From assembly GCA_024103135.1 (NCBI GenBank), contig JAGFIZ010000057.1, forward strand, positions 1 to 64,000: a stretch of 64,000 bases of DNA. The letters are read 5' to 3'. A program made the translations under genes and the position numbers. Source of the stretch: Bradyrhizobiaceae bacterium. GTDB taxonomy: Bacteria; Bacteroidota; Ignavibacteria; Kapaibacteriales; Kapaibacteriaceae. Shown one piece after another: positions 1 to 64,000 of the stretch (positions within the stretch are counted from its first letter, which is position 1; the number at the start of each line of letters is the position of its first letter). The notes below the pieces were generated by a model that worked only from the letters and a program-made list of their open reading frames with translations, did no database searches and was not told the origin of the DNA.

Positions 1-803
1 GACAGCATGCGATACATTTCTCGCTCTGATGCAGGGAGTGCTGACAAGTGATCGACAACCGTTTGCTCGTCAAGTCGAGCGAGTGGTCCACTCACCGGAA
101 ACGGTTCCTGGTTCTTCCCACTTGCAAGCACGGCCACGGCATTACGAACCATCTGTTGAAAGATCGGCACAACAAAATGTTCAGGTGGGATGTTGGCTGC
201 ATTTGCCAACCGTCGTGCAAGATCCAGCGACGCATAGGGAAGATTGCTCGCAGCTACCGCCGTGGCATGATAGATGAGTCGGTCTTCGGGCTTGCGATCA
301 ACAAATCGGTGAGGGTAGCCGTTCATGCCGACGATCCATTCGCGCAGTACGGGCCATGCTGATTCGTCGCATTCAACTCCCCAGCCGATGCCGTCCACCG
401 AAGTTGCAACGCCCGCCCCAAAGGTCTGGAACGGATGTGCTACACCGACGGCACAGCCAAGCTCTCTAAGGTCCGCTAGCTCGGCAGGTCCGTGAGCACC
501 ACTGGTATGAATAACTGACGTATGGTTGACGCCGTGCCAAGTCCGTGTCATGGCTCGCACAATGTCGGGTATCGCCGTCACCGGAACGGCCATGACGATC
601 AGGTGCTGTGTGCTTGTATCGTTTGCATCATGTGCATCGTTCGCTTCGCGATGCGTAGCTGACGAGCCAGGTGTATGGCGTTGCTCCGCACTCACTGCTC
701 GCTGTTCGAGCCAGGCCGTTAGCTCCTCACGACTCACAAGTTCATTGGCATGAGCAGCCAAGGCTTGGCCGACGCGTCCTGCACCGATGATGGTAACGTG
801 CAT
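1..803 (-). CDS. Rossmann-like/DUF2520 domain protein (3' end outside window)
   Basis: The minus-strand frame opens at an ATG at 803 and stays open to the window edge, so the C-terminus is missing. It begins with a dinucleotide-binding glycine motif (VTIIGAGRVGQA, residues 3-14), followed by a Rossmann fold and a region with HPFQTFGAG near residue 145. That arrangement is typical of the paired Rossmann-like plus DUF2520 family, relatives of 6-phosphogluconate and ketopantoate reductases. The substrate is unknown for the family; NAD(P)-dependent reduction is an inference from the fold. A low-complexity His/Asp/Ala stretch near residues 50-65 sits in the Rossmann domain and looks like a lineage-specific loop. 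It lies 34 bases downstream of cysS on the same strand and may be cotranscribed with it. Confidence 0.75.
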   Translation of the reverse strand, partial: MHVTIIGAGRVGQALAAHANELVSREELTAWLEQRAVSAEQRHTPGSSATHREANDAHDANDTSTQHLIVMAVPVTAIPDIVRAMTRTWHGVNHTSVIHTSGAHGPAELADLRELGCAVGVAHPFQTFGAGVATSVDGIGWGVECDESAWPVLREWIVGMNGYPHRFVDRKPEDRLIYHATAVAASNLPYASLDLARRLANAANIPPEHFVVPIFQQMVRNAVAVLASGKNQEPFPVSGPLARLDEQTVVDHLSALPASEREMYRML

Positions 804-837
804 GGCTTATACAACAGACTGTTGACGTGTAGAAGAC

Positions 838-2349
838 CTACTGCTCAAGGGGCTTAAGCTCATAGCCATCCTTCCCGTCCTTGACGGACCATCCGATGTT
901 TGCCAATTCGTCGCGCAGCCTATCACTCTCTGCCCAATTCTTTTGTGCGCGTGCCTGCCAACGTGATTCAGCTAGATCACGGACCTGTTGCGGCACATCA
1001 ATGGACTTGCGTGCGGTGAAGTTCCACACGTTGAACACCTGATTGATCGTGTACAGCTCGACGAGCATCTGTCGTGCTTGTGATGCATCCATCTTCTCTG
1101 CAGGAGCATTACCAATTGCCGTGTACAGTTCTGCCAATGCCTTAGGTGTATGCAAGTCGTCGGCCAACGCCCTTGCCACTGGCGCAAGCACAGTAAGCTC
1201 GTCGGCTGACGTTTCACGAACGTCCGATGTTTGCGCACGGTCGATCAGGTCCCACACATAGTCTTGCACTCGACGTCTGGCCGCGGCCGTAGCCCGTACG
1301 CCATCCATCGTGAAATTGTACACGCTACGATAGTGTGCACCCAGCATGGCCATCCGCACATCAAGCGGGTCGATGCCTTGCTGAGCAAGATCCCGAAGCG
1401 TGAAGAAGTTGTTGAGCGATTTGCTCATCTTCTTGCCTTCGACTTCGAGAAACTCGTTGTGGACCCATACCATGCTTTGCTCCGTGAATGCCGTAGCACG
1501 ATCGTCGGAACCATAGTGTGCAGCACAGCATTGCGCAAGCTCGTCTTCGTGATGCGGGAAGCGTAGGTCGACGCCGCCAGTGTGGATGTCGAATGGGAGC
1601 GGACCTAGCAGCGACCTCGACATGGCCGAACATTCAAGATGCCAACCAGGCCGCCCTGGTAAGTGCCGCATTCCTGCTTCATCAGTCCACTGCAACTCCC
1701 ATGCTGGTTCGCCTGGCTTTTGTGCTTTCCAGAGGACGAAGTCGCTCACCGACTCTCTGTCATACTCATCAGCGTCAATACGGACACCTTCCTGGAAGTT
1801 CTCTCTGTCGATGGTGAAGAGTCGACCATACTGATGATCCCTTGCATAGGACGTCACGTCAAAGTAGACCGAACCGTCGCGTTCGTATGCATAGCCAGCC
1901 TGCTGTATCTCCCAGATCACATCGTACATCTGGGAGATGAATGCCGTAGCGCGTGGTTGATCGTAGAAATGGTCCGAGCTAATACCGAACGCCGTAAGGT
2001 CCTCGACAAACAGCTTTGTGTAATGCGAAGTGAAGCGAGCCAGATTCTCAATTGCATCGTCCGACTGCTTGCCCATCGCTGCTAACCAGCGTGATGAGCC
2101 TAGGGCCGAGCCCGCAATGGTCTTGTCGTCCACATCGGTGATGTTCATCACCCAGCGTACTCCATAGCCCCCTACCGTCCGCATAACACGTTGGACAAGG
2201 TCAGCAAGCAGGAATGCGCGCATGTTGCCGATGTGTGCAGCATCATACACGGTGGGTCCGCATGAGTACATGCGGACAATGTTGCTGCCGTCGGCAGGAC
2301 TAAACTCGTCGATCGATCGCGTTAACGTGTTAAACAGGCGTATTTGCAT
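838..2349 (-). CDS. cysS: Cysteinyl-tRNA synthetase
   Basis: Charges tRNA-Cys with cysteine in the cytoplasm. The 503-residue protein has the class I signatures: a HIGH-like HIGN at residues 39-42 and KMSKS at 307-311. Zinc ligands expected for CysS are present (Cys30 in YSCGPTVYD, Cys240 in HLECSA, and the His pair in FPHHEDE near 266). Length fits bacterial CysS. The ATG at 2349 is preceded by a TAATATTG box only four bases upstream, so its message may have almost no leader. The next gene upstream reads the other way, so this is probably the first gene of a minus-strand unit that continues into the DUF2520 gene. Confidence 0.97.
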   Translation of the reverse strand: MQIRLFNTLTRSIDEFSPADGSNIVRMYSCGPTVYDAAHIGNMRAFLLADLVQRVMRTVGGYGVRWVMNITDVDDKTIAGSALGSSRWLAAMGKQSDDAIENLARFTSHYTKLFVEDLTAFGISSDHFYDQPRATAFISQMYDVIWEIQQAGYAYERDGSVYFDVTSYARDHQYGRLFTIDRENFQEGVRIDADEYDRESVSDFVLWKAQKPGEPAWELQWTDEAGMRHLPGRPGWHLECSAMSRSLLGPLPFDIHTGGVDLRFPHHEDELAQCCAAHYGSDDRATAFTEQSMVWVHNEFLEVEGKKMSKSLNNFFTLRDLAQQGIDPLDVRMAMLGAHYRSVYNFTMDGVRATAAARRRVQDYVWDLIDRAQTSDVRETSADELTVLAPVARALADDLHTPKALAELYTAIGNAPAEKMDASQARQMLVELYTINQVFNVWNFTARKSIDVPQQVRDLAESRWQARAQKNWAESDRLRDELANIGWSVKDGKDGYELKPLEQ

Positions 2350-2353
2350 TGGT

Positions 2354-2361
2354 CAATATTA
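2354..2361 (-). promoter_or_regulatory. Candidate -7 box of cysS
   Basis: On the minus strand the sequence reads TAATATTG, one mismatch from the Bacteroidota -7 consensus TAnnTTTG, four bases before the cysS ATG. No TTG element was found at the usual distance upstream. It is listed because the same geometry recurs at other genes here. Confidence 0.35.
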
Positions 2362-2424
2362 GGTAAGAGTTGCGTTTTGCTTGGCAGACAATTGGTGAAG
2401 GCCGACGACATCAGCGTTCTGTGT

Positions 2425-3009
2425 ATGTTGGATGCCATGCTGATTGCCTTCAACAAGCCCTACCATGTTCTACCGCAGTTCACCGATGATGGTGGACGTG
2501 TTACGCTGGCTGAGTACATCACCATGCCTGATGTATATCCAGCCGGACGGTTGGACTACGACAGTGAAGGACTGCTCTTGCTAACCGATCAGGGTTGGCT
2601 ACAGCACCTCATTGCAAGTCCGCACCACCAACTACCCAAGACCTACTGGGTGCAGGTGGAGGGCATTCCTTCCGATACAGCCTTGTCCGCCTTGCGAACA
2701 GGCATCGAGTTGAAGGATGGCATCACTCGTCCAGCCAAGGCACACACCATGCAACCACCTAGCGTATGGGAGCGCAACCCACCGATACGCGTGCGCAAGA
2801 CGGTGCCGGACTCGTGGATCGAGCTTACGATACACGAAGGTAAGAACAGGCAGGTGCGACGGATGACGGCGGCGGTAGGACATCCCACGCTAAGGCTCAT
2901 ACGCTGGAAGATCGGTCCGTGGACACTTGATGCACTCAAACCTGGTGAGTGGCGTGAAATCCACCTGCCGACGTCTCAGGCAGCAGTCAGGCGCATGCTG
3001 GGAGTGTGA
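2425..3009 (+). CDS. rluE: 23S rRNA pseudouridine synthase, RluE-like
   Basis: Converts a uridine in 23S rRNA to pseudouridine; E. coli RluE acts on U2457. Opening NKPYHVLPQFTDDGGRVTL and the catalytic-Asp motif GRLDYDSEGLLLLT closely resemble RluE, and the C-terminal EGKNRQVRRMTAAVGHPTLRL is the family's RNA-binding signature. There is no S4 domain, as in RluE. The start is uncertain: the frame is open from 2344, but homology begins only at LIAFNKP, so ATG 2425 or ATG 2437 is preferred; neither has a clear ribosome-binding site. The gene is divergent from cysS and convergent with hutI. Confidence 0.88.
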   Translation: MLDAMLIAFNKPYHVLPQFTDDGGRVTLAEYITMPDVYPAGRLDYDSEGLLLLTDQGWLQHLIASPHHQLPKTYWVQVEGIPSDTALSALRTGIELKDGITRPAKAHTMQPPSVWERNPPIRVRKTVPDSWIELTIHEGKNRQVRRMTAAVGHPTLRLIRWKIGPWTLDALKPGEWREIHLPTSQAAVRRMLGV

Positions 3010-3051
3010 CAATCATTGAATGACTGCATGTTGTGTGATTGCTTCTTCGTA

Positions 3052-4338
3052 CTAGCGCGTCGAACATGCCGTCCACACTTCCTCGCCACCGATAAAGGTT
3101 CTTACGGCGTGATTCACGCCATAGTGGTAGACAAGATCGGTATATGACGGGACATCATAGACGACGACGTCGGCATCCTTACCAACTTCGATCGACCCCT
3201 TACGCTTGGCAATGCGGAGAGCATGGGCACCATGTAATGTTGCAGCCGTGATGGCTTCTTCGATGCTAAAGTGTAGCGCGGCACAGGCAATCGACAAGGC
3301 CGTCTGCATATTCTCCGAGTAGTTCGAGCCCGGATTACAGTCGCTCGCTAACGCAACGACGAGTCCTTCCGAGATGAACTTCCGTGCATCCGGAAATGGC
3401 AGTCGCAACGTATAGGCTGTCCCCGGCAACAGCATCGCCACAACACCCGCATCGCGCATGCGTGCGATATCGTCGGGCGACGTATGCTCCAGGTGATCGG
3501 CACTCAATGCCTGAACTCGTGCAGCCATGGAGCTTGCACCGATGTTCGAAATCTCGTCGGCATGCACATGCAACGCAAAGCCCATGGCCTTGGCTGCTTC
3601 AAGAATTCGCTCTGCTTGTGGAACGGAGAAGAATCCAACATCGGCAAACACATCGCAAGCCGTAGCAAAACCTTGTGCCTTGACTGCAGGGAGCATCTCC
3701 TCGATCACATGCTGCACGTATCCCTCCTGATTGAAGGGTGCTACGCCTGTCCGATACTCTGGTGGTACGTCATGTGCACCAAGGAAGGTGATGTGAATTT
3801 CCTGAGGTGACGTGGTGCTCACGAGGTGGGCTGCCTCGAGGAGCTTTAGCTCTGACTCCAGACTCAGTCCATAACCGCTCTTGATCTCGACGGTAGTCGT
3901 ACCGTGACGCATGGCATTGGTAACAAGCCGACGGCATACGGCAGCAAGGTCATCAACTGATGACTCGCGTACGGCACGCATCGTGGTAAGGATACCGCCA
4001 CCTTCTGCTGCTATCTGTGCGTAGGGCTTGCCTGCCAGACGTGCAGCAAATTCATGGGATCGTGAACCAGCAAAGACCATGTGGGTGTGAGCGTCGACGA
4101 AGCCAGGGAGGACGGTTTGCCCAGTGCAGTCAACAATGCGTGCCTGCGCAATCTGGTCGGCATACTCACGCTCGATCTGCTTGGCTGGTCCAACGGCAAC
4201 GATCTGTGAATCCATCAACACAGCGCCGTTGTGGATCTCGCCGATATCCATCATCGTTGGACCAGTACGATACTCACCTCCGTGAGCATCAACGGTCACC
4301 AGCGACGAAATGTTCGTAAGGAGGGTGTAGGCACTCAC
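3052..4338 (-). CDS. hutI: Imidazolonepropionase
   Basis: Hydrolyses 4-imidazolone-5-propanoate to N-formimino-glutamate in histidine degradation. The 428-residue amidohydrolase carries PGFVDAHTHMVFAGSR (metal-binding His84 and His86), EIKSGYGL, VHADEI, DHLEHTS and ASDCNPG, which together are diagnostic of HutI. The start is a GTG at 4338 that overlaps the stop of the upstream small gene by four bases (GTGA), indicating translational coupling. No hutH, hutU or hutG is seen, so the rest of the pathway must lie elsewhere. It is the last gene of a run starting at asd. Confidence 0.95.
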   Translation of the reverse strand: MSAYTLLTNISSLVTVDAHGGEYRTGPTMMDIGEIHNGAVLMDSQIVAVGPAKQIEREYADQIAQARIVDCTGQTVLPGFVDAHTHMVFAGSRSHEFAARLAGKPYAQIAAEGGGILTTMRAVRESSVDDLAAVCRRLVTNAMRHGTTTVEIKSGYGLSLESELKLLEAAHLVSTTSPQEIHITFLGAHDVPPEYRTGVAPFNQEGYVQHVIEEMLPAVKAQGFATACDVFADVGFFSVPQAERILEAAKAMGFALHVHADEISNIGASSMAARVQALSADHLEHTSPDDIARMRDAGVVAMLLPGTAYTLRLPFPDARKFISEGLVVALASDCNPGSNYSENMQTALSIACAALHFSIEEAITAATLHGAHALRIAKRKGSIEVGKDADVVVYDVPSYTDLVYHYGVNHAVRTFIGGEEVWTACSTR

Positions 4339-4676
4339 TGCTGGCTCCTTGTGTAGGCCTTTTGCAATTGTCGTTCAATGATGGCATCGGTCAGATGCTC
4401 CGGAACATCAAGTGGGAAGGACGTCTTGAAGATCTCGTTCACTTTTGATTCGGATACGTCAATACGATAAAGCATGGACATCAATCGTTCAGGATTGGTC
4501 GACAAGAGTTTGATCACGTGCTGAGTAATCATGCGTCTAAGTGCCGACATCAGGAGTTCAGGCGATTCAACGCTAGGCACATCTTCGTCAAACATACGGG
4601 CTACGTGCACAGCAGCACTGCTCACAATGTCCGCATTGTTCTGCAAGTCATCGTGCTGCATTGCTGCTTCCGGCAT
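4335..4676 (-). CDS. Small conserved helical protein
   Basis: A 113-residue acidic, mostly helical protein without signal peptide or membrane segment. The middle contains LLSTNPERLMSMLYRIDVSE, a pattern I associate with short uncharacterised Bacteroidota proteins that place a leucine-rich helix before LYRIDV. It starts five bases after the stop of the mannose-1-phosphate guanylyltransferase gene and its stop overlaps the hutI start by four bases, so it is made together with both. Function unknown; nothing here suggests catalysis. Confidence 0.75.
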   Translation of the reverse strand: MPEAAMQHDDLQNNADIVSSAAVHVARMFDEDVPSVESPELLMSALRRMITQHVIKLLSTNPERLMSMLYRIDVSESKVNEIFKTSFPLDVPEHLTDAIIERQLQKAYTRSQQ

Positions 4677-4681
4677 GCTGA

Positions 4682-5833
4682 CTAGAGTACATCGGTTCTC
4701 CCTTGCGAGCGTAGGGTGGTAACGGCGCGCTTCACATCCTGAGCACGATCGGCACTGCAGACAAGCGTTGCGTCGGGTGTAACGACGACGACGAGATTAT
4801 CGGCGCCAACGATGCTCACTACGTGGTTAGCTGGGCCTGCGTTGACTACAACATTCCGATGTGCGTCAATCGTAAGTGCGTCACCTACCGTTACATTGCC
4901 TGCTTCATCGGCCTCTCGCAAGCGCAGAAGCGAATCCCACGACCCAACGTCGTCCCACCGGAAGCTTGCCGGTACGACGGCCACATTGCTGGCGCGCTCC
5001 ATTACTCCGTAGTCGATACTAATGTCAGGCATCGCGGCAAACGTTGTCTGCAACTCCGTCAACGAAGCATCTGAAGTACTGCTGACTGCTGCAGTAGCTG
5101 CAGCGTCATGAAGCGATGCCAACGAAGTGGCCATGCTCAGAATTCGTTCACCAACTTCCGGCAGCACACTTAGCATGACCTTATGCAAGGCATCCACACG
5201 CCAGAAGAACATCCCACTGTTCCATAGGTGCTTGCCATCGTGCAGGTATGTGAGTGCCGTCTGCTGGTCTGGCTTCTCGCGAAATGCCGCTACCTTAATG
5301 GCGTCGGCATCCTTGTTCGTCAACGACTCGACTTCAATGTACCCGTACCCCGTTTCGGGTCGACTTGGCATGATCCCCAACGTCACCAAATCCCCTGTAC
5401 GTTCTGCATGACGGAGTGCTTGACCGATATTCTTGCGGAAGGCCTCAACGTCGGCAATAAAGTGATCAGCCGTCAGCACGGCCATCAAGGCATTACCGCT
5501 ACCATCTCGTGCAATGATTTCTGCAGCAGCAAGAGCCAGGCATGGAGCCGTGTTTCGTTTGCACGGTTCGGCAATGACATTCCGTGCCGGCAACATCGGC
5601 AATGCCTCGAGGATTGGATCACGCAGCACAGCGCTGGTGATGATCAGCACATGATCAGCGGGGACGATTGGCGCAATGCGATCAAGTGCTTCCTGGAGCA
5701 TCGTTGCACCATTGGCACCCAGTGGCAGTAGCTGCTTGGGCTTACGAATGCGCGACAGTGGCCAAAAACGTTCTCCCGAGCCCCCTGCCATGATAACGGC
5801 GTAGATGGGAAGGTTCGTTGGTTGTGTAGACAT
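4682..5833 (-). CDS. manC: Mannose-1-phosphate guanylyltransferase
   Basis: Makes GDP-mannose from mannose-1-phosphate and GTP for polysaccharide and glycan synthesis. The N-terminus YAVIMAGGSGERFWPLSR (residues 11-28) followed by KPKQLL is the nucleotidyltransferase signature, and the body has ADHFI, GYGYIE and the FREKPD motif. At 383 residues it matches the short, single-function form without the C-terminal isomerase domain. It starts five bases after the asd stop and lies within the asd-to-hutI run. No other GDP-sugar gene is adjacent. Confidence 0.93.
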   Translation of the reverse strand: MSTQPTNLPIYAVIMAGGSGERFWPLSRIRKPKQLLPLGANGATMLQEALDRIAPIVPADHVLIITSAVLRDPILEALPMLPARNVIAEPCKRNTAPCLALAAAEIIARDGSGNALMAVLTADHFIADVEAFRKNIGQALRHAERTGDLVTLGIMPSRPETGYGYIEVESLTNKDADAIKVAAFREKPDQQTALTYLHDGKHLWNSGMFFWRVDALHKVMLSVLPEVGERILSMATSLASLHDAAATAAVSSTSDASLTELQTTFAAMPDISIDYGVMERASNVAVVPASFRWDDVGSWDSLLRLREADEAGNVTVGDALTIDAHRNVVVNAGPANHVVSIVGADNLVVVVTPDATLVCSADRAQDVKRAVTTLRSQGRTDVL

Positions 5834-5838
5834 AGCGA

Positions 5839-6864
5839 TTATGACTGGACCGTGGTTTGGTGCTGGAGAAGTTCAAGGATCTGCACGGCATTCGTTGCCG
5901 CCCCCTTGCGCAAATTGTCGGCAGCGATCCAGAACAACAGACCGTTCTTGCTTGACGGATCCTTACGGAGTCGGCCAATCACCACGGCATCTGTCCCCGC
6001 TACCTGCACAGGCGTCGGGAACACCTGATGCATTACATCGTCGGCAACAACTACGCCAGGTGTTGCAGCAAGGAGCGACCGTAGCTCTGCCATGCTGGGT
6101 AGCGGCTTGTCGCATTCAATGGCGACGCTCTCGGCATGACCGCCGAGGACGGGTATGCGGACGCATGTTGCAGCGATCGAGAGATCGGGCAGATTCATTA
6201 TGCGGCGCGTCTCCCGCATCATCTTCTGCTCTTCTTCGGTGAACATGCCAGTCTCGTCAGCCTGACCTGCATCGGCATCACCAGCAACACCATGAAACAC
6301 GGTGTTGAAGGCCAATGGATGCTCGGAGATTCGTGTCGAAGGGATCTTGCCTGCCAATTCGGTTTGAAGTTGATCTACACCTTTCTGTCCTGCACCGCTG
6401 ATGCTTTGATAGGTGCTCACTACCACTCTACGCAAGGTGTAGTGCTCATGCAAGGGCTTCAGTGCAACCACCAGTTGAATGGTAGAACAATTGGGATTGG
6501 CAATGATGTTGTGGTGATTGAGTGCATCGTTGGGATTGACCTCGGGTACGACCAAGGGGACGTCGGGATCCATCCTGAAGGCACTGCTGTTATCAATTAC
6601 CACACAACCTTGTGCAGCTGCAATTGGAGCAAATCGTTTGCTTACTTGTCCGCCCGCACTAAACAGCGCTACATCAATCCCTGCAAAACTCTCAGGGGTA
6701 AGCGTCTCTACAACAAGGTCCTTCTCGCCTACCGTTATGGTCTGTCCAGCCGATGTTGCCGACGCAAACAAGCGCAACGAATCATAGTCGACCTTTCTCT
6801 CCTGCAGCACGGCAATCATCGTTCTACCAACGAGTCCCGTGGCACCTACAATGGCAATGTTCAT
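5839..6864 (-). CDS. asd: Aspartate-semialdehyde dehydrogenase
   Basis: Reduces aspartyl phosphate to aspartate semialdehyde with NADPH, feeding lysine, diaminopimelate, threonine and methionine synthesis. GATGLVG at residues 7-13 binds the cofactor, and Cys126 in NPNCSTIQLV is the expected catalytic thiol. QSISGAGQKG and the later H-A-E-S segment fit the family. About 341 residues. I chose ATG 6864 over the in-frame TTG at 6870 because the protein then begins MNIAIVG. An exact TAATTTTG box ends three bases upstream, suggesting a leaderless message. First gene of the asd-manC-small ORF-hutI unit. Confidence 0.96.
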   Translation of the reverse strand: MNIAIVGATGLVGRTMIAVLQERKVDYDSLRLFASATSAGQTITVGEKDLVVETLTPESFAGIDVALFSAGGQVSKRFAPIAAAQGCVVIDNSSAFRMDPDVPLVVPEVNPNDALNHHNIIANPNCSTIQLVVALKPLHEHYTLRRVVVSTYQSISGAGQKGVDQLQTELAGKIPSTRISEHPLAFNTVFHGVAGDADAGQADETGMFTEEEQKMMRETRRIMNLPDLSIAATCVRIPVLGGHAESVAIECDKPLPSMAELRSLLAATPGVVVADDVMHQVFPTPVQVAGTDAVVIGRLRKDPSSKNGLLFWIAADNLRKGAATNAVQILELLQHQTTVQS

Positions 6865-6867
6865 CTT

Positions 6868-6875
6868 CAAAATTA
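6868..6875 (-). promoter_or_regulatory. Candidate -7 promoter box of asd
   Basis: The minus strand reads TAATTTTG, an exact match to TAnnTTTG, ending three bases before the asd ATG. Transcription would then start at or next to the A of the start codon. The upstream -33 TTG is not clear; a CTG lies near the expected place. Confidence 0.5.
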
Positions 6876-6917
6876 CTCATGATGGCTGTGCAGCCCCTAG
6901 TTTCGCAGTTACATCCG

Positions 6918-7673
6918 ATGAATATGACATCGCGCGCGGTCACAATCCTCACCACAATCCTGGTTGTTGCAGCCAGCAACACCTTCTGCGCAGCCGTTGA
7001 GGCTGCAGACTCGACGTTACACGTCAACACCACGTCAGCACCTACATACTGCGACTCATTGCCATGGGATGCCTCGCTCACCTATCGCGTGCAGTCATGG
7101 GGTGGCGAAGGAATGCATTCGGCATCAGCAATAGTCTCCGATGCCTTGCTACCAGCCACCTTTGGGATACCACTTGGGCTTTTCGCGTATGGTCATCTTG
7201 GCACGGACAACATGTCACGCAGCAGATATGCAACCGAGACGGGTTTGCAGGCGTTAGTGACGGAGTTGATCACCTACTCACTTGTCGTCGGAGCAAAGGC
7301 CATCACGGATAGGGACAGACCATTCATCGCCTTTCCAACATGCATTGTTGGCTATCAACATCCGTACGGAACGTCGATGCCATCTGGTCATGCTGCCGGT
7401 TCTTCGGCGTTGGCCACCACACTGATCCTGCGCTATCCTCAGTGGTATGTGATCGCACCCGCAGCTGCCTATGCAGCATTCACTGGGTTCGCACGATTGA
7501 ATCTTGGCGTTCATTACATCACCGACGTTGTTGTTGGCTATGCCATAGGCATTGGCACGGCCTTGCTGGTTGATGCACTATCATCTTCGTTGTTCGACGC
7601 TGCAGACCCACTACTTCCACCCGAAGAGCAGTTCACGCGACTGCCCTTACTGTCAATCACTCTACCACTATGA
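6918..7673 (+). CDS. PAP2-family membrane or periplasmic phosphatase
   Basis: A lipid or sugar phosphatase of the type 2 phosphatidic acid phosphatase superfamily. All three superfamily motifs are present: KAITDRDRP, PSGHA and RLNLGVHYITDVVVG, which supply the Arg, His and Asp catalytic residues. An N-terminal hydrophobic stretch (TILTTILVVAASNTFCAA) looks like a signal peptide or anchor. I chose ATG 6918; ATG 6924 would also work and an upstream in-frame ATG at 6882 is less likely. The stop overlaps the next start by four bases. Undecaprenyl-pyrophosphate recycling is possible since murC follows closely, but that is inference. Confidence 0.85.
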   Translation: MNMTSRAVTILTTILVVAASNTFCAAVEAADSTLHVNTTSAPTYCDSLPWDASLTYRVQSWGGEGMHSASAIVSDALLPATFGIPLGLFAYGHLGTDNMSRSRYATETGLQALVTELITYSLVVGAKAITDRDRPFIAFPTCIVGYQHPYGTSMPSGHAAGSSALATTLILRYPQWYVIAPAAAYAAFTGFARLNLGVHYITDVVVGYAIGIGTALLVDALSSSLFDAADPLLPPEEQFTRLPLLSITLPL

Positions 7674-8467
7674 TTACGCTTGCTGTAGTTCAGTTTACAC
7701 CAGAGCACAATACCCTTGATGCCAATCTTGCCAGCATCGAGTCGGCCATTCGCACCATCGACGCCCACATCATCGTCCTCCCCGAGCTTGCCACCACGGG
7801 CTACTTCTATCGCGAGCCGGCAGAGTTGGACGGACTTGCCATGACGTCAGCCGACGAGCGTCTGCAACACTTGCTGCGTGTTGCCAGCGAGCACCAGCGC
7901 GTCGTCGTATTCGGTTTTGCCGAACGTGACGGATCAAAACTCTTCAACAGTGCCATGGTAGGGGGCTATGGAACTGCACAAGCCGTGTATCGCAAGACGC
8001 ACCTCTTCTATCGCGAGAAGGATGTGTTCCAACCCGGCGATTCAGGTTTCTTCGTCACCCCGATCCCTCACCTCGATTGCAACCTTGGTACCATGATCTG
8101 TTATGACTGGCGGTTTCCGGAGAGTGCGCGGACGCTTGCCTTGCGCGGAGCCGACGTTATTGCAGCCCCCTCCAACCTCGTCACCGAACTCTGGCCCAAG
8201 GTCATGCCCTCCCGTGCTGCCGAGAACAAGGTCTACCTTGCCGTTGCCAACCGCGTCGGCACGGAAACCAACGCCGGCGGCAGTGTCGAGTTCAATGGCA
8301 TGAGCACCATCTACAACTACAACGGCGAGATCCTCAGTAGAGTAACGAATGACGTTGACCACTATGTGGTGATCACGGCAGAAATTGACCCACCAGCAAC
8401 ACGGAAGAAGAGTTTTAACGCGTATAACGACATATTTGCCGACAGGCGACCTGAGTTATACGAATGA
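7670..8467 (+). CDS. Carbon-nitrogen hydrolase (nitrilase superfamily)
   Basis: A 265-residue member of the nitrilase fold with a complete Glu-Lys-Cys triad: Glu39 in VLPELATTGY, Lys109 in YRKTHLF and Cys144 in MICYDWRFPE. Members hydrolyse amides or N-carbamoyl compounds, for example deaminated glutathione amidase or N-carbamoylputrescine amidase. The motifs do not settle the substrate. No signal peptide, so cytoplasmic. It overlaps the PAP2 gene and murC by four bases on each side, so the three are translated as a coupled set. Confidence 0.88.
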   Translation: MITLAVVQFTPEHNTLDANLASIESAIRTIDAHIIVLPELATTGYFYREPAELDGLAMTSADERLQHLLRVASEHQRVVVFGFAERDGSKLFNSAMVGGYGTAQAVYRKTHLFYREKDVFQPGDSGFFVTPIPHLDCNLGTMICYDWRFPESARTLALRGADVIAAPSNLVTELWPKVMPSRAAENKVYLAVANRVGTETNAGGSVEFNGMSTIYNYNGEILSRVTNDVDHYVVITAEIDPPATRKKSFNAYNDIFADRRPELYE

Positions 8468-9831
8468 AGTTTTCCAGCATCCAACACATACACCTGGTTG
8501 GCATCGGCGGCATTGGCATGAGCGGCATCGCAGAGATCCTGCTTAGCCAGGGCTTTACCGTGAGCGGCTCCGACCTTAACCGCAGTGAGACAACCGATCG
8601 CCTTGCAGACAATGGTGCACACATCCAGTTCGGACATGCAGCCGAGAATATCGCTGGTGCCGACGTCGTTGTCTACTCTAGCGCCGTAAGGCCAGCCGAC
8701 AACCCAGAGACCCGTGCGGCCATTGCCCAACACATCCCCATCATCCGCAGGGCAGAGATGCTCAGCGAACTGTCACGCCTGCGCTATTGCCTGGCCATTG
8801 CCGGTACACACGGCAAGACAACGACGACGAGCATGTGCGGACTGGCCCTCATGAAGGCCAACATGGATCCAACGGTTATTGTGGGTGGACGTCTGCGTGG
8901 ACTCGGCGGTAGCAATGCTCGTCTAGGAAAGGGCAACTGGATCGTGCTTGAAGCCGATGAGTACGATCGATCGTTCCTGCAGCTTCTGCCAACCGTGGCA
9001 GTGATTACAAACATCGAAGCAGATCACCTGGATATCTACAGCGACTTGGATGACATCAAGGGGGCTTTCGTAGAGTTTGCCAACAAGGTGCCATTCTACG
9101 GCACTGCCTGCGTGTGTCTGGACGATCCCGGCGTGCGGGCCGTTCTACCCAACATCGCCAAGGTTGTCGTTACCTACGGCCTATCGGCTCAATGCGACGT
9201 CCGCGCCGTGAACCCTACCTACCACGAGCGCTCAAGCACCTTTACGCTTACCTACAAAGGAGCGGAGCTTGGCACGATAACGCTTAACGTTCCCGGCGAA
9301 CACAACGTCCGCAACGCCCTTGCAGCCTGCGCCGCAGGGCTAGTATGTCGGGTCCCCTTTGAACAACTCCAGCAAGCACTCGAAGAATTCACCGGCGTCT
9401 ACCGTCGGTTCGAAATCAAGGGCGAGACTCAACAGGCCCTGATTGTAGATGACTACGCCCACCATCCCACCGAAATCGTAAGCACACTTGCAGCAGCACG
9501 CAATGGATGGAATAGGCGCATCGTAGCCATCTTCCAGCCGCATACCTACACCCGCACACGGGACTTCGCCCAGGAGTTTGCCGCCAGTTTTCACGAAGCC
9601 GACGTGCTGATCATTACCGACGTCTACGCCGCACGGGAGCAGCCAATCGAAGGCATTACCGGCGCAACCATAGCCGATGCAGCACGTGCCGTGGGCCACA
9701 AGGCCGTACACTATATCCCTCGGTTGGCCGACGTAGCACCATACGTCCAATCCATTCTGCAGCCAGCCGACCTGGTGATCACGTTAGGGGCAGGCGACGT
9801 ATGGAAGGTTGGTACCGAGCTGCTTGGCTGA
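8464..9831 (+). CDS. murC: UDP-N-acetylmuramate--L-alanine ligase
   Basis: Adds L-alanine to UDP-MurNAc, the first peptide step of peptidoglycan precursor synthesis. The 455-residue protein has the N-terminal HLVGIGGIGMSGIAE nucleotide-sugar motif, the ATP loop AGTHGKTTTTS around residues 113-123, LEADEYDRSFL and the C-terminal VDDYAHHPTE. Length and motif order are typical. The start overlaps the previous stop (ATGA). No other mur genes are adjacent, so it stands apart from a classical dcw cluster. Confidence 0.97.
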   Translation: MKFSSIQHIHLVGIGGIGMSGIAEILLSQGFTVSGSDLNRSETTDRLADNGAHIQFGHAAENIAGADVVVYSSAVRPADNPETRAAIAQHIPIIRRAEMLSELSRLRYCLAIAGTHGKTTTTSMCGLALMKANMDPTVIVGGRLRGLGGSNARLGKGNWIVLEADEYDRSFLQLLPTVAVITNIEADHLDIYSDLDDIKGAFVEFANKVPFYGTACVCLDDPGVRAVLPNIAKVVVTYGLSAQCDVRAVNPTYHERSSTFTLTYKGAELGTITLNVPGEHNVRNALAACAAGLVCRVPFEQLQQALEEFTGVYRRFEIKGETQQALIVDDYAHHPTEIVSTLAAARNGWNRRIVAIFQPHTYTRTRDFAQEFAASFHEADVLIITDVYAAREQPIEGITGATIADAARAVGHKAVHYIPRLADVAPYVQSILQPADLVITLGAGDVWKVGTELLG

Positions 9832-9844
9832 CCAACACACGTAG

Positions 9845-9871
9845 TTGACCAACACTAGTATCCTATTTTTG
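9845..9871 (+). promoter_or_regulatory. Candidate Bacteroidota-type promoter of the foldase pair
   Basis: TTG at 9845-9847, a 16-base spacer and TATTTTTG at 9864-9871 match the TTG/TAnnTTTG promoter form, with a slightly short spacer. The ATG at 9875 is only three bases beyond the box, so the transcript would start at or near the start codon. Confidence 0.55.
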
Positions 9872-9874
9872 CAG

Positions 9875-11998
9875 ATGCTTCATTTCAGACTTGCCTTATT
9901 ATGCCTTTCGGCTGCGCTATTAGTCAGCCCCCTCCCTGCTCAACAATCCAAAACGGCTAACCTCGATAACGAAGTTCTTGCTACCGTCGGCGGCGAGAAG
10001 GTCTTGTACCGTGACGTCGAGCGGGCATTCCAGAAGAATCTCACGCGGCGCGACACGAAGCTTTCGAGCGTTGCAAGGGATACAGCCCTTGACTTCCTGC
10101 ACCTCTACACCAACTATCGCTTGAAGGTGGCCGATGCCATTGATCGTGGCATTGCCAACGACGAAGCCGTGCAGGCCGACATCGCCAACAACCGGAAGCT
10201 CTTGAGCGAAACGTGGTATTTGGACAAGGCCTTTGCCAATGCACGCATCGACGAGCTAGCACACCGTCGGATGGAAGAGGTCAAGCTCAGTCTCATCCTC
10301 TGTGCGGTGACAAACGCAGGAGCAAGCAAGTGGGATAGCGTACGGTCGCTCAACAAGGCCAATGCCATTATTGACGCCCTGTCGAAGGGTGCCGACTTTG
10401 CACAACTGGCCCGCGACTCGTCAGACGACAAGGAAACCGGCAATAACGGCGGCGAGATTCCCTGGATCAGCGGTGGCTCGATTATCAAGTCAGTCGAAGA
10501 TGCCGCCTACTCACAGCCCATCGGTTCATTCAGCAAGAAGCCCATCGAAACACGTTTTGGCTACTTCATCATCAAGGTTACCGATCGTGCACCACGCGAG
10601 GTGGTCAAGTTCCGTCACATCCTCATTCGTGCGAAGGAGCATCGCGACAGTGCTGCATCAGAGTTGTTTGCCGATTCACTACTTGCCATTCTTCATGCAA
10701 AGCCAGCTCAACAACAACGCATGCTGGCAGCTCGCGGACTCACCACTACTGGCGATGTGTTCGAAGATCTGGCCAAGGCGTATAGCGACGACGAAGCTTC
10801 GGGAAGCAAGGGCGGCTATCTCGGCGCACCGTACTCACGCTCTAGCGGACTAGAGAGCAACAATGCACGACTCATTCCTGCCTTCGAATCGGCCGTGTTC
10901 AAGCTCAAGGACAACGACATAAGCGGCAAGGTGCGAACCATCTACGGCATCCATATCATTCGTAGAGACTCAACGCGCATTCCCGACGCCATTGCCGAAC
11001 GCGACAATGCAAAGAAAACCTACAAGCGTCTGTACTTCGAAGAAGACAAACGCAATCACTACGACTCGCTTAAAACAGCTTGGGGCTATCGCTGGGATCA
11101 GCCAACCTACACGCAACTCATGGAGAGCATCGACACTACGCGCAATACCTCCGACGCTACGTGGTCTGCCAAGCTCGAACCAGCACTACTCGACAAGGCA
11201 CTCTTTACCTATCCTGGCAATCGCATCACCGTTAGTGCCTTTGTTGACAGTCTGCACCGACGCAAGGACTTCCAGGGCTACACGCTAAACCGCGCTGGTA
11301 TGGAACGGGCGATGAACAAGATCATCGATCCAATCCTGCTTGAACAAGCAACGAAGAACCTTGACAAAACCGACCTCGACTTTGCAGCACTCATGCGCGA
11401 GTTCAACGACGGCATCTTGTTGTTCAAGGTCGAAGAACAGGAGGTATGGAGCAAGCTCAAGTTCGATACTGCCGATGCACAACGCTTCTTCGATACAACT
11501 CGTTCACGTTGGATGACGGATACCCGCTACGTTGTAAGCGAAATCTACCTGCTATCCGATAGCGCCGTCAATAACATCCAAGGACAGTTGCTGAAGGGGG
11601 CTGACTTTGCCGCGCTTGCACGTGAACACACACAACGCCAAGGTATGCGCGAACGCGATGGCAAGTATGGTCCTGCCTCGCCTAAGACGTCCGTCCTTGC
11701 CAAGTATGCCGAAGAACATCACATGAAGCCTGGCGACGTGTCATCGCCCTTCAAGGCCGATAAAGGCACGGCCATCATTCGCCTGGAAAGCATCGAACCA
11801 CCACGGATGAAGACGTTCGAAGAAGCCACTTCCGAGCTGGCGCCTGCCTATCAGGATCAGTTGCAGAAGAAACTCACTGAACAATGGCTTAGTGGCGTCA
11901 GAGCCAAACATCCAGTGGTCATCAACACCAAGGTCATCGACGCTATCTGGTCAGCCCGTCCCGTCCAAGCCAAGACAAAGAAACCATCACGCAAGTAA
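9875..11998 (+). CDS. Periplasmic peptidyl-prolyl isomerase with three parvulin-like segments
   Basis: A foldase of the PpiD/SurA type for envelope proteins. A signal peptide (LALLCLSAALLVSPLPAQ) is followed by a helical chaperone region and two recognisable parvulin domains: one with NGGEIPWISGG, the second with RHILIRAKEH and KGGYLGAPYS. A third, more degenerate copy lies near the C-terminus (VSEIYLL, GADFAALAREHTQ, KPGDVSSPFK). About 707 residues from ATG 9875, chosen because the upstream in-frame TTG overlaps the putative promoter and would precede the signal peptide. The C-terminus is basic. It is followed eight bases later by a second foldase gene, and the two are probably one operon. 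Confidence 0.87.
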   Translation: MLHFRLALLCLSAALLVSPLPAQQSKTANLDNEVLATVGGEKVLYRDVERAFQKNLTRRDTKLSSVARDTALDFLHLYTNYRLKVADAIDRGIANDEAVQADIANNRKLLSETWYLDKAFANARIDELAHRRMEEVKLSLILCAVTNAGASKWDSVRSLNKANAIIDALSKGADFAQLARDSSDDKETGNNGGEIPWISGGSIIKSVEDAAYSQPIGSFSKKPIETRFGYFIIKVTDRAPREVVKFRHILIRAKEHRDSAASELFADSLLAILHAKPAQQQRMLAARGLTTTGDVFEDLAKAYSDDEASGSKGGYLGAPYSRSSGLESNNARLIPAFESAVFKLKDNDISGKVRTIYGIHIIRRDSTRIPDAIAERDNAKKTYKRLYFEEDKRNHYDSLKTAWGYRWDQPTYTQLMESIDTTRNTSDATWSAKLEPALLDKALFTYPGNRITVSAFVDSLHRRKDFQGYTLNRAGMERAMNKIIDPILLEQATKNLDKTDLDFAALMREFNDGILLFKVEEQEVWSKLKFDTADAQRFFDTTRSRWMTDTRYVVSEIYLLSDSAVNNIQGQLLKGADFAALAREHTQRQGMRERDGKYGPASPKTSVLAKYAEEHHMKPGDVSSPFKADKGTAIIRLESIEPPRMKTFEEATSELAPAYQDQLQKKLTEQWLSGVRAKHPVVINTKVIDAIWSARPVQAKTKKPSRK

Positions 11999-12005
11999 GC
12001 ATCCC

Positions 12006-13286
12006 GTGTTCAAAGTACTCATCCCTTGCTTTCTCGTCCTCGCTACCTGCACGCTTACAGCACAGGATGCCATGGAGCGCATTGTTGCTGTTGTGGGTGA
12101 CGAGATCATCCTCAAGAGCGACGTGGATGGTCAGCTCGAGATGATGGCACAGCGCAACCCGGGGATGGACAAGAACAGTCCAACCGTACGGCAGTTTGTC
12201 CTGGACCAGCTCATCAACGAGCGCCTGGTGCTGGTAGCGGCACGTGAAGACACGACGGTTACTGTATCGGACGAAGAGATCTCGCAGCGCATGGAGCAGC
12301 AGATTGCCATGATGGTGCAGCAGTTCGGCTCAGAGGAGCGCATCGAGCAGCTCTACGGCATGAGCATGGACAGGGTCCGCCGAGAGTTTCGCGACGAGAT
12401 TCGCAAACAGCTCCTTGCGCAGAAGAAGCGACACAATCAGTTTGGCGATGTGAAAGCAACGCGGGTCGACGTTGAGCGATTCTACACCGAGTACAAGGAC
12501 TCCTTGCCGTTGATCCCCGAGCGTGTGGACCTCTATCACATCGTACGGCAGGTAAAGCCAAGCGATGCACAGCGGTTGGAAGCACTTGCACTAGCAAACA
12601 GCTTACGAGATTCCTTGCTCAATCATCATGCAGATTTTGCAGACCTTGCTCACCGATATAGTGCCGACCCCGGTAGTGCGTCACGCGGTGGTGAACTTGG
12701 TTCCGTTGGTAAGGGCAAGTTCGTTCCTGCCTTCGAGGCAGCGGCCTTTGCGCTCGAGCCAAACCAGATTTCCGAGCCAGTCGAAAGTCCGTTTGGCTTT
12801 CACATCATCCAGCTCATCAGCAAGACGGCCACCAGCATCAACACACGGCACATCCTGATCAAGGTCGGTTCAAGCAATGCCGACCAGGATTCAGCGCGAG
12901 CAGATCTTGCACGACTGCGCGACCGAGCACTTGCTGGCGAATCATTCGAAGACCTTGCACGACAGTATTCGGATGAACGCGAGACGCAAGGGTTTGGCGG
13001 TGCAATGGGCGAGATCGAAGTACAACGCCTTCCTCCTGACCTCAAGAAGCCCATCATGGATCTGAACGACGGTGGCATAACCGAACCACTTCCATACGTT
13101 ACCGATCCGACCAAGCCTGGGTATCACATCATCTATCGCAAGCGACTCATTCGCGAACACAAGCCAACGTTGGAGTTTGACTATAAGACTCTAGAGCAGA
13201 TGGCCGCCTTTGCTAAGCGCAACAAGTTGGAACAGAGTTGGATCGAGGAGCTACGTCGCACGAAGTTTTGGGAAGTGCGACAGTAA
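12006..13286 (+). CDS. SurA-like periplasmic chaperone/peptidyl-prolyl isomerase
   Basis: Assists folding of outer-membrane proteins in the periplasm. From the GTG at 12006 the protein starts with a signal peptide (FKVLIPCFLVLATCTLTAQ), then the SurA N-domain (IVAVVGDEIILKSDV, QFVLDQLINERLV), then two parvulin domains with ASRGGELGSVGKGKFVPAFE and INTRHILIKVGSS. About 427 residues, matching E. coli SurA. The frame is open further upstream, inside the previous gene, but that extension has no signal peptide logic. Second gene of a two-foldase unit, convergent with the outer-membrane gene that follows. Confidence 0.9.
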   Translation: MFKVLIPCFLVLATCTLTAQDAMERIVAVVGDEIILKSDVDGQLEMMAQRNPGMDKNSPTVRQFVLDQLINERLVLVAAREDTTVTVSDEEISQRMEQQIAMMVQQFGSEERIEQLYGMSMDRVRREFRDEIRKQLLAQKKRHNQFGDVKATRVDVERFYTEYKDSLPLIPERVDLYHIVRQVKPSDAQRLEALALANSLRDSLLNHHADFADLAHRYSADPGSASRGGELGSVGKGKFVPAFEAAAFALEPNQISEPVESPFGFHIIQLISKTATSINTRHILIKVGSSNADQDSARADLARLRDRALAGESFEDLARQYSDERETQGFGGAMGEIEVQRLPPDLKKPIMDLNDGGITEPLPYVTDPTKPGYHIIYRKRLIREHKPTLEFDYKTLEQMAAFAKRNKLEQSWIEELRRTKFWEVRQ

Positions 13287-13336
13287 GCGTCGGAATACGA
13301 TCGACGGCCAGCGCTCAACTCGTCAACCAGAGCCCC

Positions 13337-15289
13337 TTACCAGATTTTGCCAATCGTGATCCGGAAGATGTTCTCCGAGTAACTCCCACCATAGAGCGGC
13401 GGGATACCCAGCTCCTTGAAGATGTTGTGTTCGGCCCGAATGTCGATGTCGGCATAGTCGCCGAGTCTTACCAAGGCACTCAGGAAATATCCGGCACGCG
13501 TTCCATTCACCTGGTCTAATGCCAGCGTTGATCCACCGTTCACACTAAGCCAGTCAAGTGCAGAATATGCGGCACCCACGTCAATCGTGTATGTGGTTGA
13601 CGAAGTCTGAGCAGCCGTTTGCTCAATAAAACCAACGCCTGCGTTGAGCGTCAGCGGGATTCGTAAGGACACCGATTGCATGAGGTTCACGGTTGTGACC
13701 GTGTAATCGTTCGCATGATGCTTGGTCTCGGCATCCTGTATGCTAAGCGTAAGGTTCGTGTTTGCACCCAGTCCGCTGATCCGATAGGCATAGCCGACTG
13801 CACCGGTGATAACGTCGATCTGATTCTTGTACTGGAGCAAGGTGTCTTGACTATCGCTCTGCTGCGTGTAGGGCGAGTAGCCGACGCGGAAATACGGCCA
13901 CCCACGAACGTTCAGTCCAAGCGAACCGCCGATACTGGACAGTGTACTTGTTGCACGTTTGATTGCAGCAAGGTTGTCTTGATCATGTCGGATGAACGCA
14001 CTCAACGCTAATTGTCGTTTCCATAAACGTTGATCGGCTCGGATATCGTAACGGATGTAGTCCTTACGCAGGTTAGGTACGCCAAGTGCGGAGTAACCAG
14101 CACCGATACGCCTACCCTTCGCACTAATTCGTGTATTCGTCTCACGCAGATTGATCGTCATGCTCCCAGTGGCAGCCCAGTCAAGGTAGGTGCTGGCCGA
14201 ACTATCCACCATGTTCAACAAGAATTCAGGAACGTCGGGAGTACCAAAGCGTGGAGCATTCTGATCGCCTTCCGTAATTGATCCATTCAACTCGCCCTCT
14301 ACACTCCAAACGCCGGGCAATAGGTCAAGACGAAGACTAACACCCGTAATGTAGTTACGCTGTGGCGTCAAGGCAACGCCACTATCTGGCAAGGCCAAGC
14401 TCTGTGCATCATCATAGGCATACATGCCTGTGAATATCACGTGTGTTCCCTGTGGCTTACCATAGCCGATGCGTCCGCCATAAAGCGTCCGCCCGAAATC
14501 ACTGTTATCAAGTGTGGTATACACCGTCGTGTCGACCCGCATGCTATCAACGCGCTGCAACGGTCTTTGTGTGGTCCCACCTACACCAGCTATGTAGAAC
14601 ACACTACCCGGATTCCAGTCACCCCAGCCCCCTGACACCCTTGCGCCCGACAGTGTCAGTGGCGAGAACGTCGGGAACACCGTTCCCACGCCGATGGTCG
14701 GGAGTTGCTGCATGACGTTCTCCACGTCCGTCATCAAACCCATTTGCTGCAGGATGCCCGTGTAGTTTGTCACATCACCATTGGCCAGCTCTCGCATTTC
14801 CTGCAGTTGTTTGTATTGCTCCAACTCCTTCAATCGTTCAGGATCGTACTGGGCTAGTGAATCCTTGACAGCATTGTAGTTGTTGAGCAAGTCGCCCGCT
14901 TCACTCTGGATGTACGACTCAAGTGCCCGTGATGCCCGCTGTGAAACAATACGTTTGATAGCCTCTGGATCGAGGGTAACAGAGAAGGCATTGATTTGCT
15001 GACGGACGTCGCGTTGCTCGGAGCTCACCAGCAAGTTGGCCGTTATAGGCAAACCATAGATTGCCAGCGTAGGATTGATTTCCGCACGCCAGAGATCTGG
15101 CGGCTTCTCCTGGAAGCTGCCTTGCCGAGTCGAGGCCTGACCCAGGATGCGGTAGTTGCCAGTTACCCATACGGGTGCGGCTCCCGCCTCCGTTCCGAAT
15201 GAAATCCACTGAGCCCGAAGACCTAGTGACGACACCATGGTGGCTACCACCACCATTGCGTGCATGGAAAAGCGTGTGCTAGGTTTCAC
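13337..15289 (-). CDS. Putative outer-membrane beta-barrel protein, family not recognised
   Basis: A 650-residue exported protein: N-terminal signal peptide (VVVATMVSSLGLRAQ), a beta-rich segment ending in YGLPITANLLVSSE, then a charged helical stretch around residues 110-170 (YDPERLKELEQYKQLQEM), then about 460 residues of alternating hydrophobic and polar strands with short turns. It ends in a C-terminal aromatic residue (ITIGKIW), as many outer-membrane barrels do. I infer an outer-membrane barrel with a periplasmic helical plug or stalk. It starts 16 bases after the RCC1 gene stop, so both come from the divergent promoter region at 18.2 kb. No named family is recognised. Confidence 0.7.
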   Translation of the reverse strand: MKPSTRFSMHAMVVVATMVSSLGLRAQWISFGTEAGAAPVWVTGNYRILGQASTRQGSFQEKPPDLWRAEINPTLAIYGLPITANLLVSSEQRDVRQQINAFSVTLDPEAIKRIVSQRASRALESYIQSEAGDLLNNYNAVKDSLAQYDPERLKELEQYKQLQEMRELANGDVTNYTGILQQMGLMTDVENVMQQLPTIGVGTVFPTFSPLTLSGARVSGGWGDWNPGSVFYIAGVGGTTQRPLQRVDSMRVDTTVYTTLDNSDFGRTLYGGRIGYGKPQGTHVIFTGMYAYDDAQSLALPDSGVALTPQRNYITGVSLRLDLLPGVWSVEGELNGSITEGDQNAPRFGTPDVPEFLLNMVDSSASTYLDWAATGSMTINLRETNTRISAKGRRIGAGYSALGVPNLRKDYIRYDIRADQRLWKRQLALSAFIRHDQDNLAAIKRATSTLSSIGGSLGLNVRGWPYFRVGYSPYTQQSDSQDTLLQYKNQIDVITGAVGYAYRISGLGANTNLTLSIQDAETKHHANDYTVTTVNLMQSVSLRIPLTLNAGVGFIEQTAAQTSSTTYTIDVGAAYSALDWLSVNGGSTLALDQVNGTRAGYFLSALVRLGDYADIDIRAEHNIFKELGIPPLYGGSYSENIFRITIGKIW

Positions 15290-15305
15290 GTGGTGATGTC
15301 AGCAA

Positions 15306-18140
15306 TTATTTGGTAGCCAGACGTTCAACCCGTAGCGGACCAAGAGGTGGGTTTAGCGGTACTGGCGTCAGATTGGTTATTGGCCCTTCTCCAAGTTGTC
15401 CATCTGCATTCGTGCCCCACGTCCACAGTCCACCGTCCGTTCTCACAGCCATGGCATGCGCACCACCGGCAACGATACCGGTTACGGCATCAAGTCGGGA
15501 CACCTGTACCGGAACATCAGAGCCGACGCGGGTTCCGTTGCCTAGCTGACCAAGCACGTTGTTGCCCCACGCCCATACATGTCCGGTGCTGTCGAGTGCC
15601 AGCGAGAAGCCATCTCCTGCAGCAATTGCTCTGATCTTGGGCAAGCCATCGACTTTCTTTGCCTTCCATCTATCCGTGAACGTTCCGTCACCTAACTGTC
15701 CACTAGCATTTCCACCCCATGCCCACACCGTGCCACCTGCGTCGAGAGCCATGCTGTGGTCAAACCCTGCGGACACCGAATAGATTGGCACACCGTTGCC
15801 AACCTTTAGCGACTGTATCGATACCGTGAATTGTTCTGATGTATCCCGACCAGTCTGACCATGCGAATTCGAACCCCATGCCCAGACCGTGCCACGTGAC
15901 GTTGCTACGAGACCGTGGGCTTCACCTGCTGCGACATCCACAACATTCACAACCTTGCTTTGGAGATAGGGTTGCTTAAAGAAGACGGTACTGTCTACCT
16001 GTCCTGTAGTGCCGTTGATCCAATCATTAAAGCCGGACCCACAAGCATACGTCCGATTCCATCCCCACGTGTAGAGCTTGCCTTCAGTCGTTGATGCAAC
16101 GGAGTGATAGGCCCCATTGGCGACCTTGGCGACCTTGGTAATGCCAGGCACAACAGTTGGCGTACTACGGCGTGACCGATCACCAACACCTAGCTGGGCA
16201 TACTCATTGTCGCCCCAGCCCTTGAGCGTACCATCCTTTTCGACGCCAAAGCTATTCCACACACCAGCGTCCAACGCCGTCACGTGCTGAATTCCCTTGA
16301 CCTTTGCTGGTTCTTTTACAACCCATGGCAGACTCGGTCCGACCGCTCCCTTGGTATTGTTGCCCCAGCCCCACACCTGATTCTTCACGATCAGCGCGGC
16401 AAGCACGGACAGCGAAAGTTTGCTGCTGATGCCTTCCGTAAAAACCAGGTTTTTAAAGTCTGACATGGATTCCTGATTGCCTGCTGCTTGTTCATTACCG
16501 CCACCGCCGCCACCACCCTGGATGTTGGTTTCCGTCCCAATGTTGGTGAGCATGGTGTACAGCGAACCTTTGAATGACTGACTGGTTTCGTTCACGACCG
16601 TTGGAACTTCGACGGACATTCGACCACGCTGCATGTCGGACACGCTGGCCGTAAGATCCTTCCACAACTTTGGATTTGGCTTGTCTTCCGGCGTTGCCAC
16701 CAAGGAGTGTGCCTCGCCTGCAGCCATGACAAGAACAGGGTACTTGACCGTATCAACCTTCTCCTTGTCGATGAACTTGAAATCGTCAACACTTACATAG
16801 CCCGACTTCGAGCTGTCGATCACGTAGATCCGCGCCTTCCTGTTCAGATACTTCAGCATGTTCCATTCGATTGGCGAGAGTCTGTCTGCACTTGCAGCAT
16901 CCTTCAGGTTGGTCGAGGATAAGATGTACCATGGACGTGGCGTGCCAGCTAACGATCTGGTTGGCATGCTAAAGGTATCAGCAGCCGTCTGCTCCATGAG
17001 TAGCTCTACCCGACACTGGTCGTCTGGCCTCCCGCCAAACAGGAATTGCAGCGTCGAGTTCTGGATAGTAAACTCTTGACTGAGCAACGTCCCTTGTGCT
17101 CGTTCTGCATTAATGGGACCGTATGATGACGTCCAGTATTTACCTTGTTGGCCAACCGGACCGAGTACTGGATGTACGTCCAGCACGGGGTCGTCTATGT
17201 ATGCCTCTCCCAAAGGCTCCCAACAGGCAAGCGAGCCAATCTCGAAGTCCCAATTTTCGCCCGGACATTCACCCTCTGGTTTCGCCGGCGCACTCGTGAG
17301 ATCGTCTCTCCGATCGTTCCCGTCATCATTGACATTGTCCATTGGCTTCCACGTAAACCACCAGATTTCACTTTCACCGAGCGACACGACAACCTCACCG
17401 CGCTCTTCGTAGGCCTCGATCATCCAGGCATAGCGCTGTCCGGGTGTGAAGTTGCGTGATGAAATCGGATACATCAGCATCGTGCGTGTAAGGTTCCGTT
17501 GCTGGAACCACGCTGGATTGCGACGTATGGCATCGGCTGGAGTCTGCGTGCCGAACATTTCGGCAATCACGATACGATACTTAATGATCTGCCTAGGACC
17601 TGGAGGCACTGACGCCATCCACGAGAACACCGGATAACGGTCGGGCACATCACTCTCGTCAGGAGGTGCGATAAGTATCGGTACCGACATCCTGTTTACC
17701 GTCGTGAACTTACAGTCCTGTCCTATCACCTGTTGCGTTTCTGCATCAATCACTTCAACGCAGACCTTGTACTCTCCTGTCGGCACATTGCCCGTGCTTA
17801 GCAGAGCGTCCTTATACCGATCATTGCTTTGGTCGAGTTCAATGGGACTGATCTGTGCTGCTGAAATTCTGAATCCTCCTGGTGGACAATCAAACTCAGC
17901 CGAGTGTGCTTCGGCAATGATTCCATCAGGTACGCTCATCTCTTCGGCCGTTCCACGCAAGTACACGCGAACCTTCTGACCAGAGCGATTGTCAAGGTCA
18001 ATCTTCCAAAGATCAGCAACCTTCAACTGGTTGGGAGGGGGCTGTGTAAGGCGTACGTTAATGTTCACTGGTTGCGCCAGTGCGGAAGCGGAAATCCCTA
18101 TAGAAAGGACTAGGATGTGCAGAAGGCGAAGAAACTTCAT
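15306..18140 (-). CDS. Secreted multidomain protein with C-terminal RCC1 propeller
   Basis: About 944 residues from ATG 18140, preferred over a GTG at 18152 because TGAGG sits at a suitable distance upstream. Visible parts: signal peptide (LHILVLSIGISASALAQ); Ig/fibronectin-like beta domains to about residue 280; a beta-sandwich domain about 290-460; and seven RCC1 repeats, each with a W-G-x-N core (VWGWGNN, GWGDN, TWGWN, WAWGSN, WAWGGN, WAWGNN, TWGTN), about 587-930. The first blade seems split: an RCC1-like strand AAGEAHSLV near residue 475 is followed by a roughly 100-residue insertion with a seven-glycine run. RCC1 propellers usually bind proteins; the partner is unknown. Cotranscribed with the barrel gene. 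Confidence 0.8.
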   Translation of the reverse strand: MKFLRLLHILVLSIGISASALAQPVNINVRLTQPPPNQLKVADLWKIDLDNRSGQKVRVYLRGTAEEMSVPDGIIAEAHSAEFDCPPGGFRISAAQISPIELDQSNDRYKDALLSTGNVPTGEYKVCVEVIDAETQQVIGQDCKFTTVNRMSVPILIAPPDESDVPDRYPVFSWMASVPPGPRQIIKYRIVIAEMFGTQTPADAIRRNPAWFQQRNLTRTMLMYPISSRNFTPGQRYAWMIEAYEERGEVVVSLGESEIWWFTWKPMDNVNDDGNDRRDDLTSAPAKPEGECPGENWDFEIGSLACWEPLGEAYIDDPVLDVHPVLGPVGQQGKYWTSSYGPINAERAQGTLLSQEFTIQNSTLQFLFGGRPDDQCRVELLMEQTAADTFSMPTRSLAGTPRPWYILSSTNLKDAASADRLSPIEWNMLKYLNRKARIYVIDSSKSGYVSVDDFKFIDKEKVDTVKYPVLVMAAGEAHSLVATPEDKPNPKLWKDLTASVSDMQRGRMSVEVPTVVNETSQSFKGSLYTMLTNIGTETNIQGGGGGGGNEQAAGNQESMSDFKNLVFTEGISSKLSLSVLAALIVKNQVWGWGNNTKGAVGPSLPWVVKEPAKVKGIQHVTALDAGVWNSFGVEKDGTLKGWGDNEYAQLGVGDRSRRSTPTVVPGITKVAKVANGAYHSVASTTEGKLYTWGWNRTYACGSGFNDWINGTTGQVDSTVFFKQPYLQSKVVNVVDVAAGEAHGLVATSRGTVWAWGSNSHGQTGRDTSEQFTVSIQSLKVGNGVPIYSVSAGFDHSMALDAGGTVWAWGGNASGQLGDGTFTDRWKAKKVDGLPKIRAIAAGDGFSLALDSTGHVWAWGNNVLGQLGNGTRVGSDVPVQVSRLDAVTGIVAGGAHAMAVRTDGGLWTWGTNADGQLGEGPITNLTPVPLNPPLGPLRVERLATK

Positions 18141-18165
18141 GCCCGACCTCACATGATGTTAATGG

Positions 18166-18195
18166 GCGAATCTACATTGAGTTTTGGAAAAACAA
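18166..18195 (-). promoter_or_regulatory. Candidate promoter, leftward arm of divergent locus
   Basis: Minus strand: TTG (18193-18195), an 18-base gap and TAGATTCG (18167-18174), the latter inside CTCAATGTAGATTCGC (18166-18181). That 16-mer is repeated exactly upstream of the rightward gene. It ends 25 bases before the ATG at 18140. TAGATTCG has one mismatch to TAnnTTTG. Confidence 0.55.
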
Positions 18196-18380
18196 GCATG
18201 GGTGTTGAACAACAGAACTCAAGCGAAGTGCTGATCAACTTGAAAGTCGCTCCCTATACCCAAATGCCACGAGCGGCGTCCACCATGACCAAACGCACTT
18301 GCAATTGGAACCTGACCCCGACTGGGTATGTCTGGCGAAGGTTTCAAGAAAAAGCACACCGGGTCGGCAGAAAAAAAATG

Positions 18381-18414
18381 TTGACACAAAGTACTTTTCT
18401 CAATGTAGATTCGC
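18381..18414 (+). promoter_or_regulatory. Candidate promoter, rightward arm of divergent locus
   Basis: TTGACA at 18381-18386, then TAGATTCG at 18406-18413 inside the same CTCAATGTAGATTCGC 16-mer (18399-18414) found on the other strand. It ends 27 bases before the start at 18442. The element is preceded by a run of eight A. The shared core at matched distance suggests that both arms answer to the same sigma factor or regulator. Confidence 0.55.
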
Positions 18415-18432
18415 TCGGAACCTCATCCTTTC

Positions 18433-18440
18433 GGAGGGAG
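18433..18440 (+). promoter_or_regulatory. Strong ribosome-binding site of the 1719-residue gene
   Basis: GGAGGGAG directly precedes the ATG at 18442, with about five bases from the GGAGG core to the start. It is one of the clearest Shine-Dalgarno sequences in the window, in contrast to several genes that have none, and it fixes this start. Confidence 0.7.
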
Positions 18441-18441
18441 C

Positions 18442-21400
18442 ATGAGACGTACTCTTAACGTTCGCGCAATTCGACGGACACATTCACAGCGTATTCCTGC
18501 AGATTCCATTCTGCCTTCGGACATCGCGCAGAAGCTCGATTCCTATACGCTTTCACGACGGCATGCCCTTGGCCTCGCCGGCACCTTGTCGCTTGCAGCA
18601 GCGCCCATTGCATCGGCCATGGAAGGTGTGTTTTCTTCAGCGTATCAGGTTGTGCGCCGAGGACAGCGCATAGCATTCCTTGTTGCAGGGATAGAACGCT
18701 GGACCATTGATCCACGATGGTTCGACGGGGATGCTTCGCTTGATGTAAGCGAAACCGAGGATGGGATGGTTCTCTCCTTGATCGGAGCATTCTATCCGGG
18801 GACGACGATCCCTGCCGACTTCAAGGCAACGATCAGCGCTGGCAACAAGCCACAGCTGGATCTAGTGCTGACGAAACTCAACGTGCATGCCAAAGCCCCC
18901 TTCATCCCATGGCTCATTGATAAGGCACGTACAAGCGGCTCGCTTGTCAAGGACCAGGAGTGGAATCTCGTCGATGGTTCATTGATCATTCCGAACGGTG
19001 CAGAAATCACCTTTAGGCCAACGTGGACGTTACGCGCTGATGGCGAGATCGACGCGTCCATGCAGGTAGCTGACGCCCTCCGCCAGCACCGATCAAACCG
19101 TGTCGACGTCCAACTCCCAGCCAGTACAGAACCGTCGTTGCTTGTACCAGCGTCAAAGCGCAGCACTTTGGTTCGCGTCCACCGTGGCAGCAACCCATGG
19201 ACCGTACCGCTTGAAAGCGCCGACACAGACAGCTGGCATGCCATTGCCGATGACGATGCATTCGACGTCGTTACCATCGAGTCGGCCACAGATGCACGGA
19301 TGGCATTGATCTATGAAGGGGCTAAGGACTCGCATGTTCGACTACTGCTCAATGATCATGAAGGTAGCGTAAACCTCCGTGACGTACGCCTTGGCGTTGC
19401 AACAACTCCACAAGGCGTCCACACGATCTTCTGGGCCCAATACAGTCAGCAACCCACTTGGTTTACCATCAACGGCGTCAGCCTCGAGCTAGGTCAGAAT
19501 ACCGCGGCACAGCCAGTTCGCATCGAGCGATTGGCTGGCCGACTCGTCTCCTGCTCCGTAACGCCAGGGTTGTTGCGGTATACCATTCCTATCGAGGGAG
19601 CGGTTACACAACCAACACGTCCATCCCTCCCCATCCATCTGGCCATGCTGCCGCTTGGCGCACCAGCTTCGGCCCTGCCAAAGTCCAATCGGTCGATGGC
19701 AGAGCTGCAACTGGGCGATTTGCCAACCAGCGTAAAGGCGGGCACCATCGTCAGCCAACAAAAGGCCAACATCAAGATTAACAAGACAACGAAGTCAGCC
19801 CGCGTATCACCTGGCGTGTGGCTTACCTTCCCACAGAACCCATCGGTGACGGTTATCCGTCCTGAAGACCTCCTGGTTCTCACCTTTGAGTTCGACGGAC
19901 TCACGATCAACAAGGCAGCGGGCTCGTTTGGCGGCAGTGGTAAACTCATCGTTCACTTCCAGCCACAGCACATCGCAGAGCGTGCATTCTTCTATGTGAA
20001 CGATCCGGACAAGCCACCGACCTCGTCGGGCGCCCCAAGTAGTGCGCCAAGCACATCCAGTGGCAATGAACCACGGCTGGAGCCACCGATCGACAGCGTC
20101 ATGGCTCACCCATCGCGTCTGGTATTCCAGACGCCGAAGAACTATCAAGGGAATTACTCCATTGAAGGTCTGCTTGAGTGGAGCAAATTCACTCCAGTGG
20201 TCTCGCCTAGCGCCAAACCACCTGACGTTGCCTACGTGCTTGCAATCATGGCTACGGCCTTCGTTGGCAAGTACGTAGCAGGTGCAGCCATCAAAGGCGA
20301 GAGCGCCAGCGCCAACGTCAAGGCCAAGGATGGCAAGACAAAGGTCAGCGCCAAGGCCATGTCCAAGGTGGTAAATAAAACGGTCATGCCATCAGGTATG
20401 GCTTCGATGTTGGGTAACAACAACAGCTCGTTGAAGTTTGGCTACGAATCAACCCCAGATTACAACGTCAACTTCCCCTCCAGCTACGTTTCGGAATACG
20501 TTAAGGCTCTCATGGAAAAGCCTCCGATACGCATGCCGTACCCCAATGAGACCGTTATCGAGTACCCCTATCGATTGATGCTCTCACCCAACCGATTCTC
20601 AGGATGGGCACATAGCACAACGGCAAAGACGGATACCGATAGCGGACGCACTGAACTGTGGCACACACGTCTAGGCGTACGCCTGTCCGATGGCACGATT
20701 AACGAGCAAGCAGCCCACATGCGCACGGTTCGCGCTATCTGGAGTCCTGACGTTGGTACGGACTACTTGATGCCGGCCAAATACAAGGAACGTCCATTCC
20801 GCACATCCATCAACAGACGCGACAGACATGAGATTGTGCAGCTGACGAGTAACTACGACATGGCAACCAAGGATGCCCCGGTCAAGGTTGATCAGTTGAT
20901 GCTCACAAGCTTGGGTGCATGGGCCGACATGACCGGTGTGTGGGATCCACTTGCACAGGACAGTCTCGACGTCGAACAATGGATTCAGCGCGGCACTCAA
21001 GGGCGCGACCACTTTGTCCGCGTCTGCTACAAAGGCTTCCTCTTCCCCTTCGGACATCGTGCTACGCTTGTGAAGGAAACGGAACGCAAGTTCCGACGCA
21101 CACCTCGTGGCGACATGGCTGCCTATTTGATGCAGCGCCTGTACATCATCCTACGTCAGCCCGTTCGTGACTACCCTGCCGACGGTCTGCAAGGCATGGA
21201 ATACCAAGGTCGTGCAATTCCGTTCCGACGCGTTACCATTACTACGAAAACAACGCCGAACCTCAAGCTACCCATCGCCCTTAGCGGCATGAGCAGCAAC
21301 AGCTTCTGGCCAATGTACGTGCTTAATGGTTCCGATCTTGATGTACAATGGACCTGTATCGGCAGAGACTGGGACGATCATGACGTTCACTTCTCCGTAC

Positions 21401-23601
21401 CTCTGGCCTTTATCGCCAATACCGATGCCGGCACCGGTAACTGTGCAAACTGGATCAAGAACAACTACAAGAACGAAAACAGTCGTCGTGCAATCGAGAT
21501 GAACGGCCAGTCCATCGCCTTTGCACCGTCGACGAAGAAGGGCGACACGTCCTTCCCCACAAGCAAGTTCAATCTGTTTGGCTATTACTCCGACGGCGTA
21601 CCAGCCAATACACCGCGCTTCTTCCCCAGCATGGAAAAGGCCACGGTACAGATCGACAAGGTCAACGAACTGCTTGGAACAAATTCACCACGCGAGGTAG
21701 AATACTTCCTGTCCTATCTCAAGTTCGCTTTTGAGAGTGGCACTCCGCCAAGTAAAGGCGCTGCCACGATCAACATGAACTCGGTGAAGAATACTTCGCA
21801 GATCTTCCTTTCGCTCTTGTCGCCATTGACCATGGACTTCAACAGTCAGAGCGACAAGGCAGGGGGCTTGGCAGCACCAACCATCGGTATCGGCGCATTG
21901 TCGCGCCTGATGGGACCGATTCCAGGTGACTTCAACATTGCCGCAGGCTTGCCGGACGAAGCAGCCAAGCTAGCTGCCATGGCCGACAAGGTCAAGAATG
22001 CCGTTGTTGCTGCAGGCAACTTCGATCCAATGCAGTACTTCGAGGATTTGTTGAAGTCAAAGATCCTGGGTGACATCACCCTACAGGATGTGCTTGACTT
22101 CGTGCAGAATGTGTTGAGTAACGTCGACAAGATGCCTGGCTTGAATAAGCAGGATGACTTTGGCGTTAGCGACAAGTCCAAGGAAGGTGCAAGCAAGACA
22201 GACCTCGACGCTTTGTTGTCGGAGAAGCTCGAAGAAATCAAGAAGGTCAAGGAAGCTGCAGAGCAAGTAACCGGCGCCGTAAACGCCGAAGTACAGGCAG
22301 CCCGCGATCAATTGCTCGGCATCATCAATGATGTCAAGAGCGACATCGAGGAAGCCAAAACCAAGATCATGGCCGAGGTGGAAAGTGCCAAGCGCATGGT
22401 CGAGAATCAGCTTCGTGAGTGGAAGAAGAAGGTCGAAGATGCTGCCAGCGAACTCAAGAGCGAACTTGAGAAGGCACTTAAACCGCTCAAGGAAGCAGGA
22501 AACGAGGCCTACAAGCTCTACGAGCAAGCGTCCGATGCTATGGACCTTCTCAAGAAAGGACTCAACCTCTCCTTCGATTGGTCCACAACGATCAAGAGCA
22601 CGCCTGGCGACATCCTCACTCCTCTATATCCTGGTGAAACAGAGAAAGACAAACTGGCAACCCTCTACCTGAAGGCAGAGATATCGAAGAAACTGGATCT
22701 CAAGCCACCCGAGGTGACGTTGTATGGCTCGCTGAGCAACTTCGTCCTCAACCTCATCGGTGTAGGTGCTGCGCAGTTCCTGATCATCAAGTTCAACCGA
22801 CTGGCTGTTTCGGCAAAGGTTGGCGAGAAGCCCAATGTTGACCCGGATATCGAGGCCGTTGAATTTGCTGGTCCGCTCACGTTCGTTAACAAGCTCAAGG
22901 ATCTCATCCCATCTGGTGGTTCCGGCGGCGGCGTTGGCTTCTCGTTCAACTTCGACGTTCAACCCAAGGGTATTACGGTTCAGCTAACCATTACGCTACC
23001 TAACGTAACCGTTGGTGTATTCTCCCTGCAGAACCTAAGCTTCCTGCTTAAGCTCACCATTCCATTCGATGGAAGACCCGTATCAATCTTCTTTGGCTTC
23101 TGTTCACGCGAGAGCCCATTCCGCCTTACCATCATGGTCTTCGGCGGTGGTGGATTCTTCGGAATCGAGATCACGCCTAAGGGTGTTCGGATGCTTGAAG
23201 CCGCCTTCGAGTTTGGCGGAAACTTCGCCTTTGATTGCGGCGTTGCATCAGGTGGTGCCAGCGTGATGGCAGGCATCTACTACAAGCTTGAGGTAAAGGA
23301 GATCGACGGCAAGGATGTCGAGCAAAGTCAGCTCGAAGGATACTTCCGTCTAACAGGCAACTTGAGTGTGCTGGGTATCATCCGCGTGTCACTGCTGTTC
23401 GAGCTAAAACTCACATGGCAGGGCAACGGCAAGGTCTTCGGTACTGCGACGATCGAGGTTACCATTGAAATCTTGTTCATCAGCTTCTCTGTTGGTGTGA
23501 CAGTCGAGAAACAGCTCAAGGGCGAACCGGGCGACCCAACGTTTGCCGACATGCTTCCACAACCTTCCATGTGGGAAGAATACTGTAACGCTTTTGCTTG
23601 A
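18442..23601 (+). CDS. Giant Tat-exported protein of unknown function (1719 residues)
   Basis: No named family is recognised. The N-terminus has a twin-arginine motif (LSRRHALG, residues 37-44) followed by a hydrophobic stretch ending APIASA, so export in folded form by Tat is likely. Then comes a long beta-rich region, a Ser/Pro linker near 522-550, a conserved-looking core with RTELWHTRLGVR (about 738) and FPFGHRATLVKETERKF (about 868-885), a long charged helical segment about 1254-1377 (EEIKKVKEAAEQ), and a glycine-rich beta region about 1487-1693 with FGGGGFFGIEI. It ends WEEYCNAFA. The start is fixed by a strong ribosome-binding site. The next gene follows after 11 bases, so the two probably act together. 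Confidence 0.75.
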   Translation: MRRTLNVRAIRRTHSQRIPADSILPSDIAQKLDSYTLSRRHALGLAGTLSLAAAPIASAMEGVFSSAYQVVRRGQRIAFLVAGIERWTIDPRWFDGDASLDVSETEDGMVLSLIGAFYPGTTIPADFKATISAGNKPQLDLVLTKLNVHAKAPFIPWLIDKARTSGSLVKDQEWNLVDGSLIIPNGAEITFRPTWTLRADGEIDASMQVADALRQHRSNRVDVQLPASTEPSLLVPASKRSTLVRVHRGSNPWTVPLESADTDSWHAIADDDAFDVVTIESATDARMALIYEGAKDSHVRLLLNDHEGSVNLRDVRLGVATTPQGVHTIFWAQYSQQPTWFTINGVSLELGQNTAAQPVRIERLAGRLVSCSVTPGLLRYTIPIEGAVTQPTRPSLPIHLAMLPLGAPASALPKSNRSMAELQLGDLPTSVKAGTIVSQQKANIKINKTTKSARVSPGVWLTFPQNPSVTVIRPEDLLVLTFEFDGLTINKAAGSFGGSGKLIVHFQPQHIAERAFFYVNDPDKPPTSSGAPSSAPSTSSGNEPRLEPPIDSVMAHPSRLVFQTPKNYQGNYSIEGLLEWSKFTPVVSPSAKPPDVAYVLAIMATAFVGKYVAGAAIKGESASANVKAKDGKTKVSAKAMSKVVNKTVMPSGMASMLGNNNSSLKFGYESTPDYNVNFPSSYVSEYVKALMEKPPIRMPYPNETVIEYPYRLMLSPNRFSGWAHSTTAKTDTDSGRTELWHTRLGVRLSDGTINEQAAHMRTVRAIWSPDVGTDYLMPAKYKERPFRTSINRRDRHEIVQLTSNYDMATKDAPVKVDQLMLTSLGAWADMTGVWDPLAQDSLDVEQWIQRGTQGRDHFVRVCYKGFLFPFGHRATLVKETERKFRRTPRGDMAAYLMQRLYIILRQPVRDYPADGLQGMEYQGRAIPFRRVTITTKTTPNLKLPIALSGMSSNSFWPMYVLNGSDLDVQWTCIGRDWDDHDVHFSVPLAFIANTDAGTGNCANWIKNNYKNENSRRAIEMNGQSIAFAPSTKKGDTSFPTSKFNLFGYYSDGVPANTPRFFPSMEKATVQIDKVNELLGTNSPREVEYFLSYLKFAFESGTPPSKGAATINMNSVKNTSQIFLSLLSPLTMDFNSQSDKAGGLAAPTIGIGALSRLMGPIPGDFNIAAGLPDEAAKLAAMADKVKNAVVAAGNFDPMQYFEDLLKSKILGDITLQDVLDFVQNVLSNVDKMPGLNKQDDFGVSDKSKEGASKTDLDALLSEKLEEIKKVKEAAEQVTGAVNAEVQAARDQLLGIINDVKSDIEEAKTKIMAEVESAKRMVENQLREWKKKVEDAASELKSELEKALKPLKEAGNEAYKLYEQASDAMDLLKKGLNLSFDWSTTIKSTPGDILTPLYPGETEKDKLATLYLKAEISKKLDLKPPEVTLYGSLSNFVLNLIGVGAAQFLIIKFNRLAVSAKVGEKPNVDPDIEAVEFAGPLTFVNKLKDLIPSGGSGGGVGFSFNFDVQPKGITVQLTITLPNVTVGVFSLQNLSFLLKLTIPFDGRPVSIFFGFCSRESPFRLTIMVFGGGGFFGIEITPKGVRMLEAAFEFGGNFAFDCGVASGGASVMAGIYYKLEVKEIDGKDVEQSQLEGYFRLTGNLSVLGIIRVSLLFELKLTWQGNGKVFGTATIEVTIEILFISFSVGVTVEKQLKGEPGDPTFADMLPQPSMWEEYCNAFA

Positions 23602-23612
23602 GAGGAACACCT

Positions 23613-26600
23613 ATGGCAACACAAGAAATTCAGTGGACAGCAGTACCGTACGATTACAGAAGAGAAAACGGCGAACAGATTTTCTCTATTGCCTTTTGCC
23701 TGACACCAAGACTCCAGGACGTTGACACGAATGACAATAGACTGTCGGAATACCCTGATTTCCTGGACTGGCCAGCAACGCTTCTCGGATGCAGTTTTAA
23801 GCTCAAGGTAAACAACCATGATGTCCAACTCATCCCGAGAGATGAACAGCCAGACTCGGATGTGTGGAAGGCTGTGTTCAAGAACACGACCTTGGTCCAC
23901 CCATTCGAATTCAAACCGTTTACCGACCACAAGATCCTCAGCTTCCCTCTAGCCGACGTTCACAAAACGGTCTCGGAAACCTTGGTGAAACTTGTGAAGG
24001 AGTATGACGGTGAGACCCCGAACATCCCACATGCAAAGCCAAGCGACTTCAATGCCAAGACGAACTACCAGCTTCCAAAGGTCTTCACCGTACTCGACGA
24101 CGTGCTTCCGATGGATGATGATGAGCTTCGCATGCGGTCGATGAAGCGTGCATGGGAAGTCCTTGGTCAGGCCAAGACGCGAGTCGATATGAGTGGCAAG
24201 AATGCCAGAAAAGCACCACGAGAAATCCGACGTGCACAGGTCGACGTGCCAAAGACGCCAGAGTCCATGCTTTTCAACATTGAATTTGGAAAAAGCAAGA
24301 AGCTCGCACCATTCTACATGGCAGAGTTGTACCACACCCCTCGCAACTACGCCGTGTCGTCAGTTATTGACGGTAAGGACGTTGCCCGCAGTAAGCGTGA
24401 GAAGGTCCCGGCTCCAACGTACGACTTCCACCAAGTGGTAAGCGTCCTGCGTGAATATCCACTCATGCAGCGTAAGATGGGCTTGATCCGTCATTTTGAT
24501 TTCAAGGTGGACTTCGACATGCCACCGATGGGTACGGTCCAGGCAGTAGTCGAAATGCCCTTTCCTCCACGGATTGCGACGCAGATCGTTACACCGACAA
24601 CGGCCTACCAGTTCTTGAAGTCAGGATCGGAAGATACGTGGCAATTCTTGCCCCGACCAGATTTGGACAGTGAGATCGTTGGAGCATTGCTGTGCTTGAA
24701 TGACGCATCACACTTTGCAGTCCAACAGGTCGACGTTGACGCCATGGCCATGAAGACGCTCACCTATACACGTGGGTTAAAGCATCGCTACTTGAAGACG
24801 ATGGGCACGCCCGACATTAGTGCAAAGGTCGAAGCCCCGGCTGTTCGTGGTACGGGTCTGCAGCTTATCCGTGTGAATCGCGCCCTAAAGCTGGCCAAAA
24901 TGCTCATCCGAAGCAGTAACCACTGGAATAGGATGATCCTTGGACAAAGCGTCGATCTCTATGCCGACGATGTGATTCGCGGCTACCGCTTGGACGTGTA
25001 CGACGAAACTGCAGGCACATGGCAAAGCTTGATGCGCAGAAATGCAACCTACACCTTCCCTAATGCCGCTGAACCCTTGCGGAGCACCGGCATTTCGGCA
25101 ACGGATGAGGAAGGTGTCTTGTCGATTGCCGCATCACGTCCTGCCGGCAGCGATGAGACGCCAGGCATGAACCAACTCTATGCTCATGAAACCATTGCTC
25201 AGTGGGAAGGCTGGTCGATCGTTGTTCCGCTGATTGGCAATCATATCGATCCGAACGACGAGCTGGCACCAAGTCCACCAAAGCAAAGCCCTCCTCCAGG
25301 GTTCGATTATCAAGTCGAAAGTTCCGTGACAATCGTTCCTGGCTCGCTGCCCAGGCTTCGCTATGGCCGACGCTACCGATTCCGCGCTCGTACGGCGGAC
25401 ATCGCTGGTAATGGTCCACGATATGATCAGCTTAATCCGACTGACTTCTCCTGTGCCACTCCACTGGTGAAGTACATGCGGTGGGATCCGATTGCATCAC
25501 CAACGCTTGCACTCCGCAATCACCCAATCGAGGGCGAAAGCATGGAATGCATGGTCATCCGCAACTACAATGCAAGTGAGGACGATTCTGTCGAAGTCGA
25601 CACGACCGAAACTTGCGAACGACATCTCTTCCCACCGTTGATTGCACAGCAAGATGCCGAACGCCATGGCATGTTCGACCAGTCACCAACGGGTCCAATG
25701 CGCGGCGACTCGTCAACCTACAGCATGATCACTGGTAAGGAAGGCATCCTACCAAAGCGGTGGTACACCCGGAACGAATCAGGCAATCTTGTCCCCGAGG
25801 CAACAGACAATACTGAACCTTCAGATCCAAAGAAGGCAAAGAATGCCATTGCTTATCCGCTGATCCAGCAGGGTTCAACGGAGGTGCCTTACCTCCCCGA
25901 TCCGATGGCTCGGACGGTGACGCTTTACGACGTCCCAGGTGTGCCCGGTGGCAGTCACATGGAGGTGGACATCAGCGGCATCAACTTGGCAACAATATCC
26001 AGTCCATACGGTGTTGTTACCGTGCCCTTTGAAGACATGAACCAGTGGCCCAAGTTCAACTCGATCATGCTAAGGATGGCATCTGGAAAAACAAAGCCAG
26101 ATTGGAATCCCGCCGCGCGGACATTGACAGTGTTCCTTGAAAAGGGCGAACAGGCATGGATCAAGCTTAGCTCTGGTCTTGGCGCAACACAGACAGAAGG
26201 TGATGCGAACCTGGATCTTCATGGACACAAAGGCACCTTGATGGACAGTTCCTTGCCTGCAGGCAAGATTGCTGCTGCAGCAAGAGGTCTATCATGGCTG
26301 GTATCTCCTGCGCGGACGATACACCTGGTCCACGCAACACAGAAACCGCTAAAGAAGCCCAAGATCAACGCAGCCGAGGTTTCCTTCAGAGACTTTGGTG
26401 CCACCAATGCCGATATCAACATACCTGACACTACGGTGCATGCCCGTACCACGCAGAAGATCGACGTGTTCTCTAAGTGGGATATGTGGGTCGACAATCC
26501 ACAAAAGCCAGCACCGGAGCTTCAACATCAAAGTGCATACTTCTACGAGCAACATTGCGAAGACCGTACGAAGGACACACTATCAAACAGGAAGACCCAG

Positions 26601-27869
26601 GAGTTTGGCGATACGAAGTACCGCCTGATCACCTACGAACCACTCGCCACTACACGCTTCCGCGAAAACATGCCCCTTGCCCTCCGCAACGTTCCAGAGA
26701 ACCTTACGCGTTTGGGAGGTGGCAAGGAGGTTAGCGTACTCAGCAGCAAGCGTCCCGATGGCGTGAAACTTCTCTACGCCATTCCTTCCTTTAGGTGGTT
26801 GGAAGAAGAGAAGAAGCTTGACGGCAACATCGTGCGCAGCACACGCAAGGGCGGTGGCATCCGCATCTACATGGAACGTCCATGGTACAGTTCGGGCAAC
26901 GATGAGCTGCTAGGCGTTGTCTTGTACAGCAAGGAGAAGTTGACTCCTAAGAAAGACAATGACAGCTCTTACAAGGGATTCAAATCGCTTGACTTCAAGG
27001 GTGCAGGCTCGGAAATCAAGGATAAGTTCAGTGCTGCTGCCGCGATACTTGGGAACGCCAAGCTTGAGATACCAGAAGAGTTGCAACCCTACGTAACACA
27101 GTGGGGGCTTGACCCAATCTGGCTAAGCGCACCAACTCCATCGGACAACTCCCCACGCATTGGGAACTTCCGTGAACCAAAGCTCGTGCTTCAAAGCGTA
27201 AGTCTTGCCGAGGTTGCTCCTTCACAGCGGTTTACCGTCGTGGCCTACGAGCCGAAGTTCGACGAGGCCCGCAAGCTGTGGTATTGTGACATTGAGTTGG
27301 ATCCAGGAGCTTCGTACTACCCGTTCATTCGCTTGGCTCTTGCACGCGTACAACCACATTCACTCGAAGACCCTACAACAGGCAAGGATGTGTATTGCTC
27401 ACGCGTTTCCCAAAGCACGTTTTGTCAGCTTGCTCCTGATCGCGAAGCCGTTGCACGTATTGAGGACGATAGGCAAAGCGTGACGGTACAAGTCATCGGT
27501 CATACCTACCGCACGAACAGTGCTGGTCAAACAGGCAGCACCATCGAAGTGGCATTGGAGAAGCGCGACGTAGGTTCTGCAAGCACCGACCTTGGATGGA
27601 CACGCGTGTTAAGTCAGCGACTTGACCGGATCCATGCTGGAAATCTATGGGGTGGTTTGATCAAGCTTCCAACATCGGTCGACGCTGACACCTATCGCGT
27701 GGTGATCACCGAATTGGAGCAGTTCCTTACCGACCCAGAAAAGGCTTCAGAGCGTGTGGCCAACCTTGGGGCAAAGGACGTCAAGACCCTCAACGATGAG
27801 GCAGCCGGTGAGGTTACCCTTGACATTGGATATCGCGTTGTCTACGCCGACGTGCTACCGCTGAAATAA
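23613..27869 (+). CDS. Giant partner protein of unknown function (about 1418 residues)
   Basis: No named family is recognised. ATG 23613 is preferred over the in-frame TTG at 23598, since AGAGGA lies upstream of the ATG. No signal peptide or membrane segment is visible, so it is either cytoplasmic or exported with its Tat-carrying neighbour. Most of it looks beta-rich. Around residues 570-610 is a fibronectin-like strand pattern (LRYGRRYRFRARTADIAGNG). The N-terminus has SEYPDFLDWPATLLG, which appears to be a compact motif. Base and codon use look like the surrounding housekeeping genes, so recent transfer is not evident. Transcription ends at a strong terminator just downstream. Confidence 0.72.
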   Translation: MATQEIQWTAVPYDYRRENGEQIFSIAFCLTPRLQDVDTNDNRLSEYPDFLDWPATLLGCSFKLKVNNHDVQLIPRDEQPDSDVWKAVFKNTTLVHPFEFKPFTDHKILSFPLADVHKTVSETLVKLVKEYDGETPNIPHAKPSDFNAKTNYQLPKVFTVLDDVLPMDDDELRMRSMKRAWEVLGQAKTRVDMSGKNARKAPREIRRAQVDVPKTPESMLFNIEFGKSKKLAPFYMAELYHTPRNYAVSSVIDGKDVARSKREKVPAPTYDFHQVVSVLREYPLMQRKMGLIRHFDFKVDFDMPPMGTVQAVVEMPFPPRIATQIVTPTTAYQFLKSGSEDTWQFLPRPDLDSEIVGALLCLNDASHFAVQQVDVDAMAMKTLTYTRGLKHRYLKTMGTPDISAKVEAPAVRGTGLQLIRVNRALKLAKMLIRSSNHWNRMILGQSVDLYADDVIRGYRLDVYDETAGTWQSLMRRNATYTFPNAAEPLRSTGISATDEEGVLSIAASRPAGSDETPGMNQLYAHETIAQWEGWSIVVPLIGNHIDPNDELAPSPPKQSPPPGFDYQVESSVTIVPGSLPRLRYGRRYRFRARTADIAGNGPRYDQLNPTDFSCATPLVKYMRWDPIASPTLALRNHPIEGESMECMVIRNYNASEDDSVEVDTTETCERHLFPPLIAQQDAERHGMFDQSPTGPMRGDSSTYSMITGKEGILPKRWYTRNESGNLVPEATDNTEPSDPKKAKNAIAYPLIQQGSTEVPYLPDPMARTVTLYDVPGVPGGSHMEVDISGINLATISSPYGVVTVPFEDMNQWPKFNSIMLRMASGKTKPDWNPAARTLTVFLEKGEQAWIKLSSGLGATQTEGDANLDLHGHKGTLMDSSLPAGKIAAAARGLSWLVSPARTIHLVHATQKPLKKPKINAAEVSFRDFGATNADINIPDTTVHARTTQKIDVFSKWDMWVDNPQKPAPELQHQSAYFYEQHCEDRTKDTLSNRKTQEFGDTKYRLITYEPLATTRFRENMPLALRNVPENLTRLGGGKEVSVLSSKRPDGVKLLYAIPSFRWLEEEKKLDGNIVRSTRKGGGIRIYMERPWYSSGNDELLGVVLYSKEKLTPKKDNDSSYKGFKSLDFKGAGSEIKDKFSAAAAILGNAKLEIPEELQPYVTQWGLDPIWLSAPTPSDNSPRIGNFREPKLVLQSVSLAEVAPSQRFTVVAYEPKFDEARKLWYCDIELDPGASYYPFIRLALARVQPHSLEDPTTGKDVYCSRVSQSTFCQLAPDREAVARIEDDRQSVTVQVIGHTYRTNSAGQTGSTIEVALEKRDVGSASTDLGWTRVLSQRLDRIHAGNLWGGLIKLPTSVDADTYRVVITELEQFLTDPEKASERVANLGAKDVKTLNDEAAGEVTLDIGYRVVYADVLPLK

Positions 27870-27896
27870 TCAACCTCACATATAAACTCGTCACCC

Positions 27897-27934
27897 AACG
27901 GTGCAAATGCTTCCAACATTTGCACCGTTTTGTA
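27897..27934 (+). terminator. Rho-independent terminator after the giant gene pair
   Basis: A perfect 13-bp stem (arms 27897-27909 and 27917-27929) closes a 7-base loop and runs into a T-rich tail. It is the strongest hairpin I see in the window. It lies 28 bases after the stop at 27869 and isolates the giant gene pair from the downstream operon. Confidence 0.9.
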
Positions 27935-28141
27935 TTTTGCTACAAGCAATTCCTGTTATGCGGCCTGCTAACCTGTTGAGCTTTCCGCACCATTGATTAT
28001 CACATCATTGCATCTGGCTAGTTGCCTCGACAACGCTGTTGTAGTGTAATGTCTAATGCAACCTAGCTTGGGCCTCGTGGTAATATCCAGCGTGCGGCAG
28101 TAATTCATAATCGCGATCAGTCAATTTCTCGAAACCGTACC

Positions 28142-29149
28142 ATGACCGTTCTACGATGGTTTGGCATTGCCGTGCTTGCAATGCTCTTGTTGGCGAACCT
28201 TGGGGGCTTGTTCTACCCAAGGCATGCTACCGTTGTTTGTACCATCTCGATCAACAAACCTGCAGCAACGATCTACCCCTACATTGCTAATCCGCGGCTT
28301 TGCCAGCTGTGGTCGCCCTGGCGCACGAAGGATACGACACTCGTGATCCACTACAGTGGACCCGATCAAGGGAAGGGGGCTGGTTATACGTGGAGTGGCA
28401 ATGCCGATGTTGGTAGTGGGTCGTGGGTGATCACAGGCACCACAGACAGGCGTGTGGACGCTGCTCTTTCCGTAGAAGGCATGGGCGCATCGACGGTGTG
28501 GATGACCGTAGATCAAAGGGGACAACACTCAGACGTTGTCTGGGCAATCTCGACCGATATGGGCTGGCTGCCGATGCTGCGATTGTTTACGCCACTGTTT
28601 ACATCGTATGTAACGACTGACTTCAATGCTGGACTTGCTAATCTCAAGTCGCTCATGGAATCACTACCGAACTCACGCACAGGCATGCCCGAGCTAGTGC
28701 AATTGCCTCCTACGCACGTCCTCTCCACTCGGGCAACCGTTAACACAACCGAAATCGGGAAGTCGTTGGCCACCATGTACGGCACGATCATGCACGAGGC
28801 ATTCAAGCAGCGCGCCGAGCTCAAGGGCAACATGCCCGTCATGGCCATCTACTACGGTCAACGTGATGGAGCAAGACAAACCGATCTCGAAGCAGCAATC
28901 ATTACCACAAAGCCCGCACACTCAACCAGCGGTGTTCATGCTCGCACCATCCCTGCAGGAGAGTTCGTGCGTGTGCCCTATTTCGGTCCGTACGAGAAGA
29001 CGTCCACCGCATACCATTCTGCACGTGAGTTTGCAAGACAGAGCGGACGTAGCCTGGACAGCGCCGCTATGGAATGGTACGTGACCGATCCACAGAGCGA
29101 ACCCGATACATCGCTGTGGCAAACCGATGTATACTTCCGTATCCGATAG
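28142..29149 (+). CDS. SRPBCC domain plus GyrI-like effector-binding protein
   Basis: A 335-residue protein with one N-terminal transmembrane segment (FGIAVLAMLLLANLGGLF). An SRPBCC/polyketide-cyclase-like domain follows, from about residue 30 to 170 (ANPRLCQLWSPW). The C-terminal part resembles the GyrI-like small-molecule-binding domain (GEFVRVPYFGPYEK). The combination is common in Bacteroidota and related bacteria; a ligand-binding or stress role is inferred and no enzyme activity is implied. The roughly 200 bases between the terminator and this start hold no obvious gene; a weak TAGCTTGG box at 28064 could be a promoter. Confidence 0.8.
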   Translation: MTVLRWFGIAVLAMLLLANLGGLFYPRHATVVCTISINKPAATIYPYIANPRLCQLWSPWRTKDTTLVIHYSGPDQGKGAGYTWSGNADVGSGSWVITGTTDRRVDAALSVEGMGASTVWMTVDQRGQHSDVVWAISTDMGWLPMLRLFTPLFTSYVTTDFNAGLANLKSLMESLPNSRTGMPELVQLPPTHVLSTRATVNTTEIGKSLATMYGTIMHEAFKQRAELKGNMPVMAIYYGQRDGARQTDLEAAIITTKPAHSTSGVHARTIPAGEFVRVPYFGPYEKTSTAYHSAREFARQSGRSLDSAAMEWYVTDPQSEPDTSLWQTDVYFRIR

Positions 29150-29173
29150 CCACGCACGGTGGTATTTTGCCAC

Positions 29174-29716
29174 ATGATTCGCATCCTCAATGCACTCTTC
29201 TACAGTGCACTTGCTATCTGGCTTGGGTCTAGCGTGGTCCGACTTGTTGTTGGCTACGATGCCTTTGTTCCAGGCACCACCACACTGAAAGGCTGGTATA
29301 GCCCCGACCAGCTCCATCACACCATCTGGCTCTATGCAATCCTTGCAGCGTGGACGGGCTGGAGCTTTGGCGTGATGGCCGTAGGGGGCTGTGTATCACT
29401 CCTGGCACAACGCAAGCAGTTCAGACAGCAAGCATGGATGCTCATGGTGCTGATCTTCATCGTACTCCTGGTGCCCGCACAAGTATGGCACATCCTTGCC
29501 GACGTTGAATTGTGGAACAATCTAGATCCAAACACAGGCCGGATAATCGGTAACCCCGAACATGTGACCAGTATATTTGTAGAGCAGATGACGAGTATGT
29601 CCTACAGTATCGTCAATGGACTTTCGATACTCATGGGCATCACCATCGTAAGCACCCTGGCTATGCGTCCGCTTACCCTGGCACGTAATCCAGAGCCCCC
29701 TTCCACCCCTTCGTAA
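29174..29716 (+). CDS. Four-helix integral membrane protein
   Basis: About 180 residues from ATG 29174, chosen over an in-frame upstream start because the first helix begins right after it. Four hydrophobic helices are visible (ALFYSALAIWLG, IWLYAILAAWTGWSF, WMLMVLIFIVLLVP, VNGLSILMGITIVS). An extracytoplasmic loop carries VWHILADVELWNN. It resembles DUF4149-type or CopD-like small membrane proteins only in layout. Function unknown. It sits in the operon leading to era. Confidence 0.7.
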   Translation: MIRILNALFYSALAIWLGSSVVRLVVGYDAFVPGTTTLKGWYSPDQLHHTIWLYAILAAWTGWSFGVMAVGGCVSLLAQRKQFRQQAWMLMVLIFIVLLVPAQVWHILADVELWNNLDPNTGRIIGNPEHVTSIFVEQMTSMSYSIVNGLSILMGITIVSTLAMRPLTLARNPEPPSTPS

Positions 29717-29723
29717 CATCAGA

Positions 29724-30014
29724 GTGAAAGCAGACAAACTTCTGGAAGAGCTCACAGCACTTGCAACGAGCATTGGGTATACCGTGCGCCGTGAAAGCGG
29801 ATCGTTCAAGGGTGGTGCATGCGTAATGAAAGAGCAGCAACTGATCCTGGTCAACCGCTCGATCCCGCCTGAGGCCTCATGCGTGATGCTTGCCCGCGCC
29901 CTTGCACGCATTGGCGTGGAAGACTCCTATGCAAAGCCTGCTGTTCGCGACATCCTGGAGCGTGAACGAATCTGGGTGACGCAGCATCCTGAAGTAACCT
30001 TCGAAGCATCATGA
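29724..30014 (+). CDS. Small conserved protein preceding era
   Basis: A 96-residue protein starting with GTG at 29724, eight bases after the previous stop. It has no signal peptide or membrane helix. The pattern RRESGSFKGGACVMKEQQLILVNRS followed by a helix with LARALARIG resembles short uncharacterised proteins seen in several bacterial phyla. A Cys in GGACV is the only notable residue. Its stop overlaps the era start by four bases, so it is translated with Era. Confidence 0.7.
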   Translation: MKADKLLEELTALATSIGYTVRRESGSFKGGACVMKEQQLILVNRSIPPEASCVMLARALARIGVEDSYAKPAVRDILERERIWVTQHPEVTFEAS

Positions 30015-30913
30015 CGAAGTGCGCTCATGTTGCGATTATCGGCCGACCCAATGCGGGGAAGAGTACGTTGCTCAATGCCATCCTTGGCGAACACCTGAGC
30101 ATCGTCACACCAAAGCCGCAGACAACGCGAAGGTCCGTACTCGGCATCCACACGGATAACAACACCCAACTGATCTTCGTCGACACGCCAGGAGTCCTAC
30201 GTCCGCGCTATCGTCTGCAAAAAGCGATGATGCAATACGTGCAGGAGTGCCTGGAGTCAACCGACATCATCTGCGTGGTTATCGACACACCGAAGGCCGT
30301 CGAGCATGACGGGTTGTTAGATCCGATGATGGAAGGACTGCTCAAGTCCGTCCGCTCTCGCAGCAAGGTCCCCATCATTCTCGTCCTCAACAAGATGGAC
30401 GCCCTACCACAGTCGAAGCTTGCGCTACCGTTGGTAGAGCAGGCCCGACAGAGTGGGTTGTTTACAAAGTCCGTTGCCATCTCTGCATCGCAAGGCAAGG
30501 AAGTTGACGATTTGGTTCGTGTACTACAGGACCTTGCACCAGAATCGGTGTATCTGTATGACGAAGATCAGCTCTCGACCCTTCCGCAGCGATTCTTCGT
30601 TGCAGAACTCATTCGGGAAGTCATCTTCAAACAGCTTCGTCAGGAAGTTCCGTATGCTACTGCCGTTCAGGTGCTGGAGTTTACCGAGCCAGAGGTAGGT
30701 CCGTTTCATATTACGGCCGACATCACCGTTGAGCGAGACACGCAGAAAATCATCATGATTGGCAAGGGTGGTGAGCAGCTCAAACGCATCCGCATGGAAG
30801 CGCAGCAAGCCATTGCCGACCATCTACAACATGGCGTAAAGCTGGAGCTTTTTGTGAAGGTTCGGGCTGATTGGAGAAATGATCGCGCCCAGCTAGCCAA
30901 TTTGGGCTACTGA
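30011..30913 (+). CDS. era: GTPase Era
   Basis: An essential GTPase that binds the 3' end of 16S rRNA during 30S assembly. G1 is GRPNAGKST (residues 11-19), G3 DTPG, G4 NKMD, and the C-terminal KH domain carries the GKGGEQLKRI loop. At 300 residues it has standard length. The start overlaps the preceding small ORF (ATGA). A separate promoter for bamD follows immediately. Confidence 0.97.
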   Translation: MTKCAHVAIIGRPNAGKSTLLNAILGEHLSIVTPKPQTTRRSVLGIHTDNNTQLIFVDTPGVLRPRYRLQKAMMQYVQECLESTDIICVVIDTPKAVEHDGLLDPMMEGLLKSVRSRSKVPIILVLNKMDALPQSKLALPLVEQARQSGLFTKSVAISASQGKEVDDLVRVLQDLAPESVYLYDEDQLSTLPQRFFVAELIREVIFKQLRQEVPYATAVQVLEFTEPEVGPFHITADITVERDTQKIIMIGKGGEQLKRIRMEAQQAIADHLQHGVKLELFVKVRADWRNDRAQLANLGY

Positions 30914-30928
30914 TCTCCGTTATTTTTG
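30902..30928 (+). promoter_or_regulatory. Candidate Bacteroidota-type promoter of bamD
   Basis: TTG at 30902-30904, a 16-base spacer and TATTTTTG at 30921-30928, with the bamD ATG six bases on at 30935. Box, spacer and start spacing closely mirror those at 9845-9875. The TTG lies inside the last codons of era. Confidence 0.6.
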
Positions 30929-30934
30929 TCGTTC

Positions 30935-31684
30935 ATGCTGAATACCATTACCAAGATCCTTGGCCTAGGGGCCGTGTTCATACTTGTTTCGTGTTCTGGA
31001 ACGGAAGAGTCCACACGAAAGCGCTCCGTCGACGAGATCTACACCGAGGCCATGGCGGCCTTCAACAATGAAGAATGGGCAGACGCGCTGTCGCAGTTCG
31101 ACATTATCAAGCTGCAGTATCCAGCAAGCCAGTATGCCGACGATGCACAGTTCCGGATTGCGGAGATCAACTTCCATCGTGGCGAGTATGTAATGGCCTC
31201 ATACAACTACAGCGTCGTTCGCCGGTCGTTCCCCAGCAGTGAATGGGTAAAGACGTCGGCCTACAAGGTCGGGCTATGCTATGCAGAACTCATGCTCCCA
31301 CCCGATCGCGATCAGGAGTACACGATGAAGGCCATCCAGGCCTTTACGGAGTTTCAGCAACTGTACCCAACGGACTCACTGGCGCTTGTTTCCGTCCAAC
31401 GCATCCACGACCTACGCAATCATCTTGCCGAACGATACCTGTTGGTTGCCGAGCATTACGTGAAGACAGAAAGCAAGCGAGCTGCCTTGGTGTACTATGA
31501 TGCCTTGATCAACGAGTATCCCGATTCAGACTGGCTGGAGGATGCTTTCATCGGGAAGCTTACTATCCAGTCCGCCCTCGGGTTGACTACTGACTGCAAA
31601 ACAACACTGGCACAGTATCGCAAGGCCATCAAACAGCCAAAGCGAGAAAACGAAGTCATCGAAATCGAAAGGAATCTCCAATGA
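30935..31684 (+). CDS. bamD: Outer-membrane assembly lipoprotein BamD
   Basis: The lipoprotein partner of BamA in inserting beta-barrel proteins into the outer membrane. The lipoprotein signal ends in a lipobox with Cys20 (ILVSC). TPR-like helical repeats follow (AMAAFNNEEWADALSQF, YPASQYADDAQFRIAE, FPSSEWVKTSAYKVG). I chose ATG 30935 rather than the in-frame TTG at 30926, which overlaps the putative promoter box. About 249 residues, matching BamD. The stop overlaps the next gene by four bases. Confidence 0.9.
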   Translation: MLNTITKILGLGAVFILVSCSGTEESTRKRSVDEIYTEAMAAFNNEEWADALSQFDIIKLQYPASQYADDAQFRIAEINFHRGEYVMASYNYSVVRRSFPSSEWVKTSAYKVGLCYAELMLPPDRDQEYTMKAIQAFTEFQQLYPTDSLALVSVQRIHDLRNHLAERYLLVAEHYVKTESKRAALVYYDALINEYPDSDWLEDAFIGKLTIQSALGLTTDCKTTLAQYRKAIKQPKRENEVIEIERNLQ

Positions 31685-32175
31685 ACGGACGTCCGCCATC
31701 CGCTAGCGAAGTCATCATGACCGAACTGGTTCTCCCGAACGATACCAACCAACTGGGCAATCTCCTTGGTGGCAGACTCATGCATTGGATCGACATTGCC
31801 GCTGCCTTGGTGTCGCAACGCCACACTGGGAAGATCTGCGTAACAGCGTCGGTCGACGAGATTTCCTTCCACGAGCCGATCAAGCTGGGACACGTAGTCC
31901 ACGTTCGTGCTCGTATCACACGCGCCTTCCGCACATCGATGGAAGTCGAGGTCATCGTAGAACGCGAAGACCCGCTCAACGGCTCATACGCCCGTACCTC
32001 CGTTGCCTACCTTACGTTCGTGGGTATCGACCAGTACGGCAAGCCCCTTCTTGCACCACCAGTGTTGCCGGAAACGGACGAAGAGAAACGTCGGTACGAT
32101 GAAGCAGCACAACGCAGGGATGCACGCCTTCGCGAACGGAAGGCACGCACCACTGCAGCATCGTCGAATGCGTGA
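31681..32175 (+). CDS. Acyl-CoA thioesterase, hotdog fold
   Basis: Hydrolyses acyl-CoA esters. The 164-residue protein has the conserved NQLGNLLGGRLMHWID motif of the YciA/ACOT hotdog group, with VDEISFHEPI at the interface. Substrate chain length cannot be told from sequence. Cytoplasmic; the C-terminus is Arg/Ala-rich and probably flexible. Overlaps bamD by four bases and the following plug gene by eight, so it is coupled to envelope genes. Confidence 0.88.
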   Translation: MNGRPPSASEVIMTELVLPNDTNQLGNLLGGRLMHWIDIAAALVSQRHTGKICVTASVDEISFHEPIKLGHVVHVRARITRAFRTSMEVEVIVEREDPLNGSYARTSVAYLTFVGIDQYGKPLLAPPVLPETDEEKRRYDEAAQRRDARLRERKARTTAASSNA

Positions 32176-33463
32176 GATCGTTCTTGTTGTCTCGCTCTGC
32201 CTTGCAGTAGCATCGTCTACTCTGCTGTATGGACAGGAGAGCGAGGTTGCAGTACGGTACATCCGTGCCTACGGGGCCGACAACGAGTTACTTCCGCCGG
32301 TCGTACTGTTGAATGAGAACTCCGATCCTGCGCAGCCAGGTTCGGCCTATGCTACCGTCGAGTTTGATGTGCGAGCTTCGCACATCCCCAATGTGTACGT
32401 GAGACTCATTCATTGCAAGGCCGATTGGACGGAAGACGACAACTTGTTCTTGAACGATGTCACAACGCGCACGAGCCTCGTAGACTGGTCGATCGCCGCT
32501 CAACGCAGCACCTACTTCAACTACCGTGGCAAGGTGCGCATCCCGAACGTCCAGCTCTCGCTGCGCTTTGCCGGCAACTGGAAGGCTGTGGTGTATGATA
32601 TGGACACCGACCAGAAGCTTGCAGAAACGCGAATGTTCGTAGTAGATCCACGAGCACAGACGATGTTCAACTTCATGACGGACTTCTACGATCCGAATGC
32701 ACGTGTAAGCTCTACGGCATTAACGTTGGAGGCAATCGTGTCGGCACCCACGACGGAGATCATCGACCCCAACGTGCACACCTGTGTGTTCTACCGCAAC
32801 AATCGCTGGTACGAACCCTTTGTAGTCTCGACCAGGTCGTTCCACGGAAGAAACAGCTACAACGTTGGAACGGCTGTTACGGGCGTGTTCCCACCAGGGA
32901 AGGTCTTTCGAGTACTACGAATTCCTGCACAGAATGAATATCGTATCCTCGATCTCACCAATCTTGCACTATTCCCATCCACGGGTCAGCCCGTTCGGTT
33001 GCCGTTGAGCGACCTCCGGCGAAACGGTATGTTCCTGGAGCGAAGCGACGATGGTGCTTTAACGAGTACGATGATCTCGTCGGCCAACAACGAGTACGTG
33101 CCGCTGGAATTCCTTCTAGACCCTTCGCCAGGTTCACCTTCCGAGCACGACGTCTTCCTGGTCGGATCCTTCAACAATTGGCACCCCACACGTGACTGGA
33201 TGATGTGGTTTGACGAAGACCTGCGCATGTACCGTCTGCGACAGTGGGTTCGGCGCGGCCGACATAACTACCTCTACGCAACCGGTACGCTCAATGCTGA
33301 CACTGATGAGGTCGACGATATCTCATTCGAAGAGTTCGAAGGCAACACAGCATCCAACAGTAACAGCTACATTGCGTTTACATACGCTCGGATCCTTGAG
33401 TATGGCGGATACGATGCCATCATCTCTGTTGGATCTTCAAACATTTACACAGGAAACCGGTAG
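32168..33463 (+). CDS. Type IX secretion system plug protein (DUF5103 family)
   Basis: In Flavobacterium the Plug protein binds SprA and closes one side of the type IX translocon. This 431-residue protein has a signal peptide (IVLVVSLCLAVASSTLLYGQ), then the family's characteristic VRLIHCKADWTEDDN region and FNYRGKVRIPN segment, and a C-terminal domain with VFLVGSFNNWHPT that resembles carbohydrate-binding or glycogen-branching beta domains. I chose ATG 32168, eight bases inside the thioesterase gene, because the signal peptide starts there. If correct, the organism has T9SS machinery elsewhere in the genome. Other T9SS genes are not in this window. Confidence 0.78.
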   Translation: MREIVLVVSLCLAVASSTLLYGQESEVAVRYIRAYGADNELLPPVVLLNENSDPAQPGSAYATVEFDVRASHIPNVYVRLIHCKADWTEDDNLFLNDVTTRTSLVDWSIAAQRSTYFNYRGKVRIPNVQLSLRFAGNWKAVVYDMDTDQKLAETRMFVVDPRAQTMFNFMTDFYDPNARVSSTALTLEAIVSAPTTEIIDPNVHTCVFYRNNRWYEPFVVSTRSFHGRNSYNVGTAVTGVFPPGKVFRVLRIPAQNEYRILDLTNLALFPSTGQPVRLPLSDLRRNGMFLERSDDGALTSTMISSANNEYVPLEFLLDPSPGSPSEHDVFLVGSFNNWHPTRDWMMWFDEDLRMYRLRQWVRRGRHNYLYATGTLNADTDEVDDISFEEFEGNTASNSNSYIAFTYARILEYGGYDAIISVGSSNIYTGNR

Positions 33464-33527
33464 TCTTCGGCAGTATGCAGATATTCAATGGTGTTGACGT
33501 CAGCATACCTACGAAGCCAGCATAATC

Positions 33528-34562
33528 ATGAGTTCGGGAATCAACAGACCAAACAAACGTGAAGACGATGTAGAGTTTGCTCTAAGGCCTCCAAGCTTTG
33601 CGGAGTTTACGGGTCAGCCACGCATCGTAGAAAACCTGCAAGTGTTCATTGCTGCTGCCAGACAGCGCAATGAACCGCTTGACCATGTGCTGCTGACTGG
33701 TCCACCAGGCCTTGGCAAAACCACGCTCTCACACATCATCGCTCGCGAGATGGAAGCACGGATTACGATGACGAGCGGACCCGTCCTGGAGAAACCTGGT
33801 GATCTTGCAGGTATCCTCACGTCACTCGAAGAAGGCGACGTGTTGTTCATCGACGAGATCCATCGTCTTACACCCGTCGTCGAAGAGTACCTCTACTCCG
33901 CCATGGAAGACTTCCGGCTGGACATCATGATCGACTCGGGTCCAGCCGCTCGTAGCGTGCAACTCACCATCCCCCGCTTTACGCTCATCGGTGCAACAAC
34001 CCGTCAAGGCTTGCTCACCGCTCCCTTACGCTCACGCTTTGGCATCAACAATCGGCTTGACTACTACACTGCCGCCGACCTCTCGCGCGTGATCACGCGA
34101 TCAGCCGAAATCCTGGGCGCAGAGATGGATGGGGAGGGGGCTTTGGAGATCGCTCGTAGATCACGTGGTACTCCACGTATCGCAAACCGACTGCTACGCC
34201 GCACTCGCGACTTCGCAGAAGTCAAGGGTAAGGGCGTCATTACAAAATCCATTGCAGCACTCGCACTCAAGGCTCTTGATGTTGACGAGTACGGACTCGA
34301 CGAGATGGACGCGCGCATCATCCTAAGCATCATCGAGAAGTTTGGTGGCGGTCCCGTCGGCCTTGGCACCATTGCCGTGAGTGTAGGAGAGGATGCTGGC
34401 ACACTCGAGGAAGTGTATGAGCCATTCCTCATTCAGCAGGGCTTTTTGCAGCGCACGCCACGCGGACGTGTAGCAACGCTGCTTGCCTATCAACACTTTT
34501 CTATTGAGCCCCCTACCAATCAATCGACCACACATCCTCTGTTTGATCAGGAGAATACGTGA
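33528..34562 (+). CDS. ruvB: Holliday junction helicase subunit RuvB
   Basis: An AAA+ motor that drives branch migration with RuvA. Walker [10 protein letters not shown] is at residues 58-66, Walker [11 protein letters not shown] near 110, followed by [18 protein letters not shown]. The C-terminal winged helix carries TPRGRVAT. At 344 residues it is typical. It lies 64 bases after the plug gene; its stop overlaps the next gene's GTG by four bases. ruvA and ruvC are not adjacent. Confidence 0.97.
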
Positions 34563-35395
34563 ACAACACCCGTCTTTGCAGAGTCGCCTTCCTGACCGTA
34601 CTGCTCACGATTGGAATGGCAACCGTGAGTGTAGCGCAGCAGCCACCCATGCCGAAGACCTATCACCGGTCAGTCCTGGGCGACCCAACGCGCATCGTGT
34701 TAAGCTGCAAGAACGTCATTCAAAGCATGGCCTGGTGGTCTCGGCTTGGTTTCACTCCCACACCCGGCAATACGGCACGTCCGGACAGTGCTATCACGTT
34801 AGCCGATGGACAGGTAGTCATCACACTCGTGAAGGACAATCTGCCATCGCCGATTCTCATGTTTGCCTCGAATGATGTGCGAATGCTCAAGGACTCTTTG
34901 GACTCGTTGCGCATCCTCACCACATACGACGTCATGGGACCAACGCTTGGTGAACTTCGACTTCGTTCACCCAGTGGAGTGCACATGGCCGTTCGACCAT
35001 CAACGATGGAGCCGCGCATTCCAACAAGTGGTGATTCCAACATCGTCTGCGGCAAGCTCACGGAGATCTCCGTTGACGTTGCCGATTTCCCACTCTCCAA
35101 GGAGCAGCGCTTCTGGGAGGTGCTGGACTTTTCCGTTGAGCGCTCTGGCGTCAAGCCCTATCCTTTTGCCGTGGTGACGGACGGGTATGTGCATATCGGA
35201 CTGCATGAAATGCGCGACATTCCGTCTGTGGCCTTTACCTACTTTGCCTCGAACATGGTCGAGCGGATCGACAGACTCAAGAAGAGCGGCATCACCTTTG
35301 TGGACGAGTATAAGAATGCCGAAGGAGCCGTCGAACACGTCTACATCGAGAGTCCCGACGGTCAGCTAGTCATGCTCTTCACCGGTAACCAATAA
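34559..35395 (+). CDS. Exported VOC-superfamily (glyoxalase-fold) protein
   Basis: A 278-residue protein with two VOC modules: [21 protein letters not shown] in the first and [20 protein letters not shown] in the second, ending [13 protein letters not shown]. An N-terminal signal peptide ([17 protein letters not shown]) is unusual for this fold, whose members are mostly cytoplasmic. The usual metal ligands are not obvious, so it may bind rather than convert its ligand. Starts at a GTG overlapping ruvB (GTGA). Confidence 0.75.
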
Positions 35396-35489
35396 CACAC
35401 ACACCACGTGCTGACAGGTTATTTTCGCCTTCCTTGGTGAAGCTCAACAACTGAGCGTCACCCAACCCCCCTATCACGAGCAAACAACG

Positions 35490-36956
35490 ATGAGCAAGGA
35501 CATTACTTCGCGCGAAGCAGACTACTCCCAATGGTACATCGACATTGTCCGCAAGGCCGGTCTTGCCGACTATTCCGCCGTCAAAGGCTGCATGGTCATC
35601 AAGCCCTACGGCTTTGGCATTTGGGAGCACATGCGTGATCAGCTTGACAAGATGTTCAAGCAGACCGGTCACGTCAACGCCTACTTCCCCTTGCTCATCC
35701 CAAAGAGTTTCTTGAGCAAGGAAGCTGCACACGTAGAAGGGTTTGCCAAGGAATGTGCCGTAGTAACGCACTACCGACTCAAGAATGCGCCCGATGGTTC
35801 AGGCGTCATCGTTGACCCCGAAGCCAAGCTTGAAGAAGAGCTCATCATCCGACCAACCAGCGAGACCATCATCTGGGACTCCTATCGCGATTGGATTCAG
35901 AGTTATCGCGACCTACCGGTATTGATTAACCAGTGGGCAAACGTTCTCCGTTGGGAGATGCGCACACGACTATTCCTTCGCACGGCCGAGTTCCTTTGGC
36001 AAGAAGGTCACACCGCACATGAAACGCGTGAAGAAGCCATTGCCGAAGCAGAGCGCATGCTCGACGTCTACGCCCGCTTTGCAGAAGAGTGGATGGCCTT
36101 GCCCGTAGTGCGTGGCGTAAAGACAGCCAACGAACGTTTTGCCGGAGCAGAAGAAACCTACTGTATCGAAGCGCTCATGCAGGATGGTTGGGCATTGCAG
36201 GCCGGAACCAGTCACTTCCTCGGACAGAATTTTGCCAAGGCCTTCGACGTACAGTTCAGCACGCGCAACAACTCACGCGAGTACGTATGGGCAACATCAT
36301 GGGGTGTTAGCACTCGACTCATGGGTGCGTTGATCATGGCGCATAGCGACGACGAAGGACTCGTTGTCCCACCACGCATCGCACCAACGCAAGTTGTGAT
36401 CATCCCCGTGCCAAAGTCCCTTCCCGCCTTGCAGGAAACCATCGACACGATTGCCAGTGATTTACAGTCGCTTGGCATTCGTGTGAAGGTCGACAGCAAC
36501 GATCAGGATCGACCTGGCTTCAAGTTTGCCGAGTACGAGAAGATTGGCATTCCAATCCGTCTAGCCATTGGCGCTCGTGATCTAGAGGCAGGCACCATCG
36601 AAGTTGCAAGACGCGACACACGAGAGAAGCAAAGCGTTCCCCTTGCCGGCCTCAGCACCCACATCCAAGCACTTCTCGAAGAGATTCAGCAAAACCTCTA
36701 CAATCGCGCATTGCAGTTCCGCACCGAGCACACCACGCGCGTAGACACGTGGGAGCAATTCGTGGATGTCCTCGAGAACAAGGGTGGCTTCATCAGCGCC
36801 CATTGGGACGGCACACCAGAGACGGAGCAGCAAATCAAGGAAGAGACAAAGGCAACCATCCGCTGCATCCCCCTTGATGCTCCAACCGAAGCCGGCCAGT
36901 GCGTTCGCACAGGCAAGCCCAGCACCAAGCGCGTACTGTTTGCCCGTGCCTATTGA
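35490..36956 (+). CDS. proS: Prolyl-tRNA synthetase, archaeal/eukaryote-type
   Basis: Charges tRNA-Pro with proline. At 488 residues it is the short form without the editing insertion of E. coli-type ProRS. The start ([21 protein letters not shown]) and class II motif 2 ([24 protein letters not shown], beginning near residue 154) match the archaeal-type enzymes also used by many Bacteroidota. The C-terminus ends with Tyr (VLFARAY), as in that class. A TATTTTCG box lies at 35420-35427, about 60 bases before the start. Confidence 0.95.
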
Positions 36957-36992
36957 TGGTAGGGGGCTTGGTAGAGGGTGACGCCTTTGGCA

Positions 36993-37028
36993 TGCACCTC
37001 ATCGTGCACCTCATCGTACACCTCATTT
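36993..37028. repeat. Three tandem copies of a 12-bp unit
   Basis: The unit TGCACCTCATCG occurs twice exactly (36993-37004, 37005-37016) and once diverged (37017-37028). The stop codon of the LamG lipoprotein gene lies inside the third copy. This is probably replication slippage at a gene end. Confidence 0.8.
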
Positions 37029-38282
37029 GGCCAACTTAGCGACCTCGCTTGGTAGCAGTGCTCGATTGTACACACGCACATCGTCCATATACCCGATAAG
37101 CCCCGGCATCTGTTCGGGCTTCAGCGTACTTGAACGAAGCGTACCAAACATGAACTGTTGGGTTGTTGTTGTTGGTGATGGTTTACCAGTCCATGAATCC
37201 CCATCCACGTACACGCCATTGACGTACAACATTGTGCCAGAGGTGCTATACACAACAGCCACGTGATTCCATTGGTCAAGCTTGTATGGCACCACATCGG
37301 CTCTTGCGTAAGCATTGAACTTGTTCCTGGTGTACGATGCATTGAGCACTCCAGCCTCAAAGAAGACGCTGTATCCTTCACCACTAGGATGCAGGTACTT
37401 GCCGATGATGATGCCATCAGACGGATATGGCTGATCGCATTTGAACCAGAACGCCATGGTAAGGGGCAGTGCATTGAAGGACTCTGACGTTGGAATTCTC
37501 ACCCACTGCGATGGACTAGCAAAGTGAATTGCACTATTCGGTATTCCGAACCTGTCTGGTCCGTATGTAGGATTTCCCTCTTCAACACCAGAATATCCGT
37601 TTCCAGAACTATCGGCAACATTGCCGTCAAGCATGTAGTGAGCCATTGGTCCATCACTGCTCATAGTATCGGGGGGAACCGTACCACCTGTATCAACGGA
37701 GATAATCAGGAACGTTGTGTCAGCTTCCTTCACATTAGCAGTTACCTGCCTGGTTCCGTGCTTGCCTAACATGACGGTGATCACGTTCTGTCCCACAGGA
37801 ACATTGAGAAACTTGAACAAACCATTGGAGTCAGTAATGGCAGCATCAATTCGCGACGACAACCGAACTTCGGTATTCCTGTATGGCTCGGCAGTCACTG
37901 CGTCCTTGATTAAGCCCGCCACCGTTCCTGTTGCTGCAGGGGTACTGAGGATAATCGTTGCCGACGAAGTCTTTCCTGCAACTACATTGACCGTTGCCGT
38001 ACCTATGAGCGAGTCATTTTTGTTAGCATGAACCACATACGCACCAGGCTGGACATCACCCAAAACATAGGTGCCATCGGCCTGCGTCAGAATCGACTGC
38101 GTGGCGGGTACAGTAGAAATCAATGCTCCAGCAACCGGTGCATTGGAATTCTTATCTAAAGCAACCCCCGAAATGGTCCCCGTAGTAGGTGCCGTTGGAC
38201 TGCTTTCGCAGGCAACGAACAGCGCAATCATCACGATTAGCGAGAGACCCTTGATGCTCTGCAACATGTATTGGTTTTGCAT
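37023..38282 (-). CDS. Surface lipoprotein with carboxypeptidase-like beta repeats and LamG domain
   Basis: A lipoprotein signal with lipobox LFVAC precedes two carboxypeptidase-regulatory-like beta domains (TISGVALDKNSNAPVAGALIS; GTVAGLIKDAVTAEPYRNTEV). The C-terminal half is a LamG/concanavalin-like domain (AHYMLDGNVADSSGNGYSG, WNHVAVVYSTSGTMLYVNG, GYMDDVRVYNRAL). Such proteins usually bind glycans or act in surface adhesion; the target is unknown. The start is uncertain: ATG 38282 is listed, with ATG 38318 and ATG 38267 as alternatives. An exact TATTTTTG box lies upstream at 38331-38338 on this strand. No strand-mates adjoin it. Confidence 0.8.
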   Translation of the reverse strand: MQNQYMLQSIKGLSLIVMIALFVACESSPTAPTTGTISGVALDKNSNAPVAGALISTVPATQSILTQADGTYVLGDVQPGAYVVHANKNDSLIGTATVNVVAGKTSSATIILSTPAATGTVAGLIKDAVTAEPYRNTEVRLSSRIDAAITDSNGLFKFLNVPVGQNVITVMLGKHGTRQVTANVKEADTTFLIISVDTGGTVPPDTMSSDGPMAHYMLDGNVADSSGNGYSGVEEGNPTYGPDRFGIPNSAIHFASPSQWVRIPTSESFNALPLTMAFWFKCDQPYPSDGIIIGKYLHPSGEGYSVFFEAGVLNASYTRNKFNAYARADVVPYKLDQWNHVAVVYSTSGTMLYVNGVYVDGDSWTGKPSPTTTTQQFMFGTLRSSTLKPEQMPGLIGYMDDVRVYNRALLPSEVAKLAK

Positions 38283-38330
38283 GTTCCATCGACCTGAAGG
38301 TGAATGATTCTGTGACATCCTTGACCCGCT

Positions 38331-38338
38331 CAAAAATA
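38331..38338 (-). promoter_or_regulatory. Candidate -7 box of the LamG lipoprotein gene
   Basis: The minus strand reads TATTTTTG, an exact TAnnTTTG match, 12 bases before the alternative ATG at 38318 and 48 before ATG 38282. A TTG occurs 13 bases upstream, closer than usual. Confidence 0.4.
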
Positions 38339-38552
38339 CTCGTGCCGTCTTCAATACACTGTGACCTGTTGCAGCGAGCATCTGCAACGAATAATGTTAC
38401 ACGATACCAGCATAACTGCAAAACCAGCCGTACTGTTCGTCGTCCACTAAACCCGCGCCATATTCGACACCCCGCACTGACCACCCACTCTCACATTTGT
38501 TACCTCCCTAGCCCCCTTCAGAAAAACCCAGTGGTGGTGCGGTATGGTTGGG

Positions 38553-38560
38553 TATTTTTG
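38553..38560 (+). promoter_or_regulatory. Candidate -7 box of lepA
   Basis: TATTTTTG, an exact match to TAnnTTTG, ends 35 bases before the lepA ATG. GTG occupies the place of the -33 TTG with a 16-base spacer. Confidence 0.4.
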
Positions 38561-38595
38561 CGGTTTGCCCAGAATCTCACACGGCACAAGCCTTC

Positions 38596-40395
38596 ATGCA
38601 GCACTTTAGAAACTTTTGCATCATCGCCCATATTGACCACGGGAAAAGTACGTTGGCTGACCGTCTGCTGGAGCGGACGGGGCGCGTTTCGGCGCGGGAG
38701 ATGACGTACAATCAGATTCTCGACGATAACCCGCTGGAGCAAGAGCGTGGCATTACCATTAAGCTGCATGCCATCCAGATGGACTACGTGGCTAAGGATG
38801 GTCAGAACTATAAGCTGAACCTGATCGATACCCCTGGACACGTTGACTTCTCGTACGAGGTCTCACGCTCTCTAAGTGCCTGTGAGGGGGCTCTGTTAGT
38901 CGTAGATGCTACGCAAGGCGTCGAAGCGCAAACCATCTCGAACTTGTTCATGGCCATTGATCAGGGACTGGAAATCATTCCCGTCATCAACAAGATCGAC
39001 CTACCGGCTGCCGTCACTACGATCGAAACGGTCAAGCAACAAGTGATGGACTTGATTGGCTGCAAGGAAGAGGACATGATCCTTGCATCGGCTAAGTCGG
39101 GCATTGGCATCGACGAAATCCTGGAAGCCGTCATCCAACGTGTGCCACCACCTACGGGTGATCCCAACAAACCGCTGCGAGCCTTGATCTACGATTCGAT
39201 CTTTGATTCCTACCGTGGCGTTGTTGTGAACGTTCGCGTGTTCGACGGTGTGATGAAGGAGAAGGATAAGATCCGCTTCATGAATACGGGCTATGAGTAT
39301 GAGCTTGACGAGGTAGGCGTGCTATTTATGTCGCGCCAACGTACCAAGGTGCTCGAAGCCGGTAACGTAGGGTACTTCACGGCGGCAATCCGACGTCTGC
39401 AAGACACAAAGGTCGGCGATACGGTCACTCATGCCAATGCTCCTTGCGATGAATCCATTGCTGGTTTCCGCGAGGTCAAGCCAATGGTGTTTAGCGGTAT
39501 CTACCCTGCGGACAGTGACGACTTCGAGGACTTGCGCGAAGCCCTGGGCAAACTCACGTTGAACGATGCAGCCATTACCTACGAGCCCGAAACATCAAGC
39601 GCTCTGGGCTTTGGCTTCCGCTGCGGCTTTCTTGGCCTACTACACATGGAGATTGTCCAGGAGCGCCTGGAGCGAGAGTTTAACCAGACCATCGTAACAA
39701 CAGTACCGAACGTTCGATATCGGGTGATTACTACAAAGGACGAGGAGCTTTGGGTAGACAATCCGTCACAACTACCCAATCCCACGCTGATCGCCGATAT
39801 CCAGGAGCCATACATCCGTGCACAGATCATCTCTCCCACCGAGTATACGGGAGCAATCATGAAGCTGTGTATTGAACGACGCGGTACCATGGTCGGGCAG
39901 TCCTACCTTAGTGCAGATCGAGTGGACATGACGTTCGAATTGCCTCTGGCAGAAGTCGTGTTTGACTTTTACGACAAGCTCAAGAGCAATACCCGCGGCT
40001 ATGCGTCGCTGGACTATGAGTACAGCGACTATAAGTCGGGTCAGCTTGTCCGCATGGACATCCTGCTCAACGGCGAGCCAGTAGACGCACTATCAAGCAT
40101 CGTACACAGACAGAAAGCTCATGAATGGGGCAAGAAGTTGTGTGCAAAGCTCAAGGAGCTCATTCCACGACAGATGTTTGAGGTCGCCATCCAGGCAGCC
40201 ATTGGTTCAAAGATCATTGCAAGAGAAAGTATCAGCGCCATTCGCAAGAACGTGCTGGCCAAATGTTATGGCGGTGATATTTCAAGAAAACGCAAACTCA
40301 TAGAGAAACAGAAGGAGGGGAAGAAACGTATGAAACAGGTCGGACGAGTAGAAATCCCTCAAGAAGCCTTCCTTGCTGTTCTGTCGATCGACTAG
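38596..40395 (+). CDS. lepA: Elongation factor 4 (LepA)
   Basis: A ribosome-associated GTPase that promotes back-translocation or initiation efficiency. G1 is AHIDHGKST (residues 11-19); DTPGHVDF and NKIDLPAA follow. The C-terminal LepA-specific domain ends with [26 protein letters not shown] (26 residues, positions about 571-596). I chose ATG 38596; the longer frame from 38548 starts with TTG and includes the putative promoter box. 599 residues, standard. A weak imperfect hairpin follows at 40405-40445. Confidence 0.97.
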
Positions 40396-40404
40396 CACCT
40401 ACGT

Positions 40405-40445
40405 GATCGTGGCTTGCATTGACAACGAACAAGCAAGCCGTGGAT
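40405..40445. other. Imperfect inverted repeat after lepA
   Basis: GGCTTGC (40411-40417) and GCAAGCC (40433-40439) can pair, flanked by GATC on each side with a one-base offset. No T-run follows, so a simple terminator is not supported. It lies in the 98-base gap before the first signal peptidase gene. Confidence 0.3.
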
Positions 40446-40493
40446 CGTGAATGCTACAATCGTCGCTAATGTGTCATCATCCCTGCTTACAAC

Positions 40494-41471
40494 ATGAATC
40501 TGCTCACCTGGTACAAACAACGTAGAGAACGAAAGAAGAATGCGAAGAAGCCCGAGACCATTGGCGAACACCTTTGGTCATGGGTAAAGACCATCGTCTG
40601 GGCCCTCTCCGTAGTAACCATCGTCAACGGTCTGCTCCTCGCTTCCTTCACCGTACCAACGGGCTCGATGGAGAACACGGTGCTGCCGGGTGACTATGTA
40701 TTCGTGAACAAATTCATCTACGGACCAAGTACGCCACAGATCATTCCCTTCTTTAACATCACGCTGCCATATTACAAGTTGCCACCGTTGGCTGGACCAG
40801 ATCAGGGCGACGTGATTGTGTTCATCTTCCCTGGCAATAGAGATCAGGTAAAGGCCGACAACTTCGAGTACTACCTCAAGCGGTGCGTGGCTGTGGCTGG
40901 CGACACGCTACAGATCGTCAACCGCAAGGTCTATGTGAATGGCAAGGAGTTTACGCTGCCTACACATGCAAAGTTCAGAGACCTTTCGCCTGAACAACGT
41001 CAGCAGGAAACCGAGTCTACCCGCTACCAGACCTTTCCTCCTGGCCGTGGATATACGCGCGATGACTGGGGTCCGATGTGTATTCCAAAGGAGGGCGACG
41101 TAATCCAGCTCACTCGTGAAAACATCCTTGAATGGAGCACCTTCATTCGGCGTGAGGGACATGACGTTGATGTCAGCAGGATGCTTATCGACGGTCAGCC
41201 TGCCACGTCATACACGGTAGAGCGCGATTATGTGTTCGGCATGGGCGACAATCGCGACAACTCTCTCGACTCCCGGTTCTGGGGCTTCATACCCAAGGAG
41301 GACGTCGTGGGTACACCAATGATGGTGTACTGGTCATGGCCCGTCGAGTCAGAGAAAAACGTCACCGTGCAACGTCCAGACGGTCTATACGAAGTTCACC
41401 GCGTACCAACCACACTCGGTGAAAAGCTAACAGGAGTACGGTGGAGTCGGCTGGGAACGATCATCCGATAG
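40494..41471 (+). CDS. lepB: Signal peptidase I, long form
   Basis: Cleaves signal peptides from exported proteins at the outer face of the inner membrane. A cytoplasmic basic start is followed by one transmembrane helix, then the catalytic Ser58 in PTGSMENT and the general base Lys129 in YYLKRCVAV, and the GMGDNRDNSLDSRFWGF box. At 325 residues it is longer than its neighbour; the extra length is an insertion between the Lys box and the GDNRDNS box (about residues 150-230). A second peptidase gene overlaps its 3' end by 31 bases. Confidence 0.93.
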   Translation: MNLLTWYKQRRERKKNAKKPETIGEHLWSWVKTIVWALSVVTIVNGLLLASFTVPTGSMENTVLPGDYVFVNKFIYGPSTPQIIPFFNITLPYYKLPPLAGPDQGDVIVFIFPGNRDQVKADNFEYYLKRCVAVAGDTLQIVNRKVYVNGKEFTLPTHAKFRDLSPEQRQQETESTRYQTFPPGRGYTRDDWGPMCIPKEGDVIQLTRENILEWSTFIRREGHDVDVSRMLIDGQPATSYTVERDYVFGMGDNRDNSLDSRFWGFIPKEDVVGTPMMVYWSWPVESEKNVTVQRPDGLYEVHRVPTTLGEKLTGVRWSRLGTIIR

Positions 41472-42085
41472 CGCAAGCCGACGTCGCCGCTACGTCAGCT
41501 TCAGGTCTTACTTCGATACGCATTCGTGACGTCATCGTCACAGGCATCGTCGCTGCAAGCATTGCTGTGCTCCTACGCATCTTCGTGTTGGGGACGTTTA
41601 CCATTCCGTCCCATAGCATGGAGAATACCTTGATTCCTGGCGATCAGATCCTGGTTAGCAAACTCCCTAAATGGTTCGGCATCACTCCGAGTCGTGGTGA
41701 CGTTGTGGTGTTTACCATGCCCGACTCGCTACGGGCCGATAAGCCCGACGAGCTCTACGTAAAGCGAATCATCGGCTTGCCAACCGATACCGTAGGTATC
41801 ACTCCATTGGGAATAACCATCAACAACAAACTCATCCCCGACCCTCCTGCAAGTAAGGTCAAGCAGGCAATCGAGAATGGACGGGTCCAGATTGTAGTGC
41901 CCGATGGACATTACTTTATGATCGGCGACAATCGGTCCAACTCATGGGATTCACGGTATTGGGGCGTGCTGCCGGCTGACCACATTGAGGGTCGCCCCTT
42001 GCTTATCTATTGGTCGTACGGCTCTGTTGACTCTACTGAATCCAAGCACATCCGTTGGGATCGTCTGTTTAGCACGGTAAGGTAG
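41441..42085 (+). CDS. Signal peptidase I, short form
   Basis: A second type I signal peptidase of 214 residues in tandem with the first. One transmembrane helix (VIVTGIVAASIAVLLRIFVL), Ser59 in PSHSMENT, Lys108 in YVKRIIG and the MIGDNRSNSWDSRYWG box are all present, so it should be active. The start is a GTG at 41441 inside the upstream gene, giving a 31-base overlap; no shorter in-frame start precedes the helix convincingly. hemW begins one base after its stop. Confidence 0.9.
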   Translation: MESAGNDHPIAQADVAATSASGLTSIRIRDVIVTGIVAASIAVLLRIFVLGTFTIPSHSMENTLIPGDQILVSKLPKWFGITPSRGDVVVFTMPDSLRADKPDELYVKRIIGLPTDTVGITPLGITINNKLIPDPPASKVKQAIENGRVQIVVPDGHYFMIGDNRSNSWDSRYWGVLPADHIEGRPLLIYWSYGSVDSTESKHIRWDRLFSTVR

Positions 42086-42086
42086 T

Positions 42087-43301
42087 ATGAGTGTTCTCGA
42101 CAGTCCATCGAACAACGGTTGCAACTCGATCTACATCCACGTGCCGTTTTGCGAGAAGAAGTGTACATACTGCGACTTCTACTCCATTGAGAATACCGAA
42201 CACATTGATGCTTTTGTCGGCGATGTGATTGCCGAGATTGCCCTGCGACTTCAGAATATCACGCAACCTGTTCAGCCATCTACGATATTCTTTGGCGGTG
42301 GCACGCCCACGTTACTCACCGCCAATCACATCGAACGGATTCTTCACGCCCTACCAACACCGTTGGCTAACGCTGAAATCACGATGGAAGCAAACCCCGG
42401 CACGATCAGCCCGGAGAAGCTTAGTGAGTATCGTTCACTTGGCGTTAACCGCCTAAGCATAGGCGTTCAGTCGTTCAATCCTTCCGAACTCGAATTCCTT
42501 ACTCGCATCCATAGCCGAGAACAAGCAATTGATGCTGTGCATCACGCCCGTAAGGCAGGATTCGACAACGTGAATATCGACGTGATGTTTGCACTACCAT
42601 CACAGACGGCTGCTTCGCTGAGCGCCACGTTGCAACAAGTGCTGGCACTGGGAACCGAACACGTCAGCGCTTACTCGCTCATCTATGAACATGGAACTCC
42701 ACTCTTCAGACAGATGAAAAGGGGCTTGGTAATACCAACTCCTGAAGACGTCGATGCAGAACTGTACGAGCTGGTGATCAGCACACTCACCTCCGCCGGC
42801 TACCGCCAATACGAAGTGAGCAACTTTGCACATCCGGACAAGGAGTGCCGACATAACCTTGCATACTGGCATGCCCGCGACCACTTGTCGGTTGGACCGT
42901 CTGCTCACGGCTTATTGAATGGCGAGCGTTACTGGAACCACCGCAGTCTCTCGTCATGGCAACGCTTGGTGCGCATGGGTACGCTACCACAGGCCAACAC
43001 GGAAACGCTCGACGAGAGAGAAACGATGAATGAGTTTGTCTTTCTCACACTTCGCTCCGATGGAATTCCTGTAGACCAAGTACACCGTCGCTTTGGTTTT
43101 GACGTACGCACTGCGCTTGGTGCGAGACTTGCAGACTGGATCCAGGATGATTTAATCGCCGACTCGAATGGCGTGTTGCGGTTGACCTCTCACGGCTACG
43201 CCGTATGCGACGAGCTTACCGTGCATGTGCTTGAGGCATGTGATCAAGCATGGGAATCGTCTCGCGCAGGAACTCAGACCAACATTACCGCTACGGAGTA
43301 G
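42087..43301 (+). CDS. hemW: Radical SAM heme chaperone HemW
   Basis: A radical SAM protein related to HemN that binds heme and delivers it to respiratory proteins. IYIHVPFCEKKCTYCDFYS supplies the cluster cysteines Cys22, Cys26 and Cys29; FGGGTPT, EANPGT, GVQSFN and NIDVMFALPSQT follow in the family order. 404 residues. Unlike HemN it has the CxxxCxxC motif without the extra conserved Cys typical of true coproporphyrinogen oxidase, so the HemW assignment is preferred. Last gene of the lepA-lepB-lepB-hemW run. Confidence 0.92.
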   Translation: MSVLDSPSNNGCNSIYIHVPFCEKKCTYCDFYSIENTEHIDAFVGDVIAEIALRLQNITQPVQPSTIFFGGGTPTLLTANHIERILHALPTPLANAEITMEANPGTISPEKLSEYRSLGVNRLSIGVQSFNPSELEFLTRIHSREQAIDAVHHARKAGFDNVNIDVMFALPSQTAASLSATLQQVLALGTEHVSAYSLIYEHGTPLFRQMKRGLVIPTPEDVDAELYELVISTLTSAGYRQYEVSNFAHPDKECRHNLAYWHARDHLSVGPSAHGLLNGERYWNHRSLSSWQRLVRMGTLPQANTETLDERETMNEFVFLTLRSDGIPVDQVHRRFGFDVRTALGARLADWIQDDLIADSNGVLRLTSHGYAVCDELTVHVLEACDQAWESSRAGTQTNITATE

Positions 43302-43359
43302 CAAGTCGTGGTGCGTGCACATCACGCTGCTGCATTGTGCATCTAAGCACTCGGACTTC

Positions 43360-44676
43360 TTATTCCGTCCGCAATGCCTCAGAGACAACCGTCCGCGCAG
43401 CCCGCGATGCAGGATAGAGTGCAGCAAGTCCAGCCAACACTAGCGACGTTACGGCAATGAGCAGCACGTCGGCTAGCTGAACCTCAAGTGGTAGGTACGG
43501 GATGAGAAATCCTTCTGACATGTCGAAGGATATCCAGTGAAAGGTGTTCTGTCCCCAGCATACGCCCAGTCCTAGGACAAGTCCGCACACCACGCTCACC
43601 ACCCCGATGCTTAGTCCTTGCAAGAGATACACTCGTCGAATATCAGCGCTGGTAAAGCCCATACCCAACAGTATCGCGATGTCGCGTCGCTTCTCTACGA
43701 CGCCTAACGTAAGCGACACCAACACACTAAATGATGCAACCAGCACGATGAGCGAGAGCACGACAAACGTCCCAACACTTTCCAAGCGCATGGTGTCGAC
43801 CAGTCCTCTATTGGCATCTTCCCACGTGGAAATGCGAATGCCGTTGGTCTTCTGCGATACCATAGCCCCCTTCCCACCGTCATCCTCAGATGTAGTGGAA
43901 GTGACCGAGGTGTTCGAAAGCTGCGACTGAATAGCCGCCTTAATGGCTGGCAAGGCAAGTGAAAGCTCGCGAGGGTTTGGCACGTTAGCAAACAGCTCTG
44001 CTCTTCCCTCCTTGACTGACAGTGGAATGGCGCCACTCGCAACGTACATGCGTGGAAGACCTACGTCTCTTGCCGTAGTTGTTTGGTAGATGCCGGTCAC
44101 AACAACGGCATTGCCTTTCGGTACGCCCACACCCATCATCGCATGCTCTACATCGAGGACGGAGAAGAGATTCATCGTATCGCCAATGCGTAATTGAAGT
44201 TGATCGGCCATGTTTACCGAGATCACGGCACCATAGCCTGACGTGAGTTTCAAGGCAAAGCGTCCAACAACGATGGAGTTGTGTAGTCCTTCAAAGACCT
44301 TGCTTGAGGGTTGAGTCAGGACGATCACATCGGCTGCACCAGTCTTGATACCACTCTGTACGACGACCTTCGACGTAACGACCTCGGTAACCGTCGGCTC
44401 ACCCACCGTCTGCTCAAGTGCCCTAGTGAGTATGCGCTCAGCTCCGTCAATTGAGTCAAAGGTCAGCCCCTTCTCTGGCACCGCAGTAAGATGCGGTCCA
44501 AAACCAATCATCAAGTCGTGAGCAACGCCACGGAAACCATTGAATAGCGACGTTACGATAACCAAGGCTGCAGTGCCGATGACGATGCCCAATACACTAA
44601 GCATACCGATGATCGTAATCACCGACAGCTTCGTAGGGCGCACGTAACGCCGTGCAATCATCCACGCTGCCTTCAT
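43360..44676 (-). CDS. Lipoprotein-releasing ABC transporter permease (LolC/E type)
   Basis: The permease of an ABC system that extracts lipoproteins from the inner membrane. Its 438 residues show an N-terminal helix (SVITIIGMLSVLGIVIGTAALVIV), a large periplasmic MacB-like domain, and three C-terminal helices with the FtsX fold (FVVLSLIVLVASFSVLVSLTLGVVEKRRDIAILLGMG). EKRRDIAILLGMG is the coupling-helix signature. The LolD ATPase is not adjacent. It ends the minus-strand series from the methionine sulfoxide reductase through ppk1 and converges with hemW. Confidence 0.88.
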   Translation of the reverse strand: MKAAWMIARRYVRPTKLSVITIIGMLSVLGIVIGTAALVIVTSLFNGFRGVAHDLMIGFGPHLTAVPEKGLTFDSIDGAERILTRALEQTVGEPTVTEVVTSKVVVQSGIKTGAADVIVLTQPSSKVFEGLHNSIVVGRFALKLTSGYGAVISVNMADQLQLRIGDTMNLFSVLDVEHAMMGVGVPKGNAVVVTGIYQTTTARDVGLPRMYVASGAIPLSVKEGRAELFANVPNPRELSLALPAIKAAIQSQLSNTSVTSTTSEDDGGKGAMVSQKTNGIRISTWEDANRGLVDTMRLESVGTFVVLSLIVLVASFSVLVSLTLGVVEKRRDIAILLGMGFTSADIRRVYLLQGLSIGVVSVVCGLVLGLGVCWGQNTFHWISFDMSEGFLIPYLPLEVQLADVLLIAVTSLVLAGLAALYPASRAARTVVSEALRTE

Positions 44677-44749
44677 TGCTGACCTTTGTTAGGGGGCTGT
44701 GTCATTCACGTGATACCATGTCTAGCGGTGCTTAGGCGATCGTAGTTGA

Positions 44750-46885
44750 TTAGCGTTTTGCTCGCCTAAGCAAGACCATCTGAACACGATTGGCGTTTGC
44801 ATCACGATAACCGGCCGGACGAATGTATGCTCCATCGCTCTGAAGCAACCGCACTCTTGCATAGGCATGCAAGTAGTCATCGAGAATCTGGCGCAACTGC
44901 ATGGCATAGCGCTCGTCGTGTATCGGAAACAACAATTCGATTCGCTTGTCAAGGTTCCTGCCCATCCAGTCGGCACTACCTATGAACACTTCCGGTTTGC
45001 CATTATTCCCGAACCAGAAGATTCTGCTGTGTTCTAGGAAGCGATCAAGGATGCTGCTGACGGTAATGGTTTCGCTTATGCCTGGCAAGCCTGGACGCAG
45101 ACAACACATACCGCGGACAATCAGGTCGATCTTGACTCCTGCCATACTTGCACGGTACAACGCCCTGATGATCTGCGGATCGGTAAGGGCATTCATCTTG
45201 GCAATGATGTGTCCGCTACCGCCACTCAAGGCGTGGTCACGCTCACGGTAAATCAGGTCAAGGAACTTCTTACGAAGATTGATTGGTGCTACACCAAGGT
45301 ACTGCCACTCGTCATGCTTGGAGTAGCCCGTGAGCATGTTGAAGAGGTGGACAAAGTCACGCTCGAACTCTTGTCGGCCAGTAAAGATGCCAATGTCCGT
45401 ATACACTCGTGATGTTGCCAGGTTGTAGTTGCCTGTTGCGACATGAGCGTAGGTAATCATCTTGGTTCCTTCTCTGCGGATGACCAAGCAGAGCTTACAA
45501 TGCACCTTGAGTCCTTGTACGCCATACACCACGTGCACACCACTATGCTCTAGCTCACGAGCCCAGTTGATGTTGGTTTCTTCATCGAACCGAGCCTTGA
45601 GTTCGACGAAGGCCGTGACGTTCTTGCCGTTCAATGCCGCTTGCTTGAGAGCATCGGCAACTGGCGACTTGCCGCCGGTACGATACAAGGTAATCTTGAT
45701 GGCCAACACTTGCGGGTCGTTGGCCGCCGTCGTGAGGAACTTGACTACACTGTTGGTAAACGAGTCGAAGGGATGGTGCACCATCACGTCGTCATGCTTC
45801 AACGTGTCAAAGATGCTAGAACCATCGGGTGCAAACTCGGGGACTACTCTGCTGGTGAATGGTGCGTCCTTGAGCTTGCGCTTTTCCAGTTTCATGAGGA
45901 CAAGGAAGTCCTGCAAGTTGAAAGGAAGGTCAAGATGGTAGACGTCACTGGCAAGCAGACCCAGCGAGCGGACAAGGATTTCCAACAGGAAGGCCGGCAT
46001 ATCGGTGCCGACTTCAAGTCGAACGGCGTCTGCACCGAGTCTGCGCTTCCGAATGCCTTCAGCAATGGCCGTCATCAAGTCATTGGCTTCGTCTTCGGCA
46101 ATGGCAACGTCGGCATCACGGGTCACTCGGAATACGTGACTCTCGCGTAGTGTTAGCCCGGGGAACAGGATGTCGGCATGAGCACGAATCACTTCTTCAA
46201 GCGGGATGAAGTAGTTCCCTGAGTTCCGGCGAATGCGAACCAGGCGTGGCAACGTTGATGGAAGCTGCAGAACGCCCACCTTTACACCGTCCTCTGGTCT
46301 GTCGGTATCCAACAGCACGAAGCCAATGTTCAACGATCGGTTGATCAGACGTGGGAAGGGATGTCCGGTATCTAGTGCCAGTGGTGTGAGCACGGGAAGG
46401 ATGTTGTCGAGGAAGTCGGCTTCCAGGATCGACCGTTCATGCTCGGCAAGAGCTTCAAACTTGAGAATGTGAATGCCTTCACGCTCCAGTGCAGGGAACA
46501 CGTCGGTGTTGTAGATGTGTGCTTGCCACTCGTAGAGCGGGAGCAGACGCCTGCGAATCTCATGAAGTTGCTCGCTCGGCGTCATCCCGTCAGGCGAAAG
46601 CTCCGTGACCCCCATATCGCGCTGCTCCATCAACCCTGCAACGCGTATCATGAAGAACTCGTCAAGGTTGGTGGAGAAGATGCTTAGGAATTTTAACCGC
46701 TCCAGCAGTGGATGGGAATGGTCTTCGGCTTCCTGGAGGACACGACTGTTAAACTCCAGCCAGCTTAACTCGCGGTTAATGTAGAGTCGCTCATCATGCA
46801 AGTCGATGGTTGGCTGTTGATGTTCCTGGCTCACCTTGATTTGCTGTCTCTCTTTGTCCGTAACTGACGTTTTGTGATCACTCAT
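44750..46885 (-). CDS. ppk1: Polyphosphate kinase 1
   Basis: Reversibly makes polyphosphate from ATP. The 711-residue protein opens with YINRELSWLEFNSRVLQEA, has STNLDEFFMIRVAGL, KITLYRTG, and VHCKLCLV, in which His462 aligns with the phospho-accepting histidine of E. coli Ppk; HVATGNYN and YTDIGIFT follow. Typical length and motif order. A promoter-like TTG-N20-TAGCTTCG lies directly upstream, six bases from the ATG. No ppx or other phosphate gene adjoins. Confidence 0.96.
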   Translation of the reverse strand: MSDHKTSVTDKERQQIKVSQEHQQPTIDLHDERLYINRELSWLEFNSRVLQEAEDHSHPLLERLKFLSIFSTNLDEFFMIRVAGLMEQRDMGVTELSPDGMTPSEQLHEIRRRLLPLYEWQAHIYNTDVFPALEREGIHILKFEALAEHERSILEADFLDNILPVLTPLALDTGHPFPRLINRSLNIGFVLLDTDRPEDGVKVGVLQLPSTLPRLVRIRRNSGNYFIPLEEVIRAHADILFPGLTLRESHVFRVTRDADVAIAEDEANDLMTAIAEGIRKRRLGADAVRLEVGTDMPAFLLEILVRSLGLLASDVYHLDLPFNLQDFLVLMKLEKRKLKDAPFTSRVVPEFAPDGSSIFDTLKHDDVMVHHPFDSFTNSVVKFLTTAANDPQVLAIKITLYRTGGKSPVADALKQAALNGKNVTAFVELKARFDEETNINWARELEHSGVHVVYGVQGLKVHCKLCLVIRREGTKMITYAHVATGNYNLATSRVYTDIGIFTGRQEFERDFVHLFNMLTGYSKHDEWQYLGVAPINLRKKFLDLIYRERDHALSGGSGHIIAKMNALTDPQIIRALYRASMAGVKIDLIVRGMCCLRPGLPGISETITVSSILDRFLEHSRIFWFGNNGKPEVFIGSADWMGRNLDKRIELLFPIHDERYAMQLRQILDDYLHAYARVRLLQSDGAYIRPAGYRDANANRVQMVLLRRAKR

Positions 46886-46891
46886 GGAATT

Positions 46892-46922
46892 CGAAGCTAC
46901 TACAACTGCAGTGGTGTAACAA
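46892..46922 (-). promoter_or_regulatory. Candidate promoter of ppk1
   Basis: On the minus strand, TTG (46920-46922), a 20-base spacer and TAGCTTCG (46892-46899) resemble TTG/TAnnTTTG with one mismatch in the second box. The ATG at 46885 is six bases downstream. Confidence 0.45.
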
Positions 46923-46964
46923 GGTCTGTGCAGACGCTGGTGGAGGGTACTTGTTGCCAGCGGG

Positions 46965-48611
46965 TTATTCGCCGACGACTAGAACGCAACGATTGCGGTA
47001 GGTACGGGTCGACGAGAGATCTACTGACCGTAGCACGGCAACGTACTGTCCGTTTGCCACAACCACCCCATCATCATTGGTTCCATCCCATGCCACGGCT
47101 CCCTTGCTTCCCGACAACGTGGCGTTGAGAAGCGTCCGCACCTGCAGTCCATCCGTACGATGTACGGTGAGCGAGGTTATGGCATGCTGGAAGGGTTGTT
47201 CGTAGGTGATGATGGTGGGATGGCGGGTGGACGTGCGCTGCGTGGAGAATGGGTTCGGCATCGCCTGCATCGTCCCCGTTTCCTGAACGTGGATGTGTAC
47301 GCTATTCGCACTGCCTGGCGTGCCTCCGCGTAAGGCAGCTGACGAGGTCCACGATGTTGGATGGGTGGAGGGAAGTTGTACGTCGAGCTTCTCGAGACCA
47401 ATACCCTTGGTCGATGGTAGCTCTGGCGAATGCCACGTGGCTGAGTATTGCAACGAGTCAATCAGGAATCCGGATGAATTGCGAACTACCACGACGTCGG
47501 TGGTGGCATTAAGGTCCATCGTTGGCTTGCAGAGGACAACGCTGCCGGAGTCCATGAGCGTGCGGACGTCTTCGGTGCTGCTCATGACACCGTATGCGTG
47601 GGGTGGAATTGCCGACAGTGTCGAGGCCACCGACCGACGTCCACTTCCATCGGTAATACTCCACGACGTTACATCAACGGTACTGTCCGTGCCATTCCAC
47701 AGTTCTACGTAGTCGCGCACGGGTGACCACGGGTCCACCATGAGCTCCGTGATCGTAACCGTCCCTGGCGATGGTGGCAAGATGAGTTCGGCTCGCAACG
47801 TATTGTTCTCGGCACGATCGTCGTCGGCCTCTATCGTGGCAGTGATTGATGCAATGCCTTGATGCTCTGGCCACCCACATTGGGCAAGGGACACCGTCCA
47901 CTCCACGTGTTCGGTTGGCAGCAAGGCTCTTACCTCCGTGCTAGTTCTGTACTGATGACCACCAGCGGTGAAGCGCAGATTCACGGACGTTGCACGCGAG
48001 GTCTGCAAACCATGGTTTACTACAACAATGGCGAATGCAGCATCGGCAATGCGTAGCTCTGCAAGCCGAAGGTCGTTCTTCAGGTGAACGTTGGAGTTCA
48101 ATGTCCCTGGCGTAGCACTATCGGCAGTCAAACATGCCTGCCATGTTGTATCGTACTCAACACGACTACTGTATGCTCGACCCACACGTTCAACCGAGCG
48201 TCCCTTGACGTACTGTCGCATGGAATACATCATCTGATCAATCACCACTGAGTCGGCATCCCGTAGGACCACGACATCCGAGCTGTTGTTCAGTGATGGC
48301 AGTGAACACTCGATCAGGAGGACGTCGGAAGGGACGGTGCGGACCTCGGCGAAGGCCTCTACATCCTTGGTAATCACGGCTCTTCGGCCTGCAATGAGCT
48401 TTAGTCCCTTTGCATCAATGATGCGTCCACACGACCGATTGTCACAGACCATCCAACCGTCGATATCCACCGTCGTGCTGCCCGTATTCTCAATTTCAAT
48501 CCACTCTGGTTCGCCCCCTGCCGGAGCAGGTTGAATTTCGGTCACCAGTACCTGTGCACACACTACGCCCTGCAGAACACACCACCAGACTATGACGCTG
48601 AAGCAACGCAC
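46965..48611 (-). CDS. Secreted lamin-tail domain protein with FlgD-like C-terminus
   Basis: A 548-residue exported protein starting at GTG 48611 with a short signal peptide ending in CAQ. Two lamin-tail domains are visible: VTEIQPAPAGGEPEWIEIENTG (residues 23-44) and ITELMVDPWSPVRDYVELWN. The C-terminus carries an NPF motif and a FlgD-like Ig unit (GAVAWDGTNDDGVVVANGQY) ending in CVLVVGE. That arrangement is often the sorting domain of type IX secretion cargo, so surface delivery by T9SS is likely but inferred. The ligand is unknown. Confidence 0.78.
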   Translation of the reverse strand: MRCFSVIVWWCVLQGVVCAQVLVTEIQPAPAGGEPEWIEIENTGSTTVDIDGWMVCDNRSCGRIIDAKGLKLIAGRRAVITKDVEAFAEVRTVPSDVLLIECSLPSLNNSSDVVVLRDADSVVIDQMMYSMRQYVKGRSVERVGRAYSSRVEYDTTWQACLTADSATPGTLNSNVHLKNDLRLAELRIADAAFAIVVVNHGLQTSRATSVNLRFTAGGHQYRTSTEVRALLPTEHVEWTVSLAQCGWPEHQGIASITATIEADDDRAENNTLRAELILPPSPGTVTITELMVDPWSPVRDYVELWNGTDSTVDVTSWSITDGSGRRSVASTLSAIPPHAYGVMSSTEDVRTLMDSGSVVLCKPTMDLNATTDVVVVRNSSGFLIDSLQYSATWHSPELPSTKGIGLEKLDVQLPSTHPTSWTSSAALRGGTPGSANSVHIHVQETGTMQAMPNPFSTQRTSTRHPTIITYEQPFQHAITSLTVHRTDGLQVRTLLNATLSGSKGAVAWDGTNDDGVVVANGQYVAVLRSVDLSSTRTYRNRCVLVVGE

Positions 48612-48713
48612 AGGACTAGGTGTGCGTGATCAAGAGCGGTGTGACCAGATGAGGCGACTACCCTAAGTGCTGCGACCAACTTGCTCGACTATCTTGCGCT
48701 ATGGACGCGCCAG

Positions 48714-51362
<2,649 letters not shown>

Positions 51363-51366
51363 GACG

Positions 51367-51406
51367 GCGTGAGTAGCATGCTGCTGCAGCAACCGTTGCA
51401 TCACGC
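51367..51406. terminator. Possible bidirectional hairpin between convergent genes
   Basis: GCGTGA (51367-51372) can pair with TCACGC (51401-51406) around an inner palindrome GCTGCAGC. It sits between the convergent stops of ligA and the alpha/beta hydrolase. No T-run is present, so termination is only a possibility. Confidence 0.3.
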
Positions 51407-52326
51407 TAGATACCTCGAACAAAGGCGCTGATCACGTCCATATAGGTTTGCTCGCCCATCGTGGCAGGTATCGTTGAATGTCCAGCCCCTGGAATTTTGA
51501 TCAGCGTCTTGGGTTGTCGGGCATGATTGTACAACTGCGTTGCATGGGTAGTCAGTGGAATAAAGTCATCCTCTTCCCCATGAAGCATGAGCAGCTTGGT
51601 GTGAACATTACCGATGCGTCCGGCATTATCGAACCCGTCCTTCATCACATAACGTCCGGGAATATTCAACACCGTTCCTGATTGCACCAAGGCCTCTGCA
51701 GAAGCAAAGGCCGCTTCGGTAACAAGGGCATGCGTCTGATGTCTGGTGGCCAGATAGATGGCTGGCACACCACCCAAGCTAAAGCCATACTGCACGATCT
51801 GCGCACTGTCCGCCATGTGCGTGTTGACCAAGCTACTCCACGCAGCTTCGGCATCCTCCAGAAGCATGGTCTCTGATTCAAGTCGGCCTTCCGACATGCC
51901 GTAACCACGATAGTCGTAGATGAACACGGAGAAGCCGCATTGCCAGAGCAGTGCTACACGCTCCCAGTAATGTTCGATGTTGTACTTGTTGCCATGGTGA
52001 TAGAGAACGACGTAGTGTGGTTCGATTTGCTTAGAGACAGGTTGTCGTGCAAAGAATCCGTAGAGTGTCTGTCCGCCCGACGTAAACGTCACCGCCCTGA
52101 CCAACGAATCTGGAATCGCCGTTGAAGGTAGCGAGTAGCTTGCAACCTCAGTAGAACTGAAGAGAAAACTGTCCATCGTGCACGATGTGGTTAGGCCTGC
52201 AAGGCAAACACATGCCATCATGACGATTCTAGTTAGTACAGGCCGACGAGTTCTAGTCGTTGCACGCCGCACCGTCAGCAATGTTCGTCTGACACCGTGA
52301 TATGGACGAATGAGTCGACTGATCAT
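51406..52326 (-). CDS. Alpha/beta hydrolase lipoprotein
   Basis: A serine hydrolase fold of about 306 residues. The nucleophile elbow is YGFSLGG, the acid lies in HGEEDDFIP and the histidine in GAGHST. The N-terminus is long and Arg-rich and leads into a hydrophobic stretch ending in a lipobox-like LTTSC, so membrane attachment as a lipoprotein is likely, though the n-region is unusually long. I chose ATG 52326, which overlaps the upstream stop by four bases; an ATG 52221 would give a short conventional signal. Substrate unknown; the motifs resemble the BEM46/YfhR group. Confidence 0.82.
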   Translation of the reverse strand: MISRLIRPYHGVRRTLLTVRRATTRTRRPVLTRIVMMACVCLAGLTTSCTMDSFLFSSTEVASYSLPSTAIPDSLVRAVTFTSGGQTLYGFFARQPVSKQIEPHYVVLYHHGNKYNIEHYWERVALLWQCGFSVFIYDYRGYGMSEGRLESETMLLEDAEAAWSSLVNTHMADSAQIVQYGFSLGGVPAIYLATRHQTHALVTEAAFASAEALVQSGTVLNIPGRYVMKDGFDNAGRIGNVHTKLLMLHGEEDDFIPLTTHATQLYNHARQPKTLIKIPGAGHSTIPATMGEQTYMDVISAFVRGI

Positions 52327-52973
52327 AGCGCAACCTCGCATGCTACGAAGCCCCCTATCACACCATGATTGCCAGGTGAACCTTGCCCTTCGAAAATGCC
52401 GTAGGCAGGACTAATGTTTGATGCCTGCCAGATGCATTCCACTTGAAGTCGGAGAGCGTTGCTTATCGGGAACACGGTTCCGACCATTGGGCTCAGAAGC
52501 GTCTGCCATGGCGATGGCTGCATGGTGCAATGTAGACCAGCATAGACGAGTGTTTCCGTGCAGACTTCCCAGCTGGCATTGGCAAACACTTCGGGATACA
52601 ATCGCGTGCTTTGCAATGAGAAGAAGTCCGTGAACACCATGGCCTTTGCACCGGCAGTGATCTCTGGCAAGGCCTTGTTGGCTGTAACGACGCGATAGCT
52701 TGCGCCTACGTCGACGCCTGCAACCGCATAGGCAGCCATCAGGAGGTGGAGGTTGCCGTGTATGGTTACATCGTCCGTCAGACCGTTGGCCAGACCCGCC
52801 GTAACGTAGGGCACAAAACCAATGGGCGATGTTTCGGGTACAATGGGTCCACCTACCGACGCCGTAAGCCGCGTCTGGCCCTCCTTAAGCACGCGCACGG
52901 GATTGGTGGCACTGCATCCCTGTAGCATGCAGACACAAACAAATGCTGCATGCCACAGGATGGAGACCTTCAT
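52323..52973 (-). CDS. Lipoprotein, possible small outer-membrane barrel
   Basis: A 216-residue lipoprotein with signal FVCVCMLQGC and lipobox Cys20. The rest is alternating beta strands and glycine-rich turns (VPYVTAGLANGLTDDVTIHG, AVAGVDVGASYRV), which fits a small barrel or sandwich of the outer membrane. No family recognised. It lies between the DUF3078 gene (14 bases upstream) and the hydrolase (four-base overlap), making a three-gene envelope unit. Confidence 0.65.
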   Translation of the reverse strand: MKVSILWHAAFVCVCMLQGCSATNPVRVLKEGQTRLTASVGGPIVPETSPIGFVPYVTAGLANGLTDDVTIHGNLHLLMAAYAVAGVDVGASYRVVTANKALPEITAGAKAMVFTDFFSLQSTRLYPEVFANASWEVCTETLVYAGLHCTMQPSPWQTLLSPMVGTVFPISNALRLQVECIWQASNISPAYGIFEGQGSPGNHGVIGGFVACEVAL

Positions 52974-52987
52974 CGTAGCCGACGTGT

Positions 52988-53950
52988 TTAGAAGTTGGAG
53001 AACGAGTAGTTGAACTCGACAACAAACTGATTGCGTACCTGCGTTGCTGGACCAACCGTACCATCGTTGCGAAGAACAGGAATCTTGTGGTCGTAGAAGA
53101 TGTCGGTAAGGATACCAACCGACAAGTAACTATTGACCCTCATCAGGATGGCGTTTTCGTCCGTCACTACCCACAGACCCAGATCATTATACCTGCCGAA
53201 CAAGTTCATCCTGTTACGCCACGTTACGTTGTCCATGATCTCCCAATCAATGGTTGTGTTGATCACACAACCGATATCGGTCTTGATGTTACTGCCGGGA
53301 TCGACGCCGAAGGCACCAACCGCTGCGAGATCGTCGTCCATCACGAATATCGTCCGCGAAGCAACCGGAGCAACCAACAACTTGAACTGCATGATCGGGG
53401 TAAGCTCGGCACCAAGTGAGGCCGTCAGATAGCCAGGAGCCATGATGTCGGAAATCTTCAGGAAGCCGCTTGGTGTTGTCGAGTCGACCTTGTCATAGTT
53501 ATAGCCCAAATAGAACTGCGTCCGGAAGTCGACGAATGCCGTGTACCGCAACCAATCGTTCTGCCTGAGCGAGGCCTTTGATCCAAAGACAATCCTGTCG
53601 TCAGACTTCCTAAAATCCTGATCGCCCAACTTGGTCAGCGAATACCCCAGGTCAAGATTGTTTTCCCAAGAGAAGCGGTGTTCTGCATAGTTCAAGCTGC
53701 CAAGAAAGATGCCCCGAAGCGTAATCGCATTCTGTCCGCCCCCCATCCAGTTACTCAACTGTACAGCGTTGAAGCCAGCACCAAAGAGACCCTTGTACTT
53801 CCAGGGAATACTATCGGCCTTGAGTTCGCCGATCTTATTCGTCAACGAATCAGCAGCTACGGCGGAATTTACTTGTGCATCTACGTGGCCGACCGAAAGT
53901 AGTAGTCCTGCAAACACTAGCGAGAACGTAAACAACGAGCGCAGTCTCAT
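52988..53950 (-). CDS. DUF3078 outer-membrane protein
   Basis: A 320-residue exported protein of a Bacteroidota-enriched family without assigned function. Signal peptide LFTFSLVFAGLLLSVGHVDAQ (21 residues, 5-25 of the protein), then the family features: FNAVQLSNWMGGGQNA, WENNLDLGYSLTK, KSDDRIVFGSKAS and FRTQFYLGY. The body looks like a beta barrel ending in aromatic residues (YSFSNF). I chose ATG 53950 because GGAGGG lies seven bases upstream (53958-53963); the frame is open further but without a signal peptide. First gene of the three-gene envelope unit. Confidence 0.83.
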   Translation of the reverse strand: MRLRSLFTFSLVFAGLLLSVGHVDAQVNSAVAADSLTNKIGELKADSIPWKYKGLFGAGFNAVQLSNWMGGGQNAITLRGIFLGSLNYAEHRFSWENNLDLGYSLTKLGDQDFRKSDDRIVFGSKASLRQNDWLRYTAFVDFRTQFYLGYNYDKVDSTTPSGFLKISDIMAPGYLTASLGAELTPIMQFKLLVAPVASRTIFVMDDDLAAVGAFGVDPGSNIKTDIGCVINTTIDWEIMDNVTWRNRMNLFGRYNDLGLWVVTDENAILMRVNSYLSVGILTDIFYDHKIPVLRNDGTVGPATQVRNQFVVEFNYSFSNF

Positions 53951-53957
53951 ACGCTGT

Positions 53958-53963
53958 CCCTCC
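53958..53963 (-). promoter_or_regulatory. Ribosome-binding site deciding the DUF3078 start
   Basis: The minus strand reads GGAGGG seven bases before ATG 53950. It overlaps another in-frame ATG at 53965 and places the start immediately before the signal peptide. Confidence 0.65.
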
Positions 53964-54035
53964 ATGAAATCCAATTGTTCATAACACCATTGTCGTTGCG
54001 CGAAGATAACCGCCAGTATCAATTCGGCGGGGGCA

Positions 54036-54043
54036 TAACTTTG
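54036..54043 (+). promoter_or_regulatory. Candidate -7 box of the subtilase gene
   Basis: TAACTTTG is an exact TAnnTTTG match, four bases before the ATG at 54048. No TTG is found at the expected -33 place. A leaderless message is suggested. Confidence 0.45.
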
Positions 54044-54047
54044 CATA

Positions 54048-55187
54048 ATGCCTAGGCCTCTCGCCGTACGTCCCGTACTCTCTCTCCCCGTCCGACTTCG
54101 TGCCGACATCCGTGCGCGTGGTGCAGGTGTATGCGTAGCGATGGTGGATAGTGACTTCACGGATCACCCCGATCTTACGCAGCCAACCAACCGCGTTGTG
54201 GGGTATTACGATGCCGTAAACGACGTCCATCACGATCACCTGCCCGACGTTCCCATCATCGCTCGGCATTGGCATGGAACGATGACGGCCTGCACGGCTG
54301 TGGGTAATGGCTATCTCTCGCAAGGGGTGTTTAGCTCGCTGGCCCCAGAAAGCACCGTGCTGCTGATTCGTACCATGAATGATGCGAATAGGGTTACGAC
54401 GGACGTGATCGTGCGTGCCCTGCAGTATGTGGGCAAACATGCCAACGAACACAACATCCGCGTGGTGAACATCAGCGTATATGCCGACGAGCTTACGCAG
54501 ACACTTGAACACCCCGTCAACCAGGCCGTACATGATTTGGTGCAACAGGGCATCGTCGTAGTCTCGGCAGCAGGCAACAACCCACGCGCTCCCGTGCGTC
54601 CGCCAGCCGCCGCTCCCGATGGGTTGGCTGTAGGTGGGTTGGACGACAAGAACACGTTGATCGAGGAAGACAACGAGATGTATCACAGCACCTTCGGCGT
54701 AACCAGCATGGGTGTACAGAAGCCCGACCTGATTGCGCCAGCCATCTATCTGCCTGCACCCATCCTGCTCGACACGCCGCAACAAGCAGAGGCAGCAGCG
54801 TTGTGTGCGTTGGATGCAATGTCGGACGAGATGCTGCTCATGTCGGCCCCACGCCTGCTCCCCTTTACCAAGCTACCAGTGTCCTTGTGGACGTCCCGCG
54901 ATCTAGAAGTGCTACGAGCAGCAATCACACGTCGGATTACCGAAGAACAGATCGCCCAGCCATTCTACAAGATGGTTGATGGAACGTCGTTTGCCGCGCC
55001 CATCGTTACCAGCATCGTGGCACAGATGATGGCACTTGATGCCGACCTCACTCCGCAGGATGTAAAAGAGATTCTCATGCAGACAGCTAAACCTCTCCCC
55101 GGTGTACCGCACGTCATCCAAGGTGCTGGCGTTGTACAACAACGTTCTGCACTGAGTGCCATCCCCCTTCATGCACATCAGCACTGA
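54048..55187 (+). CDS. Subtilisin-family serine protease without signal peptide
   Basis: An S8 peptidase of 379 residues with Asp34 (AMVDSDFTDHPD), His76 (RHWHGTMTA), the oxyanion Asn177 (SAAGNN) and Ser314 (DGTSFAAP). It lacks a signal peptide and an inhibitory propeptide; the catalytic Asp follows within 34 residues. Between DLIAPAIYLP and the Ser motif is an unusual helical insertion of about 65 residues (about 243-307). An intracellular role, or export by a route not visible here, is inferred. Fifteen bases separate it from the amidohydrolase gene. Confidence 0.88.
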   Translation: MPRPLAVRPVLSLPVRLRADIRARGAGVCVAMVDSDFTDHPDLTQPTNRVVGYYDAVNDVHHDHLPDVPIIARHWHGTMTACTAVGNGYLSQGVFSSLAPESTVLLIRTMNDANRVTTDVIVRALQYVGKHANEHNIRVVNISVYADELTQTLEHPVNQAVHDLVQQGIVVVSAAGNNPRAPVRPPAAAPDGLAVGGLDDKNTLIEEDNEMYHSTFGVTSMGVQKPDLIAPAIYLPAPILLDTPQQAEAAALCALDAMSDEMLLMSAPRLLPFTKLPVSLWTSRDLEVLRAAITRRITEEQIAQPFYKMVDGTSFAAPIVTSIVAQMMALDADLTPQDVKEILMQTAKPLPGVPHVIQGAGVVQQRSALSAIPLHAHQH

Positions 55188-55202
55188 TTTCAAGGCCTTC
55201 GT

Positions 55203-58200
55203 ATGATCAATCGAATTTCCGCAGCGTTTGTAATCCTAGCAGCATTTGCTACAGTGGTGAGTGGACAGGTTTCGACTACGCCAGTAGAAGGACTTCACAC
55301 TCCACTCAAACGCGTCATCGCCTTCGTCAACTGCACGGTCGTCCCGGAACCAGGCAAGGTCATTGACTCTGCCGTCATCATCGTCCGCAATGATCGTATT
55401 GTTTCTGTCGGCAGCAATACGTCGATCCCCTCTTCTGCCGATGTACGGGATTTGAAGGGGGCTTGGGTTTACGCCGCCTTCGTAGAACCGTATGCGGATG
55501 TGAAGGACTTCAGCACTAAGGAGTCTACCAGCAGCAATGCTGCTTCGGGGTTTGACGAAGAAGATCCCGGACCCGATGCACCAAAGCAACAGGGTGCGCG
55601 ACATTGGAATCAAGCTGTCCGTCCGGAACGTGAACCACTCGATGCACTACGCATTTCGTCCGACGTAGCAACCTCGTGGCAGAAACGTGGATATGGGGCG
55701 GCATGTGTTTCTTCACACGATGGAATTTTCTCCGGCTATGCATCGACCGTTGCCATACGTGAAGGCTCTGGCGGAGAGTTGGCTCTGACGCAACACGTTT
55801 CGCAATCGCTGGACTTTAGCAAGGGTAGCTCAAAGACGCCATATCCATCGTCACTCATGGGCTGCATCGCTCTCGTGCGACAGACCTTTATGGATGCTCA
55901 GTGGTATGGCACAAGTTCAAGGCTCCGCAACGTCCCAACGGCCGAAGATCCCGAAGCCAACATCTCCGTAGCAGCCTTATACAATGCCGTGACGGCAGGT
56001 ATTCCGTTTGTGGCTCGCACGTACGATGAGCACGACATTGGCCGATGGCAGGCAATTGCCACCGAGGCACGCATTCCATTGATTATTGTTGGCACGGGCA
56101 AAGAATACCGTCGGCTTGCCACCATCGCTGCATCCAAGCCACGATTGATACTCCCGCTGGAGTTGCCCAAGGTGCCGGATGTACGTAACGTGCTTACGGC
56201 AAGGACGGTACCGCTGACCGACCTGATTCATTGGTATTGGGCAGCCGATAATCCTCGGCTTCTGGATAGTGCAGGATGCGAGTTTGCCTTCACCACCAAT
56301 GGTCTGAAGGACAAGGCCGCGACTCTCTCCACCGTACGCACGTTCGTTGAACGCGGTCTGGACAGCAGCAATGCCTTGGCTGCATTAACCACCATACCTG
56401 CTTCGTATGCAGGCATCAGCGACGTGGCTGGCACCATTGCGCCAAACAAGCTCGCTTCATTCGTAGTCATGTCGGGTCCGCTCTTCAACACCAAGAGCAC
56501 CATCCTCTACATGGTTGTCGGAGGAAGCCAGACAGCCATCAACCCACCACCACCGGTCGACATCCGTGGTACGTGGTCGCTCACCACCGCAGGGATTCGC
56601 GTCCCCATGAAGGTGGCAATTGCCGGAACAGCCGTCAATCCAACGATCACCACAACGTCCGACTCCACGTCCGTCCCGAGTACGATTGACGTCTTCAACA
56701 ATCAGGTTGCCCTGTCCTTTACGCTCGACAGCATCCGCATGCCAGGCACCGTACGAGGTACTGCACAAGCCGATTCAATCTTGATGCAGGGCACCATCGT
56801 CATGCAGGACGGCTCAACACAGCCACTGGTCCTCCATCGCGACAAGCCATTCACCACTCCCGCACCAACCGGCAAGACGAAGCCAACAACACGTCGTGCC
56901 CTGCCCCCTACCATGCCTCTTGGTCCGTTTGGCTATGACACCTTGCCACCGGTGGCGGACGTGGTGTTTACCCATGCAACGGTGTGGACGAATGGCGCAC
57001 AAGGCATCCTTACCGATGCCGATGTTGCCATTGCTGGCGGACGTATTACGGCAGTCGGCAAGGGGCTTAAGGGCATACGAACGATTGATTGCAAGGGCAA
57101 GCACATTACGGCAGGGATCATCGACGAGCATTCGCACATTGCCATTTCTCGTGGAGTGAACGAGGGTACTGCAGCCGTCACCACCGAAGTGCGTATTGGT
57201 GACGTGCTGAATCCTGACGACGTGAACATCTACCGTCAGCTTGCCGGTGGCGTCACTGCCTCACACCTCCTACATGGATCGGCGAATCCAATGGGCGGAC
57301 AGCTACAGTTCATTCGGTTGCGATGGGGTGCAGATGCCGAAGGACTCAAGCAGCAAGGCACCAAGCCCACAGTCAAGTTTGCCCTAGGCGAGAACGTCAA
57401 GCAAAGCAATTGGGGCGATCGGTATACGGTTCGTTATCCGCAGACCAGGATGGGCGTAGAAGAGATCATGCGTGATGCCTTTGCTGCTGCAAAGGAGTAT
57501 TCCGAAAAGCGTAATCAAGCAAGTGTTGGTGGCACACCCGTTCGTAGAGACCTACGCATGGACGCCCTGGTCGAGATTCTGAAAGGTCAGCGCAACATTC
57601 ATTGCCACAGCTACAAGGCCAGTGAAATCCTCATGCTCATTCGTCTTGCAGAAGAGTTTGGCTTTACCGTTGGCACGTTTACACACGTGCTCGAAGGCTA
57701 CAAGGTTGCAAGTGAAATCAAGAAGCATGGAGCACATGCCAACACCTTTGCCGATTGGTGGGCCTACAAGTTCGAAGTGTACGATGCCATTCCACAGAAT
57801 CCTGCCATCATGCATGAACAAGGCATTGTGGTTGGCGTGAACAGCGACGATGCCGAAATGGCCCGTCGGCTGAATCAGGAAGCAGCCAAGAGCGTGAGCT
57901 ATGGTGGTGTGTCAGAAGAAGAAGCCATGAAGTTCGCCACGCTCAATGCCGCCATCCAGATGGAATTGCAAAACAGCATGGGCTCGGTCGAAGTAGGTAA
58001 GGATGCCGACATTGTCGTGTGGTCCGGCAACCCACTTTCGAATCTTTCACGTCCGGAGCGCACATACGTAGAAGGACGCGAACTCTTCTCACTGGAGACC
58101 GATGCAAAGCTTCGCAAGCGCGATGCAGAACTGCGTGCCTTCCTTGAACAAGAAGCGTTGAAGGCCATTGCTGGCGGACAGTCAACGTCCGCCTCTTCAA

Positions 58201-58271
58201 GTGCATCACCACGCGAGTATCATTGTGACACGATCGAAGACGAGATGAGTGGGCAGCATACGGCTAAATAA
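55203..58271 (+). CDS. Exported two-domain amidohydrolase (1022 residues)
   Basis: A signal peptide (FVILAAFATVVSGQ) precedes two amidohydrolase-like halves. In the first (about residues 35-450) the metal motif is lost: where PGxxDxHxH is expected there is GAWVYAAFVEPYAD. Then comes a beta-rich stretch (about 455-545) and a second, intact half with DEHSHIAI near 642, HSYKASEI near 800, THVLEGYK near 826 and VNSDDAEM near 880. It resembles imidazolonepropionase-related periplasmic amidohydrolases of Bacteroidota. Only the second half should be catalytic. Substrate unknown, perhaps peptides given the adjacent protease. The next gene begins inside its last codons. Confidence 0.87.
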   Translation: MINRISAAFVILAAFATVVSGQVSTTPVEGLHTPLKRVIAFVNCTVVPEPGKVIDSAVIIVRNDRIVSVGSNTSIPSSADVRDLKGAWVYAAFVEPYADVKDFSTKESTSSNAASGFDEEDPGPDAPKQQGARHWNQAVRPEREPLDALRISSDVATSWQKRGYGAACVSSHDGIFSGYASTVAIREGSGGELALTQHVSQSLDFSKGSSKTPYPSSLMGCIALVRQTFMDAQWYGTSSRLRNVPTAEDPEANISVAALYNAVTAGIPFVARTYDEHDIGRWQAIATEARIPLIIVGTGKEYRRLATIAASKPRLILPLELPKVPDVRNVLTARTVPLTDLIHWYWAADNPRLLDSAGCEFAFTTNGLKDKAATLSTVRTFVERGLDSSNALAALTTIPASYAGISDVAGTIAPNKLASFVVMSGPLFNTKSTILYMVVGGSQTAINPPPPVDIRGTWSLTTAGIRVPMKVAIAGTAVNPTITTTSDSTSVPSTIDVFNNQVALSFTLDSIRMPGTVRGTAQADSILMQGTIVMQDGSTQPLVLHRDKPFTTPAPTGKTKPTTRRALPPTMPLGPFGYDTLPPVADVVFTHATVWTNGAQGILTDADVAIAGGRITAVGKGLKGIRTIDCKGKHITAGIIDEHSHIAISRGVNEGTAAVTTEVRIGDVLNPDDVNIYRQLAGGVTASHLLHGSANPMGGQLQFIRLRWGADAEGLKQQGTKPTVKFALGENVKQSNWGDRYTVRYPQTRMGVEEIMRDAFAAAKEYSEKRNQASVGGTPVRRDLRMDALVEILKGQRNIHCHSYKASEILMLIRLAEEFGFTVGTFTHVLEGYKVASEIKKHGAHANTFADWWAYKFEVYDAIPQNPAIMHEQGIVVGVNSDDAEMARRLNQEAAKSVSYGGVSEEEAMKFATLNAAIQMELQNSMGSVEVGKDADIVVWSGNPLSNLSRPERTYVEGRELFSLETDAKLRKRDAELRAFLEQEALKAIAGGQSTSASSSASPREYHCDTIEDEMSGQHTAK

Positions 58272-59781
58272 CTGGAGCCTATGGTTGGTAGGAACATTGC
58301 TTCTTCTGCCGACCTTGGTGTTCCCCCTTGGACAAGACCAAGCCACCTATTTCAGAGGTGGCGTTACCATGCTGAATGGTGGTCTGCTATATCTGGATTT
58401 CATCGATGTCAAACCACCGCTCGTCTACCTGATCTACGGACTGGGTGGATCGTTGTTTGGATCAACGGAGTTTGCATTCCGACTCTTCGATCTACTGTGG
58501 CAGTCTGCTACCATTGCCCTGCTCATTCTCTACATGCGGAATCGGCAGGCTAGTCAGACATGGGTTTCGCTTAGCGTAGTCCTCTATGCCATGCTCTACG
58601 TCACTCTGGGCTTTGCTCCAAACGCACAGCCGGAAACACTCCTTGCATTGCCGCTACTTGGCATCTTGATGAGCGTTGACAGAGAACGCAGTTGGTCACG
58701 TGACCTCTTGCTTGGCGCGCTCAGCGGCATCATCTTCATGCTCAAGTACCCACTGGCCATCGTTGCACCCGCTTGTATCCTGCTGTTTGTGTTAAGGGGC
58801 GATGGACTCGTGCGTACGCTATCGAGCACGGTTCGCATGCTTGTCGGGTCCGTAGTCGTCATCGCTGCCGTCATTTGGCCCATGTTGGCTGATCCACGAT
58901 TTCTGCCTGCCTTCACTGACCTAGTTCACTACCTCGGCGTATACACCAACAACAGCGGGTGGAACATTGCCCTACTCACGAGTGCGCTCAAGGTGAGTGG
59001 TTCGTTCTTTGGTGACCATGTTTCGATAGCGGTCTGTGCAGCAATCGTCATTGGCATTCTCGCATCCCAGCGATCACTCATCACAACACCGACCGTCTTT
59101 GCCTTACTTCTGGTGGTTAGCATCATCGTCGAACGGAAGTTTCAGCCACATCATTTTGGTCGCCTGTATCTACCGTTAAGCGTTATTGGTGGACTCGGCC
59201 TGCAGGTCTTGGCTACTCAAGCAAGACGGTTGTTTGCCGACCAGAACCTCGTTGTCCGCTATACCATTGCGGGAATGGCAGTGATCCTGGTAGCATTCTC
59301 GCCAATACCTCGGTACGTGAATCTTGTCCGCCTGTCAGCATCATCGGCATTCGATCCCCACGTGTACACCCAATACCTAACGCAATTGCCGGAAGGTGAC
59401 CGTGACTATGTATCAATCGAAACGTTGAGAACCTACTTACAACAGCGATTGAGTGCTGACGACAAGATCCTTGTTGTTAGCCAGATGGCAACACCAATTG
59501 TCCCCTTCCTTCCGACCAAACATGTAGGCCCGTTTGCCGACGCCCATTTTTACCTTGGCGTAGGTGCAACCCCAACGTGGAAGGGGCGGGCAGCACAAGT
59601 AATGAGCAATGCAGACTGGATCGTGGTCGACACCAACGATGTAAACACCGGCATGACCTTACACAACCGCACGTCGTGGGAAGGCATGCAGGCCGACAGT
59701 GTGTATCGCGTCATCCTTGCTGAACAGTTCAAGGCAATTGACACTGTTGCTTGTTACTATGTTTTCAAACGAGAGTCATGA
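58249..59781 (+). CDS. Polytopic glycosyltransferase, GT39/ArnT-like
   Basis: A 510-residue integral membrane protein with about ten hydrophobic helices in the first 350 residues and a soluble C-terminal domain. The first periplasmic loop has the acidic DQATYFRGG motif and DVKPPLVYLIYGLGG, typical of the PMT/ArnT superfamily that uses polyprenyl-phosphate sugars as donors. Starts at GTG 58249, overlapping the amidohydrolase by 23 bases; the overlap is supported by the first helix beginning right after. Donor and acceptor unknown. Overlaps bshC by four bases. Confidence 0.8.
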   Translation: MGSIRLNNWSLWLVGTLLLLPTLVFPLGQDQATYFRGGVTMLNGGLLYLDFIDVKPPLVYLIYGLGGSLFGSTEFAFRLFDLLWQSATIALLILYMRNRQASQTWVSLSVVLYAMLYVTLGFAPNAQPETLLALPLLGILMSVDRERSWSRDLLLGALSGIIFMLKYPLAIVAPACILLFVLRGDGLVRTLSSTVRMLVGSVVVIAAVIWPMLADPRFLPAFTDLVHYLGVYTNNSGWNIALLTSALKVSGSFFGDHVSIAVCAAIVIGILASQRSLITTPTVFALLLVVSIIVERKFQPHHFGRLYLPLSVIGGLGLQVLATQARRLFADQNLVVRYTIAGMAVILVAFSPIPRYVNLVRLSASSAFDPHVYTQYLTQLPEGDRDYVSIETLRTYLQQRLSADDKILVVSQMATPIVPFLPTKHVGPFADAHFYLGVGATPTWKGRAAQVMSNADWIVVDTNDVNTGMTLHNRTSWEGMQADSVYRVILAEQFKAIDTVACYYVFKRES

Positions 59782-61253
59782 CGCAGCCACTCACCGATCT
59801 ATATCACAACCACACGCTTAAGGCATACATCGAGAATCCCGACTCGCTGTTTCCAGACAATGCCGCAGTTGCCAAGCCCCCTGCCAATTCCATCGTCATC
59901 ACGGGTCAGCAAATCGGTCTCTTCGGAGGTCCACTCTACACCCTCCTCAAGATTGCCTCGGCTCACGCCGCTGCCGTCCACGCCACCACCACGTACGGTG
60001 TTAGCGTGCAGCCACACTTCTGGCTAGAGGACAATGATCATGATGCAGCCGAGGCATCAACTGCATGGATGCCTGCAAGCGATGGTGTTCTGGCAAAACA
60101 CACGTTGCATGCCGAGGTGAATCGTAGGCCAACTTCGACGTTGAGTTACTCGACAGCCGACGTCGACCTCATTCATGTCATGCTTGCCAACCTGGATGGT
60201 CGGTACGCTGCCGAAACACGTGATCGCTTTGTTGCTATTTACCAACAAGGAACTACGTGGACTCAAGCGTTCATTCATACACTTGAGCCCTACCTCACGG
60301 CGTGGACGGTGAACACCGTTGTTGCATCCGAGTTTATGCGCAAGGCACACCATGCTCACGTGGTCAAGGCCGACATCCTGAGTACGGACCTTGTTGATGC
60401 CATTCATCAACGCAGTGCGTGGCTGACCGAGCGCGGTCTACCATTGCAGGCACAGCCTGGTAGCACCTTGTTCTTCCTGACCGTGGATGGCGAGAGACAG
60501 CGACTAATGCGGGAGGATCAGACGTTCAGAACTACCGATGGGAGTGTCTGGAATGCCGACGAGCTGCTGGAGATCCTCGAGACAGAACCATGGAGGTTCA
60601 CCCCTACGGTGCTTGGACGTCCACTCGTTCAAGACTACGCCCTCCCCAACATTGCCAACGTTCTCGGTGCTGCAGAGCTTTCTTACCACGCACAGCTGGT
60701 TGATGCCTATCGCGTCCTCGGAATCAAACAACCCCAGGTCTTGCTCAGGCACCATGCTACTATCCTGGATGGAAGGACTGAAAGAAATCTGCAGCGACTA
60801 GGCATGCAGGCATCTGACCTCTATGCACCACTCGTCGACCTCGAGTCACGGCTAGTTGCGCAGGACGTAGACGCAGCGCTTGAGACACTCAACACCACGA
60901 ATGCCACCAATGCCTTGTTGGAGCCCTTCAGGACGGTGATAGCCGAAGTCGACCCAACCCTACTCAAGAGTTCCGATGCAACACGCACGACCATTGAAAA
61001 TCAACTAGAGGCCTTGCGCAGCAAGATCAGGTCAGCTGTCAAACGCAAACAATCGGAACAAGTCGAACGACTACGCTCCGCCTGGTGGTCCGTCTATCCC
61101 AATGCCACACTTGCCGAAAGAATATTACCTCTCGTGGTACTAGAGTCACGTCATGGTATCGATGGGTTGCGTATCATTGCCAACAAAATCACCGAAGAAC
61201 AGCGCCACACCTTCACAACCATTGGCGCGAGCAGTGTACAGACTCATGATTGA
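59778..61253 (+). CDS. bshC: Bacillithiol biosynthesis cysteine-adding enzyme BshC
   Basis: Adds cysteine to GlcN-malate in the last step of bacillithiol synthesis. VITGQQIGLFGGPLYTLLKI (residues about 38-57) and FWLEDNDHDAAEA are the family hallmarks, and the C-terminal coiled coil precedes the dimerisation end. 491 residues from ATG 59778, which overlaps the previous stop (ATGA). bshA and bshB are not in the window. The stop is overlapped by eight bases by the response regulator gene. Confidence 0.9.
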   Translation: MTQPLTDLYHNHTLKAYIENPDSLFPDNAAVAKPPANSIVITGQQIGLFGGPLYTLLKIASAHAAAVHATTTYGVSVQPHFWLEDNDHDAAEASTAWMPASDGVLAKHTLHAEVNRRPTSTLSYSTADVDLIHVMLANLDGRYAAETRDRFVAIYQQGTTWTQAFIHTLEPYLTAWTVNTVVASEFMRKAHHAHVVKADILSTDLVDAIHQRSAWLTERGLPLQAQPGSTLFFLTVDGERQRLMREDQTFRTTDGSVWNADELLEILETEPWRFTPTVLGRPLVQDYALPNIANVLGAAELSYHAQLVDAYRVLGIKQPQVLLRHHATILDGRTERNLQRLGMQASDLYAPLVDLESRLVAQDVDAALETLNTTNATNALLEPFRTVIAEVDPTLLKSSDATRTTIENQLEALRSKIRSAVKRKQSEQVERLRSAWWSVYPNATLAERILPLVVLESRHGIDGLRIIANKITEEQRHTFTTIGASSVQTHD

Positions 61254-61725
61254 AGAGAAACCCTATATCCTCGTGGTGGACGATAACAAGATCACCACAC
61301 GGTTGCTTCGCAAGTACCTCGAAGTCAATGGCTTTGACTCCGACGAGGCAGGCGATGGTCTGGAGTGTCTCGACAAGATCAAGCAACGCAAGCCCAACGC
61401 CATCTTTCTGGACGTGATGATGCCACGTTTGGACGGCATCGAAACCGTTCGCGCCATCAAGGCAAATCCGGAAATCGCACACATCCCCGTGGTGATCGTA
61501 ACGGCGTTGAACGATGTGGCTACGCAGACCAGAGCAGTCGAGGCAGGCGCCGACGACTTCCTGACCAAGCCCATCGAAGAGAAGCTCCTTGTTGCCAAGT
61601 GCATGCTCCTTACGGAACTGGACCGTCAGCGCTCCAAGGTTGCACGACTCATGCGGGCCGTGCAACACATCGACGACGTGCATCTTACGGCCGAAGTAAG
61701 AGAACTGCTCAAGGGTGTTTCGTAG
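61246..61725 (+). CDS. Stand-alone response regulator
   Basis: A receiver domain with the acidic pair Asp12/Asp13, phospho-acceptor Asp56 in FLDVMMP, Thr86 and Lys108 in TKPI. After about 125 residues only a short helical tail remains, with no DNA-binding or enzymatic output domain. It may act by protein contact, like CheY or Spo0F. No histidine kinase is adjacent. ATG 61246 lies within the last codons of bshC. Confidence 0.9.
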   Translation: MIEEKPYILVVDDNKITTRLLRKYLEVNGFDSDEAGDGLECLDKIKQRKPNAIFLDVMMPRLDGIETVRAIKANPEIAHIPVVIVTALNDVATQTRAVEAGADDFLTKPIEEKLLVAKCMLLTELDRQRSKVARLMRAVQHIDDVHLTAEVRELLKGVS

Positions 61726-61799
61726 ACTCGGCAACTAACCAAATCTTTGGTATGTTGAGTCTCAGAAGCAACGCTTTCCAACACAACTTTGTTCAACAC

Positions 61800-62423
61800 A
61801 TGCGCACCATTCGCTTGCTCGCCTTTGTTTGCCTTGCCCTTACCGTGGGATCATGTGCAAGTATTCGCGACATCACCAACGCTCTTACCTCACTACATCG
61901 GTTGCAATTCAAGCTGGCCAACATCACCAACATGCGTCTGGCTGGCGTGGATGTGACCAAGGTCTCCGACCCAAGCCGACTAAGCATCGCCGATGCCTTG
62001 TCGCTTACCAATGCCTTTACCCGCGGCTCATTGCCTGCAACCTTTACGCTGAACGTCGAAGCCAGAAACCCAAACACCGGTGCGAATGGGACAAAGTCAA
62101 CCACGCTTACGTTGAACGACCTGGATTGGCGACTCTTGATCGACGACGTCCGCACCGTTGGCGGAAACCTGGAACGCCCCATCGCCATCCCCGGAACAAC
62201 GGCAGCGTCGAACATTCCCTTGGCTGTGAATGTAGACCTTGCACAGTTCTTCAAGGACAAGGGTTACACCAATGTTCTCAACCTGGCCCTTGCCCTCGGT
62301 GGTGCAAACGGAAGCGCCGCCAGAGTAAAACTTGATGCACTCCCGACGGTCGGCACACCGTTTGGTCCGCTCTCCTACCCTGGCCGAATTACAATCGTCG
62401 ACAAGGAGTTTAGCGGCAGCTAA
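61800..62423 (+). CDS. Lipoprotein with LEA14/WHy-like beta domain
   Basis: A 207-residue lipoprotein: signal LLAFVCLALTVGSC with lipobox Cys19. The mature part (FTLNVEARNPNTGANG, LTLNDLDWRLLIDD, NIPLAVNVDL) has the alternating pattern of LEA14/WHy-type beta sandwiches found in envelope proteins; this is a similarity by eye. ATG 61800 is preferred because the signal peptide begins there; an in-frame ATG at 61752 would add 16 residues. A CAACTTTG box lies eight bases upstream. The stop shares one base with the next start. Confidence 0.7.
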   Translation: MRTIRLLAFVCLALTVGSCASIRDITNALTSLHRLQFKLANITNMRLAGVDVTKVSDPSRLSIADALSLTNAFTRGSLPATFTLNVEARNPNTGANGTKSTTLTLNDLDWRLLIDDVRTVGGNLERPIAIPGTTAASNIPLAVNVDLAQFFKDKGYTNVLNLALALGGANGSAARVKLDALPTVGTPFGPLSYPGRITIVDKEFSGS

Positions 62424-63472
62424 TGGACATACTTGCTCTAATACTGGGCATCGTCGTTAGTGCTTTCTGTGAGTATCTCACGGCTGCGCTGCTGAACCTA
62501 AGGCAGAGCGTGTTAAGTACGATGGCCGACGAAGGATCAGCCGTTGGCGAGCACCTGCACTCGGCATACGAGAATTCTGACGAGACTGCGCTTTCCATTA
62601 GCGTGGTCGACATGATTGCCATGTCGGCCTGTGCTGCCTCGCTGGTCTTCATCGCAGAGTTTGACCTAGGACGCACCCTGCTCTTCATCACTGGGCTGCT
62701 TGTTGTGCTCTCTACGGCAAAGGTGGTTGCCTCTGCCGCTGGAACGCGGTATGCAAGCCACATGCTTTCCCTTACAAGCACCGTCTTCCGAGTTGTCCAC
62801 GTCGTAGCCTATCCCGTCATCCTGGTCCACCGGATTCTGTTGAAGTTCACCCAACATGAGACGGACGAAGAAGAAGCGCGCGAAGAGCTCGAAGCCTTGG
62901 TAGAGACAGCTCGCGAGGAGGGGGCTCTGGATGCCGGCGAATATCGCATCATGACCAACATCATGCAGCTTAGCAGCATCGTCGTTGCCGATGTGATGAC
63001 GCCTCGCACCGTTGTCTCTGGTCTGCCCCAGATGCTTACCATCGAAGAAGCACTCAAGCGACCTGAGTTGCAGATGTATTCGCGTTTCCCGGTGTATGAA
63101 GGACAAGATCCCGACGGTGTAGTGGGATACGTGATTGCCAAGGACATTCTGCGTGCTGCATTGGCTGGAAGAATGTCAACCGAAGTAGCCAAGCTCAAAC
63201 GTCCCGTACACTTCATCCCCGAGAATATCACCCTTGAGCGTGCCCTGGAACAATTCCTTCAACAACGTCAGCACATGTTCATGGTCGTCGACGAGCATGG
63301 TGGTGTAGAAGGACTGATCACCATGGAGGATGTGATGGAAACGATGTTAGGCGTAGAGATCGTAGACGAAGCTGATCACGTGGTGGACCTCCGTCAACTC
63401 GCCAAGCAACGTCGAGATGCCCGCATTGCCGAGCGCGAAGCCCTAATTGCACCGAACTCAACAACCGCTTAG
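62423..63472 (+). CDS. CNNM/CBS-pair membrane protein (CorC/hemolysin family)
   Basis: A 349-residue protein with an N-terminal CNNM-type membrane domain of three to four helices, followed by paired CBS domains from about residue 195 to 315 (VADVMTPRTVVSG, FPVYEGQDPDGVVGYVIAKD, MFMVVDEHGGVEGLITMEDV). Family members are linked to Mg2+ or Co2+ transport or its regulation. The usual C-terminal CorC domain is missing; the protein ends about 30 residues after the second CBS. A 56-base gap separates it from the ABC-F gene. Confidence 0.87.
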   Translation: MDILALILGIVVSAFCEYLTAALLNLRQSVLSTMADEGSAVGEHLHSAYENSDETALSISVVDMIAMSACAASLVFIAEFDLGRTLLFITGLLVVLSTAKVVASAAGTRYASHMLSLTSTVFRVVHVVAYPVILVHRILLKFTQHETDEEEAREELEALVETAREEGALDAGEYRIMTNIMQLSSIVVADVMTPRTVVSGLPQMLTIEEALKRPELQMYSRFPVYEGQDPDGVVGYVIAKDILRAALAGRMSTEVAKLKRPVHFIPENITLERALEQFLQQRQHMFMVVDEHGGVEGLITMEDVMETMLGVEIVDEADHVVDLRQLAKQRRDARIAEREALIAPNSTTA

Positions 63473-63528
63473 TCAAGCAGCCCACGGCAGTCCCACCATG
63501 AAACGTGGAGCACTTCGGATATTTGTCC

Positions 63529-64000
63529 ATGCTGTTCTCTGCTGCCAACCTCTCCAAGGCGTACTTCGAAAAGGAACTCTTCTCAGACATTTCGTTCGGG
63601 ATGCAGGAAGGTGAGCGTATTGGCATTATCGGACGTAATGGTGTAGGCAAGAGTTCGCTCCTACGCATCATTGCTGGTTTGGACGAGGCCGACGCAGGCG
63701 AGGTGGCTCGGCGCCGCGACATGCACTTTGAGTATCTGGATCAAAGCCCGACCTTTGGTCCACAGGCAACGGCGCTCACCGGTGCTCTTGAGTACAGCGC
63801 TCGTTACACGAGTCCTGACGGTGTACCCGACCACTCCTCACAGGCAGCACAAGAAACCACTGCCACGATACTCCTTGGCAAGCTGGGGATGTACGACGTA
63901 CAGATGCCCGTGCAGCACATGTCAGGCGGACAGCGCAAACGTGTTGCAATCGCTCGTGCCATGCTTAGTGATGCCGACCTGCTGATCCTGGACGAGCCAA
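63529..64000 (+). CDS. ABC-F family ATPase (3' end outside window)
   Basis: The first 157 residues of an ABC-F protein, cut by the window edge at the Walker B motif. Walker A is GRNGVGKSS, the signature MSGGQRKRVAIARA and Walker B LLILDEP. The opening AANLSKAYFEKELFSDISFGMQ fits the soluble, translation-associated ABC-F class (Uup/EttA type) with no transmembrane domain. A second ATPase half is expected beyond the window. A GATATTTG box ends three bases before the ATG. Confidence 0.85.
   Translation, partial: MLFSAANLSKAYFEKELFSDISFGMQEGERIGIIGRNGVGKSSLLRIIAGLDEADAGEVARRRDMHFEYLDQSPTFGPQATALTGALEYSARYTSPDGVPDHSSQAAQETTATILLGKLGMYDVQMPVQHMSGGQRKRVAIARAMLSDADLLILDEP

What the first reader, a model, noticed from the sequence alone, without database searches (positions are those of the whole stretch)
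13337..27869. Uncharacterised divergent four-gene envelope locus
Two leftward genes (exported RCC1-propeller protein, outer-membrane barrel) and two rightward genes (1719-residue Tat-exported protein and a 1418-residue partner) face away from one intergenic region, share a promoter-like element, and end at a convergent boundary on one side and a strong terminator on the other. Together they take up over 14 kb. The combination of a surface propeller, a barrel and two giant beta-rich proteins suggests a secreted or surface-displayed assembly of undescribed type.
Basis: inference. Interest (0 to 1): 0.72.

Follow-up and report, generated by a model that had tools for sequence, protein, structure and literature searches.

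The report
Unknown giant protein pair, outer-membrane partners
Two giant bacterial proteins of unknown families almost always occur side by side in at least five bacterial phyla, and in this organism they sit in a four-gene block that adds an export signal, an outer-membrane barrel and a propeller protein, so they look like an undescribed assembly that one lineage has moved to its cell envelope.

Summary
Four genes (13337-27869) diverge from one intergenic region. An exact 15-bp element, with only two copies in the 2.7-Mb genome, precedes each divergent start. The block ends at a convergent boundary and at a strong terminator. In the same family it is all-or-none at one site: six relatives without it have the flanking PpiC and era-side genes adjacent. 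In 60 relatives both giants (G1, G2) occur in the same 19 genomes, and all 19 also have the barrel and the propeller protein. The reading as one four-part assembly is only partly right. G1-G2 is a wider obligate bicistron, found without barrel or propeller in Acidobacteriota, Actinomycetota, Pseudomonadota, Chloroflexota and one family of this phylum. Barrel and propeller-protein N-terminus form their own unit: they are fused in one relative, have paralogous pairs, and lack the propeller in some loci. G1 and G2 match nothing in Pfam, NCBIfam, PHROGs, PADLOC or PDB sequences beyond a coiled coil. Models suggest tandem Ig/FN3-like domains (G2) and a porin-like amphipathic beta-meander (G1 C-terminus). 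Best reading: G1-G2 is one folded complex, here exported by Tat with G2 hitchhiking and held at the outer membrane by the barrel module. Contact, location and function are unproven.

The parts
13337..15289 (-). BAR: 650-aa exported protein, predicted outer-membrane beta-barrel with a helical N-terminal part; C-terminal Trp
   Evidence: ORF; hydrophobic N-terminus; W650 invariant in 19 homologues; weak porin-like Pfam hits in single members
15306..18152 (-). RCC: 948-aa exported protein (likely ATG start 18140): conserved N-terminal domain (about aa 1-275), family-specific middle, RCC1 propeller (about aa 590-935)
   Evidence: PF00415/PF25390; N-terminal domain is the only part kept in all homologues
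15348..16385 (-). RCC1 propeller region of RCC
18166..18180 (-). copy 1 of TCAATGTAGATTCGC, 25 nt before the RCC ATG
18400..18414 (+). copy 2 of TCAATGTAGATTCGC, 27 nt before the G1 ATG
18442..23601 (+). G1: 1719-aa protein of an undescribed family, Tat signal, mostly beta, coiled coil, C-terminal amphipathic beta-meander
18550..18621 (+). twin-arginine signal SRRHALGLAGTLSLAAAPIASA of G1
   Evidence: TatC in the genome
22159..22566 (+). coiled-coil / amphipathic helical segment of G1 (about aa 1240-1375), variable in length between homologues
22909..23541 (+). conserved C-terminal amphipathic beta-meander of G1 (about aa 1490-1700), porin-like in the model of homologue L168
23613..27869 (+). 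G2: 1418-aa protein of an undescribed family, no signal peptide, 11 nt after G1 behind AGAGGAA
25491..27710 (+). stretch of G2 (aa about 627-1366) corresponding to the tandem Ig/FN3-like domains in the model of homologue L090
27897..27929 (+). intrinsic terminator after G2
11892..13286 (+). left flank: SurA/PpiC-type foldase gene, directly joined to the era side in relatives lacking the block
28142..30913 (+). right flank: SRPBCC/GyrI-like gene, two small genes and era-like GTPase, kept in relatives lacking the block

Best explanation
G1 and G2 make up one obligate complex whose folded parts assemble in the cytoplasm. In this lineage G1 carries a twin-arginine signal, so the folded G1-G2 complex is exported by Tat, with signal-less G2 riding along. 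The two Sec-exported partners BAR and RCC form an outer-membrane unit (RCC N-terminal domain bound to the barrel) that holds the complex at, or passes it through, the outer membrane, where the Ig/FN3-like rod of G2 and the RCC1 propeller act as binding surfaces. Shown: the obligate adjacent pair, the conserved Tat motif, the lack of a signal on G2, the all-or-none block, and the BAR/RCC_N fusion in one relative. Inferred: physical contact of G1 with G2, hitchhiker export, docking to BAR/RCC, surface location, and a binding or adhesion role.
For: G1 and G2 occur in the same 19 of 60 relatives (Fisher p 5e-16) and in 9 of 10 genomes of other phyla that hold G2, the exception being a MAG with only a 3.6-kb contig. 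They are always in the order G1-G2, mostly 2-26 nt apart. Identities of G1 and G2 pairs correlate, r 0.96 overall and 0.74 among distant pairs. (S/T)RRxxL is kept in all G1s of the lineage whose N-terminus was read and TatC is present. G2 has no hydrophobic N-terminus and its conserved first strand begins at about residue 3, leaving no room for a signal. Co-export of signal-less subunits by Tat has a precedent in PaoABC (PMC4273604). The four genes form an all-or-none block at one site. RCC_N and BAR are fused in an 895-aa protein of G039, and G1-G2-BAR-RCC_N are colinear in two distant families of the phylum. The G2 model is Ig/FN3-like over 558-1200 of L090. The G1 C-terminal model resembles porin barrels, Z 13.9 over 190 residues at 3.9 A.
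Against: Many homologous pairs have no Tat motif (Actinomycetota, most Pseudomonadota, one family of the same phylum), so the core activity does not require export. Tat motifs also occur without a homologous barrel (Litorilinea, a Streptomyces plasmid, L168). In two order-level relatives BAR, or BAR and RCC, lie on contigs other than the giants. No complex prediction was possible. A folded complex of more than 300 kDa would be a very large Tat cargo. No direct evidence for location exists.
Confidence: 0.4

Rival explanations
1. G1-G2 works inside the cell or on the cytoplasmic or periplasmic face of the inner membrane in all taxa. Tat export and the BAR/RCC block are a lineage-specific reuse, and BAR/RCC is an independent surface system that only shares the promoter region.
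For: Pairs without any signal or barrel are widespread and form most of the tree's other branches. BAR/RCC_N-type pairs exist independently of the giants.
Against: Precise joint presence or absence of all four genes, the shared element, and colinear G1-G2-BAR-RCC_N in distant families.
Confidence: 0.25
2. G1-G2 is a secreted two-component effector (for example membrane-inserting) used against other cells, with BAR/RCC as its exit or immunity part.
For: Rare, patchy, partly plasmid-borne distribution; broken copies (L099); porin-like beta-meander at the G1 C-terminus; large size.
Against: No match to any toxin, tail or defence family beyond the coiled coil; no immunity-like gene kept next to the pair; many copies lack any export signal; no variable C-terminal domain - the G1 C-terminus is its most conserved part.
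Confidence: 0.12
3. G1-G2 binds lipid or another hydrophobic ligand: the amphipathic G1 sheet and helices line or coat a hydrophobic cargo that BAR/RCC hands to the outer membrane.
For: Highest beta-amphipathicity of all four proteins at G1 1401-1719; weak apolipoprotein A-type helix matches in 13 of 25 members; weak fold matches to apoB, MTP and TULIP-type proteins among the barrels.
Against: The helix matches are generic for coiled coils and far below the curated cut-off (22 against 90 bits); the fold matches to apoB/MTP have TM under 0.1.
Confidence: 0.1

Closest known systems
Tat hitchhiker complexes (for example PaoABC of E. coli, PMC4273604)
   Same: One subunit carries the Tat signal, the partner or partners have none and are encoded next to it
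   Different: G1 and G2 are unrelated in sequence to any cofactor enzyme, and far larger; co-export is inferred, not tested
RCC1/BLIP-II-type seven-bladed propellers (PF00415, PF25390)
   Same: RCC carries seven RCC1 repeat matches
   Different: Here the propeller is an optional C-terminal module behind an exported N-terminal domain; homologous loci L170 and L171 lack it
Outer-membrane beta-barrels with a dedicated surface partner
   Same: Signal peptide, C-terminal aromatic, partner domain encoded next to it or fused
   Different: No Pfam or NCBIfam family is reached; the barrel itself was not modelled
Type IX secretion cargo
   Same: Large exported multi-domain proteins of the same broad group of bacteria
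   Different: None of the four proteins has the Por_Secre_tail C-terminal domain

Membership tests
RCC1 propeller proteins | several RCC1 repeats over the curated cut-off | tested here: met
   7 stretches, E 2.9e-52, 175.5 bits against 21.7
Tat substrates (G1) | N-terminal (S/T)RRxxL followed by a hydrophobic stretch and small residues, with TatC in the genome | tested here: met
   SRRHALGLAGTLSLAAAPIASA at aa 38-59, motif kept in all lineage G1s read; TatC E 1.5e-63
Tat substrates (G1) | TatC-dependent export | not testable with these tools
   needs a cell experiment
Tat hitchhiker pair (G1-G2) | partner without its own signal | tested here: met
   no hydrophobic N-terminus; conserved strand from about residue 3
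Tat hitchhiker pair (G1-G2) | stable cytoplasmic complex exported together | not testable with these tools
   no complex prediction available
outer-membrane beta-barrel (BAR) | export signal and C-terminal aromatic residue | tested here: met
outer-membrane beta-barrel (BAR) | closed transmembrane barrel fold | tested here: inconclusive
   only weak, scattered sequence hits to porins or receptors; not modelled
outer-membrane beta-barrel (G1 C-terminus) | porin-like barrel inserted in the outer membrane | tested here: inconclusive
   model of L168 aligns with porins, Z 13.9, 190 aligned, 3.9 A, but pLDDT is 65-83 there, and homologues exist in Actinomycetota and without signals
Ig/FN3 multidomain proteins (G2) | tandem beta-sandwich domains | tested here: inconclusive
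   best Z 8.7, 15.1 A over 252 residues; single-domain rows 2.7-3.8 A over about 100 residues; no Pfam Ig or FN3 hit in 28 members
type IX secretion cargo | Por_Secre_tail domain | tested here: not met
   absent from all four proteins
phage tail or virion proteins | PHROG match outside coiled coils | tested here: not met
   G2 none; G1 only coiled-coil region, E 0.015 or worse; no relative in 50,697 phage records
anti-phage defence systems | PADLOC model match outside coiled coils | tested here: not met
   G2 none; G1 only coiled-coil region

The most novel reading that the evidence does not exclude
G1-G2 is a new kind of two-protein machine spread over at least five phyla, which acts as a cytoplasmic complex in most of them and in one lineage was converted into a cell-surface assembly by adding a Tat signal and an outer-membrane barrel/propeller unit.
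Probability: 0.3. Interest if true: 0.8.

Novelty: categorically new. Interest (0 to 1): 0.58.

Why it matters
Two protein families of about 1000-1700 residues, strongly conserved between phyla and always encoded as a pair, have no entry in the family libraries searched here. Such an obligate pair usually marks a physical complex with a defined job. The lineage seen here offers a natural experiment: the same pair with and without export signal and outer-membrane partners, which makes location and function directly testable. If the pair is exported together it would be an unusually large Tat cargo.

Tried and rejected
Pfam, NCBIfam, PHROGs, PADLOC and PDB-sequence searches with single proteins and profiles gave only coiled-coil matches for G1 and nothing for G2. 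DUF6603 as a possible relative of the G1 C-terminus was a guess from memory; Pfam does not report it and the library of papers does not mention it. A hydrophobic segment at G1 aa 599-617 was considered as a membrane anchor and dropped, since it is not kept in homologues. Apparent long ORFs of 3029 and 2029 aa carrying G2 in Actinomycetota (L162, L163) were considered as G1-G2 fusions and dropped: G1 is not in that frame. Recurrent neighbours of the pair outside the phylum were sought and not found. A conserved version of the shared 15-bp element in relatives was sought and not found. The PDB search with the middle region of RCC found nothing. Foldseek and VIA listed no informative whole-protein match for either model; that absence does not show that the folds are new.
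Full report
What is there. BAR (650 aa) and RCC (948 aa) run leftward, G1 (1719 aa) and G2 (1418 aa from the conserved ATG at 23613) run rightward. BAR and RCC have Sec-like hydrophobic N-termini, G1 has a twin-arginine signal, G2 has no signal. G2 starts 11 nt after the G1 stop behind AGAGGAA. The block ends 50 bp from a convergent PpiC-type foldase gene on the left and at a 13-bp perfect-stem terminator on the right. The shared promoter-like element is real and striking in this genome: TCAATGTAGATTCGC occurs twice in 2.71 Mb, 25 and 27 nt before the RCC and G1 ATGs. It is not seen in the relatives' intergenic regions, so it says something about this genome only.

The block is a unit in this lineage. 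In 60 relatives G1 and G2 occur in the same 19 genomes and in no others. All 19 also hold full-length relatives of BAR and of RCC; two further genomes have BAR without the giants (G021, G039). In six relatives of the same genus or family that lack the giants (G004, G006, G007, G012, G014, G015), the PpiC gene is directly joined to the genes on the era side, and none of the four genes is there. In G003 and G008 the block sits at the same place beside the same PpiC gene. So the four genes come and go together at one chromosomal site within the family. Beyond the family the order changes: in G034, G041 and G040 the order is G1-G2-RCC-BAR on one strand; in G157 and G294 it is G1-G2-BAR-RCC_N; in G031 BAR, and in G033 BAR and RCC, are on contigs other than the giants.

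The giants are an older, wider pair. The G2 protein finds relatives in Acidobacteriota, Actinomycetota, Pseudomonadota and Chloroflexota and in several large plasmids. In nearly every case G1 lies just upstream, mostly 2-26 nt away. The pair is rare: 18 of 395 genomes of the own phylum, 2 of 274 and 6 of 297 in samples around a Pelomonas and a Mycobacterium carrier. Neither barrel nor propeller relatives stand beside these pairs, and no recurrent neighbour was found. G1 in these taxa mostly lacks the first 460 residues and the Tat signal, but Tat motifs also occur in Litorilinea, in a Streptomyces plasmid, in a Pseudomonadota-derived genome (L168) and in a contig of IMG/VR (L126). On a G2 tree the block-bearing genomes of the order form one group; alpha- and betaproteobacterial chromosomes and plasmids intermix closely, which fits horizontal transfer; one family of the own phylum (f29, no signal, no barrel) groups with an acidobacterium rather than with the window's order (quick tree, long branches).

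The barrel and the RCC N-terminal domain are a second module. The only part of RCC kept in all relatives is its N-terminal 275 residues; the propeller is missing in L170 and L171. In G039 the RCC N-terminal domain and the barrel are one 895-aa protein, which is good evidence that they work together. Related pairs, a BAR-like protein next to a 1669-3264-aa protein starting with the RCC N-terminal domain, are found in G012, G014, G034 and G050. So the barrel unit looks like a general surface device of these bacteria, of which one copy was joined to G1-G2.

Families and folds. G1 and G2 match no model of Pfam or NCBIfam and no PDB sequence except through the G1 coiled coil; PHROGs and PADLOC likewise. 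Yet both are strongly conserved across phyla, with motifs such as TERKF and FGGGGFFGIE...LEAAFEFG...GVASGG...MAGIY in G1, and GSLPRLRFG..YR.RAR.VD.AGN, HEFGDTK, RPWYSSG.GELLGVVL and LWYCDIE.DPG.SY.PFVRLAL in G2. AlphaFold2 models were made of two compact homologues: G2 of an acidobacterium (L090, residues 1-1200 of 1225), mean pLDDT 85.3, pTM 0.68; and G1 of L168 (1191 aa), mean pLDDT 68.8, pTM 0.58. The G2 model has Ig/FN3-like domains from about residue 558 on (best Z 8.7, at the level the tool describes as common; single domains 2.7-3.8 A over about 100 residues). The G1 C-terminus is a meander of 10-18-residue strands that aligns with porins (CymA, OmpG; Z 13.9, 190 residues, 3.9 A) and is the most beta-amphipathic stretch of all four proteins.

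How it most likely works. Shown: obligate adjacent pair; conserved Tat signal on G1 in this order; no signal on G2; TatC present; all-or-none block; BAR-RCC_N fusion. Inferred from these: G1 and G2 assemble in the cytoplasm and cross the inner membrane together by Tat, as PaoABC does (PMC4273604); the BAR-RCC unit docks or passes them at the outer membrane; the beta-rich rods and the propeller present binding surfaces. I give this about 0.4. The main rival is that the pair's own work does not need the envelope partners, since most relatives lack both signal and barrel (0.25). A secreted membrane-inserting effector (0.12) and a lipid carrier (0.1) remain open.

Its anatomy was right, and the block is real. 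Its synthesis, a single four-part assembly, is half right: two modules of different age have been joined. Its refutation test (giants elsewhere without barrel and propeller) came out positive, while its other test (match to a known toxin, polysaccharide or tail system) came out negative. The label 'categorically new' rests on the failure of five libraries and of sequence profiles to reach G1 and G2.

Noticed in passing
L186:9123-11810: An 895-aa protein of an order-level relative fuses the RCC N-terminal domain to the BAR barrel, without G1/G2 nearby.
   Followed up: partly
L175, L176, L177, L178: A paralogous pair, BAR-like barrel next to a 1669-3264-aa protein that starts with the RCC N-terminal domain, in relatives without G1/G2; it looks like a general surface system of these bacteria.
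   Followed up: partly
L126:62-11411: Very divergent G1 (Tat signal, apparent frameshift near its end) followed by a 2407-aa G2-like protein and a further Tat-signal protein, on a contig filed as viral in IMG/VR.
   Followed up: partly
L125:1-12338: A G1-G2 pair on a contig that also carries a phage terminase large subunit and an HNH gene; possibly a prophage border or phage cargo.
   Followed up: partly
L099:6132-14157: G1 and G2 of Pseudoxanthomonas sp. NC8 are broken into several reading frames, as decayed copies would be.
   Followed up: no
L185:10748-17507: A family-level relative without G1/G2 keeps BAR and a shortened RCC without propeller, followed by another RCC_N-type protein of at least 1142 aa.
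   Followed up: no
L164 and L165: One actinobacterial genome (G890) holds two different G1-G2 pairs.
   Followed up: no
window 9845-13286: Two adjacent PpiC-type foldase genes; only the second was tested against Pfam. The four-gene block lies directly beside these periplasmic chaperones in all family members examined.
   Followed up: partly
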